A DNA stretch of 64,000 bases from Saprospiraceae bacterium. GTDB taxonomy: Bacteria > Bacteroidota > Bacteroidia > Chitinophagales > Saprospiraceae. Positions 1-64,000 of the stretch are shown piece by piece. The stretch covers positions 1 to 64,000 of the forward strand of contig JAIYCH010000094.1 of the NCBI GenBank assembly GCA_027488135.1. The letters are read 5' to 3'. Positions within the stretch are counted from its first letter, which is position 1. Each line of letters begins with the position of its first letter. The notes under the pieces are model-generated. The model made no database searches, was not told the DNA's origin, and saw only the letters and a program-made list of their open reading frames with translations. The position numbers and the translations under genes were made by a program.

Positions 1-8
1 AACCTATT

Positions 9-563
9 TTATTTTTCATTCATTTTGGACAAATGCGCCAAATGGTGCCTGGAATGCCAAAAATAAAGAGCTGTTGCCCGTTCGATGGTAAAAAGGTATT
101 TCATATCGGGATGAAAAAAGGTTTTTTGCCATTCCTCTGCTGACATTTGAGACAACATAAAGCTCCATCTGCCATGGATCCCTTCAATCATACTGAGGGA
201 CCACTGAGCCGGTGCTTTCAGGCTATCAGATAAATTACCCCAACCATCCTGATGATAAGGCTTTATAATAGGTTCATTTTCTGTTAATGCCAGCTTAACA
301 CGAAACAGCGCCTGGGCATGACTATCTGCAATATGATGAACAAGTTGTCTGGCAGACCAGCCACCCGGTCTGTAAGGAGTATCCCATTTTTCTTCTGTCC
401 AACCTGCCACTGCCTTATTTAATAGCGTTGGAAATTCTCCAAGATAAGCCGTCCATGTTTGCTGATCTGTTACGGAAATAGCATCGGGTTGTATAAACTT
501 CCCAACGGGATATTTATAGGCAAACAATTGTTCTTCAGAGAGATTAAGGTGTGTTTGTTCCAT
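9..563 (-). CDS. YfiT-like DinB-superfamily protein (putative bacillithiol S-transferase / metal hydrolase)
   Basis: 184 residues, the usual length of the YfiT/DinB four-helix family. Visible family marks are YPVGKF near residues 18-23, YRPGGWSARQLVHHIADSH at 64-82 and the C-terminal FWHSRHHLAH at 168-177; the histidines in these blocks are the expected divalent-metal ligands. Relatives have been described as metal-dependent hydrolases and as bacillithiol-dependent S-transferases. The substrate here is not known. A bacillithiol role is inferred from family history and from bshB1 lying elsewhere in the window at 42.2-43.0 kb. ATG start, no signal peptide, so cytoplasmic. It starts 15 bp after the stop of the upstream TonB receptor gene on the same strand, so the two are probably cotranscribed. 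Confidence 0.85.
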   Translation of the reverse strand: MEQTHLNLSEEQLFAYKYPVGKFIQPDAISVTDQQTWTAYLGEFPTLLNKAVAGWTEEKWDTPYRPGGWSARQLVHHIADSHAQALFRVKLALTENEPIIKPYHQDGWGNLSDSLKAPAQWSLSMIEGIHGRWSFMLSQMSAEEWQKTFFHPDMKYLFTIERATALYFWHSRHHLAHLSKMNEK

Positions 564-578
564 GTTATCTTATTTTAA

Positions 579-2993
579 TTACCATTCAATCATTATGCCA
601 ATCGTAGGAAGCAATGTGCCCTGCGCATCTGTTATTGTTTTCAACAAATACCTTTGCTCCGCTAATGGAGCTGTCGGATTGATAATTACCGGTCCACCTA
701 CAGGTTTTCCATCGGCATCTTTCACCCTATCTAAAATCAACTGATTACTTGGAATAGCATTACCAGTGATATTTTCAATATCCAAATAAAGATTAAGACT
801 CCATTTTGTAAAAAACCATTTTTTATCGACGCGAATATCCACAGTATTAAATGCTTGGCGACGTAAGGTATTGATTTGGTTAAAATCTAAGATGCCCCTG
901 TTATTAACCGACCAATTTGCGACCAGGGAAGAAGCAGGAGAAAAAGGCGTAAATGGTAAACCACTCTGAAAGCGCCAATTCATGCCAATTTCCCAGTTTC
1001 TCTTGAATTTTTTCCCTAAGGTTGTACTGATGATATGCCTTGCATCCCAGGAAGAAGAAACGAGGTCTCCATTTTTATCCTCAAAGGCACTCCAGCCTAA
1101 GGTGTAAGCAAAAATTCCATAGAACCCTTTGTATAATCTTTGCTGAAAGAGAAACTCAAATCCGTAGCTTCTACCATTTGATCTTGGAATAGCTGGTTCA
1201 TTGCCAATAACGCCGAAATCGCCACCCAAATTAGCTAAGGTCACACTATCTCTGAGTAAAAATGGATAATTATTATAAAACTTATAAAATGATTCAATGG
1301 TAATCTTGGCATTGAAATCTGTATTAAACTCAAGACCCAGAACCACTTGCTTATTACCTACATACTTTATGTTGTTTGTCTTATTTACAAATTCACCATT
1401 TTGTTGATACCCAAGAATGGTAAATGGGGGTAATTGATAGAAGATGCCGGTATTAAAATTCACCGACAACCTTTTTGTCAGCGAGTACGCCAAAGAAATA
1501 CGTGGGGAAAGTTGATTTAAAGGATTGGACATATCCTTAGAATAGGTATTTCCATCTGCTCTTAATCCCGCTGATAGAACCAGTTTCTCATTATTAAAGC
1601 TTTGACTTGCCTGAGAAAACAGACTATATTTTCCCATATTAAAGGCAGAACTATAATTGATGGTTTGAGCACCCGAAGCCGTAAAAATCCTATTGTAGGT
1701 ATTATTATTGTATTTGACAAATTCATAACCACCGCCATAAGTTAGTTTAAAATCTCCCGTTCTCAGCGTTCTTTCTATACGTAACTTATTTTCAATTTCT
1801 TGTGACTGGTAATCTAAAATTTTGTTTTCCGGTTTAGTATCATCATTTCCAGCATATTTAATGGCCTTATTATCGAGCATATTTCTCGACAAAACGAAAG
1901 TCCAATAACCTTTTTGGGTAAAGTGCTTCCATACCAGACCATTGGTATAATTCCATTGAGGACTAGTTGGGAGTTGATCCAGGATAAACTGTTGATCTTC
2001 CGTTTCATTCGCCTCCAGATTTAGTTTAAACTGATCTATAGCCCCCAATCCAATAAAGGTCAACTCATTTTTTTCGTCCAGCTTAAATTTAATTTTTGCC
2101 TGAAAATCATTGTAAGTAGGAAGGAATGGAAGTCCGATAGCCTGAAATAAAAATTGCAAATACGATCTGCGACTCGAAACTAAAAAAGTACCTTTATCAC
2201 CAATAGGACCTTCTAAAGTTAATCCTATATCAGATGCACCCACCATAAAGTTACCCCCAATTCTATCGCTTCTACCCTCTCTTTGTTTAAAATTAAACAC
2301 AGAACTTAATGCATTTCCTCTATTTGCAGGAAAGGCACCTGAGAAAAAATCCACTTCACTAATAAAATTCACATTAATGAGACCTACTGGTCCACCAGAG
2401 GCCCCTTGCGTCGCGAAGTGATTGATATTGGGTACTTCTACATCATCCAGGAAAAATCGATTTTCGTTTGGCGCCCCGCCCCTGATGATTAAATCATTTC
2501 TGAAAGATGCCGTTGTAGTTACCCCTGGTAAAGATTGAATAACTCTGGATATATCTCTTGCCCCTCCCGGATTTCTTTGAATTTCAGCAAAGCCTATCGT
2601 CCTTAGGGAAACAGGACTTTCTTCCGTTTTTTTGAACGGAGATGCCTGAACTACTACCTCTGTTAGTTCCTCAATTGATTCTTCCAATGCAAAATCTACC
2701 TGAGCCGGCCTTGCATTAGTCACCTGAATTTCAAAAGCTGAACCGTCTTTAAATCCTAAATAACTAGCTGTAACGTTATACAAACCTGGGGTAAGTCCGG
2801 TTATTTCATAATTTCCCGATTCATCTGAAGTGACCCCTTTATTAATTTCAGGTATAACAACCGTGGCAAAACCAATGGCTTCATTGGTCAATTTATTAGT
2901 GATTTTTCCCTTTATTATACCCGTTTGTCCATTTACCTGGCTAAGAAATAAAAAGATGAAAGCAACGGTAAGTACTAGATAATTTTTTAACAT
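579..2993 (-). CDS. TonB-dependent receptor with CarboxypepD_reg-like N-terminal domain
   Basis: 804 residues. Signal peptide at 1-22 ending in VNG/Q, then a carboxypeptidase-regulatory-like beta-sandwich (about 25-110; GIIKGKITNKLTNEAIGFAT, GNYEITGLTPGLYNV). A TonB plug follows (about 120-235; PGVTTTASFRNDLIIRGG), then a long beta-barrel ending in an aromatic residue (GIMIEW), as outer-membrane barrels do. This layout is typical of Bacteroidota outer-membrane uptake receptors energised by TonB-ExbBD. No SusD-like lipoprotein lies next to it, so it is not an obvious SusCD glycan system, and the substrate cannot be told from sequence. It precedes the YfiT-like gene by 15 bp. Confidence 0.93.
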   Translation of the reverse strand: MLKNYLVLTVAFIFLFLSQVNGQTGIIKGKITNKLTNEAIGFATVVIPEINKGVTSDESGNYEITGLTPGLYNVTASYLGFKDGSAFEIQVTNARPAQVDFALEESIEELTEVVVQASPFKKTEESPVSLRTIGFAEIQRNPGGARDISRVIQSLPGVTTTASFRNDLIIRGGAPNENRFFLDDVEVPNINHFATQGASGGPVGLINVNFISEVDFFSGAFPANRGNALSSVFNFKQREGRSDRIGGNFMVGASDIGLTLEGPIGDKGTFLVSSRRSYLQFLFQAIGLPFLPTYNDFQAKIKFKLDEKNELTFIGLGAIDQFKLNLEANETEDQQFILDQLPTSPQWNYTNGLVWKHFTQKGYWTFVLSRNMLDNKAIKYAGNDDTKPENKILDYQSQEIENKLRIERTLRTGDFKLTYGGGYEFVKYNNNTYNRIFTASGAQTINYSSAFNMGKYSLFSQASQSFNNEKLVLSAGLRADGNTYSKDMSNPLNQLSPRISLAYSLTKRLSVNFNTGIFYQLPPFTILGYQQNGEFVNKTNNIKYVGNKQVVLGLEFNTDFNAKITIESFYKFYNNYPFLLRDSVTLANLGGDFGVIGNEPAIPRSNGRSYGFEFLFQQRLYKGFYGIFAYTLGWSAFEDKNGDLVSSSWDARHIISTTLGKKFKRNWEIGMNWRFQSGLPFTPFSPASSLVANWSVNNRGILDFNQINTLRRQAFNTVDIRVDKKWFFTKWSLNLYLDIENITGNAIPSNQLILDRVKDADGKPVGGPVIINPTAPLAEQRYLLKTITDAQGTLLPTIGIMIEW

Positions 2994-3087
2994 AAAAGCA
3001 ATGATATGTAATGATTATAAACCTATTAAATAAACAAAATGAAAAGTAGTTCTAAATGAGTGCCAAAAAAATGAAAAAAAGAGTATT

Positions 3088-3933
3088 TTATTGGATTCTA
3101 TGTACGTGAGTGTAAACATTAAACGACCTATGGTTAGTAAACCCAAGCAGCGTAATATCATTTTCTTCTGCCACCTCAATGGCTAAACTACTTGGCGCAC
3201 CAATAGCAACCACAAGATTAATACCTGCTCTCGCTGACTTTTGTAACATTTCAAATCCTGCCCTACCGCTAAAGAATAAAAATCCATCCATGCGAATATT
3301 ATCATCTTGTAACAAAGCATGCCCTAAAACCTTATCCAGCGCATTATGTCTGCCAATATCTTCGGCAACCTGCATTAATTCCCCAGCATTATTAAACCAG
3401 CAAACAGCATGAGACCCTCCCGTCTTATTAAAAAGTGGCTGTAATGCTTTCGTCTCGCTAACCAATAGAAAGATAATTTCTCTTTTGATAATTTTAGGTT
3501 TTCCCCAGGAAGGATAAGGGATATTTCCTTGTAAATCCTCAGCATTCGGTGCGCCACAAACACCACAGGCAGCATTTACAATAAATATTCTATCCTCTTT
3601 TGGAAAAATAGGCTTGAAATGATAAGCTAACTCAACTAATTGAATCTTTTGAAAATACGTTGTTTTCTGTGATGGCAAAATATCATCTCTTCGATGTATT
3701 ATGCCCGCCGTAAAAAGGAAGCCAACAGCCAATGCCAGATCATCACCGGGAGATCTCATTATAATGGCTATTTTCTTTATTTTCCTATCATCTACAGGCC
3801 CGTATTTTACATATATTTCAACAGGTGACTCCACAGCGACAGAATCAACCAATGTTTCCTGAGAACCATTAATAAAAAAACGGCTGATATTTACCGAACC
3901 GACAGATAGTATGGTACTTTGTTTCTTATCCAT
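3088..3933 (-). CDS. fdhD: FdhD, formate dehydrogenase sulfurtransferase accessory protein
   Basis: 281 residues from the ATG at 3933; an upstream in-frame ATG at 3954 would add 7 residues. FdhD passes sulfur from IscS to the bis-MGD molybdenum cofactor of formate dehydrogenases. The sulfur-carrying CxxC is present as AACGVCG (Cys 123 and 126), with the family blocks RSPGDDLALAVGFLFTAGI and EDIGRHNALDKVLG. The start ATGGATAA overlaps the stop of the upstream TonB receptor gene by 8 bp, which implies translational coupling. That is a strange neighbourhood: no formate dehydrogenase, molybdopterin or molybdate-transport gene is in the window. Cytoplasmic. Confidence 0.95.
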   Translation of the reverse strand: MDKKQSTILSVGSVNISRFFINGSQETLVDSVAVESPVEIYVKYGPVDDRKIKKIAIIMRSPGDDLALAVGFLFTAGIIHRRDDILPSQKTTYFQKIQLVELAYHFKPIFPKEDRIFIVNAACGVCGAPNAEDLQGNIPYPSWGKPKIIKREIIFLLVSETKALQPLFNKTGGSHAVCWFNNAGELMQVAEDIGRHNALDKVLGHALLQDDNIRMDGFLFFSGRAGFEMLQKSARAGINLVVAIGAPSSLAIEVAEENDITLLGFTNHRSFNVYTHVHRIQ

Positions 3934-5998
3934 TTTTATTTGCCGGATTAACATTTAATCTCAATCCAAAATAAAAAGTCCTACCTGAAGCAGGTTCAAA
4001 GAATCTGTTGGCTGCCGCATTGATTCTAATATTTGAAAAATAATCTACATTCAACAAGTTATTTACTCCACCAAAAATCTCAATACCCGATGTTTTAACA
4101 GGCAATATATACTGGCATCTTGCCCCAATTAAAAGATACCCTGGCACTGAGATAGTATTACTATCATTAACAAATTGTTTGCCCATAGACCTCATATTTG
4201 CGGAGAAGAAGAGCGATTTATTCCACTGGGTTCTGACCTCAGTAAACAACTGAAAGGGTGAAAAACCTGGCACCCAGTTACCTGCATAATTTTGTGAACC
4301 TGAAAGGTACTCTTTGAAGGTGTGATTAGCCAAAGTAAGAGACATAATGGCACTTACCTTTCTTTCAGGAAAAAAATGAGTAAATACTTCTAATCCATTT
4401 CTTCTGGAAACACCCGCATTTTTATAAAAAGTTCGACCGGGAAAAGCCTCTAATCCGTAAGCTATCCATTCATCTTTTAAATCAATTTGATATACCGATA
4501 CCTCAGATGTAAGCCATTTTACTTTTTTATAGCGATAACCCAATGAGAATTGGGACGAAGTCTGGGGTTTTAAATCAGGATTAAAACCACCCAGATTGCT
4601 TGGATTTGCGCTTAGCTCTGTGAGTGCTGGCGTTTCAAAATGTTTACTCCAATCTCCAAAAATACTGGACATGGTGGACATTTTATATACAAAACCCAAG
4701 GAAGGATTCAACCTAAGGTAGTCGATATTTCCACTATTATTACCGTCTGTTAAAAAGAGATCTTCTACGCCCATATTGATTTTATCTAACCTGGCGCCTA
4801 AAACCCCTTCCCATTTTTTATTAAAAAAATAACGATACTGGCCATAAATACCTCCAGCTTGAAACAACTCTTTCTGGTCTAAATTCAGATTACCTTTTAC
4901 ACCGAGTTTGTTAGCGAATCTCTGTCTGTTATCAACCTGACTGGAAGCTTCCATACCAATTAACCATTGAAAGGTAGGTTTTAACTGCTGCAAAGAAGCA
5001 CCTCCACCCCAAAATTGCCTGGTAAATGATACATAACCACCCGCTTCAAAAGGTAGTCTGTTATCGAAAATGCGCTTTGAATAAAAGGAATACACCTGAA
5101 TTTGCTTATTATTTTTCAACTGCTGATCCCAGGTACTACCTATTCGATACTGTACTAACTCCTCCCCTGCCTTAAACTGAATATTTCTACTAAAAGCTGA
5201 CTTTCTCGATAAACTAAGCTCAGAAGAAACTAAGGCTCCTGGATCATTAGCCAGCGGGCTGGAGGCCCAATTAAATAAAAATTTTAACTTCCCCTTTGGC
5301 AGATGAATAACATATTTACCATTAAATAAATTTGTCTTAGTCTGACTCCAGTCTCTGAATCCGGTATGTGAAAAATTACTTCCAAAAACACTCCATTCTC
5401 TTTTCGTATTTTTACCACCCATCCAAATATCTAATTTCTTCATGCCATTACTCCCTAAAAGGTAACCTGAATTCATTGAAAATGATGAAGTTGGATCTTT
5501 TGTATAAAGGGCCAATACGCCACCTGCTGCGTTACCATAAAGAATGGTACTCACACCCCTGATAACCTCCATGGTTTGAATAAAGGCCGGATCGATATTA
5601 TCTACATTGGCCTGACCGTCAGGGGTAGTTTCAGGAATACCATCGACCAGAATCCTAACCCCACGAATACCAAACGCAGACCTGGATCCAAATCCACGAA
5701 TAGATATACGCACATCCTGAGCATAATTTTCAGCATTTTGAGCCAAAACGCCTGGGACATAAGCGGCATAATCCTGAAGCGATGTTCTTGCCTGCCCCTT
5801 TAACAAAATATCTTCTGTTAAGGTGGTTACTGCCTGATTAATACGACGGCTTTCGACCGAAATTCTTGAAGCGGTAATTGGAACAGCTGGTAATTCAAAG
5901 GTATCTGATTGTCCTACAGCACTTAAAGAAGAAATCAAAGTAACGAATACCAGAAAAAGCAACAAATTACTTTTTACATTATAAAAGTGGTTATACAT
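3926..5998 (-). CDS. TonB-dependent outer-membrane receptor (siderophore/metal-receptor type)
   Basis: 690 residues from the ATG at 5998; the longer reading would start at a GTG (6013) inside the S9 peptidase gene. Signal peptide around residues 10-30 (LLLFLVFVTLISSLSAVGQ). The plug domain starts at VPITASRI and carries VRISIRGFGSRSAFGIRGVR, DGIPETTPDGQ and VIRGVSTILYGNAAGGVL, the classic pattern of FecA/FhuA-like receptors. The barrel ends FYFGLRLNV a few residues before the stop. Unlike the receptor at 579-2993 it has no CarboxypepD_reg domain. It begins 1 bp after the S9 peptidase stop and overlaps fdhD, so peptidase, receptor and fdhD form one transcription unit. A metal-chelate substrate is likely from the plug type but unproven. 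Confidence 0.92.
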   Translation of the reverse strand: MYNHFYNVKSNLLLFLVFVTLISSLSAVGQSDTFELPAVPITASRISVESRRINQAVTTLTEDILLKGQARTSLQDYAAYVPGVLAQNAENYAQDVRISIRGFGSRSAFGIRGVRILVDGIPETTPDGQANVDNIDPAFIQTMEVIRGVSTILYGNAAGGVLALYTKDPTSSFSMNSGYLLGSNGMKKLDIWMGGKNTKREWSVFGSNFSHTGFRDWSQTKTNLFNGKYVIHLPKGKLKFLFNWASSPLANDPGALVSSELSLSRKSAFSRNIQFKAGEELVQYRIGSTWDQQLKNNKQIQVYSFYSKRIFDNRLPFEAGGYVSFTRQFWGGGASLQQLKPTFQWLIGMEASSQVDNRQRFANKLGVKGNLNLDQKELFQAGGIYGQYRYFFNKKWEGVLGARLDKINMGVEDLFLTDGNNSGNIDYLRLNPSLGFVYKMSTMSSIFGDWSKHFETPALTELSANPSNLGGFNPDLKPQTSSQFSLGYRYKKVKWLTSEVSVYQIDLKDEWIAYGLEAFPGRTFYKNAGVSRRNGLEVFTHFFPERKVSAIMSLTLANHTFKEYLSGSQNYAGNWVPGFSPFQLFTEVRTQWNKSLFFSANMRSMGKQFVNDSNTISVPGYLLIGARCQYILPVKTSGIEIFGGVNNLLNVDYFSNIRINAAANRFFEPASGRTFYFGLRLNVNPANKNG

Positions 5999-5999
5999 T

Positions 6000-8414
6000 T
6001 TACTTTTTCTCACTTTCAGGTTTTGCTATGGTTTTATCAAATAGTTGTAAGATCCGTCTATATTCATCCAACCAACTGGTTGTTTCTACAAAACCGTGAT
6101 CCTCCAAAGGAAAAACAGCCAGTTCCCAATTTTCCTTGCCGAGTTCAATTAATCTTTGTGATAGACGCACAATATCTTGAAAATGAACATTTACGTCCAC
6201 CATACCATGCAACATTAGCAGATTCCCTTTTAATCCGTCCGCAAAATACATTGGAGAACTTCTCCTGTAAGCCAAGGGGTCAAGAGAAGGAACATTCAAT
6301 ATATTGGAGGTATAACCATGATTATAATGAGCCCAATCGGTAACCGATCTGAGCGCTGCACCACTTTTGAATGTATTATTTTCATTAAACAAAGCCATTA
6401 GGGTGATGAAACCGCCATAGGAACCTCCGTAGATACCTATTCTTGAAGAGTCTATATTATGTTTTTCGATAAGGAATCTGGCGCCATCTACCTGATCTGA
6501 CAGATCTTTACCGCCCATATACCTGTAAATACCTGTTCTCCAATCTCTTCCGTAACCAGCACTCCCTCTATAATCAATATCAAGAACAGTATATCCTTTG
6601 TCGGTTAAAAGATTATGAAACATGTACTCCCTGTAATAAGTACTCCACCATTCATGAACATTTTGTAAATACCCCGCACCATGAACAAATATAACGGCCC
6701 CTTTATGGCTTACATTTTTCTCTGGTTTGTACCATCTGGCAGAAACATTTTCCCCATCCCGGGCCTTAAACCAAACAATTTCGGGTTTTCTCCAGGTATA
6801 TGACCTAAAAGCATCTGAAGTAGAATGCGTAATTTGAACAGTCCTGGCATTAGGTTTATTTTCCTGAATAAAAAGCTCCCAAGGTGTATTTGAGGTAGAA
6901 AATCTGATAGCTAAATATTTTTCGTCCGGCGAAAGAGTTACTTCTGCATTTCCTACCCCAGAGGTCAATTTCACCAGATTTTTACCTGCAATATTGAGTT
7001 TATAAAAATGTTGCTGATGAGGTCCTTCTGCATTAGCAGTCAAATAAATATGTTGCCCGTCAAGAGATAATCGGGTATTTAAAACTTCAAAAGAACCTGA
7101 AGTAAGCTGCGAAACAGATTTAGATTTTAGATCGTATAGATAGAGATGTGAAAAGCCCGTTTTTTCAGATTGAAAGTAAAATTGCTCCCCACTGGGTAAC
7201 CATTCTATGTTACCCAACGCCTGGTCATAACTCTCAATACCAGGGCCGCCAATCCATGCAGTGTCGTGTTGGTGATCTATTTCCTCCCATTTTCCACTGT
7301 CAGGATCTAATAAAACCAGCCATCTATCTTTATGATCTAAGGAACGAACGACAAAAAGGGGTTGATTTTTACTACTCCAAACGGGGCCGTTGATGACGAC
7401 AGGTTTTGGGTCAGGAAAGGTATCTACAAAAGGAATTTTTGAATCCTGATACCATTTCAAATACTCAGGTTTTTTATAAATACCTGATAATTTCTTGACA
7501 TTCAGCGTATAGAACGAATCTTTTTCTGTTAGGAACACGCCCATCTCGTAAGTAGGCTGAGGAAAGCCGACTTTTTCCCTGGAGCGGAGATTGGTTGTAA
7601 AGGCTGAATTAGTGACAAAATCAGGCACTTGCGTTTCTTTGCCCACATTTTCTATGGCCAATTTGCAAGCAACAAATTTTAAGTCAGGACTATGGGATAT
7701 TTGCACCAGTCTTTTGTTCTGCAGAAAAAAAGGTTTAGGCAAAAAAAGGTTAGATTTAGGTTCCTCCCTCTTTCTTTTATCTGCTATCGCTTTCCTTTCT
7801 TCCAACACATCAAATAAATCGAGCTGCTCCTTTTCAAGCCATTGCTCTGCGGTGTTTTTTAAAGCAGGAGCATTAGGTTTTACATCAGTAAAATGAGTAA
7901 GTTGACGCATTGAACCGTCCATTAAATGAATAGCAAAAAGATTATTATTTCGTTGAAAAGTCAAGATAGAATCCCCTTTCGCAAAGGCTATATTTGATTC
8001 CCTGTCCGAGGAAATAACAAAGGGAGTGAGCGGTCCTTCAGGTAATATTTGTTTATAAATATCTCCCTCCCTTAAAATGAACCTAAGCCCTTTATTTTTA
8101 GATAATACACCTCCTGGTGGAAAAGCCAGCCACTTATCGGCAGCTAATTTGACTGGCGTTGTTGAAAATGGCGCCTTCACCTGATAAGTACTTCTCATTG
8201 AATCGTTATTAGGATTCCATGAAAAGAAAATTTCTTTACTGTTCGGGTGCCAAAAAATACCCTCTGGAGAATATCCTATATATTTTTCACCAGACATAAT
8301 AGCTTTTAAATCAAGAGGTTGATTTTTATTATTCTGTGCTGATAAAAAAGAGGCGGTGAATAGGCAGAAGACTGATACCATCAGATTAACCCGAAAAAGA
8401 AAATTCGTTCTCAT
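6000..8414 (-). CDS. Secreted S9-family prolyl oligopeptidase (DPP-IV/acylaminoacyl peptidase type)
   Basis: 804 residues from the ATG at 8414, which places a proper signal peptide first (VSVFCLFTASFLSAQ); the longer reading adds 18 residues lacking signal character. The N-terminal two thirds is a beta-propeller-like DPP-IV region with TolB/WD-style repeats (SPDEKYLAIRF, SLDGQHIYLTA). The C-terminal alpha/beta hydrolase domain carries GGSYGG with nucleophile Ser665, the acid in HGMVDVNVHFQD and the His in EDHGF. It probably trims peptides in the periplasm. It is the first gene of a coupled run with a TonB receptor and fdhD. A possible logic is peptide or chelate processing next to uptake, but that is inference. 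Confidence 0.93.
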   Translation of the reverse strand: MRTNFLFRVNLMVSVFCLFTASFLSAQNNKNQPLDLKAIMSGEKYIGYSPEGIFWHPNSKEIFFSWNPNNDSMRSTYQVKAPFSTTPVKLAADKWLAFPPGGVLSKNKGLRFILREGDIYKQILPEGPLTPFVISSDRESNIAFAKGDSILTFQRNNNLFAIHLMDGSMRQLTHFTDVKPNAPALKNTAEQWLEKEQLDLFDVLEERKAIADKRKREEPKSNLFLPKPFFLQNKRLVQISHSPDLKFVACKLAIENVGKETQVPDFVTNSAFTTNLRSREKVGFPQPTYEMGVFLTEKDSFYTLNVKKLSGIYKKPEYLKWYQDSKIPFVDTFPDPKPVVINGPVWSSKNQPLFVVRSLDHKDRWLVLLDPDSGKWEEIDHQHDTAWIGGPGIESYDQALGNIEWLPSGEQFYFQSEKTGFSHLYLYDLKSKSVSQLTSGSFEVLNTRLSLDGQHIYLTANAEGPHQQHFYKLNIAGKNLVKLTSGVGNAEVTLSPDEKYLAIRFSTSNTPWELFIQENKPNARTVQITHSTSDAFRSYTWRKPEIVWFKARDGENVSARWYKPEKNVSHKGAVIFVHGAGYLQNVHEWWSTYYREYMFHNLLTDKGYTVLDIDYRGSAGYGRDWRTGIYRYMGGKDLSDQVDGARFLIEKHNIDSSRIGIYGGSYGGFITLMALFNENNTFKSGAALRSVTDWAHYNHGYTSNILNVPSLDPLAYRRSSPMYFADGLKGNLLMLHGMVDVNVHFQDIVRLSQRLIELGKENWELAVFPLEDHGFVETTSWLDEYRRILQLFDKTIAKPESEKK

Positions 8415-8509
8415 AAATCCATTATTATTTTGTCCCAATATAGCCTTTTCAATTAAAAAAGAGAACACATCAGAACAAACTTTGATATGTAATTTTGTTT
8501 TAATTTGTA

Positions 8510-8517
8510 TATATTTG
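8510..8517 (+). promoter_or_regulatory. Candidate -7 element TATATTTG for the small secreted protein
   Basis: TATATTTG matches the Bacteroidota -7 consensus TAnnTTTG and ends 17 bp before the ATG at 8535. The nearest TTTG boxes upstream are 12 or 25 bp away, neither at the preferred 19-21 bp spacing, so confidence is low. Confidence 0.3.
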
Positions 8518-8534
8518 TCTATATATAATTAGAT

Positions 8535-8918
8535 ATGCAAAGACTGTTTATTTTTATTTTATGTTTATCTTTTTTATCCCTTAATATTAAGGCTCAGGTA
8601 GTTCGAATTAAACTAGTTGAAAACAAAACATTTTGTGCAGGTTTTGGACAGGAAAATATGGCTCAGGTTAAGATATCTTCCGTACCAAATATCAGGATTC
8701 CAGAAAATGCAGGAACGGTATATACCTGGTACGCCATCCATAAAGAAGGATTCAGGAGTTGGCACACGCCCATCGAGCAGAGAGCTATACCTCTTCCATG
8801 GACAGGTCGTTATGAAGTATATGTGATTATGAAATATATAGACAAAGTAACGCTATTGCCTTACTTTGCCTTTAAATCGTCGTCTATTTTTGTTAATGCT
8901 ACCTCGTGTCCTCCTTGA
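8535..8918 (+). CDS. Small secreted protein of unknown function
   Basis: 127 residues. A clear signal peptide (FIFILCLSFLSLNIKAQ) is followed by about 107 mature residues rich in beta-forming sequence (YTWYAIHKEGF, GRYEVYVIMKYI). Two cysteines, CAGFG near residue 34 and the one in the final TSCPP, could form a disulfide closing the domain. The pattern resembles a single PKD/Ig-like sandwich module, but I do not recognise a family. It lies alone on the plus strand, diverging from the S9 peptidase and converging with the Lrp-type regulator (12 bp between stops). Confidence 0.75.
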   Translation: MQRLFIFILCLSFLSLNIKAQVVRIKLVENKTFCAGFGQENMAQVKISSVPNIRIPENAGTVYTWYAIHKEGFRSWHTPIEQRAIPLPWTGRYEVYVIMKYIDKVTLLPYFAFKSSSIFVNATSCPP

Positions 8919-8930
8919 GGATGAAGGGAA

Positions 8931-9428
8931 TTAGTCGTATTTGAAAGGTAATACAGAAGATTCCTTTATGGTGGAAAGCGTCATTAATGTTTTAAGTCTT
9001 TCAATTTCCTCTATTTGAGAAAGGGTTTTAAAAAGGAGTTGTTCGTAGGTTGGAATATCTTTACAAACAATTTTCATTAAAAAGTCAGCTTCACCGGTAA
9101 TTATATAACATTCTACAATTTCGTCAATCTCCTGTACTTTTGCCATAAAGTTATTTAGGGCATTGTCTTTTTGCCAGGCTAAGGAAACCTGAACGAAAGT
9201 CTTTACATTCAGACCAATGGCTTGCTGATTTACTTTTGCGTGATAGCTTTGTATAATGTCTGTGTTTTCCAACTTTTTAACCCTTTCCAAGGTTGGGGCT
9301 GGCGACAACCCAATTTTTTTAGACAAATCAAGATTAGTTATTTTACTATTTTCCTGAAGAATATGTAAAATTTTTAAATCTGTTTTATCTAACTTTTCTA
9401 AAGACTCTTGTGCAGGTAGATTATTCAT
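8931..9428 (-). CDS. Lrp/AsnC-family transcriptional regulator
   Basis: 165 residues, normal for the family. The N-terminal winged helix-turn-helix is at about 12-70 (LDKTDLKILHILQENSKITNLDLSKKIGLSP, quoted in part: KTDLKILHILQENSK). The C-terminal RAM/AsnC ligand-binding domain includes IITGEADFLMKIVC. Such proteins form dimers to octamers and sense amino acids. It sits directly downstream, on the same strand, of glutamate dehydrogenase, separated by a 115-bp gap that contains a perfect 15-bp inverted repeat. Control of gdh or of itself is a reasonable inference. ATG start. Confidence 0.92.
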   Translation of the reverse strand: MNNLPAQESLEKLDKTDLKILHILQENSKITNLDLSKKIGLSPAPTLERVKKLENTDIIQSYHAKVNQQAIGLNVKTFVQVSLAWQKDNALNNFMAKVQEIDEIVECYIITGEADFLMKIVCKDIPTYEQLLFKTLSQIEEIERLKTLMTLSTIKESSVLPFKYD

Positions 9429-9483
9429 GGGTTAATTTCGTTGTTTATGTAATAAAACGCAAAAGAACAAATAATATTACAAA

Positions 9484-9527
9484 TACGCTAAAATTTAAAT
9501 GTTAATTCCCAATTAAATTTTAGCGTA
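9484..9527. promoter_or_regulatory. Perfect 15-bp inverted repeat between gdh and the Lrp-type gene
   Basis: TACGCTAAAATTTAA (9484-9498) pairs perfectly with its complement at 9513-9527 around a 14-base loop. On the minus strand it follows the gdh stop by 16 bp and is followed by a moderately T-rich run (TTTGTAATATT), so it could be the gdh terminator. Equally, an AT-rich palindrome 56 bp before an Lrp-family start could be an operator. The sequence alone does not decide. Confidence 0.6.
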
Positions 9528-9543
9528 TAGTATAAAACGACGA

Positions 9544-10965
9544 TTATGGAAAAATACCTAAGGAATTATAATCGTTGCTTATTTTATTAATTGCGTTAAC
9601 AAAAGCGGCGGTTCTAAGATCTGGAATAGCTGGATTATTTACCATTACCTCCCTTATTTCGCGATAAGCGTTTATCATAGTTTCCTCTAAACCGGACCGA
9701 ACGAGATCAATTTCATCGGCTCCTCTGGCGATTAAAGCAAATTCTCTTTCATTCACGTTTCTACCAGTTAGCTCCTCAACTAAATGAATCACCTGGGTTA
9801 ATTGATTTTGATTAAATCTTTTCTCCATTCTACCAAAACGCATGTGAGAAAGATTTTTCAACCATTCGAAGTAGGAAACGGTAACGCCACCGGCATTTAA
9901 ATAGACATCGGGAATAATAATAGTTCCCTTGGCTAACAATTTCTCCTGCGCGGGAGCGGTAATAGGACCATTTGCAGCTTCGGCAATAATCTTAGCCTTT
10001 ATATTATCCACATTATCTGCTGTGATTACACTTTCCAAAGCGGCGGGCACTAAAATATCACAAGCTTGTTCCAATATTAATTCCCTATCCTTTTTTTCAA
10101 AAGTTTTGAATGCGGGAAAGCCAATAATAGTGCCATTTGCCTTTCTATAAGCTAATAAAGCATGAACATCGATACCATCAGGGTGATAGATTGCCCCTTC
10201 GGCCTCACCGATACCGATAATCTTAATATTACCTTCATCCTGAGAAATCATGCCAGTATAGGAACCAACATTACCCATTCCTTGAATAATCATTGTTTTA
10301 CCAGCAGCGCCGGGAGTCAACCCAATTTTTTCCATATCCTCAGCAAAAGAACAAGCTTCGCGAATGCCATAGAAAACGCCTCTACCTGTTGCCTCCGTTC
10401 TACCCCGGATACCTTGCTGATTAACAGGTTTTCCCGTCACACAACCAGCAGCATCCAGTTCATCCCCTTTGAAAGTTCTGTAGGTATCATAAATCCAAGC
10501 CATCTCTCTTGGGCCTGTGCCGTAATCTGGCGCTGGAACATCAATAGCGGGGCCAATGAGATTTCGCTTAATCAACTCGGTGGTATATCTTCTGGTAATT
10601 TTTTCAAGTTCCTCCTCTGTATATTCCCAGGGACTGATTTTAACGCCACCCTTTGCACCACCATAAGGAACATCGACAATCGCACATTTATAGGTCATTA
10701 ATGCAGCCAATGCCATCACTTCGTCCTGAGAAACATGATTACTATAACGAATACCTCCCTTAGTTGGCGTCCTATGATGACTATGTTGCACTCTATAGGC
10801 CTCAATAACCTTGACCTCTCCCTTTATTTTAACTGGGAAGTTAATTTGGAAGACGGCATTACACACTTTAATTTGTTGTAAAAGTCCTGCTGGCAAGCCC
10901 GTGTGTTCAGCTGCTCTGTCAAAATAGACATTTACGCTATCAAAAAAACTAAACTGGTTACTCAT
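9544..10965 (-). CDS. gdhA: Glu/Leu/Phe/Val dehydrogenase family protein, probably glutamate dehydrogenase
   Basis: 473 residues. It catalyses reversible oxidative deamination of glutamate to 2-oxoglutarate with NAD(P). The family signature VPYGGAKGGVKISP places the catalytic Lys at 105, and KGGIRYSNHVSQDEVMALA forms the substrate pocket. The Rossmann glycine motif GMGNVG lies at 229-234. The length and the QQGIRGRTEATGRGV block fit the shorter hexameric NAD-type enzymes. The ATG lies 8 bp inside the end of ccmD, so it is translationally coupled to the cytochrome c maturation genes, an unusual partnership. An Lrp-type gene follows. Confidence 0.94.
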   Translation of the reverse strand: MSNQFSFFDSVNVYFDRAAEHTGLPAGLLQQIKVCNAVFQINFPVKIKGEVKVIEAYRVQHSHHRTPTKGGIRYSNHVSQDEVMALAALMTYKCAIVDVPYGGAKGGVKISPWEYTEEELEKITRRYTTELIKRNLIGPAIDVPAPDYGTGPREMAWIYDTYRTFKGDELDAAGCVTGKPVNQQGIRGRTEATGRGVFYGIREACSFAEDMEKIGLTPGAAGKTMIIQGMGNVGSYTGMISQDEGNIKIIGIGEAEGAIYHPDGIDVHALLAYRKANGTIIGFPAFKTFEKKDRELILEQACDILVPAALESVITADNVDNIKAKIIAEAANGPITAPAQEKLLAKGTIIIPDVYLNAGGVTVSYFEWLKNLSHMRFGRMEKRFNQNQLTQVIHLVEELTGRNVNEREFALIARGADEIDLVRSGLEETMINAYREIREVMVNNPAIPDLRTAAFVNAINKISNDYNSLGIFP

Positions 10966-11164
10966 CTGATTTTATTTGGTTTTCAAATTTGGTAAGGCGG
11001 CGGTCAATTAAAATTAAATACAAGGTTATTCCTAAAAACAATAACAGCATAACCCCGACAACCACATAAATTTTTCCAATACTTCTCATAAAATCAGCGT
11101 TAGCTGCTGAAGCTGAAAAAATAGAAAAGAATGACATTAAAACTATTAAGAGAAATCGGCTCAT
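10958..11164 (-). CDS. ccmD: CcmD-family small membrane protein
   Basis: 68 residues. The first 20 residues look like a cleavable signal or first helix ending in ASA. A single strong membrane helix follows (about 31-52, IYVVVGVMLLLFLGITLYLIL), then a basic stretch IDRRLTKFENQ, the familiar CcmD layout. In system I cytochrome c maturation, CcmD helps release holo-CcmE from the CcmABC complex. The identification depends as much on its place directly after ccmB-ccmC as on sequence, since CcmD proteins conserve little. It overlaps gdhA by 8 bp. Confidence 0.8.
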   Translation of the reverse strand: MSRFLLIVLMSFFSIFSASAANADFMRSIGKIYVVVGVMLLLFLGITLYLILIDRRLTKFENQIKSDE

Positions 11165-11271
11165 GAAATTTACGTTAAAGGTTATATTTTAAAAAAATAT
11201 TGAGTACAAAATTGTTTCATGCTGAGGGAAAAATGAGTGATTTTTTTTAAAAAAAGAATGATATAAATCAC

Positions 11272-12327
11272 CTAATCTAAATCTTCCCTTAATTTTTGAA
11301 GTCTTAAATACCTGAATTGGAGGGAACTTAGCCAAAATCCAAACAGAGTGAAACCGATAACTGCCGGATAAAAAACCATACGCATGGTATTGTCTAAATC
11401 CTGGGAGCCAAAAGCCGGATTACCCCCCGACCCCGGATGGAGGCTGTCGGTAAGTCTGGGAATGACATACAGCAGGGGAATGAGGGTAGAAAATGCAAAA
11501 ATCCCATAAGCTGCACAAACTCTCGCTCTCTTCTCTGGATCTTCAAAAGAAGCCCTTAAAATAAAATAGGCAGCATAGATTAATAGTGCGACCACGGTCA
11601 TATTCTGTTTTATATCCCAACTCCAGTAGGCGCCCCAGGTATTTTTCGCCCAAAGAGCCCCGGTTATGAGACCAAGTAATCCATAAATTATGCCTGTTTG
11701 GGTGTAGGCTTCTGCTTTTAAATCAGATTCAGCGTCCCCTTTTCTCAGATATTTTATACTATGAATAACTGCGAATAAAAAAAGGAACATCATACCAAAC
11801 CAAAGCGGCACATGAAAATAAGTGTTCCGAATGGTTTCGCCCAGAATATTCCTGAAAGGAAAAGTAATCATTCCATTATTTGAAAAATTTGCCGGCTTAA
11901 CCCAGGGAACTTCTTCCGCAGCTATCACTTCCTCTGTCTGCGTTAAAAAAATCGCTGAGGGTAACACGGAAGTGCCGTCGGTCTCACTATCAATTAAGAG
12001 GGTTACCGCCTGAACTTCTGTATTCTCAGGTAAATTATTAGGAATGGAAAAAGTCAAATTCATCCTCCTTTCATCCAAAGCAACCATTTCCGTAGCAGCA
12101 ATAGCCTTCCCGTTGTCCCATTTTAACCAGGCTCGAAGGGAATTGCCCGCTTCTTTGAAATGCGTATTGTAACCTGTTACTTGAATTTTTAAAGTTTCCC
12201 CCGCATTTCCGTAAGAAGGTTCAACAGATTCAATACCTGGTTTTAAGGGAATTAATAAACCGGCTATGATAACATAAACGATTAAAATAACCCCTGAAAA
12301 TTTCCAAATTTTGCCCTTTTCAATCAT
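11272..12327 (-). CDS. ccmC: CcmC/CcsA-type heme-handling protein with an extra periplasmic Ig-like domain
   Basis: 351 residues from the ATG at 12327; the longer reading adds 18 residues inside ccmB. CcmC presents heme to the chaperone CcmE at the outer face of the inner membrane. The tryptophan-rich heme motif is intact (WGAYWSWD, residues 231-238), as are the flanking histidines (FHVPLWFGM, His172; TDSLHPG). Normal CcmC is about 200-250 residues. Here a block of roughly 120 residues (about 31-150) sits between membrane helix 1 and the first conserved His, on the predicted periplasmic side. It begins IESVEPSYGNAGETLKIQV, like an IPT/TIG immunoglobulin-like fold. It starts 10 bp after the ccmB stop. 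Confidence 0.9.
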   Translation of the reverse strand: MIEKGKIWKFSGVILIVYVIIAGLLIPLKPGIESVEPSYGNAGETLKIQVTGYNTHFKEAGNSLRAWLKWDNGKAIAATEMVALDERRMNLTFSIPNNLPENTEVQAVTLLIDSETDGTSVLPSAIFLTQTEEVIAAEEVPWVKPANFSNNGMITFPFRNILGETIRNTYFHVPLWFGMMFLFLFAVIHSIKYLRKGDAESDLKAEAYTQTGIIYGLLGLITGALWAKNTWGAYWSWDIKQNMTVVALLIYAAYFILRASFEDPEKRARVCAAYGIFAFSTLIPLLYVIPRLTDSLHPGSGGNPAFGSQDLDNTMRMVFYPAVIGFTLFGFWLSSLQFRYLRLQKLREDLD

Positions 12328-12337
12328 ATTAATTAAT

Positions 12338-12997
12338 TTAATCTCTCCAGATAAATGGAAATAACAACAATGCAACCCCACATAATAACAAATCTATGGC
12401 TACTAATATCGCAAGGTCACCGCTAACTGCTGTGTCTTGTATGAGCCTTAACGCGTGCGCCGATATTTTTACTAACATCAATATAATTGGAATTATTAAA
12501 GGGAAACTTAAAACAGCGAGCAGCGTGGAACTTTGATTACTCGCCGCTACCAATGAGGCTAAAAAGGTGAAAGTAACCGAAAAACCGAAACTTCCTAAAA
12601 ACAAAATGAGTAGAAATAAACCCATATCTTTTACAGGATTATCACCGAAAAAAATAAATAAACCCCATATTAATAAACTTAATACTAATAGTAACAAGGT
12701 ATTATAAACTATCTTTGCAATGAGAACATGAGATGGGTTCAATAAACTGTAATAATAAAGCACCCTGTTTCCTTTTTCCTGAACAAAACTTTTGACCATG
12801 GCATTGACGGCAACAAACAATAGAATAATCCAAAAAAGGGTATTCCATACATTGGGTTGTATCTTGACAAAAGTTTCATAAACAACAAATAAAGTGGAAA
12901 TTACATACAAAAATATACCGCTGATAGCAGAACGAGTTCTGAATTCTAACAAAAACTCTTTTCGCAACAACAATAAAATGAAATGTAAATCCTTCAT
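12338..12997 (-). CDS. ccmB: CcmB, heme exporter membrane subunit
   Basis: 219 residues from the ATG at 12997 (an upstream TTG adds two). CcmB is the permease of the CcmAB transporter that works with CcmC to load heme on CcmE. The cytoplasmic N-terminus LLLLRKEFLLEFRTRSAISG is the usual family opening. Six membrane helices follow, with FVQEKGNRVLYYYSLLNP matching the conserved EKErGtL.L block. ccmA, the ATPase subunit normally upstream, is not here. The coding start overlaps the divergent amidase start by 20 bp. Confidence 0.93.
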   Translation of the reverse strand: MKDLHFILLLLRKEFLLEFRTRSAISGIFLYVISTLFVVYETFVKIQPNVWNTLFWIILLFVAVNAMVKSFVQEKGNRVLYYYSLLNPSHVLIAKIVYNTLLLLVLSLLIWGLFIFFGDNPVKDMGLFLLILFLGSFGFSVTFTFLASLVAASNQSSTLLAVLSFPLIIPIILMLVKISAHALRLIQDTAVSGDLAILVAIDLLLCGVALLLFPFIWRD

Positions 12998-14186
12998 ATT
13001 CAATTTCTTAAAAAAGAAAACTCCTCCTATATTTATTCACGAACACAAATATAAACTACTATCATCAATCTTTGCCATAGTTCTGCTGCTATCTTCTGCA
13101 AATATCAAGGAAGAATGGTTAATGGTGAAGGCAAAACAAGGAGATGGGATAAAAAAATTATTAGTCCGATACCATTTAGATACCCACTCATGTAATGAAG
13201 AAAAATTTCTTTCCTTGAATAATTTATCGCCCGAGGCAAATCTAATCCTTGACAAAGCTTACCTTTTGCCTATTAAACAGGTTGGCTTTGACGGTAAATC
13301 CATCCGGTCAAGTTTAGGCATCACGGCGTTTGAAAAAGCAAAAGAAATTGAAAAATACAATGAACAACTTGTTTTAGACGGTATTAAATCAAAGCCATTT
13401 CAAGAAGATAAAATGCTATGGATTCCACACCATTTTTCACCCTGTGATTTGCCAGTTACCTCTAACGAAAAAGGGTATCCGATTTTTGGAAAATATGAAT
13501 CAACGCCGATCCTTTCTGATGTTTTAAAAGGTAAAATATTTTATATTATCAGTGGCCACGGCGGTCCTGACCCAGGTGCTCAGGTGGTAAAAAATGGTCA
13601 TACGCTTTGTGAGGACGAATATGCTTATGATGTTGGCTTGCGACTCTGTAGAAAACTTATTCAGGAAGGAGCCATGTCCTACATGATTACCCGGGATGGA
13701 AATGATGGTATCAGAGATGACGAAATATTACTTTGCGATAGAGATGAAACGGTCTGGGGTGGTGAAAAAATCCCTCTGAGTCAACTAAAAAAATTGGAAC
13801 AGCGGATCGATGTAGTAAAATCATTATACGAAAAAAATAAAAAAATAGCACCCAACGGTCAGTATCTTTTAGAAATTCATGTTGATTCAAGGCATACAGA
13901 ACAACAAGTTGACCTTTTTCTCTACCATCAGGCGAACAGTCAAATTTCACATCAAATGGCCAATAATATTCATAAAACCTTCAGCGAAAAATACAAGGAG
14001 AACCGCTCAACGGGTGTTTATAAAGGTACCTTGTCAAGCCGTGAATTATACTCTCTTGAAAATGCGCCCATGCCAGCTATTTATATTGAACTTGGCAATT
14101 TGAGGAATACCTTCGATCAGCAGCGGTTTATTTTACCTTCCAACAGACAGGCTTTGGCCAACTGGCTTTTCGAGGGTGTAAAATAA
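12978..14186 (+). CDS. N-acetylmuramoyl-L-alanine amidase with LysM-like N-terminus
   Basis: 402 residues from the ATG at 12978; the GTG at 12894 would lie deep in ccmB and gives no sensible N-terminus. A short basic head is followed by a membrane or signal helix (KLLSSIFAIVLLLSSA, about 26-41). A LysM-like module comes next (VKAKQGDGIKKLLVRYHL ... AYLLPI, about 50-105), then an amidase_3 zinc domain (about 184-400). Zinc ligands are His194 (SGHGGPDPGA), the EDE at 212-214 and His301 (EIHVDS), and the catalytic Glu is in IYIELGNLRN. It cuts the lactoyl-peptide bond in peptidoglycan for cell separation or recycling. It converges with the giant helicase-like gene (9 bp between stops). Confidence 0.9.
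   Translation: MKCKSFIFNFLKKKTPPIFIHEHKYKLLSSIFAIVLLLSSANIKEEWLMVKAKQGDGIKKLLVRYHLDTHSCNEEKFLSLNNLSPEANLILDKAYLLPIKQVGFDGKSIRSSLGITAFEKAKEIEKYNEQLVLDGIKSKPFQEDKMLWIPHHFSPCDLPVTSNEKGYPIFGKYESTPILSDVLKGKIFYIISGHGGPDPGAQVVKNGHTLCEDEYAYDVGLRLCRKLIQEGAMSYMITRDGNDGIRDDEILLCDRDETVWGGEKIPLSQLKKLEQRIDVVKSLYEKNKKIAPNGQYLLEIHVDSRHTEQQVDLFLYHQANSQISHQMANNIHKTFSEKYKENRSTGVYKGTLSSRELYSLENAPMPAIYIELGNLRNTFDQQRFILPSNRQALANWLFEGVK
13046..13053 (-). promoter_or_regulatory. Candidate -7 element TATATTTG for the ccmB operon
   Basis: On the minus strand the sequence reads TATATTTG, a full match to TAnnTTTG, about 50 bp upstream of the ccmB ATG and inside the amidase coding region. No well-spaced TTG box is seen. 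It is plausible because ccmB has no upstream intergenic space. Confidence 0.35.
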
Positions 14187-14195
14187 CCTAATCCG

Positions 14196-17100
14196 TTAGT
14201 ACAGATCGTTGATATTTGAAATTAACCTTTTGATTTCTAAGCTATTATTTTTCCACCAATTTACGGTCCAGATAGGTAATAATTCAATATTGTACTTTTT
14301 TAATTTATTCGTTTGTCTTACCTCCCAAATAAAGTCAGTATGGGTTTCACTGGCATGAAATCCATCTAACAGAAAAAATATATAATTGGACTGGGCCATT
14401 TTTCTCTTTATAAAAAACGGAAAAAAGTCCTGATTGAAAAAGATATTTTTTTGAATATCATGGGTTGGAAGTTTATCCTCGAGCTTCAACGACAAAACAG
14501 ACCAAAATGAAGGATAATGAGCTTTAAACGATTCTTCCCCTTCAGGTTTAAATTTTTGAAACTCATAATCCAAAGAATAGATATCTCTATTACTTATGGC
14601 TTCTAATAATTTCAAATAAGGGATGAATAAATCATCTTTATTTTCTATTTCCACCATTTGTGTTCTATTAAAAGAAGAAATAATCGTCAAATTATCCAGA
14701 GGTAACTGCGCCATTAATTCCACATAAAAAGGGGAAAAACAACGCTCATTTAAGTACTCATTTACATCATGGTAGGTGGTTAAAAGGTACACAGAATGAA
14801 AATGTTTAGATTGAATATCAGCGGGCGTTAAAATTTCCAGACCGTAATTTACCAGATGGGTAAAATGATTATTAAGCGTTGATTCCTGATGTTGAATCTT
14901 AAAAATCAGTGTTGATATAAAATTCCTTTGAGTTTCTGTCATACAAACAACCCCTATGGTTGGTATATTTTCAGGCGTTGAATAGCGAATTTTTGACAGC
15001 TCGCCGATGAGAAAAGTGGCTTCTTCCTCATTTATGCCATTTGGCTGAAGGACACCATTTATTCTATTAAAATGAACAGATGCATCCTTAATTGCATGAA
15101 TAGTAGGGTGACCTCCCTGCCACTGTTGCCATGGATTTCCCGGATAAAAGCAATGATTTTTGTATAAGCGAGAAACTGGATATCCTTGTTTTAGCTCATT
15201 ATCAATATATTCATTAGAAAATGAAGGGTTATAAAAATAAGTTACCCGAGGGGCCAGAGATTGGAATTTGGATAAAACTCCAGGAGATGAATACTGTGCA
15301 TCGCCCCAAAAAATATGGTCAAAATGAAGAGATGGGTTATTTTCAAAAAGCTCATTTAGCTGATTAACTGTCATACATACCACTGGAAAACAGTCTGTAA
15401 GCAAAGGCTTAATGTCCTCAATGAATAATAAATAATCTACTTCATTCCATGATTCTTTTTCAAACCATCTTATCATTTTTTGTAAGGTATGTTTTTCCTC
15501 TTTTCTTAACTGTTTAATACGTTCTTTCCTTTTTTGAAACCACACAGATTGTATCTGCCGGGGTAACATGCTGCGGAACAGCTCCCAATCGGCTTCAAAA
15601 GTCTCCAGTGGCAGGGACGAATCAGGAAGTTGATGATGGTAGTGTCGTAACAAGACCTGGTGCAAGTACCAATTTTTGAAGGTCATTAACCAGTCATCAG
15701 GATGAATGGTCGAAAAGGATTGTATAATTGTTTTTGCTCCTTTAGAAAGATTTTTCCAACTTGACTGCCATTGATAAAAGACGGGAAAGTCATGGAAATT
15801 TGCAAGAATATGATCCAACTTATTAACCAGAGATTCCAGCCATTTTTGACGTGCCACTAAGGTGAGTGAATGTTGCTCTAATTTTTCGAGGAAGAATGAT
15901 TTAGCATTAAAACGATGAATGGCTTCGTCCATTATGGTTTCAAGTTCGACAAATAAATCTTTCGTATTTCCAAAAGAATTTACATTGGCACTGGAGGCAC
16001 GAAGGACTTCCTCATTCACATAATCCGGAAGCCTGGACTGCCATTCTGCGGCACTTTCCTTTAATGCTTCTATGTAAACCATCCAATCTCCTAAATGTGA
16101 AATACCAAAATTCTGAGGTATTTCAGGAAAAACCCAGATTTTCTGGTTTTGAATTTTATTACTTAACTGCTGAAATAAAATATTTAGCTCTTCCCGCGCC
16201 TCTATCATTTTTTTTCCTCGCCCGGCTACCTTACTATATAAAAGGAGAGAAAAACTTTTCGTTTGGATAAAGTCATTTCCGTATAAATCAAAGTATCCAT
16301 AAAATTTATTCTTTAACTCCTCTATAAGTTCAATAATCAATTGAATTTCATTATATAAGCTAATATTTAACGCGTCTGAATATTGTGCCAGACCATTTGA
16401 GTATTCTACAAGAATAAATCGAAAATTATTCCTTTCTTCATTAAGAAGTAAATTAAACTGATCTGCTCCTTCGTCAAAATCAGAGAGATCTATAAGGCTG
16501 GTATTTAAAATATTTAAAGGATGTTGGAGCGTATTAATCGCTTCAAATCTTTTTTGTAAGGGTTCAATTTCCGACAATAATGAATAAAATTCCGAGCGTG
16601 TAAAATTAAAATTTTCTGTAGGGATTCTAATATTAACTAATTTAATTTCATCCCTACTAACGCTTTGTAAAAAAAGGGTAACAACCTCTGTCCAATCAAG
16701 TTGATCAAATATTTTTTTTCTGGACGCACCATACGCCATAGACAACTTTGAAAAAAGCCTTTGGCAGGAAGCCAAAATTTCTTTAAAGTTATCTCCGGCA
16801 AAAACGGGGGAATTTTTTTCCTGTTGAATAATGAAAGTTAATCTTTTAATGAGTTGTTTTAACTTTTCTCCCTCATAATGAGCTAAAACCAGATTTTCCA
16901 AATTATTTGAAGAAAAAAAATGGTCCAATGAATCAAAAAATCCATTATTTTCGGAAATAATAAGACAGGATCTACCATTCGATAAGGCGTTAGAAACCAA
17001 ATTAAAAAGTAAAAATTTCTTTCCAGTCCCTGCTGATCCTTCAATAATATGATGCGTATTTTCCTGGGTCTTATGATAAGCTGTAGCCTGTTCCGGTATT

Positions 17101-17780
17101 AAGACTTGCAAACCAAAAGAATGTCCAGGTAAGGTAACCTTCTGATTTTTTGCAAAATAAAGTGGCGCGCCTTGTTGTCCTTGTAATTCAAAAAGTGATT
17201 TAAAAACAAGTAATTGAACCGAATTTAAAATTTTGTATTCATTTTTCTTAATAGATACATTTTCTGCGCCTGACAAAGGAACAATAACATCATTGCTATT
17301 AAATATAGGATCAACTGCTTGATTTATAGCTCTAAAACCATCAAGATCTATGCCCTTATAAGCTAAAAATGGGGCAATCACTGCTTGTAATTTATCGAAG
17401 CAAGAAAGGGATAAAATCATTGGATTTAACGTGGGCAATAAAGACACATTCCGGTAAAACATCCATTTTACCCCCACCTTGTCAACTGGAGTTAATGAAA
17501 TATCCCAAATAAAAAAAGGTATGGCTGTAACCTCATTTCCCTCCATTGAAATCAATAAAGGGTATCCGACTTTAAGGGAAGGCGTTCCAAATCTTGAGTA
17601 AAATAATTTTTGCTTATGAAAAATTTCCCAGGTCAGCGCGGGAGAGAGCGTATTAAAAACCAGATTGGACGGCGCAATTAAATGTCCGGAGTCAGCAACC
17701 CACCTCAAAAAATCTATATCTTTCGAAAGTGCTAAAATATCTAAAGCTTTTTCATTTGTTTTTAACCTTTCATTTCCCAT
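14196..17780 (-). CDS. Giant degenerate superfamily-1 helicase-like protein (DUF4011-like head, C-terminal MTES_1575-like nuclease fold)
   Basis: 1194 residues from the ATG at 17780 (a TTG at 17789 adds three). The order of blocks parallels the DUF4011/Upf1-like helicase family. It has a head with TPSLKVGYPLLI and LLPTLNPMI; a P-loop region EGSAGTGKKFLLFNLVSNAL (GSAGTGKK at about 248-255); and ISENNGFFDSLDHFF in the place of the VSEK..AL block. After a long helical insert comes FDHIFWGDAQYSSP (about residue 826), where active relatives have FDlvIiDEASQ. Then come NEEEATFLIGEL and IGVVCMTETQ, and a tail FLLDGFHASETHTDF plus IWTVNWWKN, like the nuclease-fold end of these proteins. The Walker A Ser/Thr is Lys and the DEAD-like acid pair is GD, so ATPase function is doubtful. 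Recognition is by pattern, not search. Confidence 0.7.
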   Translation of the reverse strand: MGNERLKTNEKALDILALSKDIDFLRWVADSGHLIAPSNLVFNTLSPALTWEIFHKQKLFYSRFGTPSLKVGYPLLISMEGNEVTAIPFFIWDISLTPVDKVGVKWMFYRNVSLLPTLNPMILSLSCFDKLQAVIAPFLAYKGIDLDGFRAINQAVDPIFNSNDVIVPLSGAENVSIKKNEYKILNSVQLLVFKSLFELQGQQGAPLYFAKNQKVTLPGHSFGLQVLIPEQATAYHKTQENTHHIIEGSAGTGKKFLLFNLVSNALSNGRSCLIISENNGFFDSLDHFFSSNNLENLVLAHYEGEKLKQLIKRLTFIIQQEKNSPVFAGDNFKEILASCQRLFSKLSMAYGASRKKIFDQLDWTEVVTLFLQSVSRDEIKLVNIRIPTENFNFTRSEFYSLLSEIEPLQKRFEAINTLQHPLNILNTSLIDLSDFDEGADQFNLLLNEERNNFRFILVEYSNGLAQYSDALNISLYNEIQLIIELIEELKNKFYGYFDLYGNDFIQTKSFSLLLYSKVAGRGKKMIEAREELNILFQQLSNKIQNQKIWVFPEIPQNFGISHLGDWMVYIEALKESAAEWQSRLPDYVNEEVLRASSANVNSFGNTKDLFVELETIMDEAIHRFNAKSFFLEKLEQHSLTLVARQKWLESLVNKLDHILANFHDFPVFYQWQSSWKNLSKGAKTIIQSFSTIHPDDWLMTFKNWYLHQVLLRHYHHQLPDSSLPLETFEADWELFRSMLPRQIQSVWFQKRKERIKQLRKEEKHTLQKMIRWFEKESWNEVDYLLFIEDIKPLLTDCFPVVCMTVNQLNELFENNPSLHFDHIFWGDAQYSSPGVLSKFQSLAPRVTYFYNPSFSNEYIDNELKQGYPVSRLYKNHCFYPGNPWQQWQGGHPTIHAIKDASVHFNRINGVLQPNGINEEEATFLIGELSKIRYSTPENIPTIGVVCMTETQRNFISTLIFKIQHQESTLNNHFTHLVNYGLEILTPADIQSKHFHSVYLLTTYHDVNEYLNERCFSPFYVELMAQLPLDNLTIISSFNRTQMVEIENKDDLFIPYLKLLEAISNRDIYSLDYEFQKFKPEGEESFKAHYPSFWSVLSLKLEDKLPTHDIQKNIFFNQDFFPFFIKRKMAQSNYIFFLLDGFHASETHTDFIWEVRQTNKLKKYNIELLPIWTVNWWKNNSLEIKRLISNINDLY

Positions 17781-17983
17781 ACTACCCAAACCTGAAACGA
17801 ACTATTTGATATAATTGCACGTTTACGTTAAAAATGAACTACTTATTCTAGAGATAAAACATTAATTTACTTACAAATATAATAAAATATTGATATAGAA
17901 AAGCTTAAAAAAATGGTTGAATGAACCTTTTTAAATCATAATTATTATACAAACTGAATTAAACTATTTTAATAAATGGTTGA

Positions 17984-18763
17984 ATGTTGTTGTCTTACAA
18001 AAAAAATATGACTGGATACAAACCTACTGAAGTAGCGGTAATTCTTACCGACGAAAAGAAAAGTATTATTTGGGTAAATGATGCCTTTCTTACCATTACA
18101 GGATATTCATTATTCGAAGTGCTCGGTAAAAAACCTGGCAGTATTTTGCAGGGACAAAACACCTCAAAAGAAACCATTGAATTGATAAGTAAGTCCTTAA
18201 AAAAACAATTACCTGTAGAAACCCAAATTATAAACTATCGTAAATCAGGTGAACCCTATTCTTGTCATTTGGCTATTCATCCCGTTTTTAACGATAAAAA
18301 AGTACTGACAAACTTTATTGCTTTTGAAATGGATGAAAGTACTAAATCACCTGAGAGTGAATATAGCATGTTGCAGGTTCAAAAAAAGTATAAAGCAAGC
18401 AGTCTCGAACCAATGGATGAGGTTACCTTGTTCAGGCGGTTAAACACTTTGATAATCAGTAAAAATTTATTCCTGGATCCTGATTTAGATATAAAATTAG
18501 TAGCAGTAGGTCTCAAAAGCAATACAAAATATCTTTCCCAGGTCGTAAATAACCAATTTGGCAACAATTTTAAACATTATATCAATCAATTTAGGATTGA
18601 TAAATTGAAAGAAGTCATAAAAGATCCTAAAAACAAGGGTGTCAACTTATTTGATATGGCACAACAATGTGGATTTAAAAATAAATCCACATTTCATAAG
18701 GTATTCAGGGAATTCACTGATGCCACTCCTAAAGAATTTTTAATGCAAAACAAGGATAAATAG
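17984..18763 (+). CDS. PAS-domain AraC-family transcriptional regulator
   Basis: 259 residues. The N-terminal PAS domain (about 10-112) has the signature IIWVNDAFLTITGY and GKKPGSILQGQNT; the latter is the place where LOV photoreceptors carry their flavin-binding Cys, which is absent here. The C-terminal AraC-type DNA-binding domain (about 150-256) has two helix-turn-helix parts, the second with MAQQCGFKNKSTFHKVFREF and TPKEF. No receiver or kinase is fused. It probably reads a small ligand or redox signal. It diverges from the giant helicase-like gene across a 203-bp AT-rich gap. An alternative ATG at 18008 would also keep the PAS domain whole. Confidence 0.88.
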   Translation: MLLSYKKNMTGYKPTEVAVILTDEKKSIIWVNDAFLTITGYSLFEVLGKKPGSILQGQNTSKETIELISKSLKKQLPVETQIINYRKSGEPYSCHLAIHPVFNDKKVLTNFIAFEMDESTKSPESEYSMLQVQKKYKASSLEPMDEVTLFRRLNTLIISKNLFLDPDLDIKLVAVGLKSNTKYLSQVVNNQFGNNFKHYINQFRIDKLKEVIKDPKNKGVNLFDMAQQCGFKNKSTFHKVFREFTDATPKEFLMQNKDK

Positions 18764-18820
18764 AATGAAATATTTGCTTTTTTAAATGAATATCTTAAAA
18801 AAGCATTTTGGATAAAATAA

Positions 18821-18847
18821 AAAAGGGAACCATGATGATTCCCTTTT
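18821..18847 (-). terminator. Terminator of the initiator tRNA gene
   Basis: Perfect 9-bp stem AAAAGGGAA / TTCCCTTTT with a 9-base loop. On the minus strand it begins 7 bp after the tRNA 3' end and runs into TTTTTTATTTT. It may also stop plus-strand transcripts from the PAS-AraC gene. Confidence 0.85.
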
Positions 18848-18854
18848 GTTTTTG

Positions 18855-18927
<73 letters not shown>

Positions 18928-18938
18928 ATTTCGTTTTG

Positions 18939-18970
18939 CAAATATACACCTTTTTTCAACACAGAGTCAA
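18939..18970 (-). promoter_or_regulatory. Promoter of the initiator tRNA gene
   Basis: On the minus strand TTG (18968-18970), a 21-bp spacer and TATATTTG (18939-18946) match the Bacteroidota TTG/TAnnTTTG promoter. Transcription would start about 6 bp before the mature tRNA. Confidence 0.75.
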
Positions 18971-19009
18971 CTATTTTGCAAAAAAGAATATTTAATTAAG
19001 AAAAAAAGA

Positions 19010-20191
19010 ATGGAAGCATTTATTTATGGTGCAAAAAGAACACCCATTGGAAGCTTTGGTGGTACATTATCAAGCCTTTCTGCCACTACCCTTGGATCAA
19101 AAGCCATCGAGGGATTATTTTCAGAGCACAGTCCCGCTAAGGAGGAAATTCAGGAAATTTACATGGGAAATGTAATCGCTGCAAATTTAGGTCAAGCACC
19201 TGCCAGACAAGCTGCCATAGGTGCTGGCCTCAGCGAAAACGTTATTTGTACTACCATTAATAAGGTATGTGCTTCTGGAATGAAAGCAACGCAATTAGCT
19301 GCCATGTCTATTCAAACAGGTGTAAACGATTGGGTGATTGCCGGTGGTATGGAAAGCATGAGCAATGTACCTCATTATCTTCCAGCCCTCCGATGGGGAA
19401 ATAAGTATGGTAATGCTGAAGTTTTGGATGGGTTAACAAAAGACGGGTTAACTGACGCATACAATGGCGCTGCCATGGGTAATTGTGGTGATGCAACTGC
19501 AGAAAAATATCACTTTACAAGGGAAGAACAAGATAATTTTGCCATTGAATCATATAAAAGAACAGCATTAGCTACAGAAAAAGGTTTTTTTAATGCTGAA
19601 ATTGTACCTATTGCCATACCTCAAAGAAAAGGGGGTGACCTGCTGATTAAGGAAGATGAGGAATTCAAAAAAGTAGATTTCTCAAAAATCCCTTCCCTTA
19701 AACCTGCCTTTTCTCCCACCGGTACCATAACAGCAGCCAATGCAAGTACCTTAAACGACGGCGCTTCTGCCTTATTACTTGGTTCAAAAGAAGCGGGTGA
19801 AAAAGCAGGCATTAAACCCATAGGTAGAATTGTTTCTTTCGCCGATGCCGAAGTTGCTCCTGAGTGGTTTACCATTGCTCCAGTTAAAGCAGCCCCACTT
19901 GCGCTGAATAAAGCAGGATTAACCTGGGAGGATATTTCTTTTGTCGAGGTAAATGAAGCTTTTGCCATCGTTCCAATGGTTTTTGCCAAAACTTTTTCCA
20001 TCCCCTCCGATAAATTAAATGTTCGGGGCGGCGGTGTTTCCATGGGACATCCATTAGGTTCCTCCGGTTCCCGAATTTTAGTAACCTTAATACATACCTT
20101 ACAACAAAATGGAGGTGGGTATGGTCTTGCTGCCATTTGTAACGGAGGAGGAGGTGCCTCTGCCATGGTTATTGAGGTTTTTCCTGCTTAA
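19010..20191 (+). CDS. Acetyl-CoA C-acetyltransferase (thiolase)
   Basis: 393 residues, full length. It condenses two acetyl-CoA to acetoacetyl-CoA, or cleaves acetoacetyl-CoA in the reverse direction. The acylated Cys is in NKVCASGMKA, the active-site His in GGGVSMGHPLGSSG and the second Cys in CNGGGGASAM. EVNEAFAIVP is the family block before the His. It lies alone, with no beta-oxidation partner genes adjacent, so whether it serves ketone or isoprenoid synthesis or degradation is undecided. ATG at 19010, preceded by an A-rich leader. Confidence 0.95.
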   Translation: MEAFIYGAKRTPIGSFGGTLSSLSATTLGSKAIEGLFSEHSPAKEEIQEIYMGNVIAANLGQAPARQAAIGAGLSENVICTTINKVCASGMKATQLAAMSIQTGVNDWVIAGGMESMSNVPHYLPALRWGNKYGNAEVLDGLTKDGLTDAYNGAAMGNCGDATAEKYHFTREEQDNFAIESYKRTALATEKGFFNAEIVPIAIPQRKGGDLLIKEDEEFKKVDFSKIPSLKPAFSPTGTITAANASTLNDGASALLLGSKEAGEKAGIKPIGRIVSFADAEVAPEWFTIAPVKAAPLALNKAGLTWEDISFVEVNEAFAIVPMVFAKTFSIPSDKLNVRGGGVSMGHPLGSSGSRILVTLIHTLQQNGGGYGLAAICNGGGGASAMVIEVFPA

Positions 20192-20244
20192 TTACGGTAT
20201 TTTTTTTTCAGCGAAATGCTATTTTATTCACTTTATCGTACCTC

Positions 20245-20733
20245 ATGACTGTTAAAATTTTTGTTACCGGTGGAACTTTCGACAAGGAATATAACGAACT
20301 CGACGGTTCCCTTCATTTCAAAGATTCCCATTTACCTGAGATGCTGACAAGAGGTCGGTTTCAAGTGCCCGTTGATTGGACGACCCTGATGATGATGGAT
20401 AGCCTCGATATGACAGATAGTGACAGACATACGATTGCACAACATTGTATTTCAACACCTGAAAAAAATATTGTAGTTACTCATGGCACGGATACCATGG
20501 TTGAAACAGCTAAGGTTATTGCCCATCTTGTAAAGGATAAAACCATTGTGCTGGTCGGTGCAATGGTTCCCTATACTTTTAGTAGTTCTGACGGTTTTTT
20601 CAACTTAGGTACCGCCTTTGCTTTTGTACAAACGCTTCCCACAGGGGTGTACATTGCTATGAATGGGCGATACTTTAAATGGGATAATGTTCGTAAAAAC
20701 AAAAAAGAAGGAATATTCGAGGAAATCAGCTGA
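20245..20733 (+). CDS. Single-domain asparaginase-like protein
   Basis: 162 residues, about half of a normal L-asparaginase. Only the N-terminal Rossmann-like domain is present. It keeps the residues that make the active site: TGGTFDK with the first catalytic Thr (residue 8-11 region), VTHGTDTM with the Thr-Asp pair, GAMVPY and SSDGFFNLG. The protein ends in a short basic tail, with no trace of the C-terminal domain in the next 9 bp before the convergent gene. Such one-domain forms occur in many bacteria. Hydrolysis of asparagine or a related amide is possible but not shown. Confidence 0.82.
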   Translation: MTVKIFVTGGTFDKEYNELDGSLHFKDSHLPEMLTRGRFQVPVDWTTLMMMDSLDMTDSDRHTIAQHCISTPEKNIVVTHGTDTMVETAKVIAHLVKDKTIVLVGAMVPYTFSSSDGFFNLGTAFAFVQTLPTGVYIAMNGRYFKWDNVRKNKKEGIFEEIS

Positions 20734-20741
20734 CCTCTTAC

Positions 20742-21335
20742 TTATTCCCTTAGAAACTCTAAGTTATCCTCCCCGTCTAATTCCACCAAAACAGCCTCTT
20801 CTCCGGTAATATTTTTGCTGTTTTTCAACTCGACGATTTCATCAGCAAGGGCTTTCACACTTTCATCTATTGCATCGAATGCATTGCCTTTTATTTCTTC
20901 GCCGATAAATGCAGAAGTAGTCCAAAGACCCTGGCTCACCAGTTGGATAATTGTACTTATCCCTACAGAGTTATCCATTCTGAAAGCTATTTTTGAGGAT
21001 AAATTTGCTATATGTTCAGGTAAATTGTCTGACGTCAACAAAATACTGAGGGGACGAGAATGAAAAGAGAGTAAGGTTTCTACTCTGGGAGATAAATCAG
21101 GCACATAGTACTTAAATTGTTCTATAGAATTGACCAGGCATTCATAATTAAAATGAAAGTTATCGCGTTTGAATGATAGTAAACGTTCTACAGATTTATC
21201 ATCGTCGAGTAAACATATTAAGGACCATACCGTTTGCGTTTGAATTAATACGATCTTTCCTTCTTTCAAGGCTGAAGCTGCTGTCAGGATTTTAGGATCA
21301 ATATTTTGAAAATCAATACTATTTATTTGAACCAT
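20742..21335 (-). CDS. Degenerate YrdC/TsaC-like protein (threonylcarbamoyl-AMP synthase paralogue)
   Basis: 197 residues from the ATG at 21335 (a GTG at 21350 adds five). The fold pattern of the short TsaC/YrdC enzymes can be followed: ALKEGKIVLIQTQTVW for the usual GG.v.yPTdTvwGlg start, RPLSILLTSDNLPEHIA, KIAFRMDN and LWTTSAFIGEE. Key positions are changed: the glycine-rich GIG.d turn is SLICL, the region after the KR pair (KRDNFHF) lacks the usual residues, and the STSAN asparagine is Phe. Active TsaC makes L-threonylcarbamoyl-AMP for tRNA t6A. This copy may be inactive or repurposed. Its start shares the CATG with the divergent PKD gene. Confidence 0.7.
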   Translation of the reverse strand: MVQINSIDFQNIDPKILTAASALKEGKIVLIQTQTVWSLICLLDDDKSVERLLSFKRDNFHFNYECLVNSIEQFKYYVPDLSPRVETLLSFHSRPLSILLTSDNLPEHIANLSSKIAFRMDNSVGISTIIQLVSQGLWTTSAFIGEEIKGNAFDAIDESVKALADEIVELKNSKNITGEEAVLVELDGEDNLEFLRE

Positions 21336-23664
21336 GTTAAAATTTACCACTAAGTTAAAGTCAAAATTATTCCTATTAACGCTGAATAGGAGTTTCTTGT
21401 TTTTAATGTTTTATATTTTCACAACCCCTCTTTTTGCTGAACACATCATTGGCGGGGTAATGAGCTACAAAATACTGCGATATACCAACAATGATCCTCT
21501 TTCTAATAGTTGGCGATACAAATTTACATTAAAAATATATAGGGATTGCCAGGGATCAGGGGCAAATTTTGATTCAACTCCGGGGACTTTCGCTGCCAAT
21601 GCGACTATTTATCGCCTGGATCAAAAAAATATTCCTGTAAAAACAATTATTTTTCCTTTGCCAAGCGTCCTTAAAATAAATCCAAATCCAGGAAATGAAT
21701 GCTTAAAAGTACCTCCCAATGTATGTGTAGAGGAGGGAATCTACGAACTAGAGACAGATTTACCCATTATTGACGCTGCTTATGTTATTAGTTATCAGAG
21801 ATGTTGCCGGAATATTTCTATTTCAAATATTGTCAATCCAGCGCTAACCGGAGCGACATTTTCTGTTGAAATAAGTTCTGCTGCTCAAAAAGCTAAATTA
21901 GATAGTCCGGAATTTTTAAACTTCCCCCCTGTTGTTCTCTGTGCAGGACAGTCTTTTGATTTTGACCAGTCGGTCACTTCTGTCAGTGGCGACAGTTTAG
22001 TTTATACGTTGGCAAACCCAACCACCGGTGGAGGGCCCGACAATACTAATGCCAAGATTGCCAACGGTGTTGCCCCCGATCCGGACCTCCCTCCCCCTTA
22101 CGCTGAGGTTCAGTACGTTGGCCCAACATTCACCAGTGCTAAACCCCTTGGTTTAAACAGTATTCTTACCATACATCCCAGAACGGGACTCATTCAGGGG
22201 AAACCAGCTTTAACAGGACAATTTGTATTAGGAATTGAGGTAAAACGCTATAGGAATGGTATTTTGTACCATACGTTGAGAAGAGATTTTCAAATAAATG
22301 TAGGAAATTGCGATGCTAAAGTAAAAGTTACATTGCCCCTCACAAATGTCCCTGGCACCAATGAAAATATCTTTCAAAATTGTGGTGATACTAAAGTGAC
22401 CTTCAAAAATGACAGCCAGGATACCTCCGCCATTACCTCTTATAACTGGACGTTTACCGGTGCTGCGCCAACCCAAATATTTACATCTAATCAACGCAAT
22501 GCCACCATTGATTTTTTAACATCGGGCACCTATAATGGTAAGTTAGTCCTTAACCCGACAGGAACCTGTAAAGATTCATTGTCTTTCAAGGTAGTTATTC
22601 CTCAAAAAGTTAAAGCCGAAATTCAGGTCAAAGGCGATTCTTGTGTTGGCCTTCCCCTTAGCATTACCTACAATGGTTTGGTTAAGCCAACCTTCATCCG
22701 TTGGGATTGGGAGAGATTCAGTGCAACCTCAAATGGTTTGAAAGGTTGGGTGATTGGTACAGACACCTTTCCAATCGGCACAAGATCTGGAAGTTATACT
22801 ATTCAGCTTTTGGTGGTAGGTGAGGGAAACTGCAGGGATTCCACCATCGTTAAGGTGCCCTATTATCCAATTCCAGGTTTTGCAAATATTGATGTAACTC
22901 CTTCTGATGCATGTCTGGGAACTCCTATCAAATTTTCGACGAACCCTGATATTTCAAAGGAAGATCTTACCGTCAAGTGGGAATTTGGCGATGGTAAGAC
23001 TTCAAACACCTTACCAGCAACCCATACCTATACTAAGGAGGGTCTTTATAAAGTCAGTATTACCATAACTACTGGAAATGGTATCTGTACCAAAAAAATA
23101 GATCTGACTAATGAACTGAATATGCGAGTTGCCCCAACAGCTTCCTTCTCATATTCCCCAAAAGAGGATCTTTCGCTAAAACAACTAGTTACTTTTACGA
23201 GTAATTCCGGCAACCAGTTAAAGCATTTGTGGAAAAATGGAGATAAAAGAATAGATTCCACCCTCAATTTTTCCTATGCACTTCCCGACACAGGTTTTAT
23301 TCCCATCAGTTTACTGGTCACCGATATTTTAACAGGGTGTTCTGCCATACTTTTACAGGAAATATATGTTAAACCTCAGGTAAGAATTTATATTCCCAAT
23401 GCATTTTCGCCCAATTTTGACGGCATTAACGATGAATTTATCGCTTTAGGTGATTTGGATATTTTACAGGACTATAAAATGCAGTTATTTTCACGATGGG
23501 GAAATCCTGTTTTTATTTCCACCGATCCCAAGGTTGGTTGGGATGGCAGTCTGACAAACGCCAATCAAGGTGCGCCAGCAGACACCTACATTTATATGAT
23601 CAGTTATACAGATAATAAGGGAGAAAAACAGTATTTTTCAGGAACCGTTCTATTAATGAGATAA
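21334..23664 (+). CDS. Large PKD-domain surface protein with type B T9SS sorting domain (copy 1)
   Basis: 776 residues. Signal peptide (about 1-34, ending LFAEH). A Cys-rich N-terminal region follows (HIIGGVMSYKILRY, YRDCQG, PPNVCVEEGIYEL, YQRCCRN, SLVYTLANPTTGGGPDN; about 35-330). Then come PKD-like modules, the clearest with VKWEFGDGKTSNTLPATHTY. The tail is a gliding-motility-associated C-terminal domain (YIPNAFSPNFDGINDEF, FSRWGNPVF, GWDGS, GTVLLMR; about 690-776), the sorting signal for the type IX secretion system. It is expected to be exported and held on the cell surface, perhaps in adhesion or gliding. It is paralogous to the next gene. Confidence 0.9.
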   Translation: MLKFTTKLKSKLFLLTLNRSFLFLMFYIFTTPLFAEHIIGGVMSYKILRYTNNDPLSNSWRYKFTLKIYRDCQGSGANFDSTPGTFAANATIYRLDQKNIPVKTIIFPLPSVLKINPNPGNECLKVPPNVCVEEGIYELETDLPIIDAAYVISYQRCCRNISISNIVNPALTGATFSVEISSAAQKAKLDSPEFLNFPPVVLCAGQSFDFDQSVTSVSGDSLVYTLANPTTGGGPDNTNAKIANGVAPDPDLPPPYAEVQYVGPTFTSAKPLGLNSILTIHPRTGLIQGKPALTGQFVLGIEVKRYRNGILYHTLRRDFQINVGNCDAKVKVTLPLTNVPGTNENIFQNCGDTKVTFKNDSQDTSAITSYNWTFTGAAPTQIFTSNQRNATIDFLTSGTYNGKLVLNPTGTCKDSLSFKVVIPQKVKAEIQVKGDSCVGLPLSITYNGLVKPTFIRWDWERFSATSNGLKGWVIGTDTFPIGTRSGSYTIQLLVVGEGNCRDSTIVKVPYYPIPGFANIDVTPSDACLGTPIKFSTNPDISKEDLTVKWEFGDGKTSNTLPATHTYTKEGLYKVSITITTGNGICTKKIDLTNELNMRVAPTASFSYSPKEDLSLKQLVTFTSNSGNQLKHLWKNGDKRIDSTLNFSYALPDTGFIPISLLVTDILTGCSAILLQEIYVKPQVRIYIPNAFSPNFDGINDEFIALGDLDILQDYKMQLFSRWGNPVFISTDPKVGWDGSLTNANQGAPADTYIYMISYTDNKGEKQYFSGTVLLMR

Positions 23665-23668
23665 GATT

Positions 23669-25942
23669 ATGAACTATCTACGCATTCTTCCCTACGTTAT
23701 CCTCCTTAGCAGCTCTTGTTTTTTTGGCGTAAACTTGCAGGCAAAACACCTCATTGGTGGTAATTTAACCTATAAATGCCTTGGAAATGGTGACTATTCT
23801 TTTACGCTAAAAGTTTATAGGGATTGTAATTGTACTGATTGTGCAGCGTTAGACCCGATTGCAGATATTGGGATTTACAGATGTAATGGCGATGCAGAGT
23901 GCGGACGACTGCGACAAAATTCAGTTTATGCACGTTTGCAGGTTCCCTTAACTTCAAAAAGGAATGTAGACCGACCTGATTACCCTTGTTTAATTCCCCC
24001 AAATATCTGTGTTGAAGAAGGAATTTATGAATTTAAATTAAGTTCTTTGGGCGTTCGCTTACCTGCGGGAAATACTTCTTATCATATTGCCTATCAACGT
24101 TGTTGCCGGAATAATACCATCACTAATATTATTAATCCAGATCAGGTAGGCTCAACTTATAGCATAGAAATAACTCCTGAAGCACAGGCTATTTGCAATA
24201 ATAGCCCTGAATTTAAAACCTTCCCTCCAACAGTTATTTGTGTTAATAATGAATTAAAATACGATCATAGTGCTAAAGATGCCGATGGAGATTCTTTAGT
24301 TTATTCTTTTTGTGCCCCTTTTAACGGTGGTGGACCTTCTACAAATAATGTGATTTACAGAACCTGTGAAGGCGCTTACCCTAATCCTGCTTGTCCTCCA
24401 CCCTATGCATTGGTTACCTTTCGTGGTGGAAATATTACATCATCGACGCCCATGGCCGGAGATCCTATCGTTAGCATAGATTCAAAAACTGGATTGATAA
24501 CGGGAAAACCTACCGCAAAAGGACAGTTTGTAGTTGGCGTTTGTATTGCTGAATATAGAAATGGTATTTTAATAAGTAAATCAAACCGGGATTTTCAATT
24601 TAACGTGGCCGATTGTGACCCATTGGTTTTCGCTAAACTGGGCGATGCCGTCGCCGTTACAGATCAGGAGTATAAAGTTATTTCATGTGGTATTACCGAT
24701 GTAAAATTTGTAAATAACAGCTATCAACGTGCCTCCATTAAAAGTCAAAAGTGGGAATTCCCCATTAGAAATACCAAAATAACGTCAACTGATTGGGAAC
24801 CAACCTTAAAATTTCCAGGCATCGGAAAGTATAATGGTAAACTCTGGTTAAATCCAGGCACAGGATGCGCAGATTCTGCGGACATAGAAGTCCTTATTTT
24901 TCCGGATTTAACACCAGATTTTACTTATAAATATGATACTTGTTATGCCCAGCCCGTTAATTTCACCGATATGTCAGTGAGCGGAAGCGGGGGAATAGCC
25001 AGTTATAACTGGGTTTTTGGTGACGGGCAAAAAGGGACGGGCAAATTAACAGATCATCAATATAATTTAGCAGGTGAATTTTCTGTATCCTTAACAGTAA
25101 AGGATTTAAATCAATGTACAGAAACGGTTACAAAAAAGGTTCGCTATTTTCCCGCTCCAGCCATCTTAGTTGTTAAACCCTCCCAGGCAACAGGCTGCGC
25201 ACCTGTTAATATGGTTTTTGATAATTTGTCAAAACCTATCGATGAAAGTTACAAGGTTAACTGGGAATTTGGAGATGGTGGAAAAAGTACTAAAATAAAT
25301 CCTGTTTACACTTATACCAAAGAAGGCATTTATTCCGTAAGTCTCTCCGTAACCTCCCCCATAGGTTGTAAAATAGATACTGTTTTTAATAATCTTATTA
25401 AAATTTCTTCCTCACCTGAAGCAGCTTTTGATTTTGCACCGAAGCAGATAACCAATATAGATAATAAAGTGGTGTTTACAGATGAATCTATTAATGCTGT
25501 ACGCTGGCGATGGGACTTCGGTGATAAAGCACAACTTGAGGAAAGAAACCCCATTCATCTTTATCAGGACACCGGTATATTTACTATTACCCTCATTGTA
25601 ACACATCCAAGTGGCTGTTTAGATACCGCTCAGGCTTTACTCGATGTAAGACCTGATGTCAGATATTTTTTACCCAATGCCTTTACGCCAAATTATGATG
25701 GTAAGCATGATGTTTTCAGGGGGGTGGGCATAATGACTGGCGCCACAAATTTTAAATTTCAAATTTGGAATCGATGGGGAGAAAGAGTCTTTTTTACCGA
25801 TGACATTGATCAGGGCTGGAATGGAAATCACCTCAATACTGGTTCAGCATCTCCGGAGGGCGTTTACATAACCTTGATTTCCTATAAAGATCCCCGGGGT
25901 GTACCAGTGGAAATCAAAGGATTTGTAACTCTTTTACGTTAA
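23669..25942 (+). CDS. Large PKD-domain surface protein with type B T9SS sorting domain (copy 2)
   Basis: 757 residues, starting 4 bp after the stop of copy 1, so certainly in the same operon. It has the same plan: signal peptide to about 27 (VNLQAKHLIGG), then a Cys-rich N-terminal region with YRDCNC, PPNICVEEGIYEF, YQRCCRN and DGDSLVYSFCAPFNGGGPS. The PKD modules (YNWVFGDGQKGTG, VNWEFGDGGKSTKINPVYTY, WRWDFGDKAQLEE) are better preserved than in copy 1. The gliding C-terminal domain carries FLPNAFTPNYDGKHDVF, IWNRWGERVFF and GWNGN. The shared N-terminal region is followed by diverged middles, the mark of an old tandem duplication. Surface location by type IX secretion is expected; ligand unknown. 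Confidence 0.91.
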   Translation: MNYLRILPYVILLSSSCFFGVNLQAKHLIGGNLTYKCLGNGDYSFTLKVYRDCNCTDCAALDPIADIGIYRCNGDAECGRLRQNSVYARLQVPLTSKRNVDRPDYPCLIPPNICVEEGIYEFKLSSLGVRLPAGNTSYHIAYQRCCRNNTITNIINPDQVGSTYSIEITPEAQAICNNSPEFKTFPPTVICVNNELKYDHSAKDADGDSLVYSFCAPFNGGGPSTNNVIYRTCEGAYPNPACPPPYALVTFRGGNITSSTPMAGDPIVSIDSKTGLITGKPTAKGQFVVGVCIAEYRNGILISKSNRDFQFNVADCDPLVFAKLGDAVAVTDQEYKVISCGITDVKFVNNSYQRASIKSQKWEFPIRNTKITSTDWEPTLKFPGIGKYNGKLWLNPGTGCADSADIEVLIFPDLTPDFTYKYDTCYAQPVNFTDMSVSGSGGIASYNWVFGDGQKGTGKLTDHQYNLAGEFSVSLTVKDLNQCTETVTKKVRYFPAPAILVVKPSQATGCAPVNMVFDNLSKPIDESYKVNWEFGDGGKSTKINPVYTYTKEGIYSVSLSVTSPIGCKIDTVFNNLIKISSSPEAAFDFAPKQITNIDNKVVFTDESINAVRWRWDFGDKAQLEERNPIHLYQDTGIFTITLIVTHPSGCLDTAQALLDVRPDVRYFLPNAFTPNYDGKHDVFRGVGIMTGATNFKFQIWNRWGERVFFTDDIDQGWNGNHLNTGSASPEGVYITLISYKDPRGVPVEIKGFVTLLR

Positions 25943-25975
25943 TTTATAAGGATTGTAAGTATTTATGTGTAAAAA

Positions 25976-26006
25976 TTGTAATTACCAGTTTATTTATATA
26001 TTTTTG
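25976..26006 (+). promoter_or_regulatory. Promoter of rplS
   Basis: TTG (25976-25978), a 20-bp spacer and TATTTTTG (25999-26006) match the Bacteroidota promoter; the predicted start leaves a leader of about 18 nt before the ATG at 26031. Confidence 0.75.
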
Positions 26007-26030
26007 CACGTCAAAAAAAATTAAGTTAAG

Positions 26031-26384
26031 ATGGACGCAATAAAATACGTGCACGAACAACTCACACCGAGTAGCACCTTCCCAAATTTTCGACCAGGAG
26101 ATAACGTAGTAGTAAACTACGAAATCGTTGAGGGTGATAAGAAAAGGGTTCAAGCTTTTCGTGGCGATGTCATTCAAATTAGTGGTCAAGGACCAACCAA
26201 AACCTTTACGGTAAGAAAAATTTCTAACGGCGTTGGTGTTGAAAGAATTTTTCCATTCGCTACGCCAAATATTCAAAGTGTTGAAATATTGAAACGCGGT
26301 AAAGTACGTAGAGCTAAATTGTTCTACTTACGTGATCTTGTTGGTAAGAAAGCACGTATTCGCGAAAAGAAAATATATCGTTAA
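26031..26384 (+). CDS. rplS: 50S ribosomal protein L19
   Basis: 117 residues, the normal length. L19 sits at the 30S-50S interface. Family blocks are [48 protein letters not shown] and [17 protein letters not shown]. It forms a single-gene unit with its own promoter and terminator, apart from trmD and rpsP with which it often travels in other phyla. Confidence 0.98.
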
Positions 26385-26408
26385 TTCGATTTTCCAGCGC
26401 AAAAAAAA

Positions 26409-26440
26409 AGAGGATGTCTAAAAAGATATCCTCTTTTTTT
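26409..26440 (+). terminator. Rho-independent terminator of rplS
   Basis: AGAGGATGTC (26409-26418) pairs with GATATCCTCT (26425-26434), ten pairs with one G:U, followed directly by a run of T. It starts 25 bp after the rplS stop. Confidence 0.9.
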
Positions 26441-26662
26441 TATGCTACTTTATTAATTAGGCAAATAGGCCTTTGTGATTGGAAAAAATTATCGTTGAGA
26501 CGCGATGCTTCGCGTCTTCTCCCCGATAGGTTTTCATTTAATATTTACCACTAACTCCCTGGTTCTGAATCACGGATTTTTAGGATTTCAAGATTTCAAA
26601 GATGATAGATAGTGTTTTTGTTTAAATAAAAAAGTTTCATTTGTGACTCAAATGAACTGATG
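26441..26662. repeat. Non-coding spacer with repeat-like pieces between rplS and gcvP
   Basis: No gene is visible between the rplS and gcvP terminators. The spacer holds a small perfect hairpin, AGACGCG-ATGCTT-CGCGTCT (26498-26517). It also holds an AT-rich stretch with an 8-bp tandem GATTTCAA-GATTTCAA (26584-26599) preceded by a related GGATTTTTAG. Both look like fragments of dispersed intergenic repeats, but other copies cannot be checked here. Confidence 0.45.
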
Positions 26663-26705
26663 AAAAAATATCCTTGATCAATACAACTGACCAAGGATAT
26701 TTTTT
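26663..26705 (-). terminator. Rho-independent terminator of gcvP
   Basis: AAAAAATATCCTTG (26663-26676) is perfectly complementary to 26692-26705, a 14-bp stem with a 15-base loop. On the minus strand it lies 21 bp after the gcvP stop and ends in TTTTTT. Confidence 0.88.
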
Positions 26706-26726
26706 GCCTAAAGGTAAGTTTCTCCC

Positions 26727-29585
26727 TTATTCATACGATGAAAGTGGAGGACAGGTACATACCAGATTTCTGTCACCGTAGGCGCCATCAATTCTGGCCA
26801 CGCTTGGCCAAAATTTATATCCCTGATGTAAATAAGGAAGTGGGAAAGCAGCTTTTTCTCTGGAATATGGAAAAGACCATTCATTAGCAGTAACAAGCGC
26901 TTGAGTGTGAGGGGCATTATGTAATACGTTATTTTCAGCATCATACACGCCATTCATAATCTCTACTATTTCTTTTTTTATTTCCAACATCGCCAAACAA
27001 AATCTGTCCAGTTCATCTTTATCCTCACTTTCGGTTGGCTCAATCATAATGGTGCCAGCCACTGGAAAAGAAAGGGTTGGTGCATGAAATCCGTAATCAA
27101 TCAGTCGTTTCGCAACATCTTCTGCACTAATCCACTGCTTAAAAGGTCTGAGGTCTAATATTAGTTCGTGGGCACTTCTCCCCTTTTCTCCCAAATAAAG
27201 GACATCAAAATCATTTTCAAGTTTATTCTTAATGTAATTTGCATTTAAAATAGCGATTCTGGTAGCCTGAGTAACTCCCTCGGCGCCTAACATTTTAATA
27301 TAAGCATAACTAATTAACAATATACTTGCACTGCCATAAGTACTGGCAGACACATCATAATATTGATTATCTCCCTTATTTTTACCTGGTAGAAATGGAG
27401 CTAAATCGTCATTAACACAAATTGGACCCATACCCGGTCCACCTCCCCCATGAGGAATGGCAAAAGTTTTATGAAGATTCAAATGGCAGACATCCGCGCC
27501 AATAAAACCGGGGCTGGTTAAACCAACCTGAGCATTCATATTGGCACCGTCAAGATAAACTCTACCACCATAATGGTGCACTACATCGACAATTTCCTTA
27601 ATTCTGGTTTCAAAAACGCCATGTGTCGAAGGATAGGTAACCATTAAAACGGCTAAATTTTCGGCATGGGCAGAAGCCTTCATTTTTAAATCATCAAAAT
27701 CGACATTTCCATTGGCGTCACAATCAACCACAACTACCTTCATACCTGCCATTACTGCACTGGCCGGATTTGTTCCGTGGGCTGAAGAGGGAATGAGGGC
27801 AATATTTCTGTTGTCTTGTTTATGAAACTGAAAATATTTACGAATGGTCAACAAACCTGCATATTCACCTTGAGCTCCAGAGTTAGGTTGCAATGAACAA
27901 GCGGTAAAACCGGTAACGGCACAAAGCCAGTTTTCCAAATCTTTAAAAAGCTCATGATAACCAGCTACTTGATTTTCGGGTACCATCGGGTGAATATTAG
28001 CGAATTCAGGCCATGAAACGGGTAATAATTCACTGGCAGCGTTGAGTTTCATAGTACATGAACCCAATGCAATCATTCCATGAACCAGAGACAAATCCTT
28101 ATTTTCCAATCTCCGAATGTACCGCATCATTTTACTCTCTGTATGATACGTATTGAAAACCGGATGCGTTAGGAAAGATGATTTTCTCTGAAGGGGTTCG
28201 GGAATATTTATTCCCAATTCTTCATTTTCATTAAACGGTAAATTTCGACCTGTTGCCGCACTAAAGACCTCAAAAATTTCTTTGATATCTTCTAAAAGAA
28301 CGGTTTCGTCTATTGAAATCTGGACAGATTGGGTATTGTAAAAAATATTAATATTTCTTTTTTCAGCTTCCTCGCGAACCAACATTTTAAAACCCGGGGA
28401 ACAATCTATGGTAAGCGTATCAAAAAAGGATGAATGTGGAAATGATATGTCAAGTCTGCGCAAATTAACGGCAAGTAAAGACGTTAAATCATGTATTCTT
28501 TTTGAAATCTGAAAAATACCTTTGGGGCCGTGATACACTGCGTACATACTTGCCATAATAGCTAACAAGGCTTGAGCTGTACAAATATTAGAGGTAGCTT
28601 TTTCGCGGCGAATATGTTGTTCTCTTGTTTGAAGAGCCATTCTCAGGGCTGGATTTCCTAACTTATCTACAGAAACCCCAATAATTCTTCCAGGAATTAA
28701 GCGTTTAAATTCCTCACTGATAGCAAAGTAAGCAGCGTGAGGACCACCGAAACCCATGGGCACACCAAATCTTTGGGCATTTCCCACGGCACAATCAGCA
28801 CCCCAATCACCAGGAGCCTCCAACAAAGCCAGACTCATTAAATCACAGGCAACGGTTACATAAATTTCTTTAGATTTGGCCTCAGCCGTTAGTGTCGAAA
28901 AATCTGTTACTGAACCTTCAGCATCAGGGTATTGAATGAGCACACCGAAGGTTGATTCTGATAAATCAAAATCAGCAAAAGGCATGATAACAATGTCGAT
29001 ACCCAGAGGTTCCGCTCTTGTTTTCAGGACGGAGATCGTTTGGAGAAAAACGCTGTCAGAAACTAAAAACCGATTTGCTACGACCGATTTACTTTTTTTA
29101 TTTTTCACACCAAAAAAAAGCGTCATAGCTTCTGCTGCAGCGGTTGCTTCGTCGAGCAAAGAAGCATTAGCCACAGGCAAACGGGTTAAATCACAGACCA
29201 TCGTCTGAAAATTCAAAATAGCTTCGAGTCTTCCCTGGGCAATTTCGGCCTGGTAAGGTGTATATTGAGTGTACCAGCCTGGATTTTGAAATATCGACCT
29301 GTTGATAACTGAAGGTGTCCAGGTGCCGTAATATCCTCTTCCAATGTAGGTTCTATATAATTTATTTTTACTGGCGAGACCCCTTAACTCCCTTAAATAT
29401 TCATACTCAGACATAGGTTCCGGGAGAGGTAAATCTTGCTTTAAACGAATGACTTCTGGAATCGTATCAGCCATCAATACATCTAAAGAGTCAGCGGAAA
29501 TAAATTTCAGCATCTCTTGTTGTTCCATCTCATTTGGACCGATATGCCTATTTACAAACTGGTCAGTGATACGAAAATTGGACAT
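26727..29585 (-). CDS. gcvP: Glycine dehydrogenase (decarboxylating), P-protein of the glycine cleavage system
   Basis: 952 residues, the full-length fused form rather than the split GcvPA/GcvPB. It decarboxylates glycine with pyridoxal phosphate and passes the aminomethyl group to the lipoyl arm of GcvH. The PLP lysine is Lys706 in NLHKTFAIPHGGGGPGMGPI. Other conserved blocks are the N-terminal FVNRHIGPNEMEQQEML, GYYGTWTPSVINRSIFQNPG (shortened) and GSCTMKLN. gcvT and gcvH are not in the window. No glycine riboswitch fits in the 71-bp gap upstream. A terminator follows. Confidence 0.98.
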   Translation of the reverse strand: MSNFRITDQFVNRHIGPNEMEQQEMLKFISADSLDVLMADTIPEVIRLKQDLPLPEPMSEYEYLRELRGLASKNKLYRTYIGRGYYGTWTPSVINRSIFQNPGWYTQYTPYQAEIAQGRLEAILNFQTMVCDLTRLPVANASLLDEATAAAEAMTLFFGVKNKKSKSVVANRFLVSDSVFLQTISVLKTRAEPLGIDIVIMPFADFDLSESTFGVLIQYPDAEGSVTDFSTLTAEAKSKEIYVTVACDLMSLALLEAPGDWGADCAVGNAQRFGVPMGFGGPHAAYFAISEEFKRLIPGRIIGVSVDKLGNPALRMALQTREQHIRREKATSNICTAQALLAIMASMYAVYHGPKGIFQISKRIHDLTSLLAVNLRRLDISFPHSSFFDTLTIDCSPGFKMLVREEAEKRNINIFYNTQSVQISIDETVLLEDIKEIFEVFSAATGRNLPFNENEELGINIPEPLQRKSSFLTHPVFNTYHTESKMMRYIRRLENKDLSLVHGMIALGSCTMKLNAASELLPVSWPEFANIHPMVPENQVAGYHELFKDLENWLCAVTGFTACSLQPNSGAQGEYAGLLTIRKYFQFHKQDNRNIALIPSSAHGTNPASAVMAGMKVVVVDCDANGNVDFDDLKMKASAHAENLAVLMVTYPSTHGVFETRIKEIVDVVHHYGGRVYLDGANMNAQVGLTSPGFIGADVCHLNLHKTFAIPHGGGGPGMGPICVNDDLAPFLPGKNKGDNQYYDVSASTYGSASILLISYAYIKMLGAEGVTQATRIAILNANYIKNKLENDFDVLYLGEKGRSAHELILDLRPFKQWISAEDVAKRLIDYGFHAPTLSFPVAGTIMIEPTESEDKDELDRFCLAMLEIKKEIVEIMNGVYDAENNVLHNAPHTQALVTANEWSFPYSREKAAFPLPYLHQGYKFWPSVARIDGAYGDRNLVCTCPPLSSYE

Positions 29586-29656
29586 TTCATGTATAGTTTA
29601 AAATGAAAAAAATGTAAACAGTATTGAAACAAAGTTGGTTGTCAAAAAATCGCTAA

Positions 29657-31156
29657 TTACTTATTTTCTAAGTTGCGTATAGCTTCTTTTAAAAAAGGAT
29701 CTACCTCAAATTCAATACTCATAGCCGCTTCATTGCCCAAATATTGTTTTGCATAGGCTACTTTTAATCTTTTCCAGGCGGGTATCCTAACTTCTTCCCC
29801 TAAATTAAACGATTTTAAAAACATAGTCACTAATTTGTTATCGGGTAAAAAAGCGGCCCAATTTACTGTAGCCTTAATACCCTTTGCAGGACTGTGTGTT
29901 AAAAATCCGTCTGGTTTATTTTTAATAACAAAAGGAATCGTTAATCGTTTTGCATTTTCCCATAATTCCAGCGTATCCAACGATCCTAAGGGGATCAGCA
30001 CATCTGGAAAAATACCTCTTTTGACGGTGCTTGTATCACCTTTTTTGTAAGGATTTTGAATAAGCTTCCCGGAAGGAGTATAGAACTTTGCGATAGTTAA
30101 CTTAAGCGCACCACCATTTGACAGCTTATATTGTGCCTGCACAAGTCCCTTACCAAAAGAACGACGCCCAACAATAGTAGCTCTTTTATGATCCTGAAGC
30201 GCGGCAGCGACAATCTCACTAGCCGATGCAGCATTTTCGTCCATTAGAACAACAATATTTCCCGTAGGAAAAAAGGGGCGTCCTGAAGATTTGAAGACCG
30301 TTTCCTTTCCCGACTTAGATTTTGTTGAAACCATCACTTTACCAGATTCAGGAATCAATTGATTTAACATGTGCGTAGCTTTTTCCAGATACCCTCCTGG
30401 ATTTCCTCTTAGATCCAGAATTAAATCTTTATTGTTCCCTTGTTTACCAAAAAGAGAATCCATAGCTAACATAAATTCCTGATCTGTTGTAGCGCTAAAT
30501 TCTTTTATTCGTATGTAGCCAATATTTTTATTGTACTTTAGAAATGGACCAACACTAGGCATATCCAATCCTTTCCTGATACATTTTAGGGAAATAAATT
30601 TTCCGTTAGAAGACCTGTATATTTTTACAACTACAGAAGAACCTTCCTTTCCACGAACATTTTTAATAATATTTTCCGGGTTTGATTTCATTGTTTTATC
30701 AAGCATAGCCGTCCCAGCCGCTAATAAAATATCACCGACCTGCATACCAGCTTTAGCAGCCGGTCCATTTTCCAAAACGGAAACAACCAGAATAGAATCA
30801 TTTTTAATCATAAATTCAATACCAATACCTACATAAGAGCCAGATAATCTTTCATTCATCCAAGCCAGATCATTAGGCTTTATATAGGCAGAGAAAGGAT
30901 CTAAATTACTCATCCAAAAGGATATTGCTTCTTCGGCGAGACTGTCCTTATCCAGGGGATCCACATATTTAGAGGACAAAAATCCCAAAGCATCATTTAG
31001 GGTACTTATCGCGGAAGAATTTTCAGGATACAATGTTTTAACACGGCCCAAGGGAGCAAAAAAACTACCCAGTATAAAACCAATGATTAAGAACAAAGCG
31101 GCGATAAGAGGAAAAATAAGTTGGAGGTTTTCCCTTCCTGATTTGTGTCGAGACAT
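29657..31156 (-). CDS. S41-family C-terminal processing protease (Ctp/Prc type)
   Basis: 499 residues. An N-terminal membrane anchor (LIFPLIAALFLIIGFILGSFF, about 13-33, quoted in part: LIAALFLIIGFILG) is followed by a helical segment and a PDZ domain (about 105-190; GSYVGIGIEFMIKND, AKAGMQVGDILL). The serine-lysine protease domain has GNPGGYLEKA, the nucleophile Ser in ENAASASEIVAAAL and the general-base Lys in GRRSFGKGLVQ. It acts in the periplasm, degrading or trimming proteins that PDZ recognises by their C-terminus. It precedes gcvP by 71 bp on the same strand. ATG start. Confidence 0.95.
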   Translation of the reverse strand: MSRHKSGRENLQLIFPLIAALFLIIGFILGSFFAPLGRVKTLYPENSSAISTLNDALGFLSSKYVDPLDKDSLAEEAISFWMSNLDPFSAYIKPNDLAWMNERLSGSYVGIGIEFMIKNDSILVVSVLENGPAAKAGMQVGDILLAAGTAMLDKTMKSNPENIIKNVRGKEGSSVVVKIYRSSNGKFISLKCIRKGLDMPSVGPFLKYNKNIGYIRIKEFSATTDQEFMLAMDSLFGKQGNNKDLILDLRGNPGGYLEKATHMLNQLIPESGKVMVSTKSKSGKETVFKSSGRPFFPTGNIVVLMDENAASASEIVAAALQDHKRATIVGRRSFGKGLVQAQYKLSNGGALKLTIAKFYTPSGKLIQNPYKKGDTSTVKRGIFPDVLIPLGSLDTLELWENAKRLTIPFVIKNKPDGFLTHSPAKGIKATVNWAAFLPDNKLVTMFLKSFNLGEEVRIPAWKRLKVAYAKQYLGNEAAMSIEFEVDPFLKEAIRNLENK

Positions 31157-31176
31157 GGCTTTAAGATTATGGAAGG

Positions 31177-31184
31177 CAAAGATA
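31177..31184 (-). promoter_or_regulatory. Candidate -7 element TATCTTTG for the S41 protease gene
   Basis: The minus strand reads TATCTTTG, matching TAnnTTTG, 21 bp before the ATG at 31156. A TTG lies only 15 bp further upstream, shorter than the spacing in the better promoters of this window. Confidence 0.4.
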
Positions 31185-31273
31185 ATTAAAAGAAATTAGC
31201 AAAATAAGCCTTATTTTATGGGGCATATTTATTATTTTAGCAAAAAATAGCGATTTATTTAAAAAAATTGAAA

Positions 31274-31795
31274 ATGGGACAACTTCCAGACATAGACAAA
31301 CTAGACCATCAAATACTTTCCATTTTAATGCGAAATGTAAAGATTCCCTACACTGAGATCGCCAAAAAACTTCAGGTGAGTGGTGGAACCATTCATGTTA
31401 GAATGAAAAAACTGGAAGAGAGTGGCATAGTCAAAGGGTATCATTTAAGCGTTAATCCGGAAAAACTAGGTTATGATATTACCGCCTTTTTGGGCATTTA
31501 CTTAGACAAGAGTTCACATTATACAACCGCCATAGAAGGACTGGAAAACATTCCAGAGATTGTGTCCGCTCATTATACTACTGGATTGTACAACATTTTT
31601 ACGAAGGTAATTTGCCGGGACACCAATCATTTGCGAGAGGTTTTGCATTCCATACAGGAGATACCTGGCATACAGCGCACAGAGACTTTTATCTCCCTTG
31701 AGGCTGGTATAGAGAGGAATCTTTTTTTAGACACCTCAGAAAATGATGCCATAGATGATGCCTTTTTTGATACTAACTCGCTGGAAATTATATAA
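31274..31795 (+). CDS. Lrp/AsnC-family transcriptional regulator (second copy)
   Basis: 173 residues from the ATG at 31274; a TTG six bases upstream is the only longer alternative. The winged helix (about 5-65) has KLDHQILSILMRNVKIPYTE and LQVSGGTIHVRMKKLEESG. The RAM domain has HYTTGLYNIFTKVIC. It differs clearly from the regulator at 8931-9428, notably in an acidic C-terminal tail (DTSENDAIDDAFFD). It diverges from the S41 protease gene and converges with rpoD, sharing a hairpin terminator. Its target is not evident. Confidence 0.92.
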   Translation: MGQLPDIDKLDHQILSILMRNVKIPYTEIAKKLQVSGGTIHVRMKKLEESGIVKGYHLSVNPEKLGYDITAFLGIYLDKSSHYTTAIEGLENIPEIVSAHYTTGLYNIFTKVICRDTNHLREVLHSIQEIPGIQRTETFISLEAGIERNLFLDTSENDAIDDAFFDTNSLEII

Positions 31796-31802
31796 AAAAA
31801 AG

Positions 31803-31836
31803 AATCGGAGAAAAATTATACTCATTTTCTCCGATT
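31803..31836 (-). terminator. Terminator shared by rpoD and the convergent Lrp-type gene
   Basis: Perfect 12-bp stem AATCGGAGAAAA (31803-31814) and its complement (31825-31836), 10-base loop. On the minus strand, after rpoD, it is followed closely by a T-run. On the plus strand only a weaker T-rich run follows. Confidence 0.85.
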
Positions 31837-31859
31837 TCTAATATTTTGAGGAACCCAAT

Positions 31860-32729
31860 TTAGGCCCCTAAATAATTTTTCAATAACCGGCTTCTGTTAG
31901 CAGATCTAAGTTTATTTATGGCTTTATCTTTTATTTGTCTAACACGTTCACGCGTAAGGCCAAATTTATCACCTATATCTTCTAAGGACATAGGATGTTC
32001 AACACCGATACCAAAATAAAGCTTTATCACATCGCATTGTCTGTCTGTTAAAGTACTGAGAGAGCGCTCAATTTCACGGCGCAAAGACTCATAATAATCC
32101 AATTCCTGGTCTGTTCCGGGTGTACCGGCATTTTCTAAGACATCCAGCAGGGAATTATCTTCGCCTTCAACGAAAGGGGCGTCCATAGAAACGTGTCTGG
32201 CTGCAACGCCCAGGGTAGTTTCAACCTCCTCGGTAGGAATCTCGAGCAAGGTAGCTAATTCTTCAGGAGAAGGCTCCCTTTCGAACTCTTGTTCCAATTC
32301 AGAGAACGCCTTATTAATCTTATTTAAGGATCCGACCTTATTCAAAGGAAGACGGACAATTCTTGATTGTTCAGCTAAAGCCTGAAGGATAGATTGGCGA
32401 ATCCACCACACTGCGTACGAAATAAATTTAAATCCTCTTGTTTCGTCAAAGCGCTGAGCGGCTTTAATAAGTCCAAGATTACCCTCATTTATTAAATCAC
32501 TTAAAGACAAACCCTGATTTTGGTATTGCTTGGCAACGGAGACAACGAAACGCAGATTAGCCTTCGTTAACTTTTCCAGCGAGGCCTGATCCCCTTCTTT
32601 AATTGTTTTCGCTAAATCAACTTCTTCTTCCGGCGTAAGCAGATCTACTTTTCCGATTTCTTGTAAATACTTTTCCAGCGACTGACTCTCTCTGTTTGTA
32701 ATAGATTTGGTAATCTTAAGTTGTCTCAT
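31860..32729 (-). CDS. rpoD: RNA polymerase primary sigma factor (RpoD/SigA)
   Basis: 289 residues, the short form usual in Bacteroidota without region 1.1 and the non-conserved insert. Region 1.2 begins [21 protein letters not shown]. Region 2 has [22 protein letters not shown] and the -10-binding block [19 protein letters not shown]. Region 3 has [20 protein letters not shown], and region 4 ends with [20 protein letters not shown]. This factor reads the TTG/TAnnTTTG promoters found in this window, including one in front of its own gene. ATG at 32729; leader about 65 nt. Confidence 0.98.
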
Positions 32730-32800
32730 TCAACGACATTTTGAGGGTGTACGTACCTATTTAAAAACGGGTATCCGTATGGTTATTTTTTATAGAAGCA

Positions 32801-32831
32801 CAAAAATAGTGGTTTAATAGGTCTTAATCAA
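32801..32831 (-). promoter_or_regulatory. Promoter of rpoD
   Basis: On the minus strand TTG (32829-32831), a 20-bp spacer and TATTTTTG (32801-32808). Spacing and -7 sequence are the same as in the rplS promoter. Confidence 0.75.
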
Positions 32832-32946
32832 GTAAATAAAGGAATCTTATTTTAAGTTTCAAAAAAAAAAATCAAAACAAAAGTAAAAGTCATTTGGTTT
32901 TTTCGATTTTTTATTTTTTATTGCACTTTACTAATTTTAATTACTT

Positions 32947-33327
32947 ATGGTACGTACTAAGCTCCAACTGGAATTTTTATTTAAGGCCTCGCCTAATATT
33001 CTCTACACTTTTCTCACAACCCCTGCCTGCATAGTCAGATGGTTTTGTGATAAAGCGGAAGTAGATGAACATCAGATTACCTATTCATGGAGCGGAAACG
33101 AAGAAGTGGCTCTAATACTTGCAGACCATGAGGAGGAAGTGCTCCGTTTAAAATGGGCAGATTCCGATTATGAATCTGAATATCTTGAATTTAAAATTTC
33201 TGAATCTCCTGTTACTGGCGAAACTATTTTGGATTTGACTGACTTTTGCGACGAGAATGAGTTAAATGATACCAAACAGTATTGGAATCAACAAATAAAA
33301 AATTTACAAAAAGAATGCGGTGGATAG
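32947..33327 (+). CDS. START-like / SRPBCC-superfamily small protein
   Basis: 126 residues. The pattern of the Bacteroidota START-like family is visible: LEFLFKASPNILYTFLTTPACIVRWF (first 20: LEFLFKASPNILYTFLTTPA), then a beta-sheet ladder with ITYSWSGNEEVALIL and LRLKWADSDYESEYLEFKI, and a long C-terminal helix (YWNQQIKNLQKE). This is the helix-grip fold that holds hydrophobic ligands. No ligand is known. No signal peptide. It is followed after 7 bp by the AddB-like nuclease gene, so they form an operon. Confidence 0.83.
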   Translation: MVRTKLQLEFLFKASPNILYTFLTTPACIVRWFCDKAEVDEHQITYSWSGNEEVALILADHEEEVLRLKWADSDYESEYLEFKISESPVTGETILDLTDFCDENELNDTKQYWNQQIKNLQKECGG

Positions 33328-33334
33328 CAAATAA

Positions 33335-36034
33335 ATGAAAAAAATTGTCTTTGGTCTTCAACTGGATAATAAAGTCCCACCTATCGGAATGGGTGAAGAC
33401 AGTATTGATTATTATTGTGGTCCACAGCAATTCACTATTTTGCTGGAAAAGCGTTTTGGTGTAAAACCACCTGATGACCAGCAAGTAGCCATTCGAACGG
33501 ACGTTTATCGACAGCATTTAGCCAAGTACCTCTCTGAACATTCCGATGCTTTCTTCCGACATTCATTTTCCGCTGACCCTTTTGCCACGGCTCAAATCTT
33601 GCTGAATTTGCGGGACGCCTTAAAGCAAGCAGGTTGGAAAGGTGCTGATAATGAAGATGCTCCAATTAGAATAAGAACCTTATCTCTCATAGAAGACGAC
33701 CTTAACAAAAACAAGTTTTGGCCAAAAGGTTGGACAGACAGGCAGTTGGACATTCTTGAAAAAATACCATTCAAAGTTATTCGACATCTGCTCATTTACT
33801 TGGTAGAACCTTTCGATTTGTTGCCCGTTTATTGGCAACAAGTTTTATCAGGTCTTGAAAATAATGGGGCACAGATACAGCAGATATCATCTGATCCCGC
33901 TGCCGGTGAAGATTCCGATGTAGGCCAGTTTCAACGATTTATTCATACAATGCCTTCTGGTGATACACCAAAATTGAAAGCAAAAGGAGACGGGTCTTTA
34001 TGCTTGTTTACAGGAAAAAGGGATACCGAACTAGCCGGCTGGTTAGCCAAATGGTTAAACGAAAACCAGTCCTGGGACCCTATACTTTTACTTCCTGATA
34101 AAACAAGAACGCTGGACAATGCCCTGATTTTAGAAGGGCTGCCCAGTCTGGGTTTACAAACCCGCTCAGATGCCAGACCCGTTTTACAACTCTTAAAACT
34201 TGTTCCGGAATTCCTTTGGCAGCCTTTAGATCCAGTAAAATTACTCGCTTTTTTAACCCTGCCTCAACAACCTATACCTTGGGATCTAAGTAAGATTCTA
34301 GCTTCAAACCTTGCTTCAAAACCAGGACTTTTTGGACAAGACTGGCAGGAGGAGCTTAATAAATTCAAAGAAAATTTAGCACCTGAGACCTGGGAAGTTT
34401 TCAAAAAAGAATATGATTTTTGGTTTAACAGAAAACGATATTCCCAAAAGGATTTAGTTCCCAAAGCAGATCTTCTGGAACTTTTTACCCACGTAAATAG
34501 CTGGAGCCAATCCGATCTTTCCGACCATGAGTCAAGTATGTCTGTTTCAAGCCAAACCCAGATACTCATCAATTTAATTGATAATCTGCCGGAAACTCAT
34601 CTTTCACATCTTGACATAGTTCGTATCATGCGAACCGCACTGGAACCCATTGCCCGAAGTCCTGTGCAAGCACAGAAAAATCATATTCGAGTTACTCATC
34701 ACGCAACAGCTATACTCGAACCCATAGATGATCTTATTTGGTGGACGTTTACAGAAAGAGAACCTGACTATTTCTTTGCAAAATGGTATGTTCATGAATT
34801 GCTATATCTTCAAGGTAAAGGAGTATTACCCGATCTTCCGATAAAGGATAATCAAAGACTTTCCTGGTACAGAAAACAAGCATTTCTAAAGACAAAGAAA
34901 CGCCTCTTCCTGTTTCTTCCAGAAAGGGTTGAAGGAGCAGAAATACAACCTTTCCCGTTATTTGGTGACCTAAATGCTTGTTTTGATAACCTTGCCGACC
35001 TAAAAATATCTCTCGACTTTCACCTTTCCGGCGAATATCCTGATTTCCCCTTATTGGCAGCATTTAATCTGCCCAATCTTCAATCCATTATTCCATCGCC
35101 CCCCGCAGCAGTGCCTCTCTTCTTACATATCGATACGCTCGTGGAATTACCGGAAAGAGCCGATGAAAGCTTCACCAGCCTCGAATCTCTTTTTTACTAT
35201 CCCTACAAATATGTTTTTCAGTATAAACTAGGTTTATACAAGGCAAAAAGCCTGGAAATCATAGGTGAAAAAAGGTTATATGGAAATCTGGCTCACCGAC
35301 TATTTGAACAACTTATCAAAAATACAGATTATTGGTATAAAGAAGAGATTTTCATCCAACAGTGGATTGAAGAAAGTCTTCCCGTGCTTTTTGAACAGGA
35401 AGGAGCTACAATGTTGCAATATGGAAAAGAACCAGAAAGAAGCGTTTTGTCGAGAAAACTGACGCAAGGTTTATTGAAATTCGTTAAATTAATGAAAAAT
35501 GACGGATGGGAGCCTGATTCGGTTGAAACAAAATTAACAGGTACTTTTTGTGATAAACCTGTTTCTGGAATTGTCGATATAATATTGAAAAGGGGAAATG
35601 ACAGAGCTATCATTGATTTAAAGTGGAGTGGTAAAAATTATCGAATAGACCTTTTAAAGAATAAAGAAGATTTACAACTTGCTCTTTATTACAGTCTTCT
35701 GCATCAAACTGGTTCCTTTGAAAATATTTATACTGCCTTTTATATTATTGAGTCCGGAGAATTGCTTTCCAGAAATATGCGCATCGCTAATGAAGGAATC
35801 TCCATTTTTTCCATCGAGGATCCAAAAGTAACGTATGCTGAAATTTTATCCAAAATGAGTAGCACCTTTCATTGGAGAAAAGAGCAACTATCAAGGGCGC
35901 AAATTGAGATTAGAAACAAAAAGAACTGTACATTATTAGATGAACAGTACGGTTCATTATTAGAATTACTGGAAATGAAACGCGAAGATTCAATATTTGA
36001 TGATTTTAAAGCTTTGGTGAATCTGCCCGCCTGA
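33335..36034 (+). CDS. AddB-like PD-(D/E)XK nuclease-family protein
   Basis: 899 residues. The C-terminal RecB-type nuclease domain (about 610-840) is intact: YGNLAHRLFEQL with His654, SGIVDIIL with Asp748, IIDLKWSG with Asp761 and Lys763, then LQLALYYSLL. The upstream half resembles the inactivated helicase part of AddB/RexB-like proteins (LIWWTFTEREPDYFFAKWYV, RLSWYRKQAFLKTKKRLFLF in part). No Walker A motif is seen at the N-terminus. The cysteine that in AddB precedes the nuclease and ligates an iron-sulfur cluster is Tyr here (FYYPYKYVF). No AddA helicase partner is in the window. Recombination or end-processing is the likely field. Confidence 0.8.
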   Translation: MKKIVFGLQLDNKVPPIGMGEDSIDYYCGPQQFTILLEKRFGVKPPDDQQVAIRTDVYRQHLAKYLSEHSDAFFRHSFSADPFATAQILLNLRDALKQAGWKGADNEDAPIRIRTLSLIEDDLNKNKFWPKGWTDRQLDILEKIPFKVIRHLLIYLVEPFDLLPVYWQQVLSGLENNGAQIQQISSDPAAGEDSDVGQFQRFIHTMPSGDTPKLKAKGDGSLCLFTGKRDTELAGWLAKWLNENQSWDPILLLPDKTRTLDNALILEGLPSLGLQTRSDARPVLQLLKLVPEFLWQPLDPVKLLAFLTLPQQPIPWDLSKILASNLASKPGLFGQDWQEELNKFKENLAPETWEVFKKEYDFWFNRKRYSQKDLVPKADLLELFTHVNSWSQSDLSDHESSMSVSSQTQILINLIDNLPETHLSHLDIVRIMRTALEPIARSPVQAQKNHIRVTHHATAILEPIDDLIWWTFTEREPDYFFAKWYVHELLYLQGKGVLPDLPIKDNQRLSWYRKQAFLKTKKRLFLFLPERVEGAEIQPFPLFGDLNACFDNLADLKISLDFHLSGEYPDFPLLAAFNLPNLQSIIPSPPAAVPLFLHIDTLVELPERADESFTSLESLFYYPYKYVFQYKLGLYKAKSLEIIGEKRLYGNLAHRLFEQLIKNTDYWYKEEIFIQQWIEESLPVLFEQEGATMLQYGKEPERSVLSRKLTQGLLKFVKLMKNDGWEPDSVETKLTGTFCDKPVSGIVDIILKRGNDRAIIDLKWSGKNYRIDLLKNKEDLQLALYYSLLHQTGSFENIYTAFYIIESGELLSRNMRIANEGISIFSIEDPKVTYAEILSKMSSTFHWRKEQLSRAQIEIRNKKNCTLLDEQYGSLLELLEMKREDSIFDDFKALVNLPA

Positions 36035-36100
36035 TTTTTGCAACACATTTATTAATTTTACGTTTATAAACTAATATTTTAACTTATAAATAGTTATCTA

Positions 36101-39100
36101 ATGTCCATATATTCCCCGCTGAGAATCTTTTTATCCGCCGGCATACTATTTGTTTTTTTTCCTCTATTTGGTCAATCCGATATTGAAGGAAAACTAAGCC
36201 AGGAGCTTGCTATGGAACTTAAAGAAGGACCGGAAGGCAAAAAATATAAAATTATTGTTATTTTAAGGGATCAGGTAGATGTAAATAAGTTGCAGGAACA
36301 GGTACTAAGAACTTTACCCACCAGAGATTTACAAATAAAGACCCTTCTGGATGCACTGCAACTCAAGGCAGACAGAACGCAGGAAAAATTAATTTCTGAC
36401 ATTGAGCAATCTCCTTTTTATTCGGCAAATAGTATAAAGAGATTTTGGATTGCCAATATTATCGCGTTAGAAGTAACCGCTCCATTGATTGATGAATTAC
36501 TTAAAAATCCTGAAATAGCTGGTATTGAAAAGGATGCAGAATTAGTTTCACATCATAAAGGAAGCATAAAAAAAACGAGCTTTGTACCCAATGGCAAAGA
36601 AATTGGTTTAACAGCTATAAATGCGCCGGCATTGTGGAAAATGGGCTATACCGGTTACGGCCGAAAGGTATTAGTCATTGACAACGGTCAGGATAATATG
36701 CATCCAGCCTTAAGAAACCAGTTTTTATATAACCATGTGCCATTATCACATGCCTACACTAGCCTGGAAACGCAAGATTATTGTTCTGAGCATGGTACCC
36801 ACGTTGCTGGCATCGTTGCTGGCTTAGACCGGTTAACCCGCGATACCATTGGCGTTGCCTATAATGCCAATTGGATGGGTGTTCCCCTTTCTTTGAAAAA
36901 TGCCGACGGGACGGAATGCAAGCTAAAGGCAGCTACTCAATCAGACGGTATTGGCGGCATGCAGTGGGCATTAAATCCAGATAGAAATAACAGTACCAGC
37001 CAGGATATCCCTGATGTCATTAATAATTCATGGGGGAGTCCTCCTGGTAAATTTAACGTTTCCAGTTGTTTTACCTCTGCCTATATAAACATTTTCACTA
37101 CCATACAGAATGCAGGCGTAGCTATCGTTTTTTCCTCCGGAAATGAAGGACCTGACTCTCTCACCATAAGTTTTCCTGCTGTGGTGGCCAATGATCTGGT
37201 TGTTCCCTTTTCCGTAGGTGCGGTCAACGCAAAAATTAGCGGTTTTCCAATCACCTCCTTTTCAGGAAGTGGCCCTTCTGTCTGCTTACCAAACAATGAA
37301 CCTTTAGGAATAAAGCCAGAAGTTGTGGCACCTGGACAAGAAATAAGAAGCGCCATAAATGGTAATAGTTACGGCTCTTTATCAGGTACTTCAATGGCTG
37401 CCCCACATGTTAGTGGAGCCATCCTTCTTTTAAAAGAGGCTTTTCCACAAGTTTCATCGGTTAGGCTTGCTAAAGCACTGTATGATTCTGCTATCGATTT
37501 AGGTGTAGCAGGGGAAGACAATAAGTATGGAAGAGGAATGATTGATGTTAAAGCAGCCTTTGATTTGTTAAAATTGCAAGGATTTACACCTGTTGAGCCA
37601 ATAAGTAGCCCTCAAAATATCTCCTTACTCGATGTAAAAACAAGAACAGAAAATTGTGGAAATCAATTCAGGGGAACCCTAACGATCCAGCATTCAGGTA
37701 CCGTTCCTGTTACAAAGTTCAATATTGTTCTAAAAAATGCTATAAATAGTGCGTTATTAAAGACCATTCCCTGGACTGGAATTATTTTACCTAATCAACG
37801 AATGGATATTGTGGTATCATCCATAGATTTACCAAGTGGTAAATACGATATTCAATTTGGCATTGAACTACCCAATGGAACGGCTGATTTGCGATTTTTG
37901 GATAACTATTTAAAATTACCCATATTGGTAAGTCCTGAACCTAATTTACCCTTAGCTTCAGCCGATGTGTCTATCCTTTGTAAAAACACCAAAGCGGTAC
38001 TGCGGGCAAAGGAAAATGAAAACGAAGAAATCCGTTGGTTCAATAGAGAATATGATGGAAGTCAAATAACAAAAGGAAAGGTTTTTCAAACAGGCCTTCT
38101 GACCTCGGATACAACCTTTTTCGCTGAACTGGTTTATTTGAAAAATCTGGGAATGGAAGACCCTGATCAAGGTGAAAAATCATTTTCAGAAACATCTGGC
38201 GGATTAGTATTCAATTGCCTCGCTCCATTTATTTTAAAACAAGTAACTGTTTATGCTGAATCAGTAGGTCCAAGAGGTTTTATTTTACGTTCGCCAGATG
38301 GAAAAATTCAGCAAAAAGTAATCAATATTCCAAAAATTGGTGAAAATATTGTTGTATTAAACTTTTCAGTGACGCCTGGCAATGGCTATAAATTAGAGAG
38401 ATCTCTTGGAAAAGGAATGGCCATTACCTCTACCCTATCTACTTTTCCCTACAGGGTTCCGGGCATTGTTGACCTTGTTTATTCAGACAATACAAATCCT
38501 AAGGTTTATCCTTATTTTTATAAATGGGTCATAGAATATGCCTCTGCCTGTGGTAGAGCGCCAGTCAGCACAAAAATCATTAATAGTACAAATAATATAG
38601 CTTTAAATTTTACACCTAACTCAGGAAGTTATCCATTAATAAATGGAAAAGCCAGTATTAATTTTAAAGGGACTGCAGTGGGAAGCTTACAGGTAAACTG
38701 GAATTTTGGTGACGGAAACTTAAGCAGCGAATTAAATCCGACGAATGAATACAAAGCCCCTGGTGAGTACGGTATAAGTTTCTCTGGTTCTACCCAGGAA
38801 GGATGCCAAATCACTACCTTAGGCTATATAAACATTACAGGAACGGCTACGACAAACAGAGAATTAGAATTGCCCTCAGGATCCCTGCAGATTTATCCAA
38901 ATCCCAATGAAGGTGTTTTTTATATCCAACCAAACTTCAGTAAAAGAACCCCTTTATTTGGGCGACTAGTCAGCGCTGAAGGTAAAGAAATAAGCAGTTT
39001 TAAGTGGGACAATGTGCTGGATTTGCCCTTTTTGGTTGAACTTAACCAGAAACTAATCCCAGGAACCTATTTTTGGTACTTTACCTCAGAAGGTAAAGTG

Positions 39101-39133
39101 GCTACCTTACCTATGATTATTCAGCAACCCTAA
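36101..39133 (+). CDS. Secreted S8 subtilisin-like protease with PKD-like and type A T9SS sorting domains
   Basis: 1010 residues. Signal peptide (about 1-24, ending LFGQS). An inhibitor_I9-like propeptide (YKIIVILRDQVDVNKLQEQ; about 45-150) is followed by the subtilase domain (about 180-490). The catalytic triad is Asp194 (VLVIDNG, where DTG or DSG is commoner), His231 (EHGTHVAG) and Ser431 (SGTSMAAPH), with the oxyanion Asn in INNSWGSP. A CARDB-like region and a PKD-like module (VNWNFGDGNLSSELNP) come next. The tail is a type A sorting domain (LQIYPNPNEGVFYI to the end). It should be secreted by the type IX system and attached to the surface. It ends with a 4-bp stop overlap with the ferredoxin gene. 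Confidence 0.94.
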   Translation: MSIYSPLRIFLSAGILFVFFPLFGQSDIEGKLSQELAMELKEGPEGKKYKIIVILRDQVDVNKLQEQVLRTLPTRDLQIKTLLDALQLKADRTQEKLISDIEQSPFYSANSIKRFWIANIIALEVTAPLIDELLKNPEIAGIEKDAELVSHHKGSIKKTSFVPNGKEIGLTAINAPALWKMGYTGYGRKVLVIDNGQDNMHPALRNQFLYNHVPLSHAYTSLETQDYCSEHGTHVAGIVAGLDRLTRDTIGVAYNANWMGVPLSLKNADGTECKLKAATQSDGIGGMQWALNPDRNNSTSQDIPDVINNSWGSPPGKFNVSSCFTSAYINIFTTIQNAGVAIVFSSGNEGPDSLTISFPAVVANDLVVPFSVGAVNAKISGFPITSFSGSGPSVCLPNNEPLGIKPEVVAPGQEIRSAINGNSYGSLSGTSMAAPHVSGAILLLKEAFPQVSSVRLAKALYDSAIDLGVAGEDNKYGRGMIDVKAAFDLLKLQGFTPVEPISSPQNISLLDVKTRTENCGNQFRGTLTIQHSGTVPVTKFNIVLKNAINSALLKTIPWTGIILPNQRMDIVVSSIDLPSGKYDIQFGIELPNGTADLRFLDNYLKLPILVSPEPNLPLASADVSILCKNTKAVLRAKENENEEIRWFNREYDGSQITKGKVFQTGLLTSDTTFFAELVYLKNLGMEDPDQGEKSFSETSGGLVFNCLAPFILKQVTVYAESVGPRGFILRSPDGKIQQKVINIPKIGENIVVLNFSVTPGNGYKLERSLGKGMAITSTLSTFPYRVPGIVDLVYSDNTNPKVYPYFYKWVIEYASACGRAPVSTKIINSTNNIALNFTPNSGSYPLINGKASINFKGTAVGSLQVNWNFGDGNLSSELNPTNEYKAPGEYGISFSGSTQEGCQITTLGYINITGTATTNRELELPSGSLQIYPNPNEGVFYIQPNFSKRTPLFGRLVSAEGKEISSFKWDNVLDLPFLVELNQKLIPGTYFWYFTSEGKVATLPMIIQQP

Positions 39134-39456
39134 TTTCCTTCGGGTGCCAACTGTACTTTAAGTCCTTCCATGGCAGGTCTTAACGGCAGTTGGCACCCCA
39201 GCCTTGAGTTATCTTTCACAAAAAAGGCCTGATCCAACATATTTTCTTCGTCCTCGCCCATTGTAGGAAGATCGTTATCTGACAAAACATATACATGGCA
39301 GGTTGAACAAAGCGCCATACCACCGCAAGTACCTTGCACTGGTAGCTCATAAGCTTTACATAACTCCATTAAATTCATATTCATATCCAACGGTCCTTCC
39401 AATAAATGTTCACCGCCTTCCCTGTCAACCAAGGTTATATTCACACTATTATCCAT
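39130..39456 (-). CDS. [2Fe-2S] ferredoxin (adrenodoxin-like)
   Basis: 108 residues. The cluster ligands are arranged C-x5-C-x2-C in GTCGGMALCSTCHVYV with the fourth Cys in RLGCQLPL, the vertebrate-type/adrenodoxin pattern also found in ISC ferredoxins. The N-terminal sheet (INITLVDREGGEHLLEGPLD, in part NITLVDREGGEHLLEG) is normal. It carries single electrons, perhaps to an oxygenase or to iron-sulfur assembly; no partner gene is next to it. ATG at 39456. Confidence 0.93.
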   Translation of the reverse strand: MDNSVNITLVDREGGEHLLEGPLDMNMNLMELCKAYELPVQGTCGGMALCSTCHVYVLSDNDLPTMGEDEENMLDQAFFVKDNSRLGCQLPLRPAMEGLKVQLAPEGN

Positions 39457-39474
39457 AATTCACATTTTGAGAGA

Positions 39475-39482
39475 CAAAAATA
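39475..39482 (-). promoter_or_regulatory. Candidate -7 element TATTTTTG for the ferredoxin gene
   Basis: The minus strand reads TATTTTTG 18 bp before the ferredoxin ATG, the same octamer as in the rplS and rpoD promoters; no TTG at the right distance is seen. Confidence 0.4.
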
Positions 39483-39497
39483 ATATAATACACCTAT

Positions 39498-40130
39498 TTA
39501 TCTCATTTTTAAACAGGCGACTACCAAATCTTTGATATTTCCATATTTAGGATATACCTCTTCGTTCAAAAATTCCTGAGGATCTACCCAGCGTGCCTCC
39601 TCAATATCTTCTTCCAATTGAGGCGTCAAATTGATATCTGAGGTATGCATGTCATACCAATACGTTTTTTTTAAAATACGATTTTTTTGTTTGTACGTGT
39701 GCCAGGTCTGGGTAATTTCGTGTGAGATGGACAGATTAACAACACCTGTTTCCTCCTGTACTTCTCTTATCGCAGCTATATCGGGCGTTTCACCCGCATC
39801 TATTTTACCCTTGGGCAAATCCCAGCTATTTCTTCTGTAAATAACCAATAATTGACCCATTTGATTGAATACACAGCCTCCAGCTGCTTCAATTATTATA
39901 AACAGGGATTGAAAATCAGCTTTCATTTTTTCAAAATCAGGATAGAAGAGAGTGATTGCGTCAAAGCGACCACCTTTTTCTAAAGCATCCACGTAATTTA
40001 ACAAAAAGCGCTTATTCCCTTGATAAAGAGTTATCAGATGAGCATCAGGGACAGATGGAAAATCTAAGATATTATTTCCTTCTGCTAAAATCAATGGACG
40101 ATCGTTAATATAGATTTTGTAAGTTTGCAT
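39498..40130 (-). CDS. Nudix hydrolase
   Basis: 210 residues from the ATG at 40130; the longer reading (to 40223) would run well into pyrE and adds a meaningless stretch. The Nudix box is complete, G-x5-E-x7-REVQEETGV (GKIDAGETPDIAAIREVQEE), about 120-142. It is preceded by the usual DLPKGK. The first 90 residues are an extra N-terminal domain (YKIYINDRPLILAEGNNI) not found in minimal MutT proteins. It hydrolyses some nucleoside-diphosphate-linked compound; the substrate cannot be told. Its start lies 14 bp from the divergent pyrE start. Confidence 0.9.
   Translation of the reverse strand: MQTYKIYINDRPLILAEGNNILDFPSVPDAHLITLYQGNKRFLLNYVDALEKGGRFDAITLFYPDFEKMKADFQSLFIIIEAAGGCVFNQMGQLLVIYRRNSWDLPKGKIDAGETPDIAAIREVQEETGVVNLSISHEITQTWHTYKQKNRILKKTYWYDMHTSDINLTPQLEEDIEEARWVDPQEFLNEEVYPKYGNIKDLVVACLKMR
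40120..40127 (+). promoter_or_regulatory. Candidate -7 element TAAGTTTG for pyrE, inside the Nudix gene
   Basis: TAAGTTTG matches TAnnTTTG and ends 17 bp before the pyrE ATG. It falls on the first codons of the divergent Nudix gene. No TTG box at 19-21 bp is seen upstream. Confidence 0.4.
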
Positions 40131-40144
40131 AAAATTAATTAAAC

Positions 40145-40801
40145 ATGGAAAAGGAAACAGCGGCAAAGGTTGCCACCTATTTATTGCAAATAAACGCAAT
40201 AAAATTGGATTCTCAAAAACCATTTACCTGGGCTTCTGGTCTTAGATCCCCTATTTATTGCGATAACAGATTAAGTTTATCTTTTCCTCAAGTAAGAACA
40301 TTTTTAAAAAATAGCCTGGTACAAGCGACCAAATTATTTCCTGATTTTGACAGAGTTGCTGGTGTTGCCACTGCTGGTATTCCCCATGGCACCTTAGTTG
40401 CCGATGCTTTAGAGCTACCATTTTTGTATATACGAGAAAAACCTAAATCTCATGGGCGGCAAAATCAAATTGAAGGAGAGGTAAAAGAAGGAGCTAGAAT
40501 ATTACTTATCGAGGATTTAATTTCAACCGGAGGAAGCAGTTTGCAAGCAGTTAGAGCGGCACGGGAGGCAAATATGGAAGTAGTTGGCGTTTTAGCGCTT
40601 TTCAGTTATGGTTTCCCTGAAGCCGCCGACGCATTTGCAAAAGAAAATTGCCCCTTAATTACCTTAAGTAATTATTCGGTTTTATTGAGGGAAGCAACCA
40701 AATTAAACTATATATCTGAGGAGGAAGCAGGTATTTTAGGAAACTGGTCAAATAATCCACAAAAATGGAGTGATACATTTAACCAAAACAGTCAAAACTA
40801 A
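40145..40801 (+). CDS. pyrE: Orotate phosphoribosyltransferase
   Basis: 218 residues. It joins orotate to PRPP to give OMP in pyrimidine synthesis. The PRPP-binding motif is ILLIEDLISTGGSS (about 119-132), and the flexible-loop block REKPKSHGRQNQIEG and the substrate block FTWASGLRSPIYCDNR are typical. Full length, ATG start. No other pyr genes are adjacent. The M42 peptidase gene follows on the same strand 58 bp later. Confidence 0.97.
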   Translation: MEKETAAKVATYLLQINAIKLDSQKPFTWASGLRSPIYCDNRLSLSFPQVRTFLKNSLVQATKLFPDFDRVAGVATAGIPHGTLVADALELPFLYIREKPKSHGRQNQIEGEVKEGARILLIEDLISTGGSSLQAVRAAREANMEVVGVLALFSYGFPEAADAFAKENCPLITLSNYSVLLREATKLNYISEEEAGILGNWSNNPQKWSDTFNQNSQN

Positions 40802-40859
40802 AACTTTATTTTCCTACCTTTACTGTTCATTTTTTAGTTCACCTTTTTGCCTAATTACC

Positions 40860-41939
40860 ATGTCAATTATTTTGGAAAGCTCCAATGCATTTTTAAAAGA
40901 TTATCTAAATAATGCATCTCCTACAGGCTTTGAATCGGAAGGTCAAAAGTTATGGCTCAAATATATTGAGCCATTCGTAGATGAATCTTTTATAGATAAT
41001 TACGGAACTGCTTACGGTGTTATAAATCCTGGAAGCGATTTTAGAGTTATGATTGAGGGTCATGCTGATGAAATTTCCTGGTTTGTTAACTACATTTCTC
41101 CTGAAGGTTTCCTTCAAGTAATACGAAATGGTGGCTCTGATCATATCATAGCTCCCTCTAAAAAAGTTAATATTCATACTGAAAAAGGTTATATAAAAGG
41201 CGTTTTTGGTTGGCCTGCCATACATACCCGCCACGGAGAAGAAGCTAATCTTTCCCCTAAATTAGATAATATTTTCATTGACGTTGGCGCTAAAAATAAG
41301 GAGGAGGTTCTTGAAATGGGCATTCATGTAGGTTGTGTAATAACTTATGAGGATGAGATGAGCATTTTAAATAACCGCTATTATGTAGGGCGTGCGCTGG
41401 ATAATCGTATCGGTGGATTTTGCATTGCTGAAGTTGCCCGATTATTGAAAGAAAATAATGTAAAACTACCTTTTTCTCTATACGTGGTCAATTCCGTTCA
41501 AGAGGAAATTGGATTAAGGGGTGCTGAAATGATAGCACATACAATTAAACCTCATGTTGCCATTATTACCGATGTTACGCATGATACCCATACACCTCTT
41601 ATGAATAAGAAAAAACTGGGTGATGTTCAATCCGGTTTAGGCCCTTCAGTAACTTATGCGCCAGCTGTTCATAATAAATTACTGAAACTGATTATTCAAG
41701 CAGCAGAAGATAATAACATTCCTATTCAAAGACAGGCATCATCCAGGGTGACTGGAACCGATACTGACGCCATTGCCTATTCGAACGGAGGTGTACCTTC
41801 TGCTCTTATTTCATTGCCTCTTAGATATATGCATACTACTGTTGAAATGGCAAATATCGAGGATGTTGAAAATGTCATTCTACTCATTTATCAAAGTCTT
41901 CTCAAGATTGAACACAACCACAATTTTAAGTATTTCTAA
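40860..41939 (+). CDS. M42-family metallo-aminopeptidase
   Basis: 359 residues from the ATG at 40860; the longer reading starts inside pyrE and adds 30 unrelated residues. The binuclear metal site of M42/glutamyl-aminopeptidase-like enzymes is visible: His in IEGHADEISW, Asp in RALDNRIGGF, Glu-Glu in SVQEEIGLRGA, Asp in ITDVTHDTHTP and the last His in RYMHTTVEMA. SPTGFESEGQKLW is the family opening. It is a cytoplasmic dodecameric-type peptidase that trims short peptides. Probably cotranscribed with pyrE. Confidence 0.93.
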   Translation: MSIILESSNAFLKDYLNNASPTGFESEGQKLWLKYIEPFVDESFIDNYGTAYGVINPGSDFRVMIEGHADEISWFVNYISPEGFLQVIRNGGSDHIIAPSKKVNIHTEKGYIKGVFGWPAIHTRHGEEANLSPKLDNIFIDVGAKNKEEVLEMGIHVGCVITYEDEMSILNNRYYVGRALDNRIGGFCIAEVARLLKENNVKLPFSLYVVNSVQEEIGLRGAEMIAHTIKPHVAIITDVTHDTHTPLMNKKKLGDVQSGLGPSVTYAPAVHNKLLKLIIQAAEDNNIPIQRQASSRVTGTDTDAIAYSNGGVPSALISLPLRYMHTTVEMANIEDVENVILLIYQSLLKIEHNHNFKYF

Positions 41940-41996
41940 CTTTTTGACATAAGGTTGCATAGATAGGTTTTATTGGGGAAATTCTGTTGCCTGGGG

Positions 41997-42068
41997 CCAA
42001 AAAGATCAATATAACATTTGTGCCGCCAGGGACCAAAAAGATCAATATAACATTTGTGCCGCCAGGGG
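41997..42068. repeat. Two exact tandem copies of a 36-bp unit, with a degenerate third
   Basis: The unit runs from CCAAAAAGATC to GCCGCCAGGG. Copies at 41997-42032 and 42033-42068 are identical except for the last base. The following 36 bases (42069-42104) keep parts of the pattern: CTAAATTGACTATA for the start and ACCCCGCTAGGG for the end. A truncated end (GTTGCCTGGGG) precedes copy 1. There is no spacer between copies, so this is a tandem array, not CRISPR. Confidence 0.9.
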
Positions 42069-42104
42069 CTAAATTGACTATAGACATGTAACCCCGCTAG
42101 GGTC

Positions 42105-42250
42105 AGGTCATACAGAGGGTGAATTTTTGACGCGGTGTTTGCAGGGTTCTGCGCAGTGTTTCGCAGAGGCGAGCGGACAAATTTCGCAGCAAAGGGTATA
42201 GCCCTACCATCTTCGTAACATTAAGGCCTTGCCATCTCACTTTCCATACA
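42105..42250. repeat. Rest of the gene-free stretch after the tandem repeat
   Basis: No gene is visible. It holds a GC-richer segment (about 42128-42190) with repeated GCAGNGTT/TTCGCAG words and an inverted pair TCTGCG/CGCAGA (TCTGCGCAGTGTTTCGCAGA). This looks like a fragment of a dispersed intergenic element. The composition contrasts with the AT-rich flanks. Confidence 0.4.
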
Positions 42251-42982
42251 TCAACTAAGATCAAATAGATTTTGAATTCCCGGGGTTCTAATACAGGTAA
42301 AGCCCTCAGCAAAAGTAAAGCCAGCCTCACGACCATAGCTTCTGGCTTTAGCCGTTAAAAACTCCAGAAAATCAGGACCTGAAATAGGCGTTTCCATTTC
42401 CTTTTTGTATTCCAGCGATGTGGGCAGATAAAATTGGGAGGTAAAAGTCTTCACCAGATTTAATTTCTCCTCCATGAAATCACTTATATCCACGACAAAG
42501 TCTGCTTTAAGATTACGATCCTGGATATAGTGATAAACATTCGCAGGTCTCCAGGCCAATTGTTCTTTATCATCTAATGTTGTAGATATTTTAGCCAGTC
42601 CAGAATAAAAACAGGCATCGGCTACCATTTTTGCGGCTCTTCCATGATCAGGATGTCGGTCATGAACGGCATTTAGCAAAACCAATGTAGGTCTAAAGCG
42701 TCGAATAACTTCAATCAACTTAAGTTGATTTTCTATATTATCCTGAAAAAAGCCATCGGCCATATCCAGGTTATGTCTAAATTGGGCCCCCATTTTTTTC
42801 ATAGCATTGAGTGCCTCTACGGTCCTGATATCAGCTGTTCCTCTTGTCCCGAGTTCACCACGGGTTAGATCAACAAGCCCCACTTTGAAACCCATGGCAA
42901 TATGTTTCAGTAAAGTCCCGCTACAACCGAGTTCGACATCATCTGGATGAACACCAAAAGCAAGAATATCAATCATTTCCAT
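42251..42982 (-). CDS. bshB1: Bacillithiol biosynthesis deacetylase BshB1
   Basis: 243 residues. It removes the acetyl group from N-acetylglucosaminyl-malate to give glucosaminyl-malate, the second step of bacillithiol synthesis. The zinc site of the LmbE/PIG-L fold is present: AFGVHPDDVELGCSG (HPDD at 12-15) and NAVHDRHPDHGRA. The BshB1-type blocks LTRGELGTRGT and TPISGPDFLE are also there. It follows the amidohydrolase gene with no gap, so the two are one operon. bshA and bshC are not in the window. The thiol would serve redox balance, and the YfiT-like gene at the window start may use it. Confidence 0.94.
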   Translation of the reverse strand: MEMIDILAFGVHPDDVELGCSGTLLKHIAMGFKVGLVDLTRGELGTRGTADIRTVEALNAMKKMGAQFRHNLDMADGFFQDNIENQLKLIEVIRRFRPTLVLLNAVHDRHPDHGRAAKMVADACFYSGLAKISTTLDDKEQLAWRPANVYHYIQDRNLKADFVVDISDFMEEKLNLVKTFTSQFYLPTSLEYKKEMETPISGPDFLEFLTAKARSYGREAGFTFAEGFTCIRTPGIQNLFDLS

Positions 42983-44704
42983 TTATTTACGATATTTTAT
43001 TTCCCCACCGACAATGGTCATTAAAACCTTAGTATTAAGAATATCTTCATCTGAACAGGTTAGTAAATTATTTGAAAGCACCACCATATCAGCTAATTTT
43101 CCAATAGCTAAAGAACCTTTGTCATTTTCCTCAAAAGCGGCAAAAGCATTCCAAAGGGTGTAAGAAGAAATAGCTTCTTTTCTGGTCATGCGCTGTTCCG
43201 GAAAGAATTCAAATCCAGTATCAGCTCTTTTCCGGGTAACAGAGGCATAAAAACAAGCAATAGGGTCAATTTCCTCAACGGGCACATCGGTACCATTTGC
43301 AATTAATGCGCCATTATCAATGAGGGACCGCCAAGGATATGCACCGGTTCGAGAACGCTCTACACCAAGGCGTTTTACTACAAAGGGGGCGTCAGAGGTA
43401 CAATGAATCCCTTGCATGGAGGCAATAATTCCCCATTTTTTAAATCTTGGTATATCTAATGTATCTAGATGCTGAGCGTGTTCCATTCTCCATCGGGGCG
43501 ATTCTTTACCCTTCATTTGAATAATTTTCTGTTCAAAAATATCCAATACTTCCTTATTTGCTCTATCTCCAATGGCGTGAACACAAAATTGTAATTGGTG
43601 TTTAGCCGCCAGATTGGCTATTTTATCTACTTCCTCCAATGGGGTGGTATTTTGACCTGAAAAACCGTATTTGTCAGCGTAAGGCTTAAGTAACCAAGCA
43701 CCAAAAGCGCCTAAAGCGCCATCAACTTCTGATTTAATGGCCCTAACAGTAAAATGATAATCACCAAGGTTTAACCAGGGAAAACCATTTAATTTTCCAT
43801 CCATGTCATCATAACTCTCTCTGATCATGGCCCAAAGTCGAATATCCATCTTTCCTGATTCGGCCCATTCTCTCAACCATTGAAGTTCTTTAAATTTTGT
43901 TCCCGCGTCTTGAAAAGAAGTAATCCCATTTTTCAAACATTCTTTTTGCGCTAATTCAAGCCCTTCAAACCAAATTTTTTTTTGCCGTTCGGGTTCTAAA
44001 GACTTTAAATAATCTTGGTAAGAACCAGAAACCAGATTCATGGCTCTTTCTTCGAAAACACCAATAGCTTCACCATCCAAATCCCTAACTATCTCTCCGC
44101 CTAAAGGATTTGGTGATTCCTTTGAAATACCGGCTTCTTTCATTGCTCTTTCATTGGCGAAAACCGCGTGCCCGCTCGCATGTCTCAAAAGAACAGGATT
44201 ATTTGGAGAAATAGCACTTAACTCATCATGAAAAGGATAACCAAGAACATTATTCAGTGGAATTTTATCCCATTTTTCCTGATGCCAGCCTCGTCCAACA
44301 ATCCACTCGCCCGGCTTAGCTGTTTTCACTTTTTCCCCCACCAACTTAATCACATCGTCCCATGATTTGGAATGTAAGAAATTAAGATTTTGAAGCCCCT
44401 CTCCAAATCCTCCAAAATGACCATGCCCCTCAATAAAGCCAGGCATTACAAAAGAATTTTTCAGATCTATAATTTTTGTATCTGCATTTTTATATTTTTC
44501 TATTATATTTTTATCTCCCAAACCAATTATTCTATGATTGCTTATGGCGATGACAGATGCCGACGGCTTCAAAGAATCAACCGTATAAATATTACCATTG
44601 ATAAAAATAACATCGGCATAGGTACTTTCTTTTTTACAACTCCAAAGGAAAGCGAAAAATAATACAATAAACGAAAAATAGAATAATGTCCGCATAACGC
44701 TCAT
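42983..44704 (-). CDS. YtcJ-like amidohydrolase, lipoprotein
   Basis: 573 residues. The N-terminal hydrophobic stretch ends in a lipobox (FLWSC, Cys about 23) followed by KKES, so it is probably a lipoprotein. It belongs to the YtcJ/amidohydrolase_3 branch: ADVIFINGNIYTVD opening, metal motif FIEGHGHFGGFG, then WRMEHAQH, CVHAIGDRANKEVLD and NGTDVPVEEIDP. A zinc-dependent hydrolysis of C-N bonds on the periplasmic or surface side is expected; the substrate is unknown. It shares an operon with bshB1 but has no obvious thiol link. Confidence 0.92.
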   Translation of the reverse strand: MSVMRTLFYFSFIVLFFAFLWSCKKESTYADVIFINGNIYTVDSLKPSASVIAISNHRIIGLGDKNIIEKYKNADTKIIDLKNSFVMPGFIEGHGHFGGFGEGLQNLNFLHSKSWDDVIKLVGEKVKTAKPGEWIVGRGWHQEKWDKIPLNNVLGYPFHDELSAISPNNPVLLRHASGHAVFANERAMKEAGISKESPNPLGGEIVRDLDGEAIGVFEERAMNLVSGSYQDYLKSLEPERQKKIWFEGLELAQKECLKNGITSFQDAGTKFKELQWLREWAESGKMDIRLWAMIRESYDDMDGKLNGFPWLNLGDYHFTVRAIKSEVDGALGAFGAWLLKPYADKYGFSGQNTTPLEEVDKIANLAAKHQLQFCVHAIGDRANKEVLDIFEQKIIQMKGKESPRWRMEHAQHLDTLDIPRFKKWGIIASMQGIHCTSDAPFVVKRLGVERSRTGAYPWRSLIDNGALIANGTDVPVEEIDPIACFYASVTRKRADTGFEFFPEQRMTRKEAISSYTLWNAFAAFEENDKGSLAIGKLADMVVLSNNLLTCSDEDILNTKVLMTIVGGEIKYRK

Positions 44705-44784
44705 TTTAGAAAAATTAATGAAAGAATAAACAGATTAAAACCAGAAAAATAAATTAGATTAGCTAATGTATAAAAAAAAACACT

Positions 44785-45246
44785 ATGTCTGTAATTATTA
44801 GAACGGCAACCTTCAAAGATCTTCCATTTATTCATAACCTTGTCAGGGAATTGGCTATATATGAAAAGGAAGAAAATGAATTTACGGCAACTTTGGCAAT
44901 GTACGAAAATGATTTCACGGAAAATGTATTTCAATCTATTGTAGCCGATGTACAGGGAGAAATTGTTGGAATGGTTCTCTATTATTTGACCTATTCCACC
45001 TGGAAGGGTAAAATGATGTACTTAGAAGATTTCGTTGTCAATGAAAAATTTAGAGGCAAGGGTATTGGTAAATTACTTTATGATGCATTTATTCAAGAGG
45101 CAAAAGATAAAAATTGTATGTTAGCAAAATGGCAGGTTTTAGATTGGAATGAACCAGCCGTTCAATTTTATACGCATAATAATGCCATTTTAGAGAAAAA
45201 CTGGTGGAACTGTAAAGTTTTTTTTAATAAAAGCAAGGATTTTTGA
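44785..45246 (+). CDS. GNAT-family N-acetyltransferase (SSAT-like)
   Basis: 153 residues. The acetyl-CoA-binding motif is FRGKGIGKLLYDAF. MMYLEDFVVNEKFRGKG and the later KWQVLDWNEPAVQFYTHNNA follow the spermidine/spermine N1-acetyltransferase-like subgroup, which also acylates thialysine and other amines. No signal peptide. It diverges from the amidohydrolase gene across 80 bp of A-rich DNA and ends before a strong terminator. The substrate is open. Confidence 0.9.
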   Translation: MSVIIRTATFKDLPFIHNLVRELAIYEKEENEFTATLAMYENDFTENVFQSIVADVQGEIVGMVLYYLTYSTWKGKMMYLEDFVVNEKFRGKGIGKLLYDAFIQEAKDKNCMLAKWQVLDWNEPAVQFYTHNNAILEKNWWNCKVFFNKSKDF

Positions 45247-45342
45247 TTTTTTTTATTTAAATAGTTGAATTATAGCTACAAACACATTAGATTTGCGGTA
45301 TTAATTTCGAAATTAGTTTTTTTTAGTGTTTCATAGTGTGGG

Positions 45343-45371
45343 GGGTAATCAATTTTTTGATTACCCTTTTT
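45343..45371 (+). terminator. Rho-independent terminator after the GNAT gene
   Basis: GGGTAATCAA (45343-45352) and its perfect complement (45357-45366) with a TTTT loop, followed by TTTTTA. It lies about 100 bp after the GNAT stop and abuts the stop of the convergent DUF3667 gene. Confidence 0.85.
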
Positions 45372-45372
45372 A

Positions 45373-46524
45373 TTAAAACCTTAACATACTTATGATTACA
45401 GTAATAAGTAAAATACTCGTTGAAATTATCAAATAAGTTAAATCAATGAGGAGTGCTTTAAATATTGTTTTAAACCACCCTTGTTTAAAGATTCTCTTTA
45501 GCGCTAAAAATTGATAAATAATGATAATAATGATAAATAGGTTAAAACTTTCTACTATAAATTTATATTCCTGACCTAGCATAAACAAGCTGATAACGAG
45601 AAAAGAAAAAGCATGAAAATGTAAATTATGAATCAGATGGTGAGCATAATAAAAGGGCAATCTGAAATATATAATTCGCTGAAATAAGGATATAACCAAC
45701 ATCGAAAAGATAACCATCCATATTAATTGGCTCGTTACAAAAAAAGTGAAATTTTTGATTTCTTTCTGTAACTTCATTTCTTGTCTGACTTGCCATTTTC
45801 CAAAGTCTGTACGAATATTTGCCTTTTTAATAATATGCTCAGGATCAGGATTATAGACCTCCGTAAAGCTTAATGGCATAGATTGTATAGTCCATTTACC
45901 CTGAATATTTTCTATAACGAAAATCTGAAAAGAACCTGGTAAGGAATCAACGGTAAGGCTATCTTTCCATTCTTTTGACATTGAAATAGGTTCGTCCTCA
46001 TTAAATTTATTAAAAAGAGAATCTGTAGGCGCTGATTTAAATTTTAGCCTTTGAATTATTTTTTCTTTAACAGCAATAGCCTGGGTTGTATCAAGTCCTT
46101 CTATTGTGAAGATATTATTTGGAAGAGAATCAATATTGCTTATGAATTGCTCTTTAAAGGCATTCTCTTGTATGTAATTTTCAAAAGATGAGAGTTGTTT
46201 ATCAAATTTTTTATTCACCCAATTCCCAAATAAAGCAAAATGGATTAATCCGGAAATGAGGAAAATCCTGAGAGGGCTTAAATATTTTTGTCTCTTTCCC
46301 TCAAAGAATTGGGTGGAAAGCTTACCAGGGAAAAATAAATGTGAAAATGATATCCACAACCTATATTCAAAATTGAATACAATGTCGATATACTCTTTAA
46401 TAAGTGATAATAATGATAAGCCGGGTAAGGATGCCTTTTGCCCACAATTTGTACAAAACTTATCTGCAGGACTAAATGATACTCCACAGTTTGGACAATC
46501 AACAACTTCCTTATTGCTATTCAT
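45373..46524 (-). CDS. DUF3667-family zinc-ribbon membrane protein
   Basis: 383 residues. The N-terminal zinc ribbon is two CxxC pairs, DCPNCG and FCTNCGQK (about 9-30), the family mark. The conserved block FFPGKLSTQFFEGKRQKYLSP follows (in part: FPGKLSTQFFEGKRQKYL). Membrane segments are seen near 86-102 and in a C-terminal cluster of about four (255-383). Between them is a hydrophilic stretch of about 140 residues. Function unknown; the family is frequent in Bacteroidota. It begins 21 bp after the M23 peptidase stop, so it is probably in one operon with it. Confidence 0.85.
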   Translation of the reverse strand: MNSNKEVVDCPNCGVSFSPADKFCTNCGQKASLPGLSLLSLIKEYIDIVFNFEYRLWISFSHLFFPGKLSTQFFEGKRQKYLSPLRIFLISGLIHFALFGNWVNKKFDKQLSSFENYIQENAFKEQFISNIDSLPNNIFTIEGLDTTQAIAVKEKIIQRLKFKSAPTDSLFNKFNEDEPISMSKEWKDSLTVDSLPGSFQIFVIENIQGKWTIQSMPLSFTEVYNPDPEHIIKKANIRTDFGKWQVRQEMKLQKEIKNFTFFVTSQLIWMVIFSMLVISLFQRIIYFRLPFYYAHHLIHNLHFHAFSFLVISLFMLGQEYKFIVESFNLFIIIIIIYQFLALKRIFKQGWFKTIFKALLIDLTYLIISTSILLITVIISMLRF

Positions 46525-46545
46525 AAAAGCATTAAAGAATATGAT

Positions 46546-47526
46546 TTAATCTAAGGATTGAACGACCTGACCAGCTAAAGTAACCAATTCTTTATATTCC
46601 TGAACAGAAAGACCATCCAGGCAATATGAGATAGGATTTACTGGTTTACCATTTACATGAACCTCATAATGGCAATGAGGCGCTGTTGAAATACCGCTAC
46701 TGCCTACCGTTCCAATCAACTGCCCTCTTACAACCTGATCACCCTGTCTGATATTTATTTTAGACAAATGCGCATAGATAGTTTGGTAACCAAATCCATG
46801 ATCTATAACAATATGATTTCCAAAACCAGCATTTCTGGTTGCTTTTACCACTCTACCAGAACCAGTAGCCTGAATAGCAGTGCCTTTAGGGGCGGTAAAA
46901 TCAATACCATAATGCATCTTTTTAACTTTAAATATAGGATGAATCCTATAACCAAAGCCCGATAAAAAATTAACCCCTTTTGCTAATTTATCTGATCTGA
47001 CAGGTTTAATGGATGGACGGGAAGCGAGGAATTTTTCTTCTTTTTTGGCATAATTCATAATTGTATCCAACGATTTCGATTGAATAACAAGGGAATGTTT
47101 TAATCTTCTCAAACGCTTTTGAGTTTCAATGATAGTCCCTCCTACTTTTTTATACTGTTCAAAATTTTCATATTCATTATGACCTCCAATACCCCCTCTC
47201 CAAACATTATTATCTATAGGATCGAGACCAAATAAACTTCTATAGGTATAAGAATCTCTTTTTTGGACATTACCTAAGACCTTTTCCATACGCTCCATTT
47301 CATCTACCAGTCGTTGATATTCCACTTCCATCACATCGATTTCAGAAAGTAGAGATTTCTCTTGAGGAGAGGGCAAATATTTATGTAAAAAAACGGTTAA
47401 CAACAAGGCCGTTGTTAAGACAGCACTTACAACAGAGAAGAAGCGCACGAACTTACTCTTTAGAGACTCCTCTATTCGTTCATAACGAAGTAAATTGGCA
47501 TCAAAGAAGAATTTTTCCTTTTTCAT
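46546..47526 (-). CDS. M23-family (LytM-type) peptidoglycan endopeptidase
   Basis: 326 residues. A membrane helix (FFSVVSAVLTTALLLTVFL, about 29-47) anchors it. A coiled-coil region (about 60-180; VEYQRLVDEMERMEKVLG, TQKRLRRLKHSLV) is followed by the M23 domain (about 190-300). Zinc ligands are His and Asp in MHYGIDFTAPKG and the last His of APHCHYEV; the first His of that HxH pair is catalytic. It hydrolyses peptide cross-links, or, as with some LytM factors, activates amidases. The coiled coil suggests a division role. Followed by DUF3667. Confidence 0.93.
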   Translation of the reverse strand: MKKEKFFFDANLLRYERIEESLKSKFVRFFSVVSAVLTTALLLTVFLHKYLPSPQEKSLLSEIDVMEVEYQRLVDEMERMEKVLGNVQKRDSYTYRSLFGLDPIDNNVWRGGIGGHNEYENFEQYKKVGGTIIETQKRLRRLKHSLVIQSKSLDTIMNYAKKEEKFLASRPSIKPVRSDKLAKGVNFLSGFGYRIHPIFKVKKMHYGIDFTAPKGTAIQATGSGRVVKATRNAGFGNHIVIDHGFGYQTIYAHLSKINIRQGDQVVRGQLIGTVGSSGISTAPHCHYEVHVNGKPVNPISYCLDGLSVQEYKELVTLAGQVVQSLD

Positions 47527-47850
47527 AATTTGGTATGTTGTTAAATCGTACCTGAATAACTAAACAGGCACATAACACCTAATGGGGGGTATTAGATTCA
47601 ACGGATGTCTCTCAAAAATTGCTCGGCTCTAAATTAGCTATCCTAATTGAAAAGCCCTAATTTTCTTAGGATTTTTTTAAATCTTACCCCTATTTACTAC
47701 CGTAAATAATCGCAAAAATGATAACTTTGAGCAATATTTGATTGTTTTTATACCTGAACACGACCGGTAAAAAGTAAATTATTACCGTTCCTTCACAATA
47801 TAAGACCATTCCGTAAATAATCAACCTTTTTCCCTTAAAAATTTAAAAAT
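47527..47850. other. 324-bp divergent spacer between the M23 gene and alaS
   Basis: No gene is visible. Three features stand out. CCTAA-TTTTC-TTAGG followed by ATTTTTTT (47656-47678) looks like a small plus-strand terminator. A 12-bp direct repeat CCGTAAATAATC occurs at 47700-47711 and 47811-47822. TAACTTTG at 47722-47729 is a possible alaS -7 element about 120 bp before the start codon. Confidence 0.5.
47722..47729 (+). promoter_or_regulatory. Candidate -7 element TAACTTTG for alaS
   Basis: Matches TAnnTTTG; no TTG box at 19-21 bp upstream. It would give a leader of about 115 nt that contains the second copy of the 12-bp direct repeat. Confidence 0.3.
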
Positions 47851-50478
47851 ATGATGACCGCACGACAAATAAGGAGTCACTTTTTAACCTTTTTTGCGTC
47901 TAAGCAACACAAAATTGTGGGTTCTGCTCCAATAGTAAATCGGGAAGATCCCACTTTGATGTTTACCAATGCGGGAATGAATCAATTTAAAGATTTCTTT
48001 CTGGGTAATAAAATTCCTGATAATCCAAGAATTGCCGATACTCAAAAATGTTTACGAGTGTCCGGTAAACATAACGATTTAGAGGATGTTGGATATGATG
48101 GAACGCATCACACCATGTTTGAAATGTTGGGAAACTGGTCTATTGGTGATTATTTTAAGAAGGAAGCTATTGACTGGTCATGGGAATTATTGACCAAGGT
48201 GTATGGAATGGATCCTACCAGATTATATGCCACTGTTTTCGAAGGTGATGCAGGTGAGAATATTCCCGCTGATATGGAAGCCAAAAATTTATGGTTAAAA
48301 TACCTGCCTGAAAATCATATTTTATTTGGCAATAAAAAAGATAATTTTTGGGAAATGGGCGACACAGGACCTTGTGGTCCATGTTCTGAAATTCATGTAG
48401 ATTTAAGATCTGACGAAGAAATTGCGCAATTACATGGTAGTCATCTGGTTAATAAGGATCATCCTGGCGTGGTAGAAATCTGGAATAATGTATTCATTCA
48501 ATTCAACCGAAAAGCAGATGGCAGCCTAGCTGAACTGCCTGCTATGCATGTTGACACTGGCATGGGTTTTGAGCGTTTATGCATGGTTTTACAAGGTAAA
48601 ACAGCTACTTATGATACAGATATTTTTACCCCATTCATTTCTATCATAGAAAAAACCTCAGGTTTCACTTACAAGGGAAGTTATGACCGCGATGCAAAAC
48701 AAGACATAGCGATGAGGGTTATTTCTGACCATATCAGAGCTATTTGTTTTACCATAGCCGACGGTCAATTACCCGCTAATTCTGGTGCCGGCTATGTAAT
48801 AAGAAGAATTTTACGTCGCGCCGTAAGGTACTATTATTCCTTCTTAAACATAAAAACTCCCTTTCTTCATACATTGGTCGCCCCGTTAGCCAAAGCATTT
48901 GACGATGTTTTTCCTGAACTGATAGCTCAATCTGCTCAAGTGGCAAAAATCATAGAAATGGAAGAAATTTCATTCCTAAATACACTGGAAAATGGATTGA
49001 AAAGATTTGAAAATATTTCCGTTAACCAAGGTGTAATATCAGGAATTGATGCCTTTGAATTATATGATACTTTTGGATTCCCCATTGATCTGACTCGACT
49101 TATTGCCGAAGAAAAAGGTTGGAAAATCGATGAACTGGCTTTCGAAGCGGCCTTATTGGAACAAAAATCCAGATCTCGTGCCGATGCTCAAAAAGAAGTT
49201 GGCGACTGGGTTAACTTACTTCCTGATCAACCTGTTGAGTTTACAGGTTACACAGAAAATGAAGTCCATGATGCAAAAATTATTAAATACAGATCGGTTT
49301 CGATAAAAAAAGTCTTGCAACATCAAATTGTTCTTGATAAATCGCCTTTTTATGGTCAAAGTGGCGGGCAAGCAGGAGATCAGGGTATATTATTTATCGG
49401 AGAACAGCCTGTTCAAGTAATAGATACGCAAAAAGAAAATGATCTTATTCTGCATATTGTGGATCAATTACCTGATAATCCCGCTGCTATTGTTCGTGGC
49501 TTGATAAATAAAAACAGGAGAATAGCCATTTCAAAAAACCATACTGCTGCCCACCTTATGCACGCAGCTTTTCACAATATCATAGGAAAACACGCACTTC
49601 AGAAAGGTCAAGATGTTGATGAATTAAAATTAAGATTTGACTTTTCACATTTTCAAAAAGTGAGTGCGGAGGAAATCTTAGCGATTGAAAAATTAGTCAA
49701 TGAAAAAATTCAGGCTAATATTTCACTCGACGAAAAAAGAAATGTTCCTATGGCCGAAGCAAAGGAATCAGGTGCTATGATGCTCTTTGGAGAGAAATAT
49801 GGTGAATCGGTTAGAATTATAACTTTTGATAAAGACTATTCTGTGGAGCTTTGTGGCGGAACGCATGTTTCTTCAACGGGTGAAATTGGCTTATTTAAGA
49901 TTATTTCTGAAAGTGCCATAGCCGCAGGAATCAGGCGTATTGAAGCGGTTTGTGGATTTGAAGCCCTAAAGTTTATTCAACAGGAAATGAATGAATTAGA
50001 AGAAATCCGTCAAATTTTTAAAGGTAATCCTTCCCCAGCTAAGGCTATACATCAATTACAAGAAGAAGGAAAAGCTCAAAAAAAATTGCTCGAAAAATTT
50101 CAACAATTGCAGGTTGTCCATCTACGGGAACAACTCGTTCTAGGTGCTGATAAAAAAGAAAATTATACCCTTATCATAAAGCATGTAGAACTAAATGATG
50201 CCTCTTTATTGAAAGAGTTGGCCTTCCAAATCGATAATGCCATTGAAAATGTTATCCTTGTTTTAACTGCCTCTATTCAGGAAAAGCCTCAAATTCTTGT
50301 CTCAATAAGTAAATCAATCTCCAACGATAAAGAATTAAATGCGGGCAATATTGTCAGAACTTTGGCTAAAAATATCGATGGTGGAGGAGGTGGTCAGTCC
50401 TTTTTTGCTACCGCAGGCGGAAAAAATAACGCCGGACTTGAAAAAGTTTTGATTGACGCAAAAAATATGTTTGAATAA
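47851..50478 (+). CDS. alaS: Alanyl-tRNA synthetase
   Basis: 875 residues, full length. Class II catalytic core at 1-240 (RSHFLTFFASKQHKIVGSAP, TGPCGPCSEIH). The editing domain has the zinc-binding HTAAHLMHAAF and CGGTHVSSTGEIG blocks. The C-terminal DHHA1 region has the glycine-rich GGGGGQSFFATAGGKN. It charges tRNA-Ala and clears mischarged Ser and Gly. The gene opens with two ATG codons (47851 and 47854); either is possible. It converges with the antiporter gene across 52 bp that contain a long inverted repeat. Confidence 0.98.
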   Translation: MMTARQIRSHFLTFFASKQHKIVGSAPIVNREDPTLMFTNAGMNQFKDFFLGNKIPDNPRIADTQKCLRVSGKHNDLEDVGYDGTHHTMFEMLGNWSIGDYFKKEAIDWSWELLTKVYGMDPTRLYATVFEGDAGENIPADMEAKNLWLKYLPENHILFGNKKDNFWEMGDTGPCGPCSEIHVDLRSDEEIAQLHGSHLVNKDHPGVVEIWNNVFIQFNRKADGSLAELPAMHVDTGMGFERLCMVLQGKTATYDTDIFTPFISIIEKTSGFTYKGSYDRDAKQDIAMRVISDHIRAICFTIADGQLPANSGAGYVIRRILRRAVRYYYSFLNIKTPFLHTLVAPLAKAFDDVFPELIAQSAQVAKIIEMEEISFLNTLENGLKRFENISVNQGVISGIDAFELYDTFGFPIDLTRLIAEEKGWKIDELAFEAALLEQKSRSRADAQKEVGDWVNLLPDQPVEFTGYTENEVHDAKIIKYRSVSIKKVLQHQIVLDKSPFYGQSGGQAGDQGILFIGEQPVQVIDTQKENDLILHIVDQLPDNPAAIVRGLINKNRRIAISKNHTAAHLMHAAFHNIIGKHALQKGQDVDELKLRFDFSHFQKVSAEEILAIEKLVNEKIQANISLDEKRNVPMAEAKESGAMMLFGEKYGESVRIITFDKDYSVELCGGTHVSSTGEIGLFKIISESAIAAGIRRIEAVCGFEALKFIQQEMNELEEIRQIFKGNPSPAKAIHQLQEEGKAQKKLLEKFQQLQVVHLREQLVLGADKKENYTLIIKHVELNDASLLKELAFQIDNAIENVILVLTASIQEKPQILVSISKSISNDKELNAGNIVRTLAKNIDGGGGGQSFFATAGGKNNAGLEKVLIDAKNMFE

Positions 50479-50491
50479 TAACTGCCATTAT

Positions 50492-50552
50492 TTATTCTGG
50501 AGAGGTTATTCAGGACTTGAATCAAGCAGGTCAAATAGCCGCTCCGGAATAA
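50492..50552. repeat. Long imperfect inverted repeat across the alaS/antiporter convergent ends
   Basis: Outer arms TTATTCTGGAG (50492-50502) and CTCCGGAATAA (50542-50552) pair with one G:U. After one mismatch, inner arms GGTTATT (50504-50510) and AATAGCC (50534-50540) pair with one G:U. The right arm lies in the last codons of the antiporter gene. No T-run follows on either strand, so it is not a standard terminator. Confidence 0.7.
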
Positions 50553-52573
50553 AATAAAATAACGCTGTTGTCGGGAAAGCGTTGCTCAATATAGGAAGGA
50601 ATTTCATTTTGCTCCATCAAAAATGAAGCACTTGCCGGTCTTCCTGGCATGAACACCAACAAATCGGCCTTATTAATTTTATAATTATCAATACTTTTAA
50701 ACCAATTTTGATTTAAATCAGTCACTCTGAATTTCCAGTTTCTAAAATTATAATTTTTTGAGTTCAATTTTTTAATATACCCTTTCGTTTCTTCCGAACA
50801 AAAAATGATGACATCCATGTGTAGTTCTAACGATAGTTGCATCCATTTTTTGAAACAGTCAGTAAATCCTGGCTCTGTAAACGCTAAAGGAGGTAATCCA
50901 ATGATTAACTTTTGGTGAGCAACCAGCGGGAGTTGTAATTTACATACGAGTATATGTTGCGGCGCAGTATCTAAAATATTATCCAGTATTTCTCCAAAAA
51001 CTCTATCTAATAAGCCTGATTTTTGAGGCCAACCTAATAGAATATAATTAGCATCCATCTGATTAGCCACCCTGGTTATACCACTTGCAATGTGAAAGTC
51101 AGGTTCACGCTGAAAAACAATTTTTGTATCAAGTTCAGCGGCTGTTTTACGTAAACTGCGGGTAAAACTATCCTCAAGAACCAATTCATTTTCAGGGTAA
51201 TCAGCGGGAACTACCTGTAAAACATGGAGGGGAATGTGTTTAACATTTTTTCTAAAGATAACCGACAGTTCTAAAAATCTATCCAAACTCCAATGATTCG
51301 AAATAGGCAATAGGTATTTTTCAGATACATCATTCTGATCAATACGATTTAAATTTTGATCAATTAATCCTTCTTTAAGAAGTAATTCCCTGGCAGCACG
51401 TTCCGTTACAATGGAAGAAATTACGCAAGTAACTAAAATGAGTATAATGGTTGCATTCAAGGTGTTTTCATCAAGAATCCCAGCTTCAAAGCCAACTAAA
51501 ATGATAGCGAGTGTAGCCGCAGCATGAGAACTAGTCAATCCAAAAATCAATCGTCTATGAACACCCTGAAAGGAAAAAACCATTTGGGTAAGCCAGGCGG
51601 CTAACCATTTCACAAACAAAGCGACCGAAGTTAAAACTACGGCAATAATTACAGCATGTTTACCATTAAAAAGTACGGATAAATCAACCAGCATACCCAC
51701 GCTAACTAAAAAAAACGGAATAAATATGGCGTTACCTATAAACTCAATTCTATTGAATAAGGCAGAGGTATGCGATATCAGGGAATTCAAGGCCAATCCA
51801 GCCATAAAGGCACCTATAATTGGTTCTACCCCAGCTACTTCAGACAAGAAAGCAGCGAAAAAAATCACAGAGAGTACAAAAATATAATGCGAATGCTTTT
51901 CACTTTCAACTTTTCTAAAAAACCACCTTGAAACAGGCGGAATAACTTTAAACATTATGACTGAAAAAAGAAACAAAGAAACCGTGAGTTGCAACCAAAA
52001 AGCATTACTAACACCCTCGCTATTAGTTTTTAAAATAACAGCTAACATAATTAAAACAGCCGTATCTGTTAAAATGGTACCACCAACAGTAATTGCAACG
52101 GCCTGCTGTGATACTATACCCCACCGGCTAACAATGGGATACGAAATCAAGGTATGGGTGGAGAACATACTAGCCACAAGGAAGCTCGCTTGAAAATCAA
52201 ATTTAAGCAGGTAAAAGCAAATCGGAAAACCTACAAGTAGCGGAATCGCAAAAGTAAACAGACCAAAAAGTAAACTTTTATATTTATACTTTTTGAATTC
52301 ATTCGTGTCGAGTTCAAGCCCCGCCATAAACATAATATATAATAAACCAATAGTAGAAAAAAGATTTATAGCTTCCGATTTCTCTAAAATATTAAGTCCA
52401 TTTGGACCAATGAGTACACCTGAAAGAATAAGACCAAGAATACCTGGGATATGAAATCTTCTAAAAAGTAACGGAACTAAAAGGATAACAAAAAACAATA
52501 AGGATAAAATGAGTACAGGATTCCTGACTGGAAGTTCTATTTGGTTTATTAAATCAATCAGGTATTCATTCAT
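50531..52573 (-). CDS. CPA2-family cation/proton antiporter with C-terminal Usp-like domain
   Basis: 680 residues from the ATG at 52573; a TTG nine codons upstream is a poor alternative. The first about 390 residues are 12-13 membrane helices of the KefB/GerN/NhaS type (FHIPGILGLILSGVLIGPNG, FMAGLELD, EPIIGAFMAGLALN). The rest is a cytoplasmic region of about 270 residues with a universal-stress-like pattern (HIPLHVLQVVPADYPEN, ANYILLGWPQ) in place of the TrkA-N domain of KefB. It exchanges Na+ or K+ for protons in the inner membrane; ion and trigger are unknown. Confidence 0.92.
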   Translation of the reverse strand: MNEYLIDLINQIELPVRNPVLILSLLFFVILLVPLLFRRFHIPGILGLILSGVLIGPNGLNILEKSEAINLFSTIGLLYIMFMAGLELDTNEFKKYKYKSLLFGLFTFAIPLLVGFPICFYLLKFDFQASFLVASMFSTHTLISYPIVSRWGIVSQQAVAITVGGTILTDTAVLIMLAVILKTNSEGVSNAFWLQLTVSLFLFSVIMFKVIPPVSRWFFRKVESEKHSHYIFVLSVIFFAAFLSEVAGVEPIIGAFMAGLALNSLISHTSALFNRIEFIGNAIFIPFFLVSVGMLVDLSVLFNGKHAVIIAVVLTSVALFVKWLAAWLTQMVFSFQGVHRRLIFGLTSSHAAATLAIILVGFEAGILDENTLNATIILILVTCVISSIVTERAARELLLKEGLIDQNLNRIDQNDVSEKYLLPISNHWSLDRFLELSVIFRKNVKHIPLHVLQVVPADYPENELVLEDSFTRSLRKTAAELDTKIVFQREPDFHIASGITRVANQMDANYILLGWPQKSGLLDRVFGEILDNILDTAPQHILVCKLQLPLVAHQKLIIGLPPLAFTEPGFTDCFKKWMQLSLELHMDVIIFCSEETKGYIKKLNSKNYNFRNWKFRVTDLNQNWFKSIDNYKINKADLLVFMPGRPASASFLMEQNEIPSYIEQRFPDNSVILFYSGAAI

Positions 52574-52622
52574 AATTATAAATAAAAGGATAAGGAACAA
52601 ACATAACTAGGTATAAAAATAA

Positions 52623-52654
52623 GCAAACCGGGAAATAAATACATCCCGGTTTGC
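52623..52654 (-). terminator. Terminator of the rplKAJL-rpoBC operon
   Basis: GCAAACCGGGA (52623-52633) and its perfect complement (52644-52654), an 11-bp GC-rich stem with a 10-base loop. On the minus strand it starts 36 bp after the rpoC stop and is followed by TTATTTTTATACC. Confidence 0.92.
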
Positions 52655-52690
52655 CAATATAATAAATTAAAATAGAAAACTCAACATTAG

Positions 52691-55600
52691 TTATTCCATG
52701 TCAATAAACTGTGCCTGCGTTACCAAGTCAGAACTTTTATCTTTATGGGCAACGATAATTTGTTCAAATTCTCTGGCACCCGTTCCGGCAGGAATTCTCT
52801 TTCCAACAATTACATTTTCTTTAAGACCGCTCAAATCATCTTTTTGAGCTGCTATAGCTGCGGTACTTAAAACTTTTGTTGTTTCTTGGAAGGAAGCTGC
52901 TGAAATCCAGCTATTGGTACCCAACGAAGCTTTAGTGATACCCATTAACTGCGGACTAGCCGTTGCGGGTACAGCATCACGGAAGACTACTAATTTGCGG
53001 TCATTTCTTTTTAAGAAAGAATTTTCCTCTCTTATTTGTCTTAATGAAACAAGCTGACCTGCCTTTAGCTTATTAGACTCCCCTGGATCGGTGATGAATT
53101 TTTTATCAAAAATGATATCATTTTGTTCGATAAATTCACCTCTTTCAACGGTTTCTCCTTCAAGGAAAGTGGTGTCTCCAGAATCCTCGATGAGGAATCT
53201 GCGCATCATTTGTCTTACAATAACCTCAATGTGCTTATTATTGATAGTAATACCCTGAGATCGGTAAACCTCTTGCACACCATTCACCAGATATTGTTGC
53301 ACTGCAAAAGGACCTTTGATATTTAAAATATCTCTTGGAGCAATAGCGCCGTCAGAAAGAGGCGTTCCAGCTCTAACAAAATCACCGTCTTGAACTAAAA
53401 CGTGTTTTGAAAGTCCAATTAAATATTTATGATTTTGGTCATCCCTAGAGGTTACTATAATTTCTCTATTTCCTCTTTTGATTTTACCGAAAGTAACTAC
53501 TCCGTCAATTTCAGAAACCACGGCAGGATTTGAAGGATTTCTTGCTTCAAACAATTCAGTTACCCTTGGCAAACCACCTGTAATATCCTGAATTTTTCCT
53601 AAACTTCTAGGAATTTTAGCAACCTTATCACCAGCGACCACAGAACTGTTATCTTCGACAGAAAGGTAAGAACCTACTGGCAGAGAATAGTTTTTGAGCA
53701 CCTCACCATCTTTAGAAGAGATAGTTATATAAGGAATTTTCTTTTTATTTTTAGATTCAATGATTACCTTTTCAGAATAGCCTGTTTGATCATCTCTTTC
53801 AAGACGATAAGTTACCCCTTCTTCGATAGCATCGAATTGAACAATACCAGAAAACTCAGAAATGATGACAGCGTTGAATGGATCCCAATCGCAAATAGTC
53901 TGACCTTTTGCCACCTTTTCCCCATCCTTGAAATATAGATTTGAACCGTAAGGAATATGGAGAGAAACAAATAATTTATTTGTTTCAATATCATGTAATC
54001 TCAATTCACCTGTTCTGGATAGAACAATGGTATTTTTTGAGCCATCTGTAGCTTCTGTTGTTTTAATGCCATCGTATTCAACTTTAGCGTTAAAACGGGA
54101 AACTATTTCCGATTCAGTTTTCGACAAAGAAGCCACACCACCCACGTGGAAAGTACGTAAAGTAAGCTGCGTACCTGGTTCACCAATAGACTGAGCGGCT
54201 ATAATACCCACAGCATCACCATTTTCGGTAATTCTACCAGAAGCCAGATTTTTGCCATAACATTTGGCACAAACACCTTTTTTAGACTCACAAGTCAATA
54301 CTGACCGAATGGTAATAGAATCTATGCCAATTTTTTCAATGTGGATAGCCATTCGGGCATCTATGTAATCACCGGCATAAAGCAATACCTCATCAGAACC
54401 AGGCAATGTAATATCATACAGGGTATAGCGACCTTCAATACGTGATGAAAGTTGTTCAATAACCTTTTCATTATCTTTTAGCGCCGATGTTTCTATGCCT
54501 CTTAATGTAGCACAATCGACTTCAGAAATAATTACATCTTGTGAGACGTCAACCAAACGTCTGGTAAGGTAACCAGCATCAGCTGTTTTAAGCGCCGTAT
54601 CAGCCAAACCTTTTCTGGCACCGTGGGTAGAGATGAAATACTCCAAAACCGACAGTCCGTCAACGAAATTGGCAAGAATTGGATTCTCGATAACGGCACC
54701 ACCCGTATCACCTGATTTTCTTGGTTTTGCCATAAGCCCTCTAAGGCCACAAAGCTGTTTAATTTGCTGTTTAGATCCCCTCGCTCCGGAGTCAAGCATC
54801 ATAAATACAGAGTTGAAACCTTGTTTGTGGGAGGCAAGTTCGCGCATTAAAGCCTCAGTAATTTTATTATCTGCGTAGGTCCATTTATCAATAATCTGGT
54901 TGTAGCGCTCATTATTCGTAATAAGACCCATATTGTAATTTTCCCAAACTTCATCAACCTCTTCCTGAGCTTCAGCAAGGGTATCTTCTTTGATGGTAGG
55001 ATTAATCAAATCACCTAAGTTAAAGGACAAACCACCTTTGAACGCCCAGGTGAAACCCATATCTTTAACATCATCAAGGAAACCAGCTGTTATCGCAAGA
55101 TTAGTTCTTTCGATAACATCACTAATAACCTTTTTGATATTTTTCTTAGTCATCAGGTCATTCACAAAGGGTACACCTTCTGGCACATGTTGATTAAAAA
55201 TAACTCTACCTGTTGTTGTATCTATTAGTTTATAAAGCCATTCACCATTTGGCATTTCTGTTTTTACCCTAACTTTAATGGCTGCATGAAGATCGATAAC
55301 GCCTTCATTTAAGGCAATAATAACCTCTTCTGCAGAGTAAAACTTCATACCTTCCCCTTTAACCTTTATTTCAGGGGTTGATTTCCTTTCTTTTGTTATA
55401 TAATATAAACCAAGTACCATGTCCTGTGAAGGCAAAGTTACCGGCGTTCCGTTTTGCGGATTCAACATATTATGAGACGAAAGCATCAACATTTGAGCTT
55501 CTAAGATGGAAGCATGACTTAATGGAACGTGCACGGCCATCTGATCACCGTCAAAGTCAGCATTGAACGAACCACAAACTAAGGGGTGCAGCTGAATGGC

Positions 55601-56980
55601 CTTACCTTCGATTAATCGGGGTTGGAACGACTGAATAGAGAGACGGTGCAGAGTTGGCGCACGGTTAAGTAAAACCGGGTGACCTTTAAGAATATTTTCA
55701 AGAATTTCCCAAATAACCGGGTCTTTTCTATCCACTAATTTCTTAGCAGATTTAACTGTTTTAACTATTCCCCTTTCAATTAACTTACGAATAACAAAAG
55801 GCTTGAATAATTCTGCCGCCATAGCCTTAGGAATACCACACTCATGCAATTTGAGCGTTGGACCTACTACGATAACAGATCGACCAGAATAATCCACCCT
55901 TTTTCCCAATAAATTTTGACGGAAACGACCTTGTTTACCTTTAAGAATATCACTTAATGATTTCAAAGGACGGCCACCTTCAGCTTTAACGGCATTTGAT
56001 TTTCTTGAGTTATCAAATAATGAATCGACGGCCTCCTGGAGCATCCTCTTTTCATTTCTTAAAATAACTTCTGGAGCCTTTATTTCCAACAATCTTTTTA
56101 AACGATTATTCCTAATGATCACCCTTCTGTAAAGATCATTAAGGTCAGAAGACGCGAAACGACCACCATCAAGAGGAACAAGAGGGCGTAATTCTGGTGG
56201 AATAACTGGTAAATATTGAATGATAGTCCACTCAGGTCTATTCTCCATTTGCGTCATTCCCTGACGGAAAGCCTCTACTACACGAAGGCGTTTAAGAGCC
56301 TCTGATTTCCGTTGCTGCGAGGTTTCGTTTGCTGCCTGGTTACGAAGTTCGTAGGATAACTCGTCCAATTTAAGACGATTTAACATATCCTTTATGGCTT
56401 CAGCACCCATTTTAGCCACAAACTTATTTGGATCATTATCCTCTAATTGACTATTCTCATTTGGAATATTGTCCATGATTTCCAAGTACTCTTCCTCAGT
56501 CAAAAGTTCGTGTAACTTAATTTTTTCTGATTCAGCAATACCTGGTTGAATAACGATATAACGTTCATAATAAACAATCGTCTCTAACTTTTTAGAAGAC
56601 AGACCGAGTAAGTATCCAATTTTATTTGGTAAAGATTTAAAAAACCATATGTGTACTACGGGTACAACCAGTTTTATATGGCCCATTCTTTCTCTACGCA
56701 CCTTTTTCTCAGTAACTTCAACACCACATCTGTCACAAACAATTCCTTTGTAACGAATTCTTTTGTATTTACCGCAATAGCACTCATAGTCCTTAACCGG
56801 CCCAAAAATACGCTCACAGAACAGACCATCTCTTTCCGGCTTGTAACTACGATAATTAATCGTTTCCGGTTTAAGTACCTCACCAAATGAACGCTCTAGG
56901 ATATCATCTGGGGAAGCTAGGCTGATAGTAATACTCTCGAACTCTTGCTGCTGAATCTGATTTTTCTTCTTAAAAGACAT
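52691..56980 (-). CDS. rpoC: DNA-directed RNA polymerase subunit beta'
   Basis: 1429 residues. The catalytic magnesium motif [12 protein letters not shown] is intact. The N-terminal zinc site is [20 protein letters not shown] and the second zinc site is in [17 protein letters not shown]. The bridge-helix and trigger-loop blocks are present ([37 protein letters not shown]). It starts 33 bp after rpoB, both minus strand. Last gene of the operon. Confidence 0.99.
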
Positions 56981-57013
56981 AATTATAGCAATTTAATCTC
57001 CGGAGAGATCTCG

Positions 57014-60000
57014 TTATTCAAATTTGATATCAAGGGCTAAACCACGTAATTCGTGAATCAGTACGTTAAACGACTCAGGAATATTTGGTTCTGGAAGGTT
57101 ATCACCTTTAACGATAGCTTCATACGCTTTAGCACGACCGTTAATATCATCGGATTTAATAGTAAGTAACTCCTGAAGGATATTTGCGGCACCGAATGCT
57201 TCGAGTGCCCACACCTCCATTTCACCAAATCTTTGACCACCAAATTGGGCTTTACCACCAAGAGGCTGCTGTGTGATAAGAGAATAGGGTCCGATGGAAC
57301 GCGCGTGCATTTTATCATCAACCATGTGTGATAGCTTGAGCATATAGATGACACCTACAGTAGCCTGCTGGTGGAATCTTTCACCGGTTTCACCATCATA
57401 CAGGTAAGTTTGACCTAAGCTAGGTAAACCCGCCTTTTGAATATATCCGTCAATTTCCTCTTTACTTGCACCATCAAAGATAGGCGTTGAGAATTTAACG
57501 CCCATTTTTTCACCTGCCCAACCTAGAACCGTTTCAAAAATTTGACCTAAATTCATACGAGAAGGTACACCGAGCGGATTGAGAACGACATCAACTGCGG
57601 TACCGTCTTCTAAGAAAGGCATATCTTCCATCCTAACAATCTTAGATACAATCCCCTTATTTCCGTGTCTGCCCGCTAATTTATCACCAACTTTCAGTTT
57701 ACGTTTTTTGGCCATATAAACTTTAGCCAACTTAAGAACGCCTGCTGGTAATTCATCCCCGATACTAATATTGAACTTTTCTCTTTTAAAACGCCCTACT
57801 TCCTCATTAACTTTAATGCTATAATTATGTAAAAGTCTAGCAATCAAATTATTAATTGAAGAATCATCAGTCCAATTTGAATAATCTACCGAAGCATAAT
57901 CAATATTTCTAAGAACCTGTTGATTGAACTTACTCCCGGCGGGAATCAGTATATCGTTGTAAACACTACGAACTCCTTTACACTGCTTACTTTTCACCAG
58001 TTGAAGTAATTTATCAACCAGCCTTGTAATAAGTTCGTTCAGGATAATTTTGTGTTCATCTTCAAGCTTAGAAAGCATATCTTTTTCAGATGATTTCTGA
58101 ACTTTATCTTTTTTAGCTCTGGCGAACAACTGTTTATCAATAATTACCCCATTTGTTGATGGAGGTGCTTTTAATGAAGCATCTTTTACATCGCCTGCTT
58201 TATCTCCAAAAATGGCACGCAAAAGCTTTTCTTCCGGAGTTGGGTCAGATTCACCTTTAGGTGTAATCTTACCTATGAGAATATCCCCTTCTTTTACCCA
58301 GGCACCCACGCGAATGACCCCATGCTCGTCGAGATCCCTTGTTGTTTCTTCACTAACGTTTGGAATATCATTAGTTAATTCCTCTTCACCAAGTTTAGTA
58401 TCTCTAACCTCTAGTTCAAAGTGCTCAATATGTAAAGACGTAAAAATGTCTTCCCTAACGACCTTCTCAGAAATAACGATAGCATCCTCAAAATTATAAC
58501 CTTTCCAAGGCATGAATGCCACTTTAAGATTCTGGCCAAGAGCTAGCTCCCCTTTTTCAGTAGCATAGCCGTCACATAAAATCTGGCCTTTTGTTACCCT
58601 ATCACCTTTTCTGACAATAGGTCTTAGATTGATACAAGTACCTTGATTAGTACGAAGGAACTTCGTTAGTTTATAAGATTTAAGACTGTCTTCAAAAGAA
58701 ACCAACTGATCATCATCGGAACGATCATATCTCACTTTTACTTCAACAGCATCAACATATTCTACTTCACCATCCCCTTCTGCGTTGATAAGCATACGAG
58801 AATCTCTGGCAACCTTGCCTTCCAATCCTGTACCGACAATTGGAGAACTTGGACGAACTAAAGGAACCGCCTGCCTTTGCATATTAGATCCCATTAAGGC
58901 ACGGTTAGCATCATCATTCTCAAGGAAAGGAATCATGGAAGCTGAAACACCAACGATTTGATTTGGTGCAACGTCCATAAATTCGATTTCAGAGGGTGTA
59001 AGCACAGGAAATTCTCCCTGTTCCCTACATTTGATTCTATCTCTTGTAAATGCTCCTGCATTATCAACACGGGCATTCGCCTGAGCGATACGTTTAAGAT
59101 CTTCACCCTCAGCCGATAAATAAATAGGATGATCTTCAATTTTCAACTTCCCATCTACTACTTCACGGTAGGGAGTTTCAAGAAAGCCCATTTTATTTAC
59201 CTTTGCATGAACGCATAAGGTAGATATCAGGCCAATATTTGGACCTTCCGGGGTTTCAATGGTACATAATCTACCGTAATGCGAATAATGCACATCACGA
59301 ACCTCAAAACCAGCTCTTTCACGAGACAGACCTCCAGGTCCAAGTGCTGAAATTCTTCTTTTATGTGTTATTTCAGAGAGCGGATTGGTCTGATCTAAGA
59401 ACTGAGAAAGCTGACTGGTACCGAAGAAAGAATTGATAACTGATGAAAGCGTCCGGGCATTAATAAGATCGATAGGCGTGAACACCTCATTATCTCTTAC
59501 ATTCATACGCTCTCTAATCGTGCGGGCCATACGAGCCAAACCTACACCAAACTGAGCATATAATTGCTCTCCTACATTTCGAACCCTTCTATTACTCAAA
59601 TGATCTATGTCATCAATTTCAGCTTTCTGGTTCATCAAGCTAACTAAATACTTAACGATATTTATGATATCTTCCTTAGAAAGTACAAGACTTTCATAGC
59701 TACCATTAAGATTAAGTTTACGGTTAATTTTATATCTGCCAACCTCGCCAAGATTGTATCTTTTGTCAGAAAAGAACAATTTATCAATGATTCCACGGGC
59801 GGTTTCCTCATCGGGAGGATCAGTACCTCTTAGTTGCCTATAAATATACTGAACCGCCTCCATTTCAGAGGAGGTCGGATCTTTCTGTAAAGTATTATAT
59901 ATAATAGAATAATCCTGGTCGATGTCTTCTTTTTGAAGAATAACAACATCGCAGGCTGCTTCCAAAATTAAATCTATATTATCATCATCCAGAAGAGAAT

Positions 60001-60835
60001 CTCTTTCAAGAATAATTTCATTTCTTTCGATGGTTACTACTTCACCTGTATCCTCATCAACGAAATCTTCGGTCCATGACCTTAACACTCTGGCGGCCAA
60101 TTTACGACCAATTGACTTTTGTAATTCTTCCCTGTTCGCCGGAATAATATCAGCCAGGTCAAAAATATCGAGAATAGCTTTATCAGAATCAAAACCGATA
60201 GCCCTTAGCAGGGTCGTAACGGGGAATTTCTTTTTTCTGTCAATGTAAGCATACATGACGGTATTGATATCTGTAGCAAATTCCATCCAGGCGCCCTTAA
60301 ATGGAATGACTCTTGCGGAGTAAATTTTTGTTCCGTTGGGGTGAACACTTTGGCCAAAAAACACACCAGGAGACCTATGTAGCTGTGAAACAACAACTCT
60401 TTCAGCACCATTGATTACAAAGGTACCACGAGGCGTCATATAAGGTATATTACCTAAAAAGACATCTTGTACTATCGTTTGAAAATCAACATGTTCAACA
60501 TCATTACACGAAAGTTTTAGTTTGGCCTTCAGAGGCACGTGAAAAGTTAGACCACGCTGAACGCATTCTTCCATACTATAGCGAGGCGGATCGACGAAAT
60601 AGTCTAAGAACTCAAGTTGGAAAATACTCCTAGCGTCAGAAATAGGAAAATTTTCTTTAAAGACCTTATAAAGACCTTCATTCATTCTATTTTCCGGAGT
60701 AGTTTCTAATTGAAAAAACTCCTGAAAAGATTTTAACTGAATCTCTAGAAAGTCAGGATACTCAGCGGGAAATTTAGTTTTCCCGAAACTTATTCTTTTT
60801 GACTCGAGAGCGAGTTCATTTCCATTGGATATCAT
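57014..60835 (-). CDS. rpoB: DNA-directed RNA polymerase subunit beta
   Basis: 1273 residues from the ATG at 60835; a GTG at 60841 would add two. Landmarks: the opening [20 protein letters not shown]; the rifampicin pocket [20 protein letters not shown] followed by [33 protein letters not shown]; and the end block [20 protein letters not shown]. The rifampicin region carries the usual sensitive-type residues (Gln in SQLSQF, Asp in LDQTN, His in THKRR, Ser in RISALG). A 227-bp spacer with a hairpin separates it from rplL. Confidence 0.99.
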
Positions 60836-60961
60836 CGGCACAAAATATTTTTCGGTAAGAACGAAACATTAGATCAACACGAGATAAAATGTAATTCGAG
60901 ACAATAAAGTTTAAAACGGCCATCAACAGTAAAACACTTCCTTTACAGAAAAATGCCTAGA

Positions 60962-60990
60962 GGCTTAGCGATATAAACCATCGCTAAGCC
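60962..60990 (-). promoter_or_regulatory. Perfect hairpin between rplL and rpoB (candidate attenuator or processing site)
   Basis: GGCTTAGCGAT (60962-60972) pairs perfectly with 60980-60990 around a 7-base loop. On the minus strand it lies 72 bp after rplL and is followed by CTAGGCATTTTTC, a T-run eight bases from the stem. In E. coli the same interval carries a partial attenuator and an RNase III site; a like role here is inferred from position. Confidence 0.6.
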
Positions 60991-61062
60991 ACAAAGACAC
61001 TTTCGCATTAATTGCCAAGACTGTAAGTCTGGATCATAATAAATTCGCAAATGAGCAAATAA

Positions 61063-61443
61063 TTACTTAATTTCAACTTGAGCACCAGCGGCCTCAAGTT
61101 TTTCTTTTAGATCAGCCGCTTCTTCTTTAGAAACACCTAATTTTAGAGGAGATGGAGCAGCGTCGACTAGGTCTTTCGCTTCTTTTAATCCCAAATTAAG
61201 TAAAGTCTTAACTTCTTTAACTACTTGTAGTTTCGCAGCTCCGCCGGAAGCTAAAATAACGTCAAAAGAAGTTTGCTCTGCAGGAGCAGCAGCACCTGAA
61301 TCACCACCTGAAGGAGCGGCCATAGCCACAGCAGCAGCTGCTGGTTCTATACCATATTCATCCTTTAAAATAGCAGCAAGTTCATTGACTTCTTTAACCG
61401 TCAGATTGACAAGCTGTTCCGCAAAAGCTTTCAAATCCGCCAT
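61063..61443 (-). CDS. rplL: 50S ribosomal protein L7/L12
   Basis: 126 residues. The N-terminal dimer domain ([20 protein letters not shown]), an Ala/Pro-rich hinge ([12 protein letters not shown]) and the globular factor-binding domain ([39 protein letters not shown]) are all present. Several dimers bind L10 to form the stalk that recruits elongation factors. Spacing from rplJ is 78 bp with a small hairpin. Confidence 0.99.
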
Positions 61444-61482
61444 TGTGTTTCGTTTTAAGATTAAATAATAATTTTATGTGCG

Positions 61483-61503
61483 GGTTAGCTTGGAAGCCTA
61501 ACC
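61483..61503 (-). promoter_or_regulatory. Small hairpin between rplJ and rplL
   Basis: On the minus strand GGTTAG-GCTTCCAAG-CTAACC forms a 6-bp stem with a 9-base loop, 18 bp after the rplJ stop. It is not followed by a T-run. It may space or protect the message, since L7/L12 is needed in several copies per L10. Confidence 0.4.
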
Positions 61504-61521
61504 TAGGGGGAATGCGCTAAA

Positions 61522-62049
61522 TTAAGCGCGCTCCTGCAGTGTTTTCACCAAACCGGCAATCGTTTGACCGCCAGATTGAAGAGCACTGATAACATTTCTT
61601 GCTGGTGACTGTAATAGACCGATAACTTCTCCAAGCAACTGTTCTTTCGACTTTAGCTTAGTTAATGCGTCTAATTGATCATCACCGATAAATACGGCAG
61701 TGTCAATATAGGCAGCTTTTAAAAGTGGTCTATCGTTCCCGGCACGAAATTCCTTTAAAACTTTGGCTGGAATATTTGCAGCACCTTCAGCATACAATAC
61801 TGCTGTTGGACCCTTTAATTCGCCAAAGATAGCCTCATAGTTCTTTTCTGAGGCAGCAGATTCAAGTGCTTTGCGGATGAGGGTATTTTTAATAACCCTC
61901 ATTTGAACTCCCTTCTCAAAACACAATCTTCTGAACTTATTAATTTTTTCAACGGATAAGGTAGATGCGTCTGTGATATAGAAAAAATCTAAATTAGCAA
62001 ATACACCTTTTAACTCTTCAATTACCGCTGTTTTTTCCTGTTTGGTCAT
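61522..62049 (-). CDS. rplJ: 50S ribosomal protein L10
   Basis: 175 residues. The rRNA-binding head has MTKQEKTAVIEELKGVFANL and MRVIKNTLIRKALE. The C-terminal helix that holds L7/L12 dimers is VISALQSGGQTIAGLVKTLQ. Starts 19 bp after rplA. In other bacteria L10-L7/L12 represses its own message; the 19-bp gap leaves no room for a separate leader, so any such site would lie inside rplA. Confidence 0.98.
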   Translation of the reverse strand: MTKQEKTAVIEELKGVFANLDFFYITDASTLSVEKINKFRRLCFEKGVQMRVIKNTLIRKALESAASEKNYEAIFGELKGPTAVLYAEGAANIPAKVLKEFRAGNDRPLLKAAYIDTAVFIGDDQLDALTKLKSKEQLLGEVIGLLQSPARNVISALQSGGQTIAGLVKTLQERA

Positions 62050-62068
62050 TTCCGATTAACTTTAATGA

Positions 62069-62761
62069 TTAGCGAACGACTTTAGGGTCAACCTTAATAC
62101 CTGGGCTCATCGTGCTCGCTACTGTGATTGATTTCATGTAGATACCTTTTGCACTGGAAGGCTTCATACGAAGTAAGGTAGAAAGAAGCTCATTTGCATT
62201 TTCTGTCAACTTATCGGCAGTGAAAGATACTCTGCCAATAGATGCATGAATAATACCATATTTATCTACCCTAAAGGAAATCTTACCTGATTTGACATCA
62301 GCTACTGCCTCCCCTACATTCATAGTAACAGTACCCGTTTTAGGGTTAGGCATAAGGTTTCTTGGACCTAATATTCTACCTAAGCGACCTACCTGCGCCA
62401 TTACCTGAGGCGTAGCTATAACCACGTCAACATCGGTCCAACCACCCATAACTTTTTGGATAAGTTCCTCCAATCCTGCATAATCAGCACCAGCGTCCAG
62501 CGCTTCTTGAACCTTATCAGGGGTACAAAAAACAGCCACTTTCTTAACCTTACCTGTTCCGTGAGGCAAACTTACCGTACCACGCAGAGATTGATCTGGT
62601 TTCCTTGGATCAACACCCAATCGAGCATGAATATCAACCGACGCATCGAATTTAGTTGTATTAACTTCCTTCACTAATACAAACGCTTCATCAAGTGAAT
62701 ACAACTTTTCCCGATTAACCTTCGGATCGACCAAGGCTCTTTTTTTTCCTACTTTAGTCAT
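62069..62761 (-). CDS. rplA: 50S ribosomal protein L1
   Basis: 230 residues from the ATG at 62761, which gives the usual L1 length and opening ([16 protein letters not shown], then [12 protein letters not shown]). An ATG at 62803 would add 14 residues without family similarity and leave 19 bp to rplK. Conserved blocks: [29 protein letters not shown] and [21 protein letters not shown]1 binds 23S rRNA at the exit-side stalk and represses rplK-rplA translation in other bacteria. Confidence 0.97.
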
Positions 62762-62822
62762 ATTGAACAATTTTGAGGTAATATCATTTATGCCCTGAGA
62801 CATAAACTCCCTGCATTAAAAA

Positions 62823-63275
62823 TTAATTTTCCACTGTGGACCAAGGAGCATCGCCACTTACGGTAATACCCATACTTCTAGCCGTTCCAGCTACCATTTT
62901 CATGGCAGAATGAATCTCAAAGCAATTTAAATCAGGCATTTTGATTTCTGCAATAGTTTTTATTTGATCCCATGAAACGGAACCAATTTTATTTCTATTT
63001 GGTTGGGCAGACCCTTTCTTCGCCTTGGTTGCTTCAATCAATTGAATGGCCACTGGTGGTGTTTTGATGATAAAATCAAAAGACTTATCTTTATACACCG
63101 AAATAACGGTTGGAAGAATTTGTCCCATTTTATCTTGTGTTGCAGCATTGAAACGCTTGCAAAACTCCATAATATTTACGCCCTTAGAACCTAAGGCAGG
63201 ACCGATAGGAGGCGCTGGATTAGCTTGACCCCCTTTTACCTGTAACTTAATTAAAAATCCTATTTCCTTTGCCAT
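62823..63275 (-). CDS. rplK: 50S ribosomal protein L11
   Basis: 150 residues. Blocks: [39 protein letters not shown] and the C-terminal rRNA-binding part ending [11 protein letters not shown]. It forms the GTPase-associated centre with 23S rRNA and is the thiostrepton target. A 99-bp gap separates it from nusG; that gap shows short self-complementary words but no clear leader structure. Confidence 0.98.
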
Positions 63276-63374
63276 ATCACTACATTTTTAGAACCTCATA
63301 TCCTCTTTTGGAAGCGTCTTCGAGGCTCACACCAGGAAGAACAAAATTGAATACTTAGAACTTATATAAAAAAA

Positions 63375-63923
63375 TCAACTGGTTTTTTCAACCTGCATGA
63401 AATTCAACTCAACTTCAGTTCCTCTGCCAAATATTTTGACAATAACTTTAAGTTTCTTTTTATCCTCATTTATTTCTTGAATATCACCAACGAACTCGGT
63501 AAAAGGTCCGTCAACAATTTTAATGGTTTCACCTACTATGAAAGGCTCGATGAGAGCCTCTGCAGATTCTTGAGATTCATCTACCTTTCCGAGTAATCTA
63601 TTAGCCTCTGCTTCCCGCATAGGAATAGGCGTATTTTTACCTAGGAAGTGAATAACATTTTGAAGATTTTGAACACCAGTAACTACGTCACCTGAAAGTT
63701 TTCCCTCTGTAGCTTCAATAAGAATGTAGCCAGGGAGAATATTTCTCTCCGAGACTACTTTTTTTCCATTTCTAATTTTATATACTTTTTCAAGAGGTAC
63801 AACCACTTGAAAAATAAAACCAGACCAATCATTCCGCTGAATTTCTGTATCCAGACGCTCCTTTATTTTTCGTTCTTTTCCACTTATCACGCGGAGAGAG
63901 TACCACTTTTTTTCTTCGGACAT
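63375..63923 (-). CDS. nusG: Transcription elongation/termination factor NusG
   Basis: 182 residues. The NGN domain opens KKWYSLRVISGKERKIKERL and has LPGYILIEA. The C-terminal KOW domain (about 125-180) has FIVGETIKIVDGPFTEFVGD. It binds the beta' clamp to keep the polymerase moving and links it to ribosome or Rho. Follows secE by 25 bp. Standard bacterial length, so not the longer Bacteroides UpxY-type paralogue. Confidence 0.98.
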   Translation of the reverse strand: MSEEKKWYSLRVISGKERKIKERLDTEIQRNDWSGFIFQVVVPLEKVYKIRNGKKVVSERNILPGYILIEATEGKLSGDVVTGVQNLQNVIHFLGKNTPIPMREAEANRLLGKVDESQESAEALIEPFIVGETIKIVDGPFTEFVGDIQEINEDKKKLKVIVKIFGRGTEVELNFMQVEKTS

Positions 63924-63948
63924 TTAACAGTGTATTGGATAACGATAA

Positions 63949-64000
63949 TTAGAGTCCGTAAATCAAATCAAGTAAGGTACTCGAAAAAACATCCATTACA
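63949..64000 (-). CDS. secE: SecE, C-terminal end only (cut by window edge)
   Basis: The last 16 codons before a TAA at 63949-63951 read VMDVFSSTLLDLIYGL. This fits the end of the single membrane helix and short tail of Bacteroidota SecE (pattern MD.......EFIY). The position directly before nusG is the standard one. SecE is a subunit of the SecYEG translocon. The start lies outside the window. Confidence 0.75.
   Translation of the reverse strand, partial: VMDVFSSTLLDLIYGL

What the first reader, a model, noticed from the sequence alone, without database searches (positions are those of the whole stretch)
14196..17780. A 1194-residue helicase-like protein whose ATPase motifs are eroded but whose overall plan is kept
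Block by block the protein follows the DUF4011/Upf1-like superfamily-1 helicases that end in an MTES_1575 nuclease-like fold. The P-loop, however, reads GSAGTGKK, with Lys for the Ser/Thr that binds magnesium. The motif II position reads WGDAQY instead of DEASQ, and I cannot find the arginine finger block near the end. The C-terminal FLLDGFHAS keeps one acidic residue. A long single-gene protein under no obvious decay (no stops or frameshifts in 3.6 kb) argues for a kept, altered function: a nucleic-acid or nucleotide sensor, a scaffold, or a defence-like factor. It stands alone, with a PAS-AraC regulator diverging from it.
Basis: partly seen in the sequence, partly recalled or inferred. Interest (0 to 1): 0.72.

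Follow-up and report, generated by a model that had tools for sequence, protein, structure and literature searches.

The report
Conserved pseudohelicase beside PAS-AraC regulator
A large bacterial protein descends from a DNA/RNA helicase-nuclease, lacks the residues for burning ATP and cutting, and is still preserved by selection, probably as a non-enzymatic binding protein paired with a sensor-type gene regulator.

Summary
The gene (minus strand, 14196-17780, 1194 aa) is homologous along its length to DUF4011/Upf1-like SF1 helicases ending in an MTES_1575 (Vsr-like) domain (hhalign probability 100%, 1075 columns). The GKK P-loop and WGDA motif II are in 7 of 7 same-genus genomes, under purifying selection (omega 0.14): not a decaying allele. 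It belongs to a clade of roughly 1250-aa proteins seen only in the window's own bacterial family (Saprospiraceae-like): 16 of 17 matches from other families carry all canonical helicase motifs, the 17th is a fragment. Within the clade the motor erodes in parallel: P-loop intact in 54, motif II DE in 31, motif VI Arg in 27 of 74 rows, all three in 20; RecA2 is unrecognisable or deleted in about five lineages. Two of three nuclease-like acids are missing in nearly all rows. Where both genes lie on one contig, a PAS-AraC gene stands head-to-head (32 of 32 tabulated). Best reading: a chromosomal pseudohelicase kept as a folded nucleic-acid- or protein-binding scaffold linked to that regulator. Loss of catalysis and the scaffold role are inferred from sequence. 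AlphaFold models failed; no fold search was possible. Defence is suggested by ancestry, not by context.

The parts
14196..17780 (-). Pseudohelicase gene, 1194 aa (DUF4011-like N-terminus, RecA1, long helical insertion, RecA2, MTES_1575/Vsr-like C-terminus; domain limits are mine, from the alignments)
17013..17039 (-). Altered P-loop GSAGTGKKF (residues 248-256); Lys where the Mg-binding Ser/Thr should be; GKK in 7 of 7 genus sequences
15291..15308 (-). Motif II position WGDAQY (825-830); WGDASY in the six relatives; no DE pair
14916..14942 (-). Motif IV MTETQRNFI (947-955) with Q951-R952 retained
15411..16775 (-). Central, mostly helical insertion (residues 336-790); matched, at least in part, also in the shortest family members; lowest point estimate of regional omega in the genus (0.110)
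14601..15200 (-). RecA2 region (861-1060), motifs V and VI lost
14205..14600 (-). C-terminal MTES_1575/Vsr-like domain (1061-1192); D of EID and E of IECD absent, D1139 of LLDG kept
17781..17983 (.). Divergent promoter region between the pseudohelicase and PAS-AraC genes
17984..18763 (+). PAS-AraC regulator gene (PAS_9 E 9.3e-17, HTH_18 E 1.4e-12), head-to-head neighbour in many genera
12975..14186 (+). N-acetylmuramoyl-L-alanine amidase (Amidase_3), convergent with the pseudohelicase; start of the amidase-ccmB-ccsA-GDH-Lrp neighbourhood shared with several genera

Best explanation
The gene encodes a pseudohelicase: an SF1 (DUF4011/Upf1-like) helicase fused to a Vsr-like nuclease fold that became a chromosomal, vertically kept gene in the Saprospiraceae-like family and lost its chemistry. 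Shown: homology, absence of the residues for Mg-ATP hydrolysis (motifs I, II, III, V, VI) and of two of three nuclease-like acids, retention of all domains in the window's genus, purifying selection, and linkage to a divergent PAS-AraC regulator. Inferred: the RecA pair and helical insertion still fold and bind nucleic acid or a partner protein without unwinding or cutting; its amount is set by the PAS-AraC regulator; it acts as a scaffold or adaptor in whatever response the PAS domain senses.
For: GKK and WGDA in 7 of 7 same-genus genomes. Omega 0.139 mean over 21 pairs. In motif-less members the RecA domains are no more diverged relative to the central region than in motif-complete ones (ratio 0.99 vs 0.97, 9 vs 19 rows, p 0.69). 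Graded erosion over the family: of 74 rows motif I intact in 54, II in 31, VI Arg in 27, all three in 20, none in 15; minimum changes 11, 13 and 16, or 11, 13 and 14 on a tree of the central region only. RecA2 missing or unrecognisable in L101/L078/L140, L074/L152, L098/L166/L168, L162/L163 and L103/L104, minimum 5 changes. Those of g19 and g7 (L098, L166, L168, L162, L163) still stand head-to-head with PAS-AraC. Amino-acid identity of 36-80% at saturated or nearly saturated synonymous sites in seven P-loop-less or RecA2-less pairs. PAS-AraC head-to-head in 32 of 32 genomes tabulated with both genes on one contig. Precedent: D. radiodurans PriA lacks ATPase and unwinding but binds DNA and DnaB (PMC4504706, abstract read).
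Against: No biochemistry and no usable structure model (pLDDT 29.7 full length, 38.9 C-terminus). The P-loop glycines and first Lys are kept in the genus, which a pure scaffold would not need. The gene is less constrained than 7 of 8 neighbours measured (thiolase, ccmB, ccsA 0.045-0.047, GDH 0.016, peptidase 0.079, amidase 0.084, PAS 0.127; only Sua5, 0.148, is looser) and than motor-intact relatives (0.027-0.059 for the three g72 pairs with a finite dS), so some relaxation is likely. In G024 the gene is absent between PAS and amidase (L154), and in G481 it reads as two overlapping ORFs (L169), so it is dispensable or decaying there. 12 of 61 PAS-bearing genomes lack a strong family match (hand count), and many family loci showed no PAS gene in the stretch fetched.
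Confidence: 0.6

Rival explanations
1. Nucleotide-dependent switch: the kept glycine-rich loop GxAGTGKK still binds ATP/GTP without magnesium, the second Lys replacing the metal, so the protein reports nucleotide state without hydrolysis.
For: 8 of 9 P-loop residues are invariant in 7 genus sequences while several codons differ synonymously; motif IV Arg kept.
Against: Other family members have lost the P-loop altogether (L073, L076, L090, L093, L136) or RecA2, so nucleotide binding is not needed by the family as a whole; regional omega of RecA1a is not low (0.169).
Confidence: 0.2
2. Anti-phage defence factor related to ProA/Hhe, with the sensing part kept and the effector supplied elsewhere.
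For: Best models are NCBIfam ProA (26 of 28 members, best 7.3e-56) and Hhe (23 of 28, best 3.4e-32); PADLOC PDC-S37 E 1.6e-6.
Against: Far below the curated cut-offs (33.5 of 1500 bits, 15 of 2000). Neighbours are housekeeping-like and synteny is shared across genera; the clade was seen only in one bacterial family, unlike a roaming defence gene. Defence genes fixed at core loci exist, so this is not decisive.
Confidence: 0.1
3. A still active but non-canonical motor or nuclease.
For: All domains retained in the window protein; motif IV Arg kept.
Against: Loss of motifs I (Ser/Thr), II (DE), III, V and VI together.
Confidence: 0.05
4. A gene on the way out: long erosion with no remaining function.
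For: Absence in G024, shortened forms in the same genus g19, split ORFs in G481; weaker constraint than motor-intact kin.
Against: Omega 0.139, every one of 21 pairs 0.103-0.164; open frame in 7 of 7 genus genomes, one of them cut in two by contig ends.
Confidence: 0.05

Closest known systems
DUF4011 / Upf1-like SF1 helicases ending in MTES_1575 (own-genome paralogue on contig C156, 1490 aa; NCBIfam Hhe and ProA models)
   Same: Order of domains along the length; hhalign probability 100%, E 6.3e-42
   Different: Canonical ones have GPPGTGKS, DEASQ and TRAR/TRAK, and many IECD; the window protein has none of these intact
Deinococcus radiodurans PriA pseudohelicase (PMC4504706; abstract read)
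   Same: Bacterial helicase without ATPase activity, kept for binding
   Different: PriA has a known role and partner in replication restart; it belongs to another helicase superfamily (SF2, recalled)
Utp25 pseudohelicase of the SSU processome (PMC9539457; search listing and start of abstract only)
   Same: Helicase-like protein called a pseudohelicase
   Different: Eukaryotic ribosome assembly; another helicase family (recalled)

Membership tests
SF1 helicase, DUF4011/Upf1-like (ancestry) | Full-length profile similarity | tested here: met
   hhalign A2 vs A3: probability 100, E 6.3e-42, 1075 columns
SF1 helicase, DUF4011/Upf1-like (enzyme) | Motif I GxxxxGK[ST] | tested here: not met
   GSAGTGKKF; 54 of 74 family rows meet it, 0 of 7 in the genus
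SF1 helicase, DUF4011/Upf1-like (enzyme) | Motif II DE | tested here: not met
   WGDAQY/WGDASY
SF1 helicase, DUF4011/Upf1-like (enzyme) | Motif VI arginine | tested here: not met
   LMAQLPLD
SF1 helicase, DUF4011/Upf1-like (enzyme) | Motif IV Gln-Arg | tested here: met
   Q951-R952
MTES_1575 / Vsr-like nuclease | Pfam score above the gathering score | tested here: not met
   12.0 vs 38.2 bits; canonical paralogue 67.8 bits
MTES_1575 / Vsr-like nuclease | Acidic residues of EID...IECD (which of them are catalytic is recalled, not from a call) | tested here: not met
   Only the last D kept
NCBIfam ProA / Hhe anti-phage proteins | Curated bit-score cut-off | tested here: not met
   33.5 of 1500 and 15 of 2000 bits
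Pseudohelicase (functional class) | No ATPase or unwinding activity in vitro, binding kept | not testable with these tools
   needs protein
RecA fold by structure comparison | Match of a confident model to SF1 structures | tested here: inconclusive
   models pLDDT 29.7 and 38.9, so no fold search was made

The most novel reading that the evidence does not exclude
A chromosomally fixed SF1 helicase-nuclease was converted, within one bacterial family, into a non-enzymatic component tied to a PAS-AraC signalling regulator, with motor chemistry lost in parallel many times and whole RecA2 domains lost in about five lineages while the helical insertion and Vsr-like end were kept: a natural series from motor to scaffold.
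Probability: 0.4. Interest if true: 0.72.

Novelty: new variant of a known kind. Interest (0 to 1): 0.56.

Why it matters
Few pseudohelicases have been described (three papers hold the word in the library searched). This family gives dozens of homologues at every stage, from complete motifs to lost RecA2, many at one shared locus, so which parts of an SF1 helicase matter once the motor is gone can be tested directly. It also warns against naming DUF4011-type proteins helicases, nucleases or defence proteins from domain hits alone, and it points to an unexplained PAS-AraC partner pair in Saprospiraceae-like bacteria.

Tried and rejected
Lone decaying allele: rejected by 7 of 7 orthologues and omega 0.139. 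Selection shifted from the RecA domains to the central region in motif-less members: tested, not seen (ratios 0.97 vs 0.99, p 0.69). A burst of change on the genus stem specific to this gene: tested, not seen; PAS (1.56) and amidase (1.80) show a larger genus/other ratio than the focal gene (1.37, 1.38). Structure: full-length AF2 on 7 rows and C-terminus on 6 rows were both unusable, so no fold search was run. Family present outside its bacterial family: checked on all 14 other-family matches and all 3; 16 of 17 carry GPPGTGKS, [FL]DEASQ and TRA, the 17th (L188) is a fragment with GPPGTGKS, and the 16 group with the canonical helicases (100*). Apolipoprotein A-I hits of the profile fall in the helical insertion and are taken as coil noise. 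Window 13-bp repeat as operator: not conserved in five relatives.

Literature: searches for DUF4011 (3 papers), pseudohelicase (3), MTES_1575 (4) and four word combinations listed no paper whose title or start of abstract described this family; held a term with a literal 'OR' that could match next to nothing, so they are weak. Most subscription papers are not in that library.

Caveats on counts: trees are poorly resolved (28 of 74 inner branches open; 33 of 73), minimum changes count gains and losses, and motif intactness uses simple patterns. Rows dropped: one search left out L003, L006, L026, L028, L035, L059-L064, L077 and identical sequences; one search left out L033, L095, L098, L103, L104 (under 900 aa) and L031, leaving 74 family rows plus L002, L025 and L034; one search took out 11 close relatives or fragments before aligning. 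Genome draws are samples: 60, 396, 398, 298 and 295 genomes. The 205 of 398 include canonical DUF4011 paralogues. Of the 61 PAS-bearing genomes 46 were tabulated, 5 more were opened (head-to-head in all five), 8 have no family match, and two (G162, G201) were not opened.

Full report
What is there. The ORF is on the minus strand, 17780 to 14196, 1194 residues, no stop or frameshift. Alone it hits library models weakly: SLFN-g3 helicase 0.0037, AAA_12 0.037, MTES_1575 0.23, anti-phage ProA 7.7e-9 and Hhe 0.0029, PDC-S37 1.6e-6. The window lies in a 4.2-Mb, 156-contig genome; the nearest named relatives are MAG records labelled Saprospiraceae, Haliscomenobacteraceae, Haliscomenobacter hydrossis, Bacteroidetes and Bacteroidota.

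Homology. A 7-row genus alignment against three canonical DUF4011-type helicases (own-genome L002, plus L025 and L034) gave probability 100%, E 6.3e-42, 1075 aligned columns. The canonical three carry GPPGTGKS, DEASQ, TRAR/TRAK and, in two of three, IECD. A profile of 28 family members also finds SMUBP-2 (8e-6), DNA2 (9e-5) and UPF1 (1.1e-4) among the sequences of solved structures, through the P-loop region; apolipoprotein A-I hits in the helical insertion are probably noise.

Is the change conserved? Yes. The gene is in 7 of 7 genomes of the genus (own plus six), the six 88-90% identical, all with GxAGTGKKF and WGDA[SQ]Y. In one, G004, it is cut in two by contig ends. Mean dN/dS is 0.139 (21 pairs, range 0.103-0.164). 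Of eight neighbours Sua5 (0.148) is looser; PAS 0.127, amidase 0.084, peptidase 0.079, thiolase and ccsA 0.047, ccmB 0.045 and GDH 0.016 are tighter. Regional values are N-terminus 0.237, RecA1a 0.169, central 0.110, RecA1b 0.115, RecA2 0.133 and C-terminus 0.122, with overlapping intervals except N-terminus against central. Motor-intact relatives are tighter (0.027, 0.049, 0.059 in the three g72 pairs with finite dS).

A family with graded erosion. Homologues at mostly 20-27% identity and about 1000-1360 aa occur across the window's bacterial family. Outside it, I examined all 17 matches (14, 3): 16 have complete GPPGTGKS, [FL]DEASQ and TRA motifs and group with canonical helicases, one is a fragment. 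Among 74 rows of the window's family, motif I is intact in 54, motif II DE in 31, motif VI Arg in 27, all three in 20 and none in 15, seven of these being the window's genus; the motif IV Arg is in 67. Of the nuclease-like residues, the first D is kept in 7, the E in 1 and the last D in 67 of 74, so the cutting end went early (inference). Minimum changes on the tree are 11, 13 and 16 and, on a tree from the central region alone, 11, 13 and 14, with RecA2 loss at least 5 times. Shorter forms skip RecA2 in the profile match and keep central-region and C-terminal matches. Seven P-loop-less or RecA2-less pairs keep 36-80% amino-acid identity at saturated or nearly saturated synonymous sites.

Neighbourhood. 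The PAS-AraC gene is head-to-head with the family gene in 32 of 32 tabulated genomes where both were on one contig, 14 more having them on different contigs (coordinates); six of the 32 are the window's genus. Five further loci opened agree. Amidase, ccmB, ccsA, GDH and Lrp lie nearby in several genera. PAS was found in 61 of 298 genomes; by hand count 49 of these have a strong family match (E 4e-127 or better), 4 of genus g7 only weak ones and 8 none. Two g7 sites opened (L162, L163) hold 765- and 711-aa forms beside PAS. In G024 the gene is absent and PAS lies 254 bp from the amidase (L154). Many members, including the motor-intact g72 loci opened, showed no PAS in the stretch fetched, so the pairing is not universal. 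The context is vertical and housekeeping-like.

How it most likely works. Shown: ancestry, missing catalytic residues, selection, linkage. Inferred: no ATPase and no nuclease activity; a folded binding scaffold whose level follows the PAS-AraC regulator. The kept P-loop glycines leave a metal-free nucleotide switch open. The defence reading rests on ancestry. A DUF4011 gene of P. aeruginosa is described as a core gene flanking a defence hotspot (PMC10250203, two passages read), and MTES_1575 was named as a Vsr-type REase in PMC3710099 (passages read).

Limits. Models were unusable, trees are weakly resolved, genome draws are samples, motif calls depend on the alignment (one small alignment shifted the window's motif II), and no expression or biochemical data exist here.

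Noticed in passing
PAS upstream regions of L067, L068, L069, L081, L136 and others: A TTTTGTTTAA element (up to 1 mismatch; TTAAACAAAA on the PAS strand) lies shortly upstream of the PAS gene's probable Met in many genera, in differing frames so not coding, with a second copy 153-155 bp away towards the pseudohelicase in five loci. 0 of 200 shuffles reach the counts, but the motif was picked from three of these loci. It also occurs beside PAS where no family gene was found next to it (L154, L155, L165), so it belongs to the regulator and may be its operator; weak in the window's genus.
   Followed up: partly
window 17911-17923 and 17974-17986: Exact 13-bp direct repeat AAATGGTTGAATG; the first copy borders a roughly 35-bp stretch absent from five close relatives, and neither copy is conserved in them.
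   Followed up: partly
L169 (G481) 2713-6457: The family gene beside PAS reads as two overlapping ORFs (715 and 544 aa), a frameshift or assembly error.
   Followed up: no
window 20245-20733: 162-aa asparaginase-like N-terminal half (family recalled from sequence), 94-96% identical in four genus relatives over the same length.
   Followed up: no
G000 contig C156, about 21-25.8 kb (L002): A canonical 1490-aa DUF4011-type helicase with an N-terminal GYF_2 domain in the same genome.
   Followed up: partly
L062, L063 and L066-L104: A short MORN_2-like protein (Pfam hit below cut-off on one member) occurs in 17 of 41 fetched family loci, and a GH3-like gene (recalled from sequence) in 9 of 41.
   Followed up: partly
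window 21334-25942: Two tandem 757-776-aa proteins, about 36-43% alike where one matched the other's orthologue in relatives, probably secreted (recalled).
   Followed up: no
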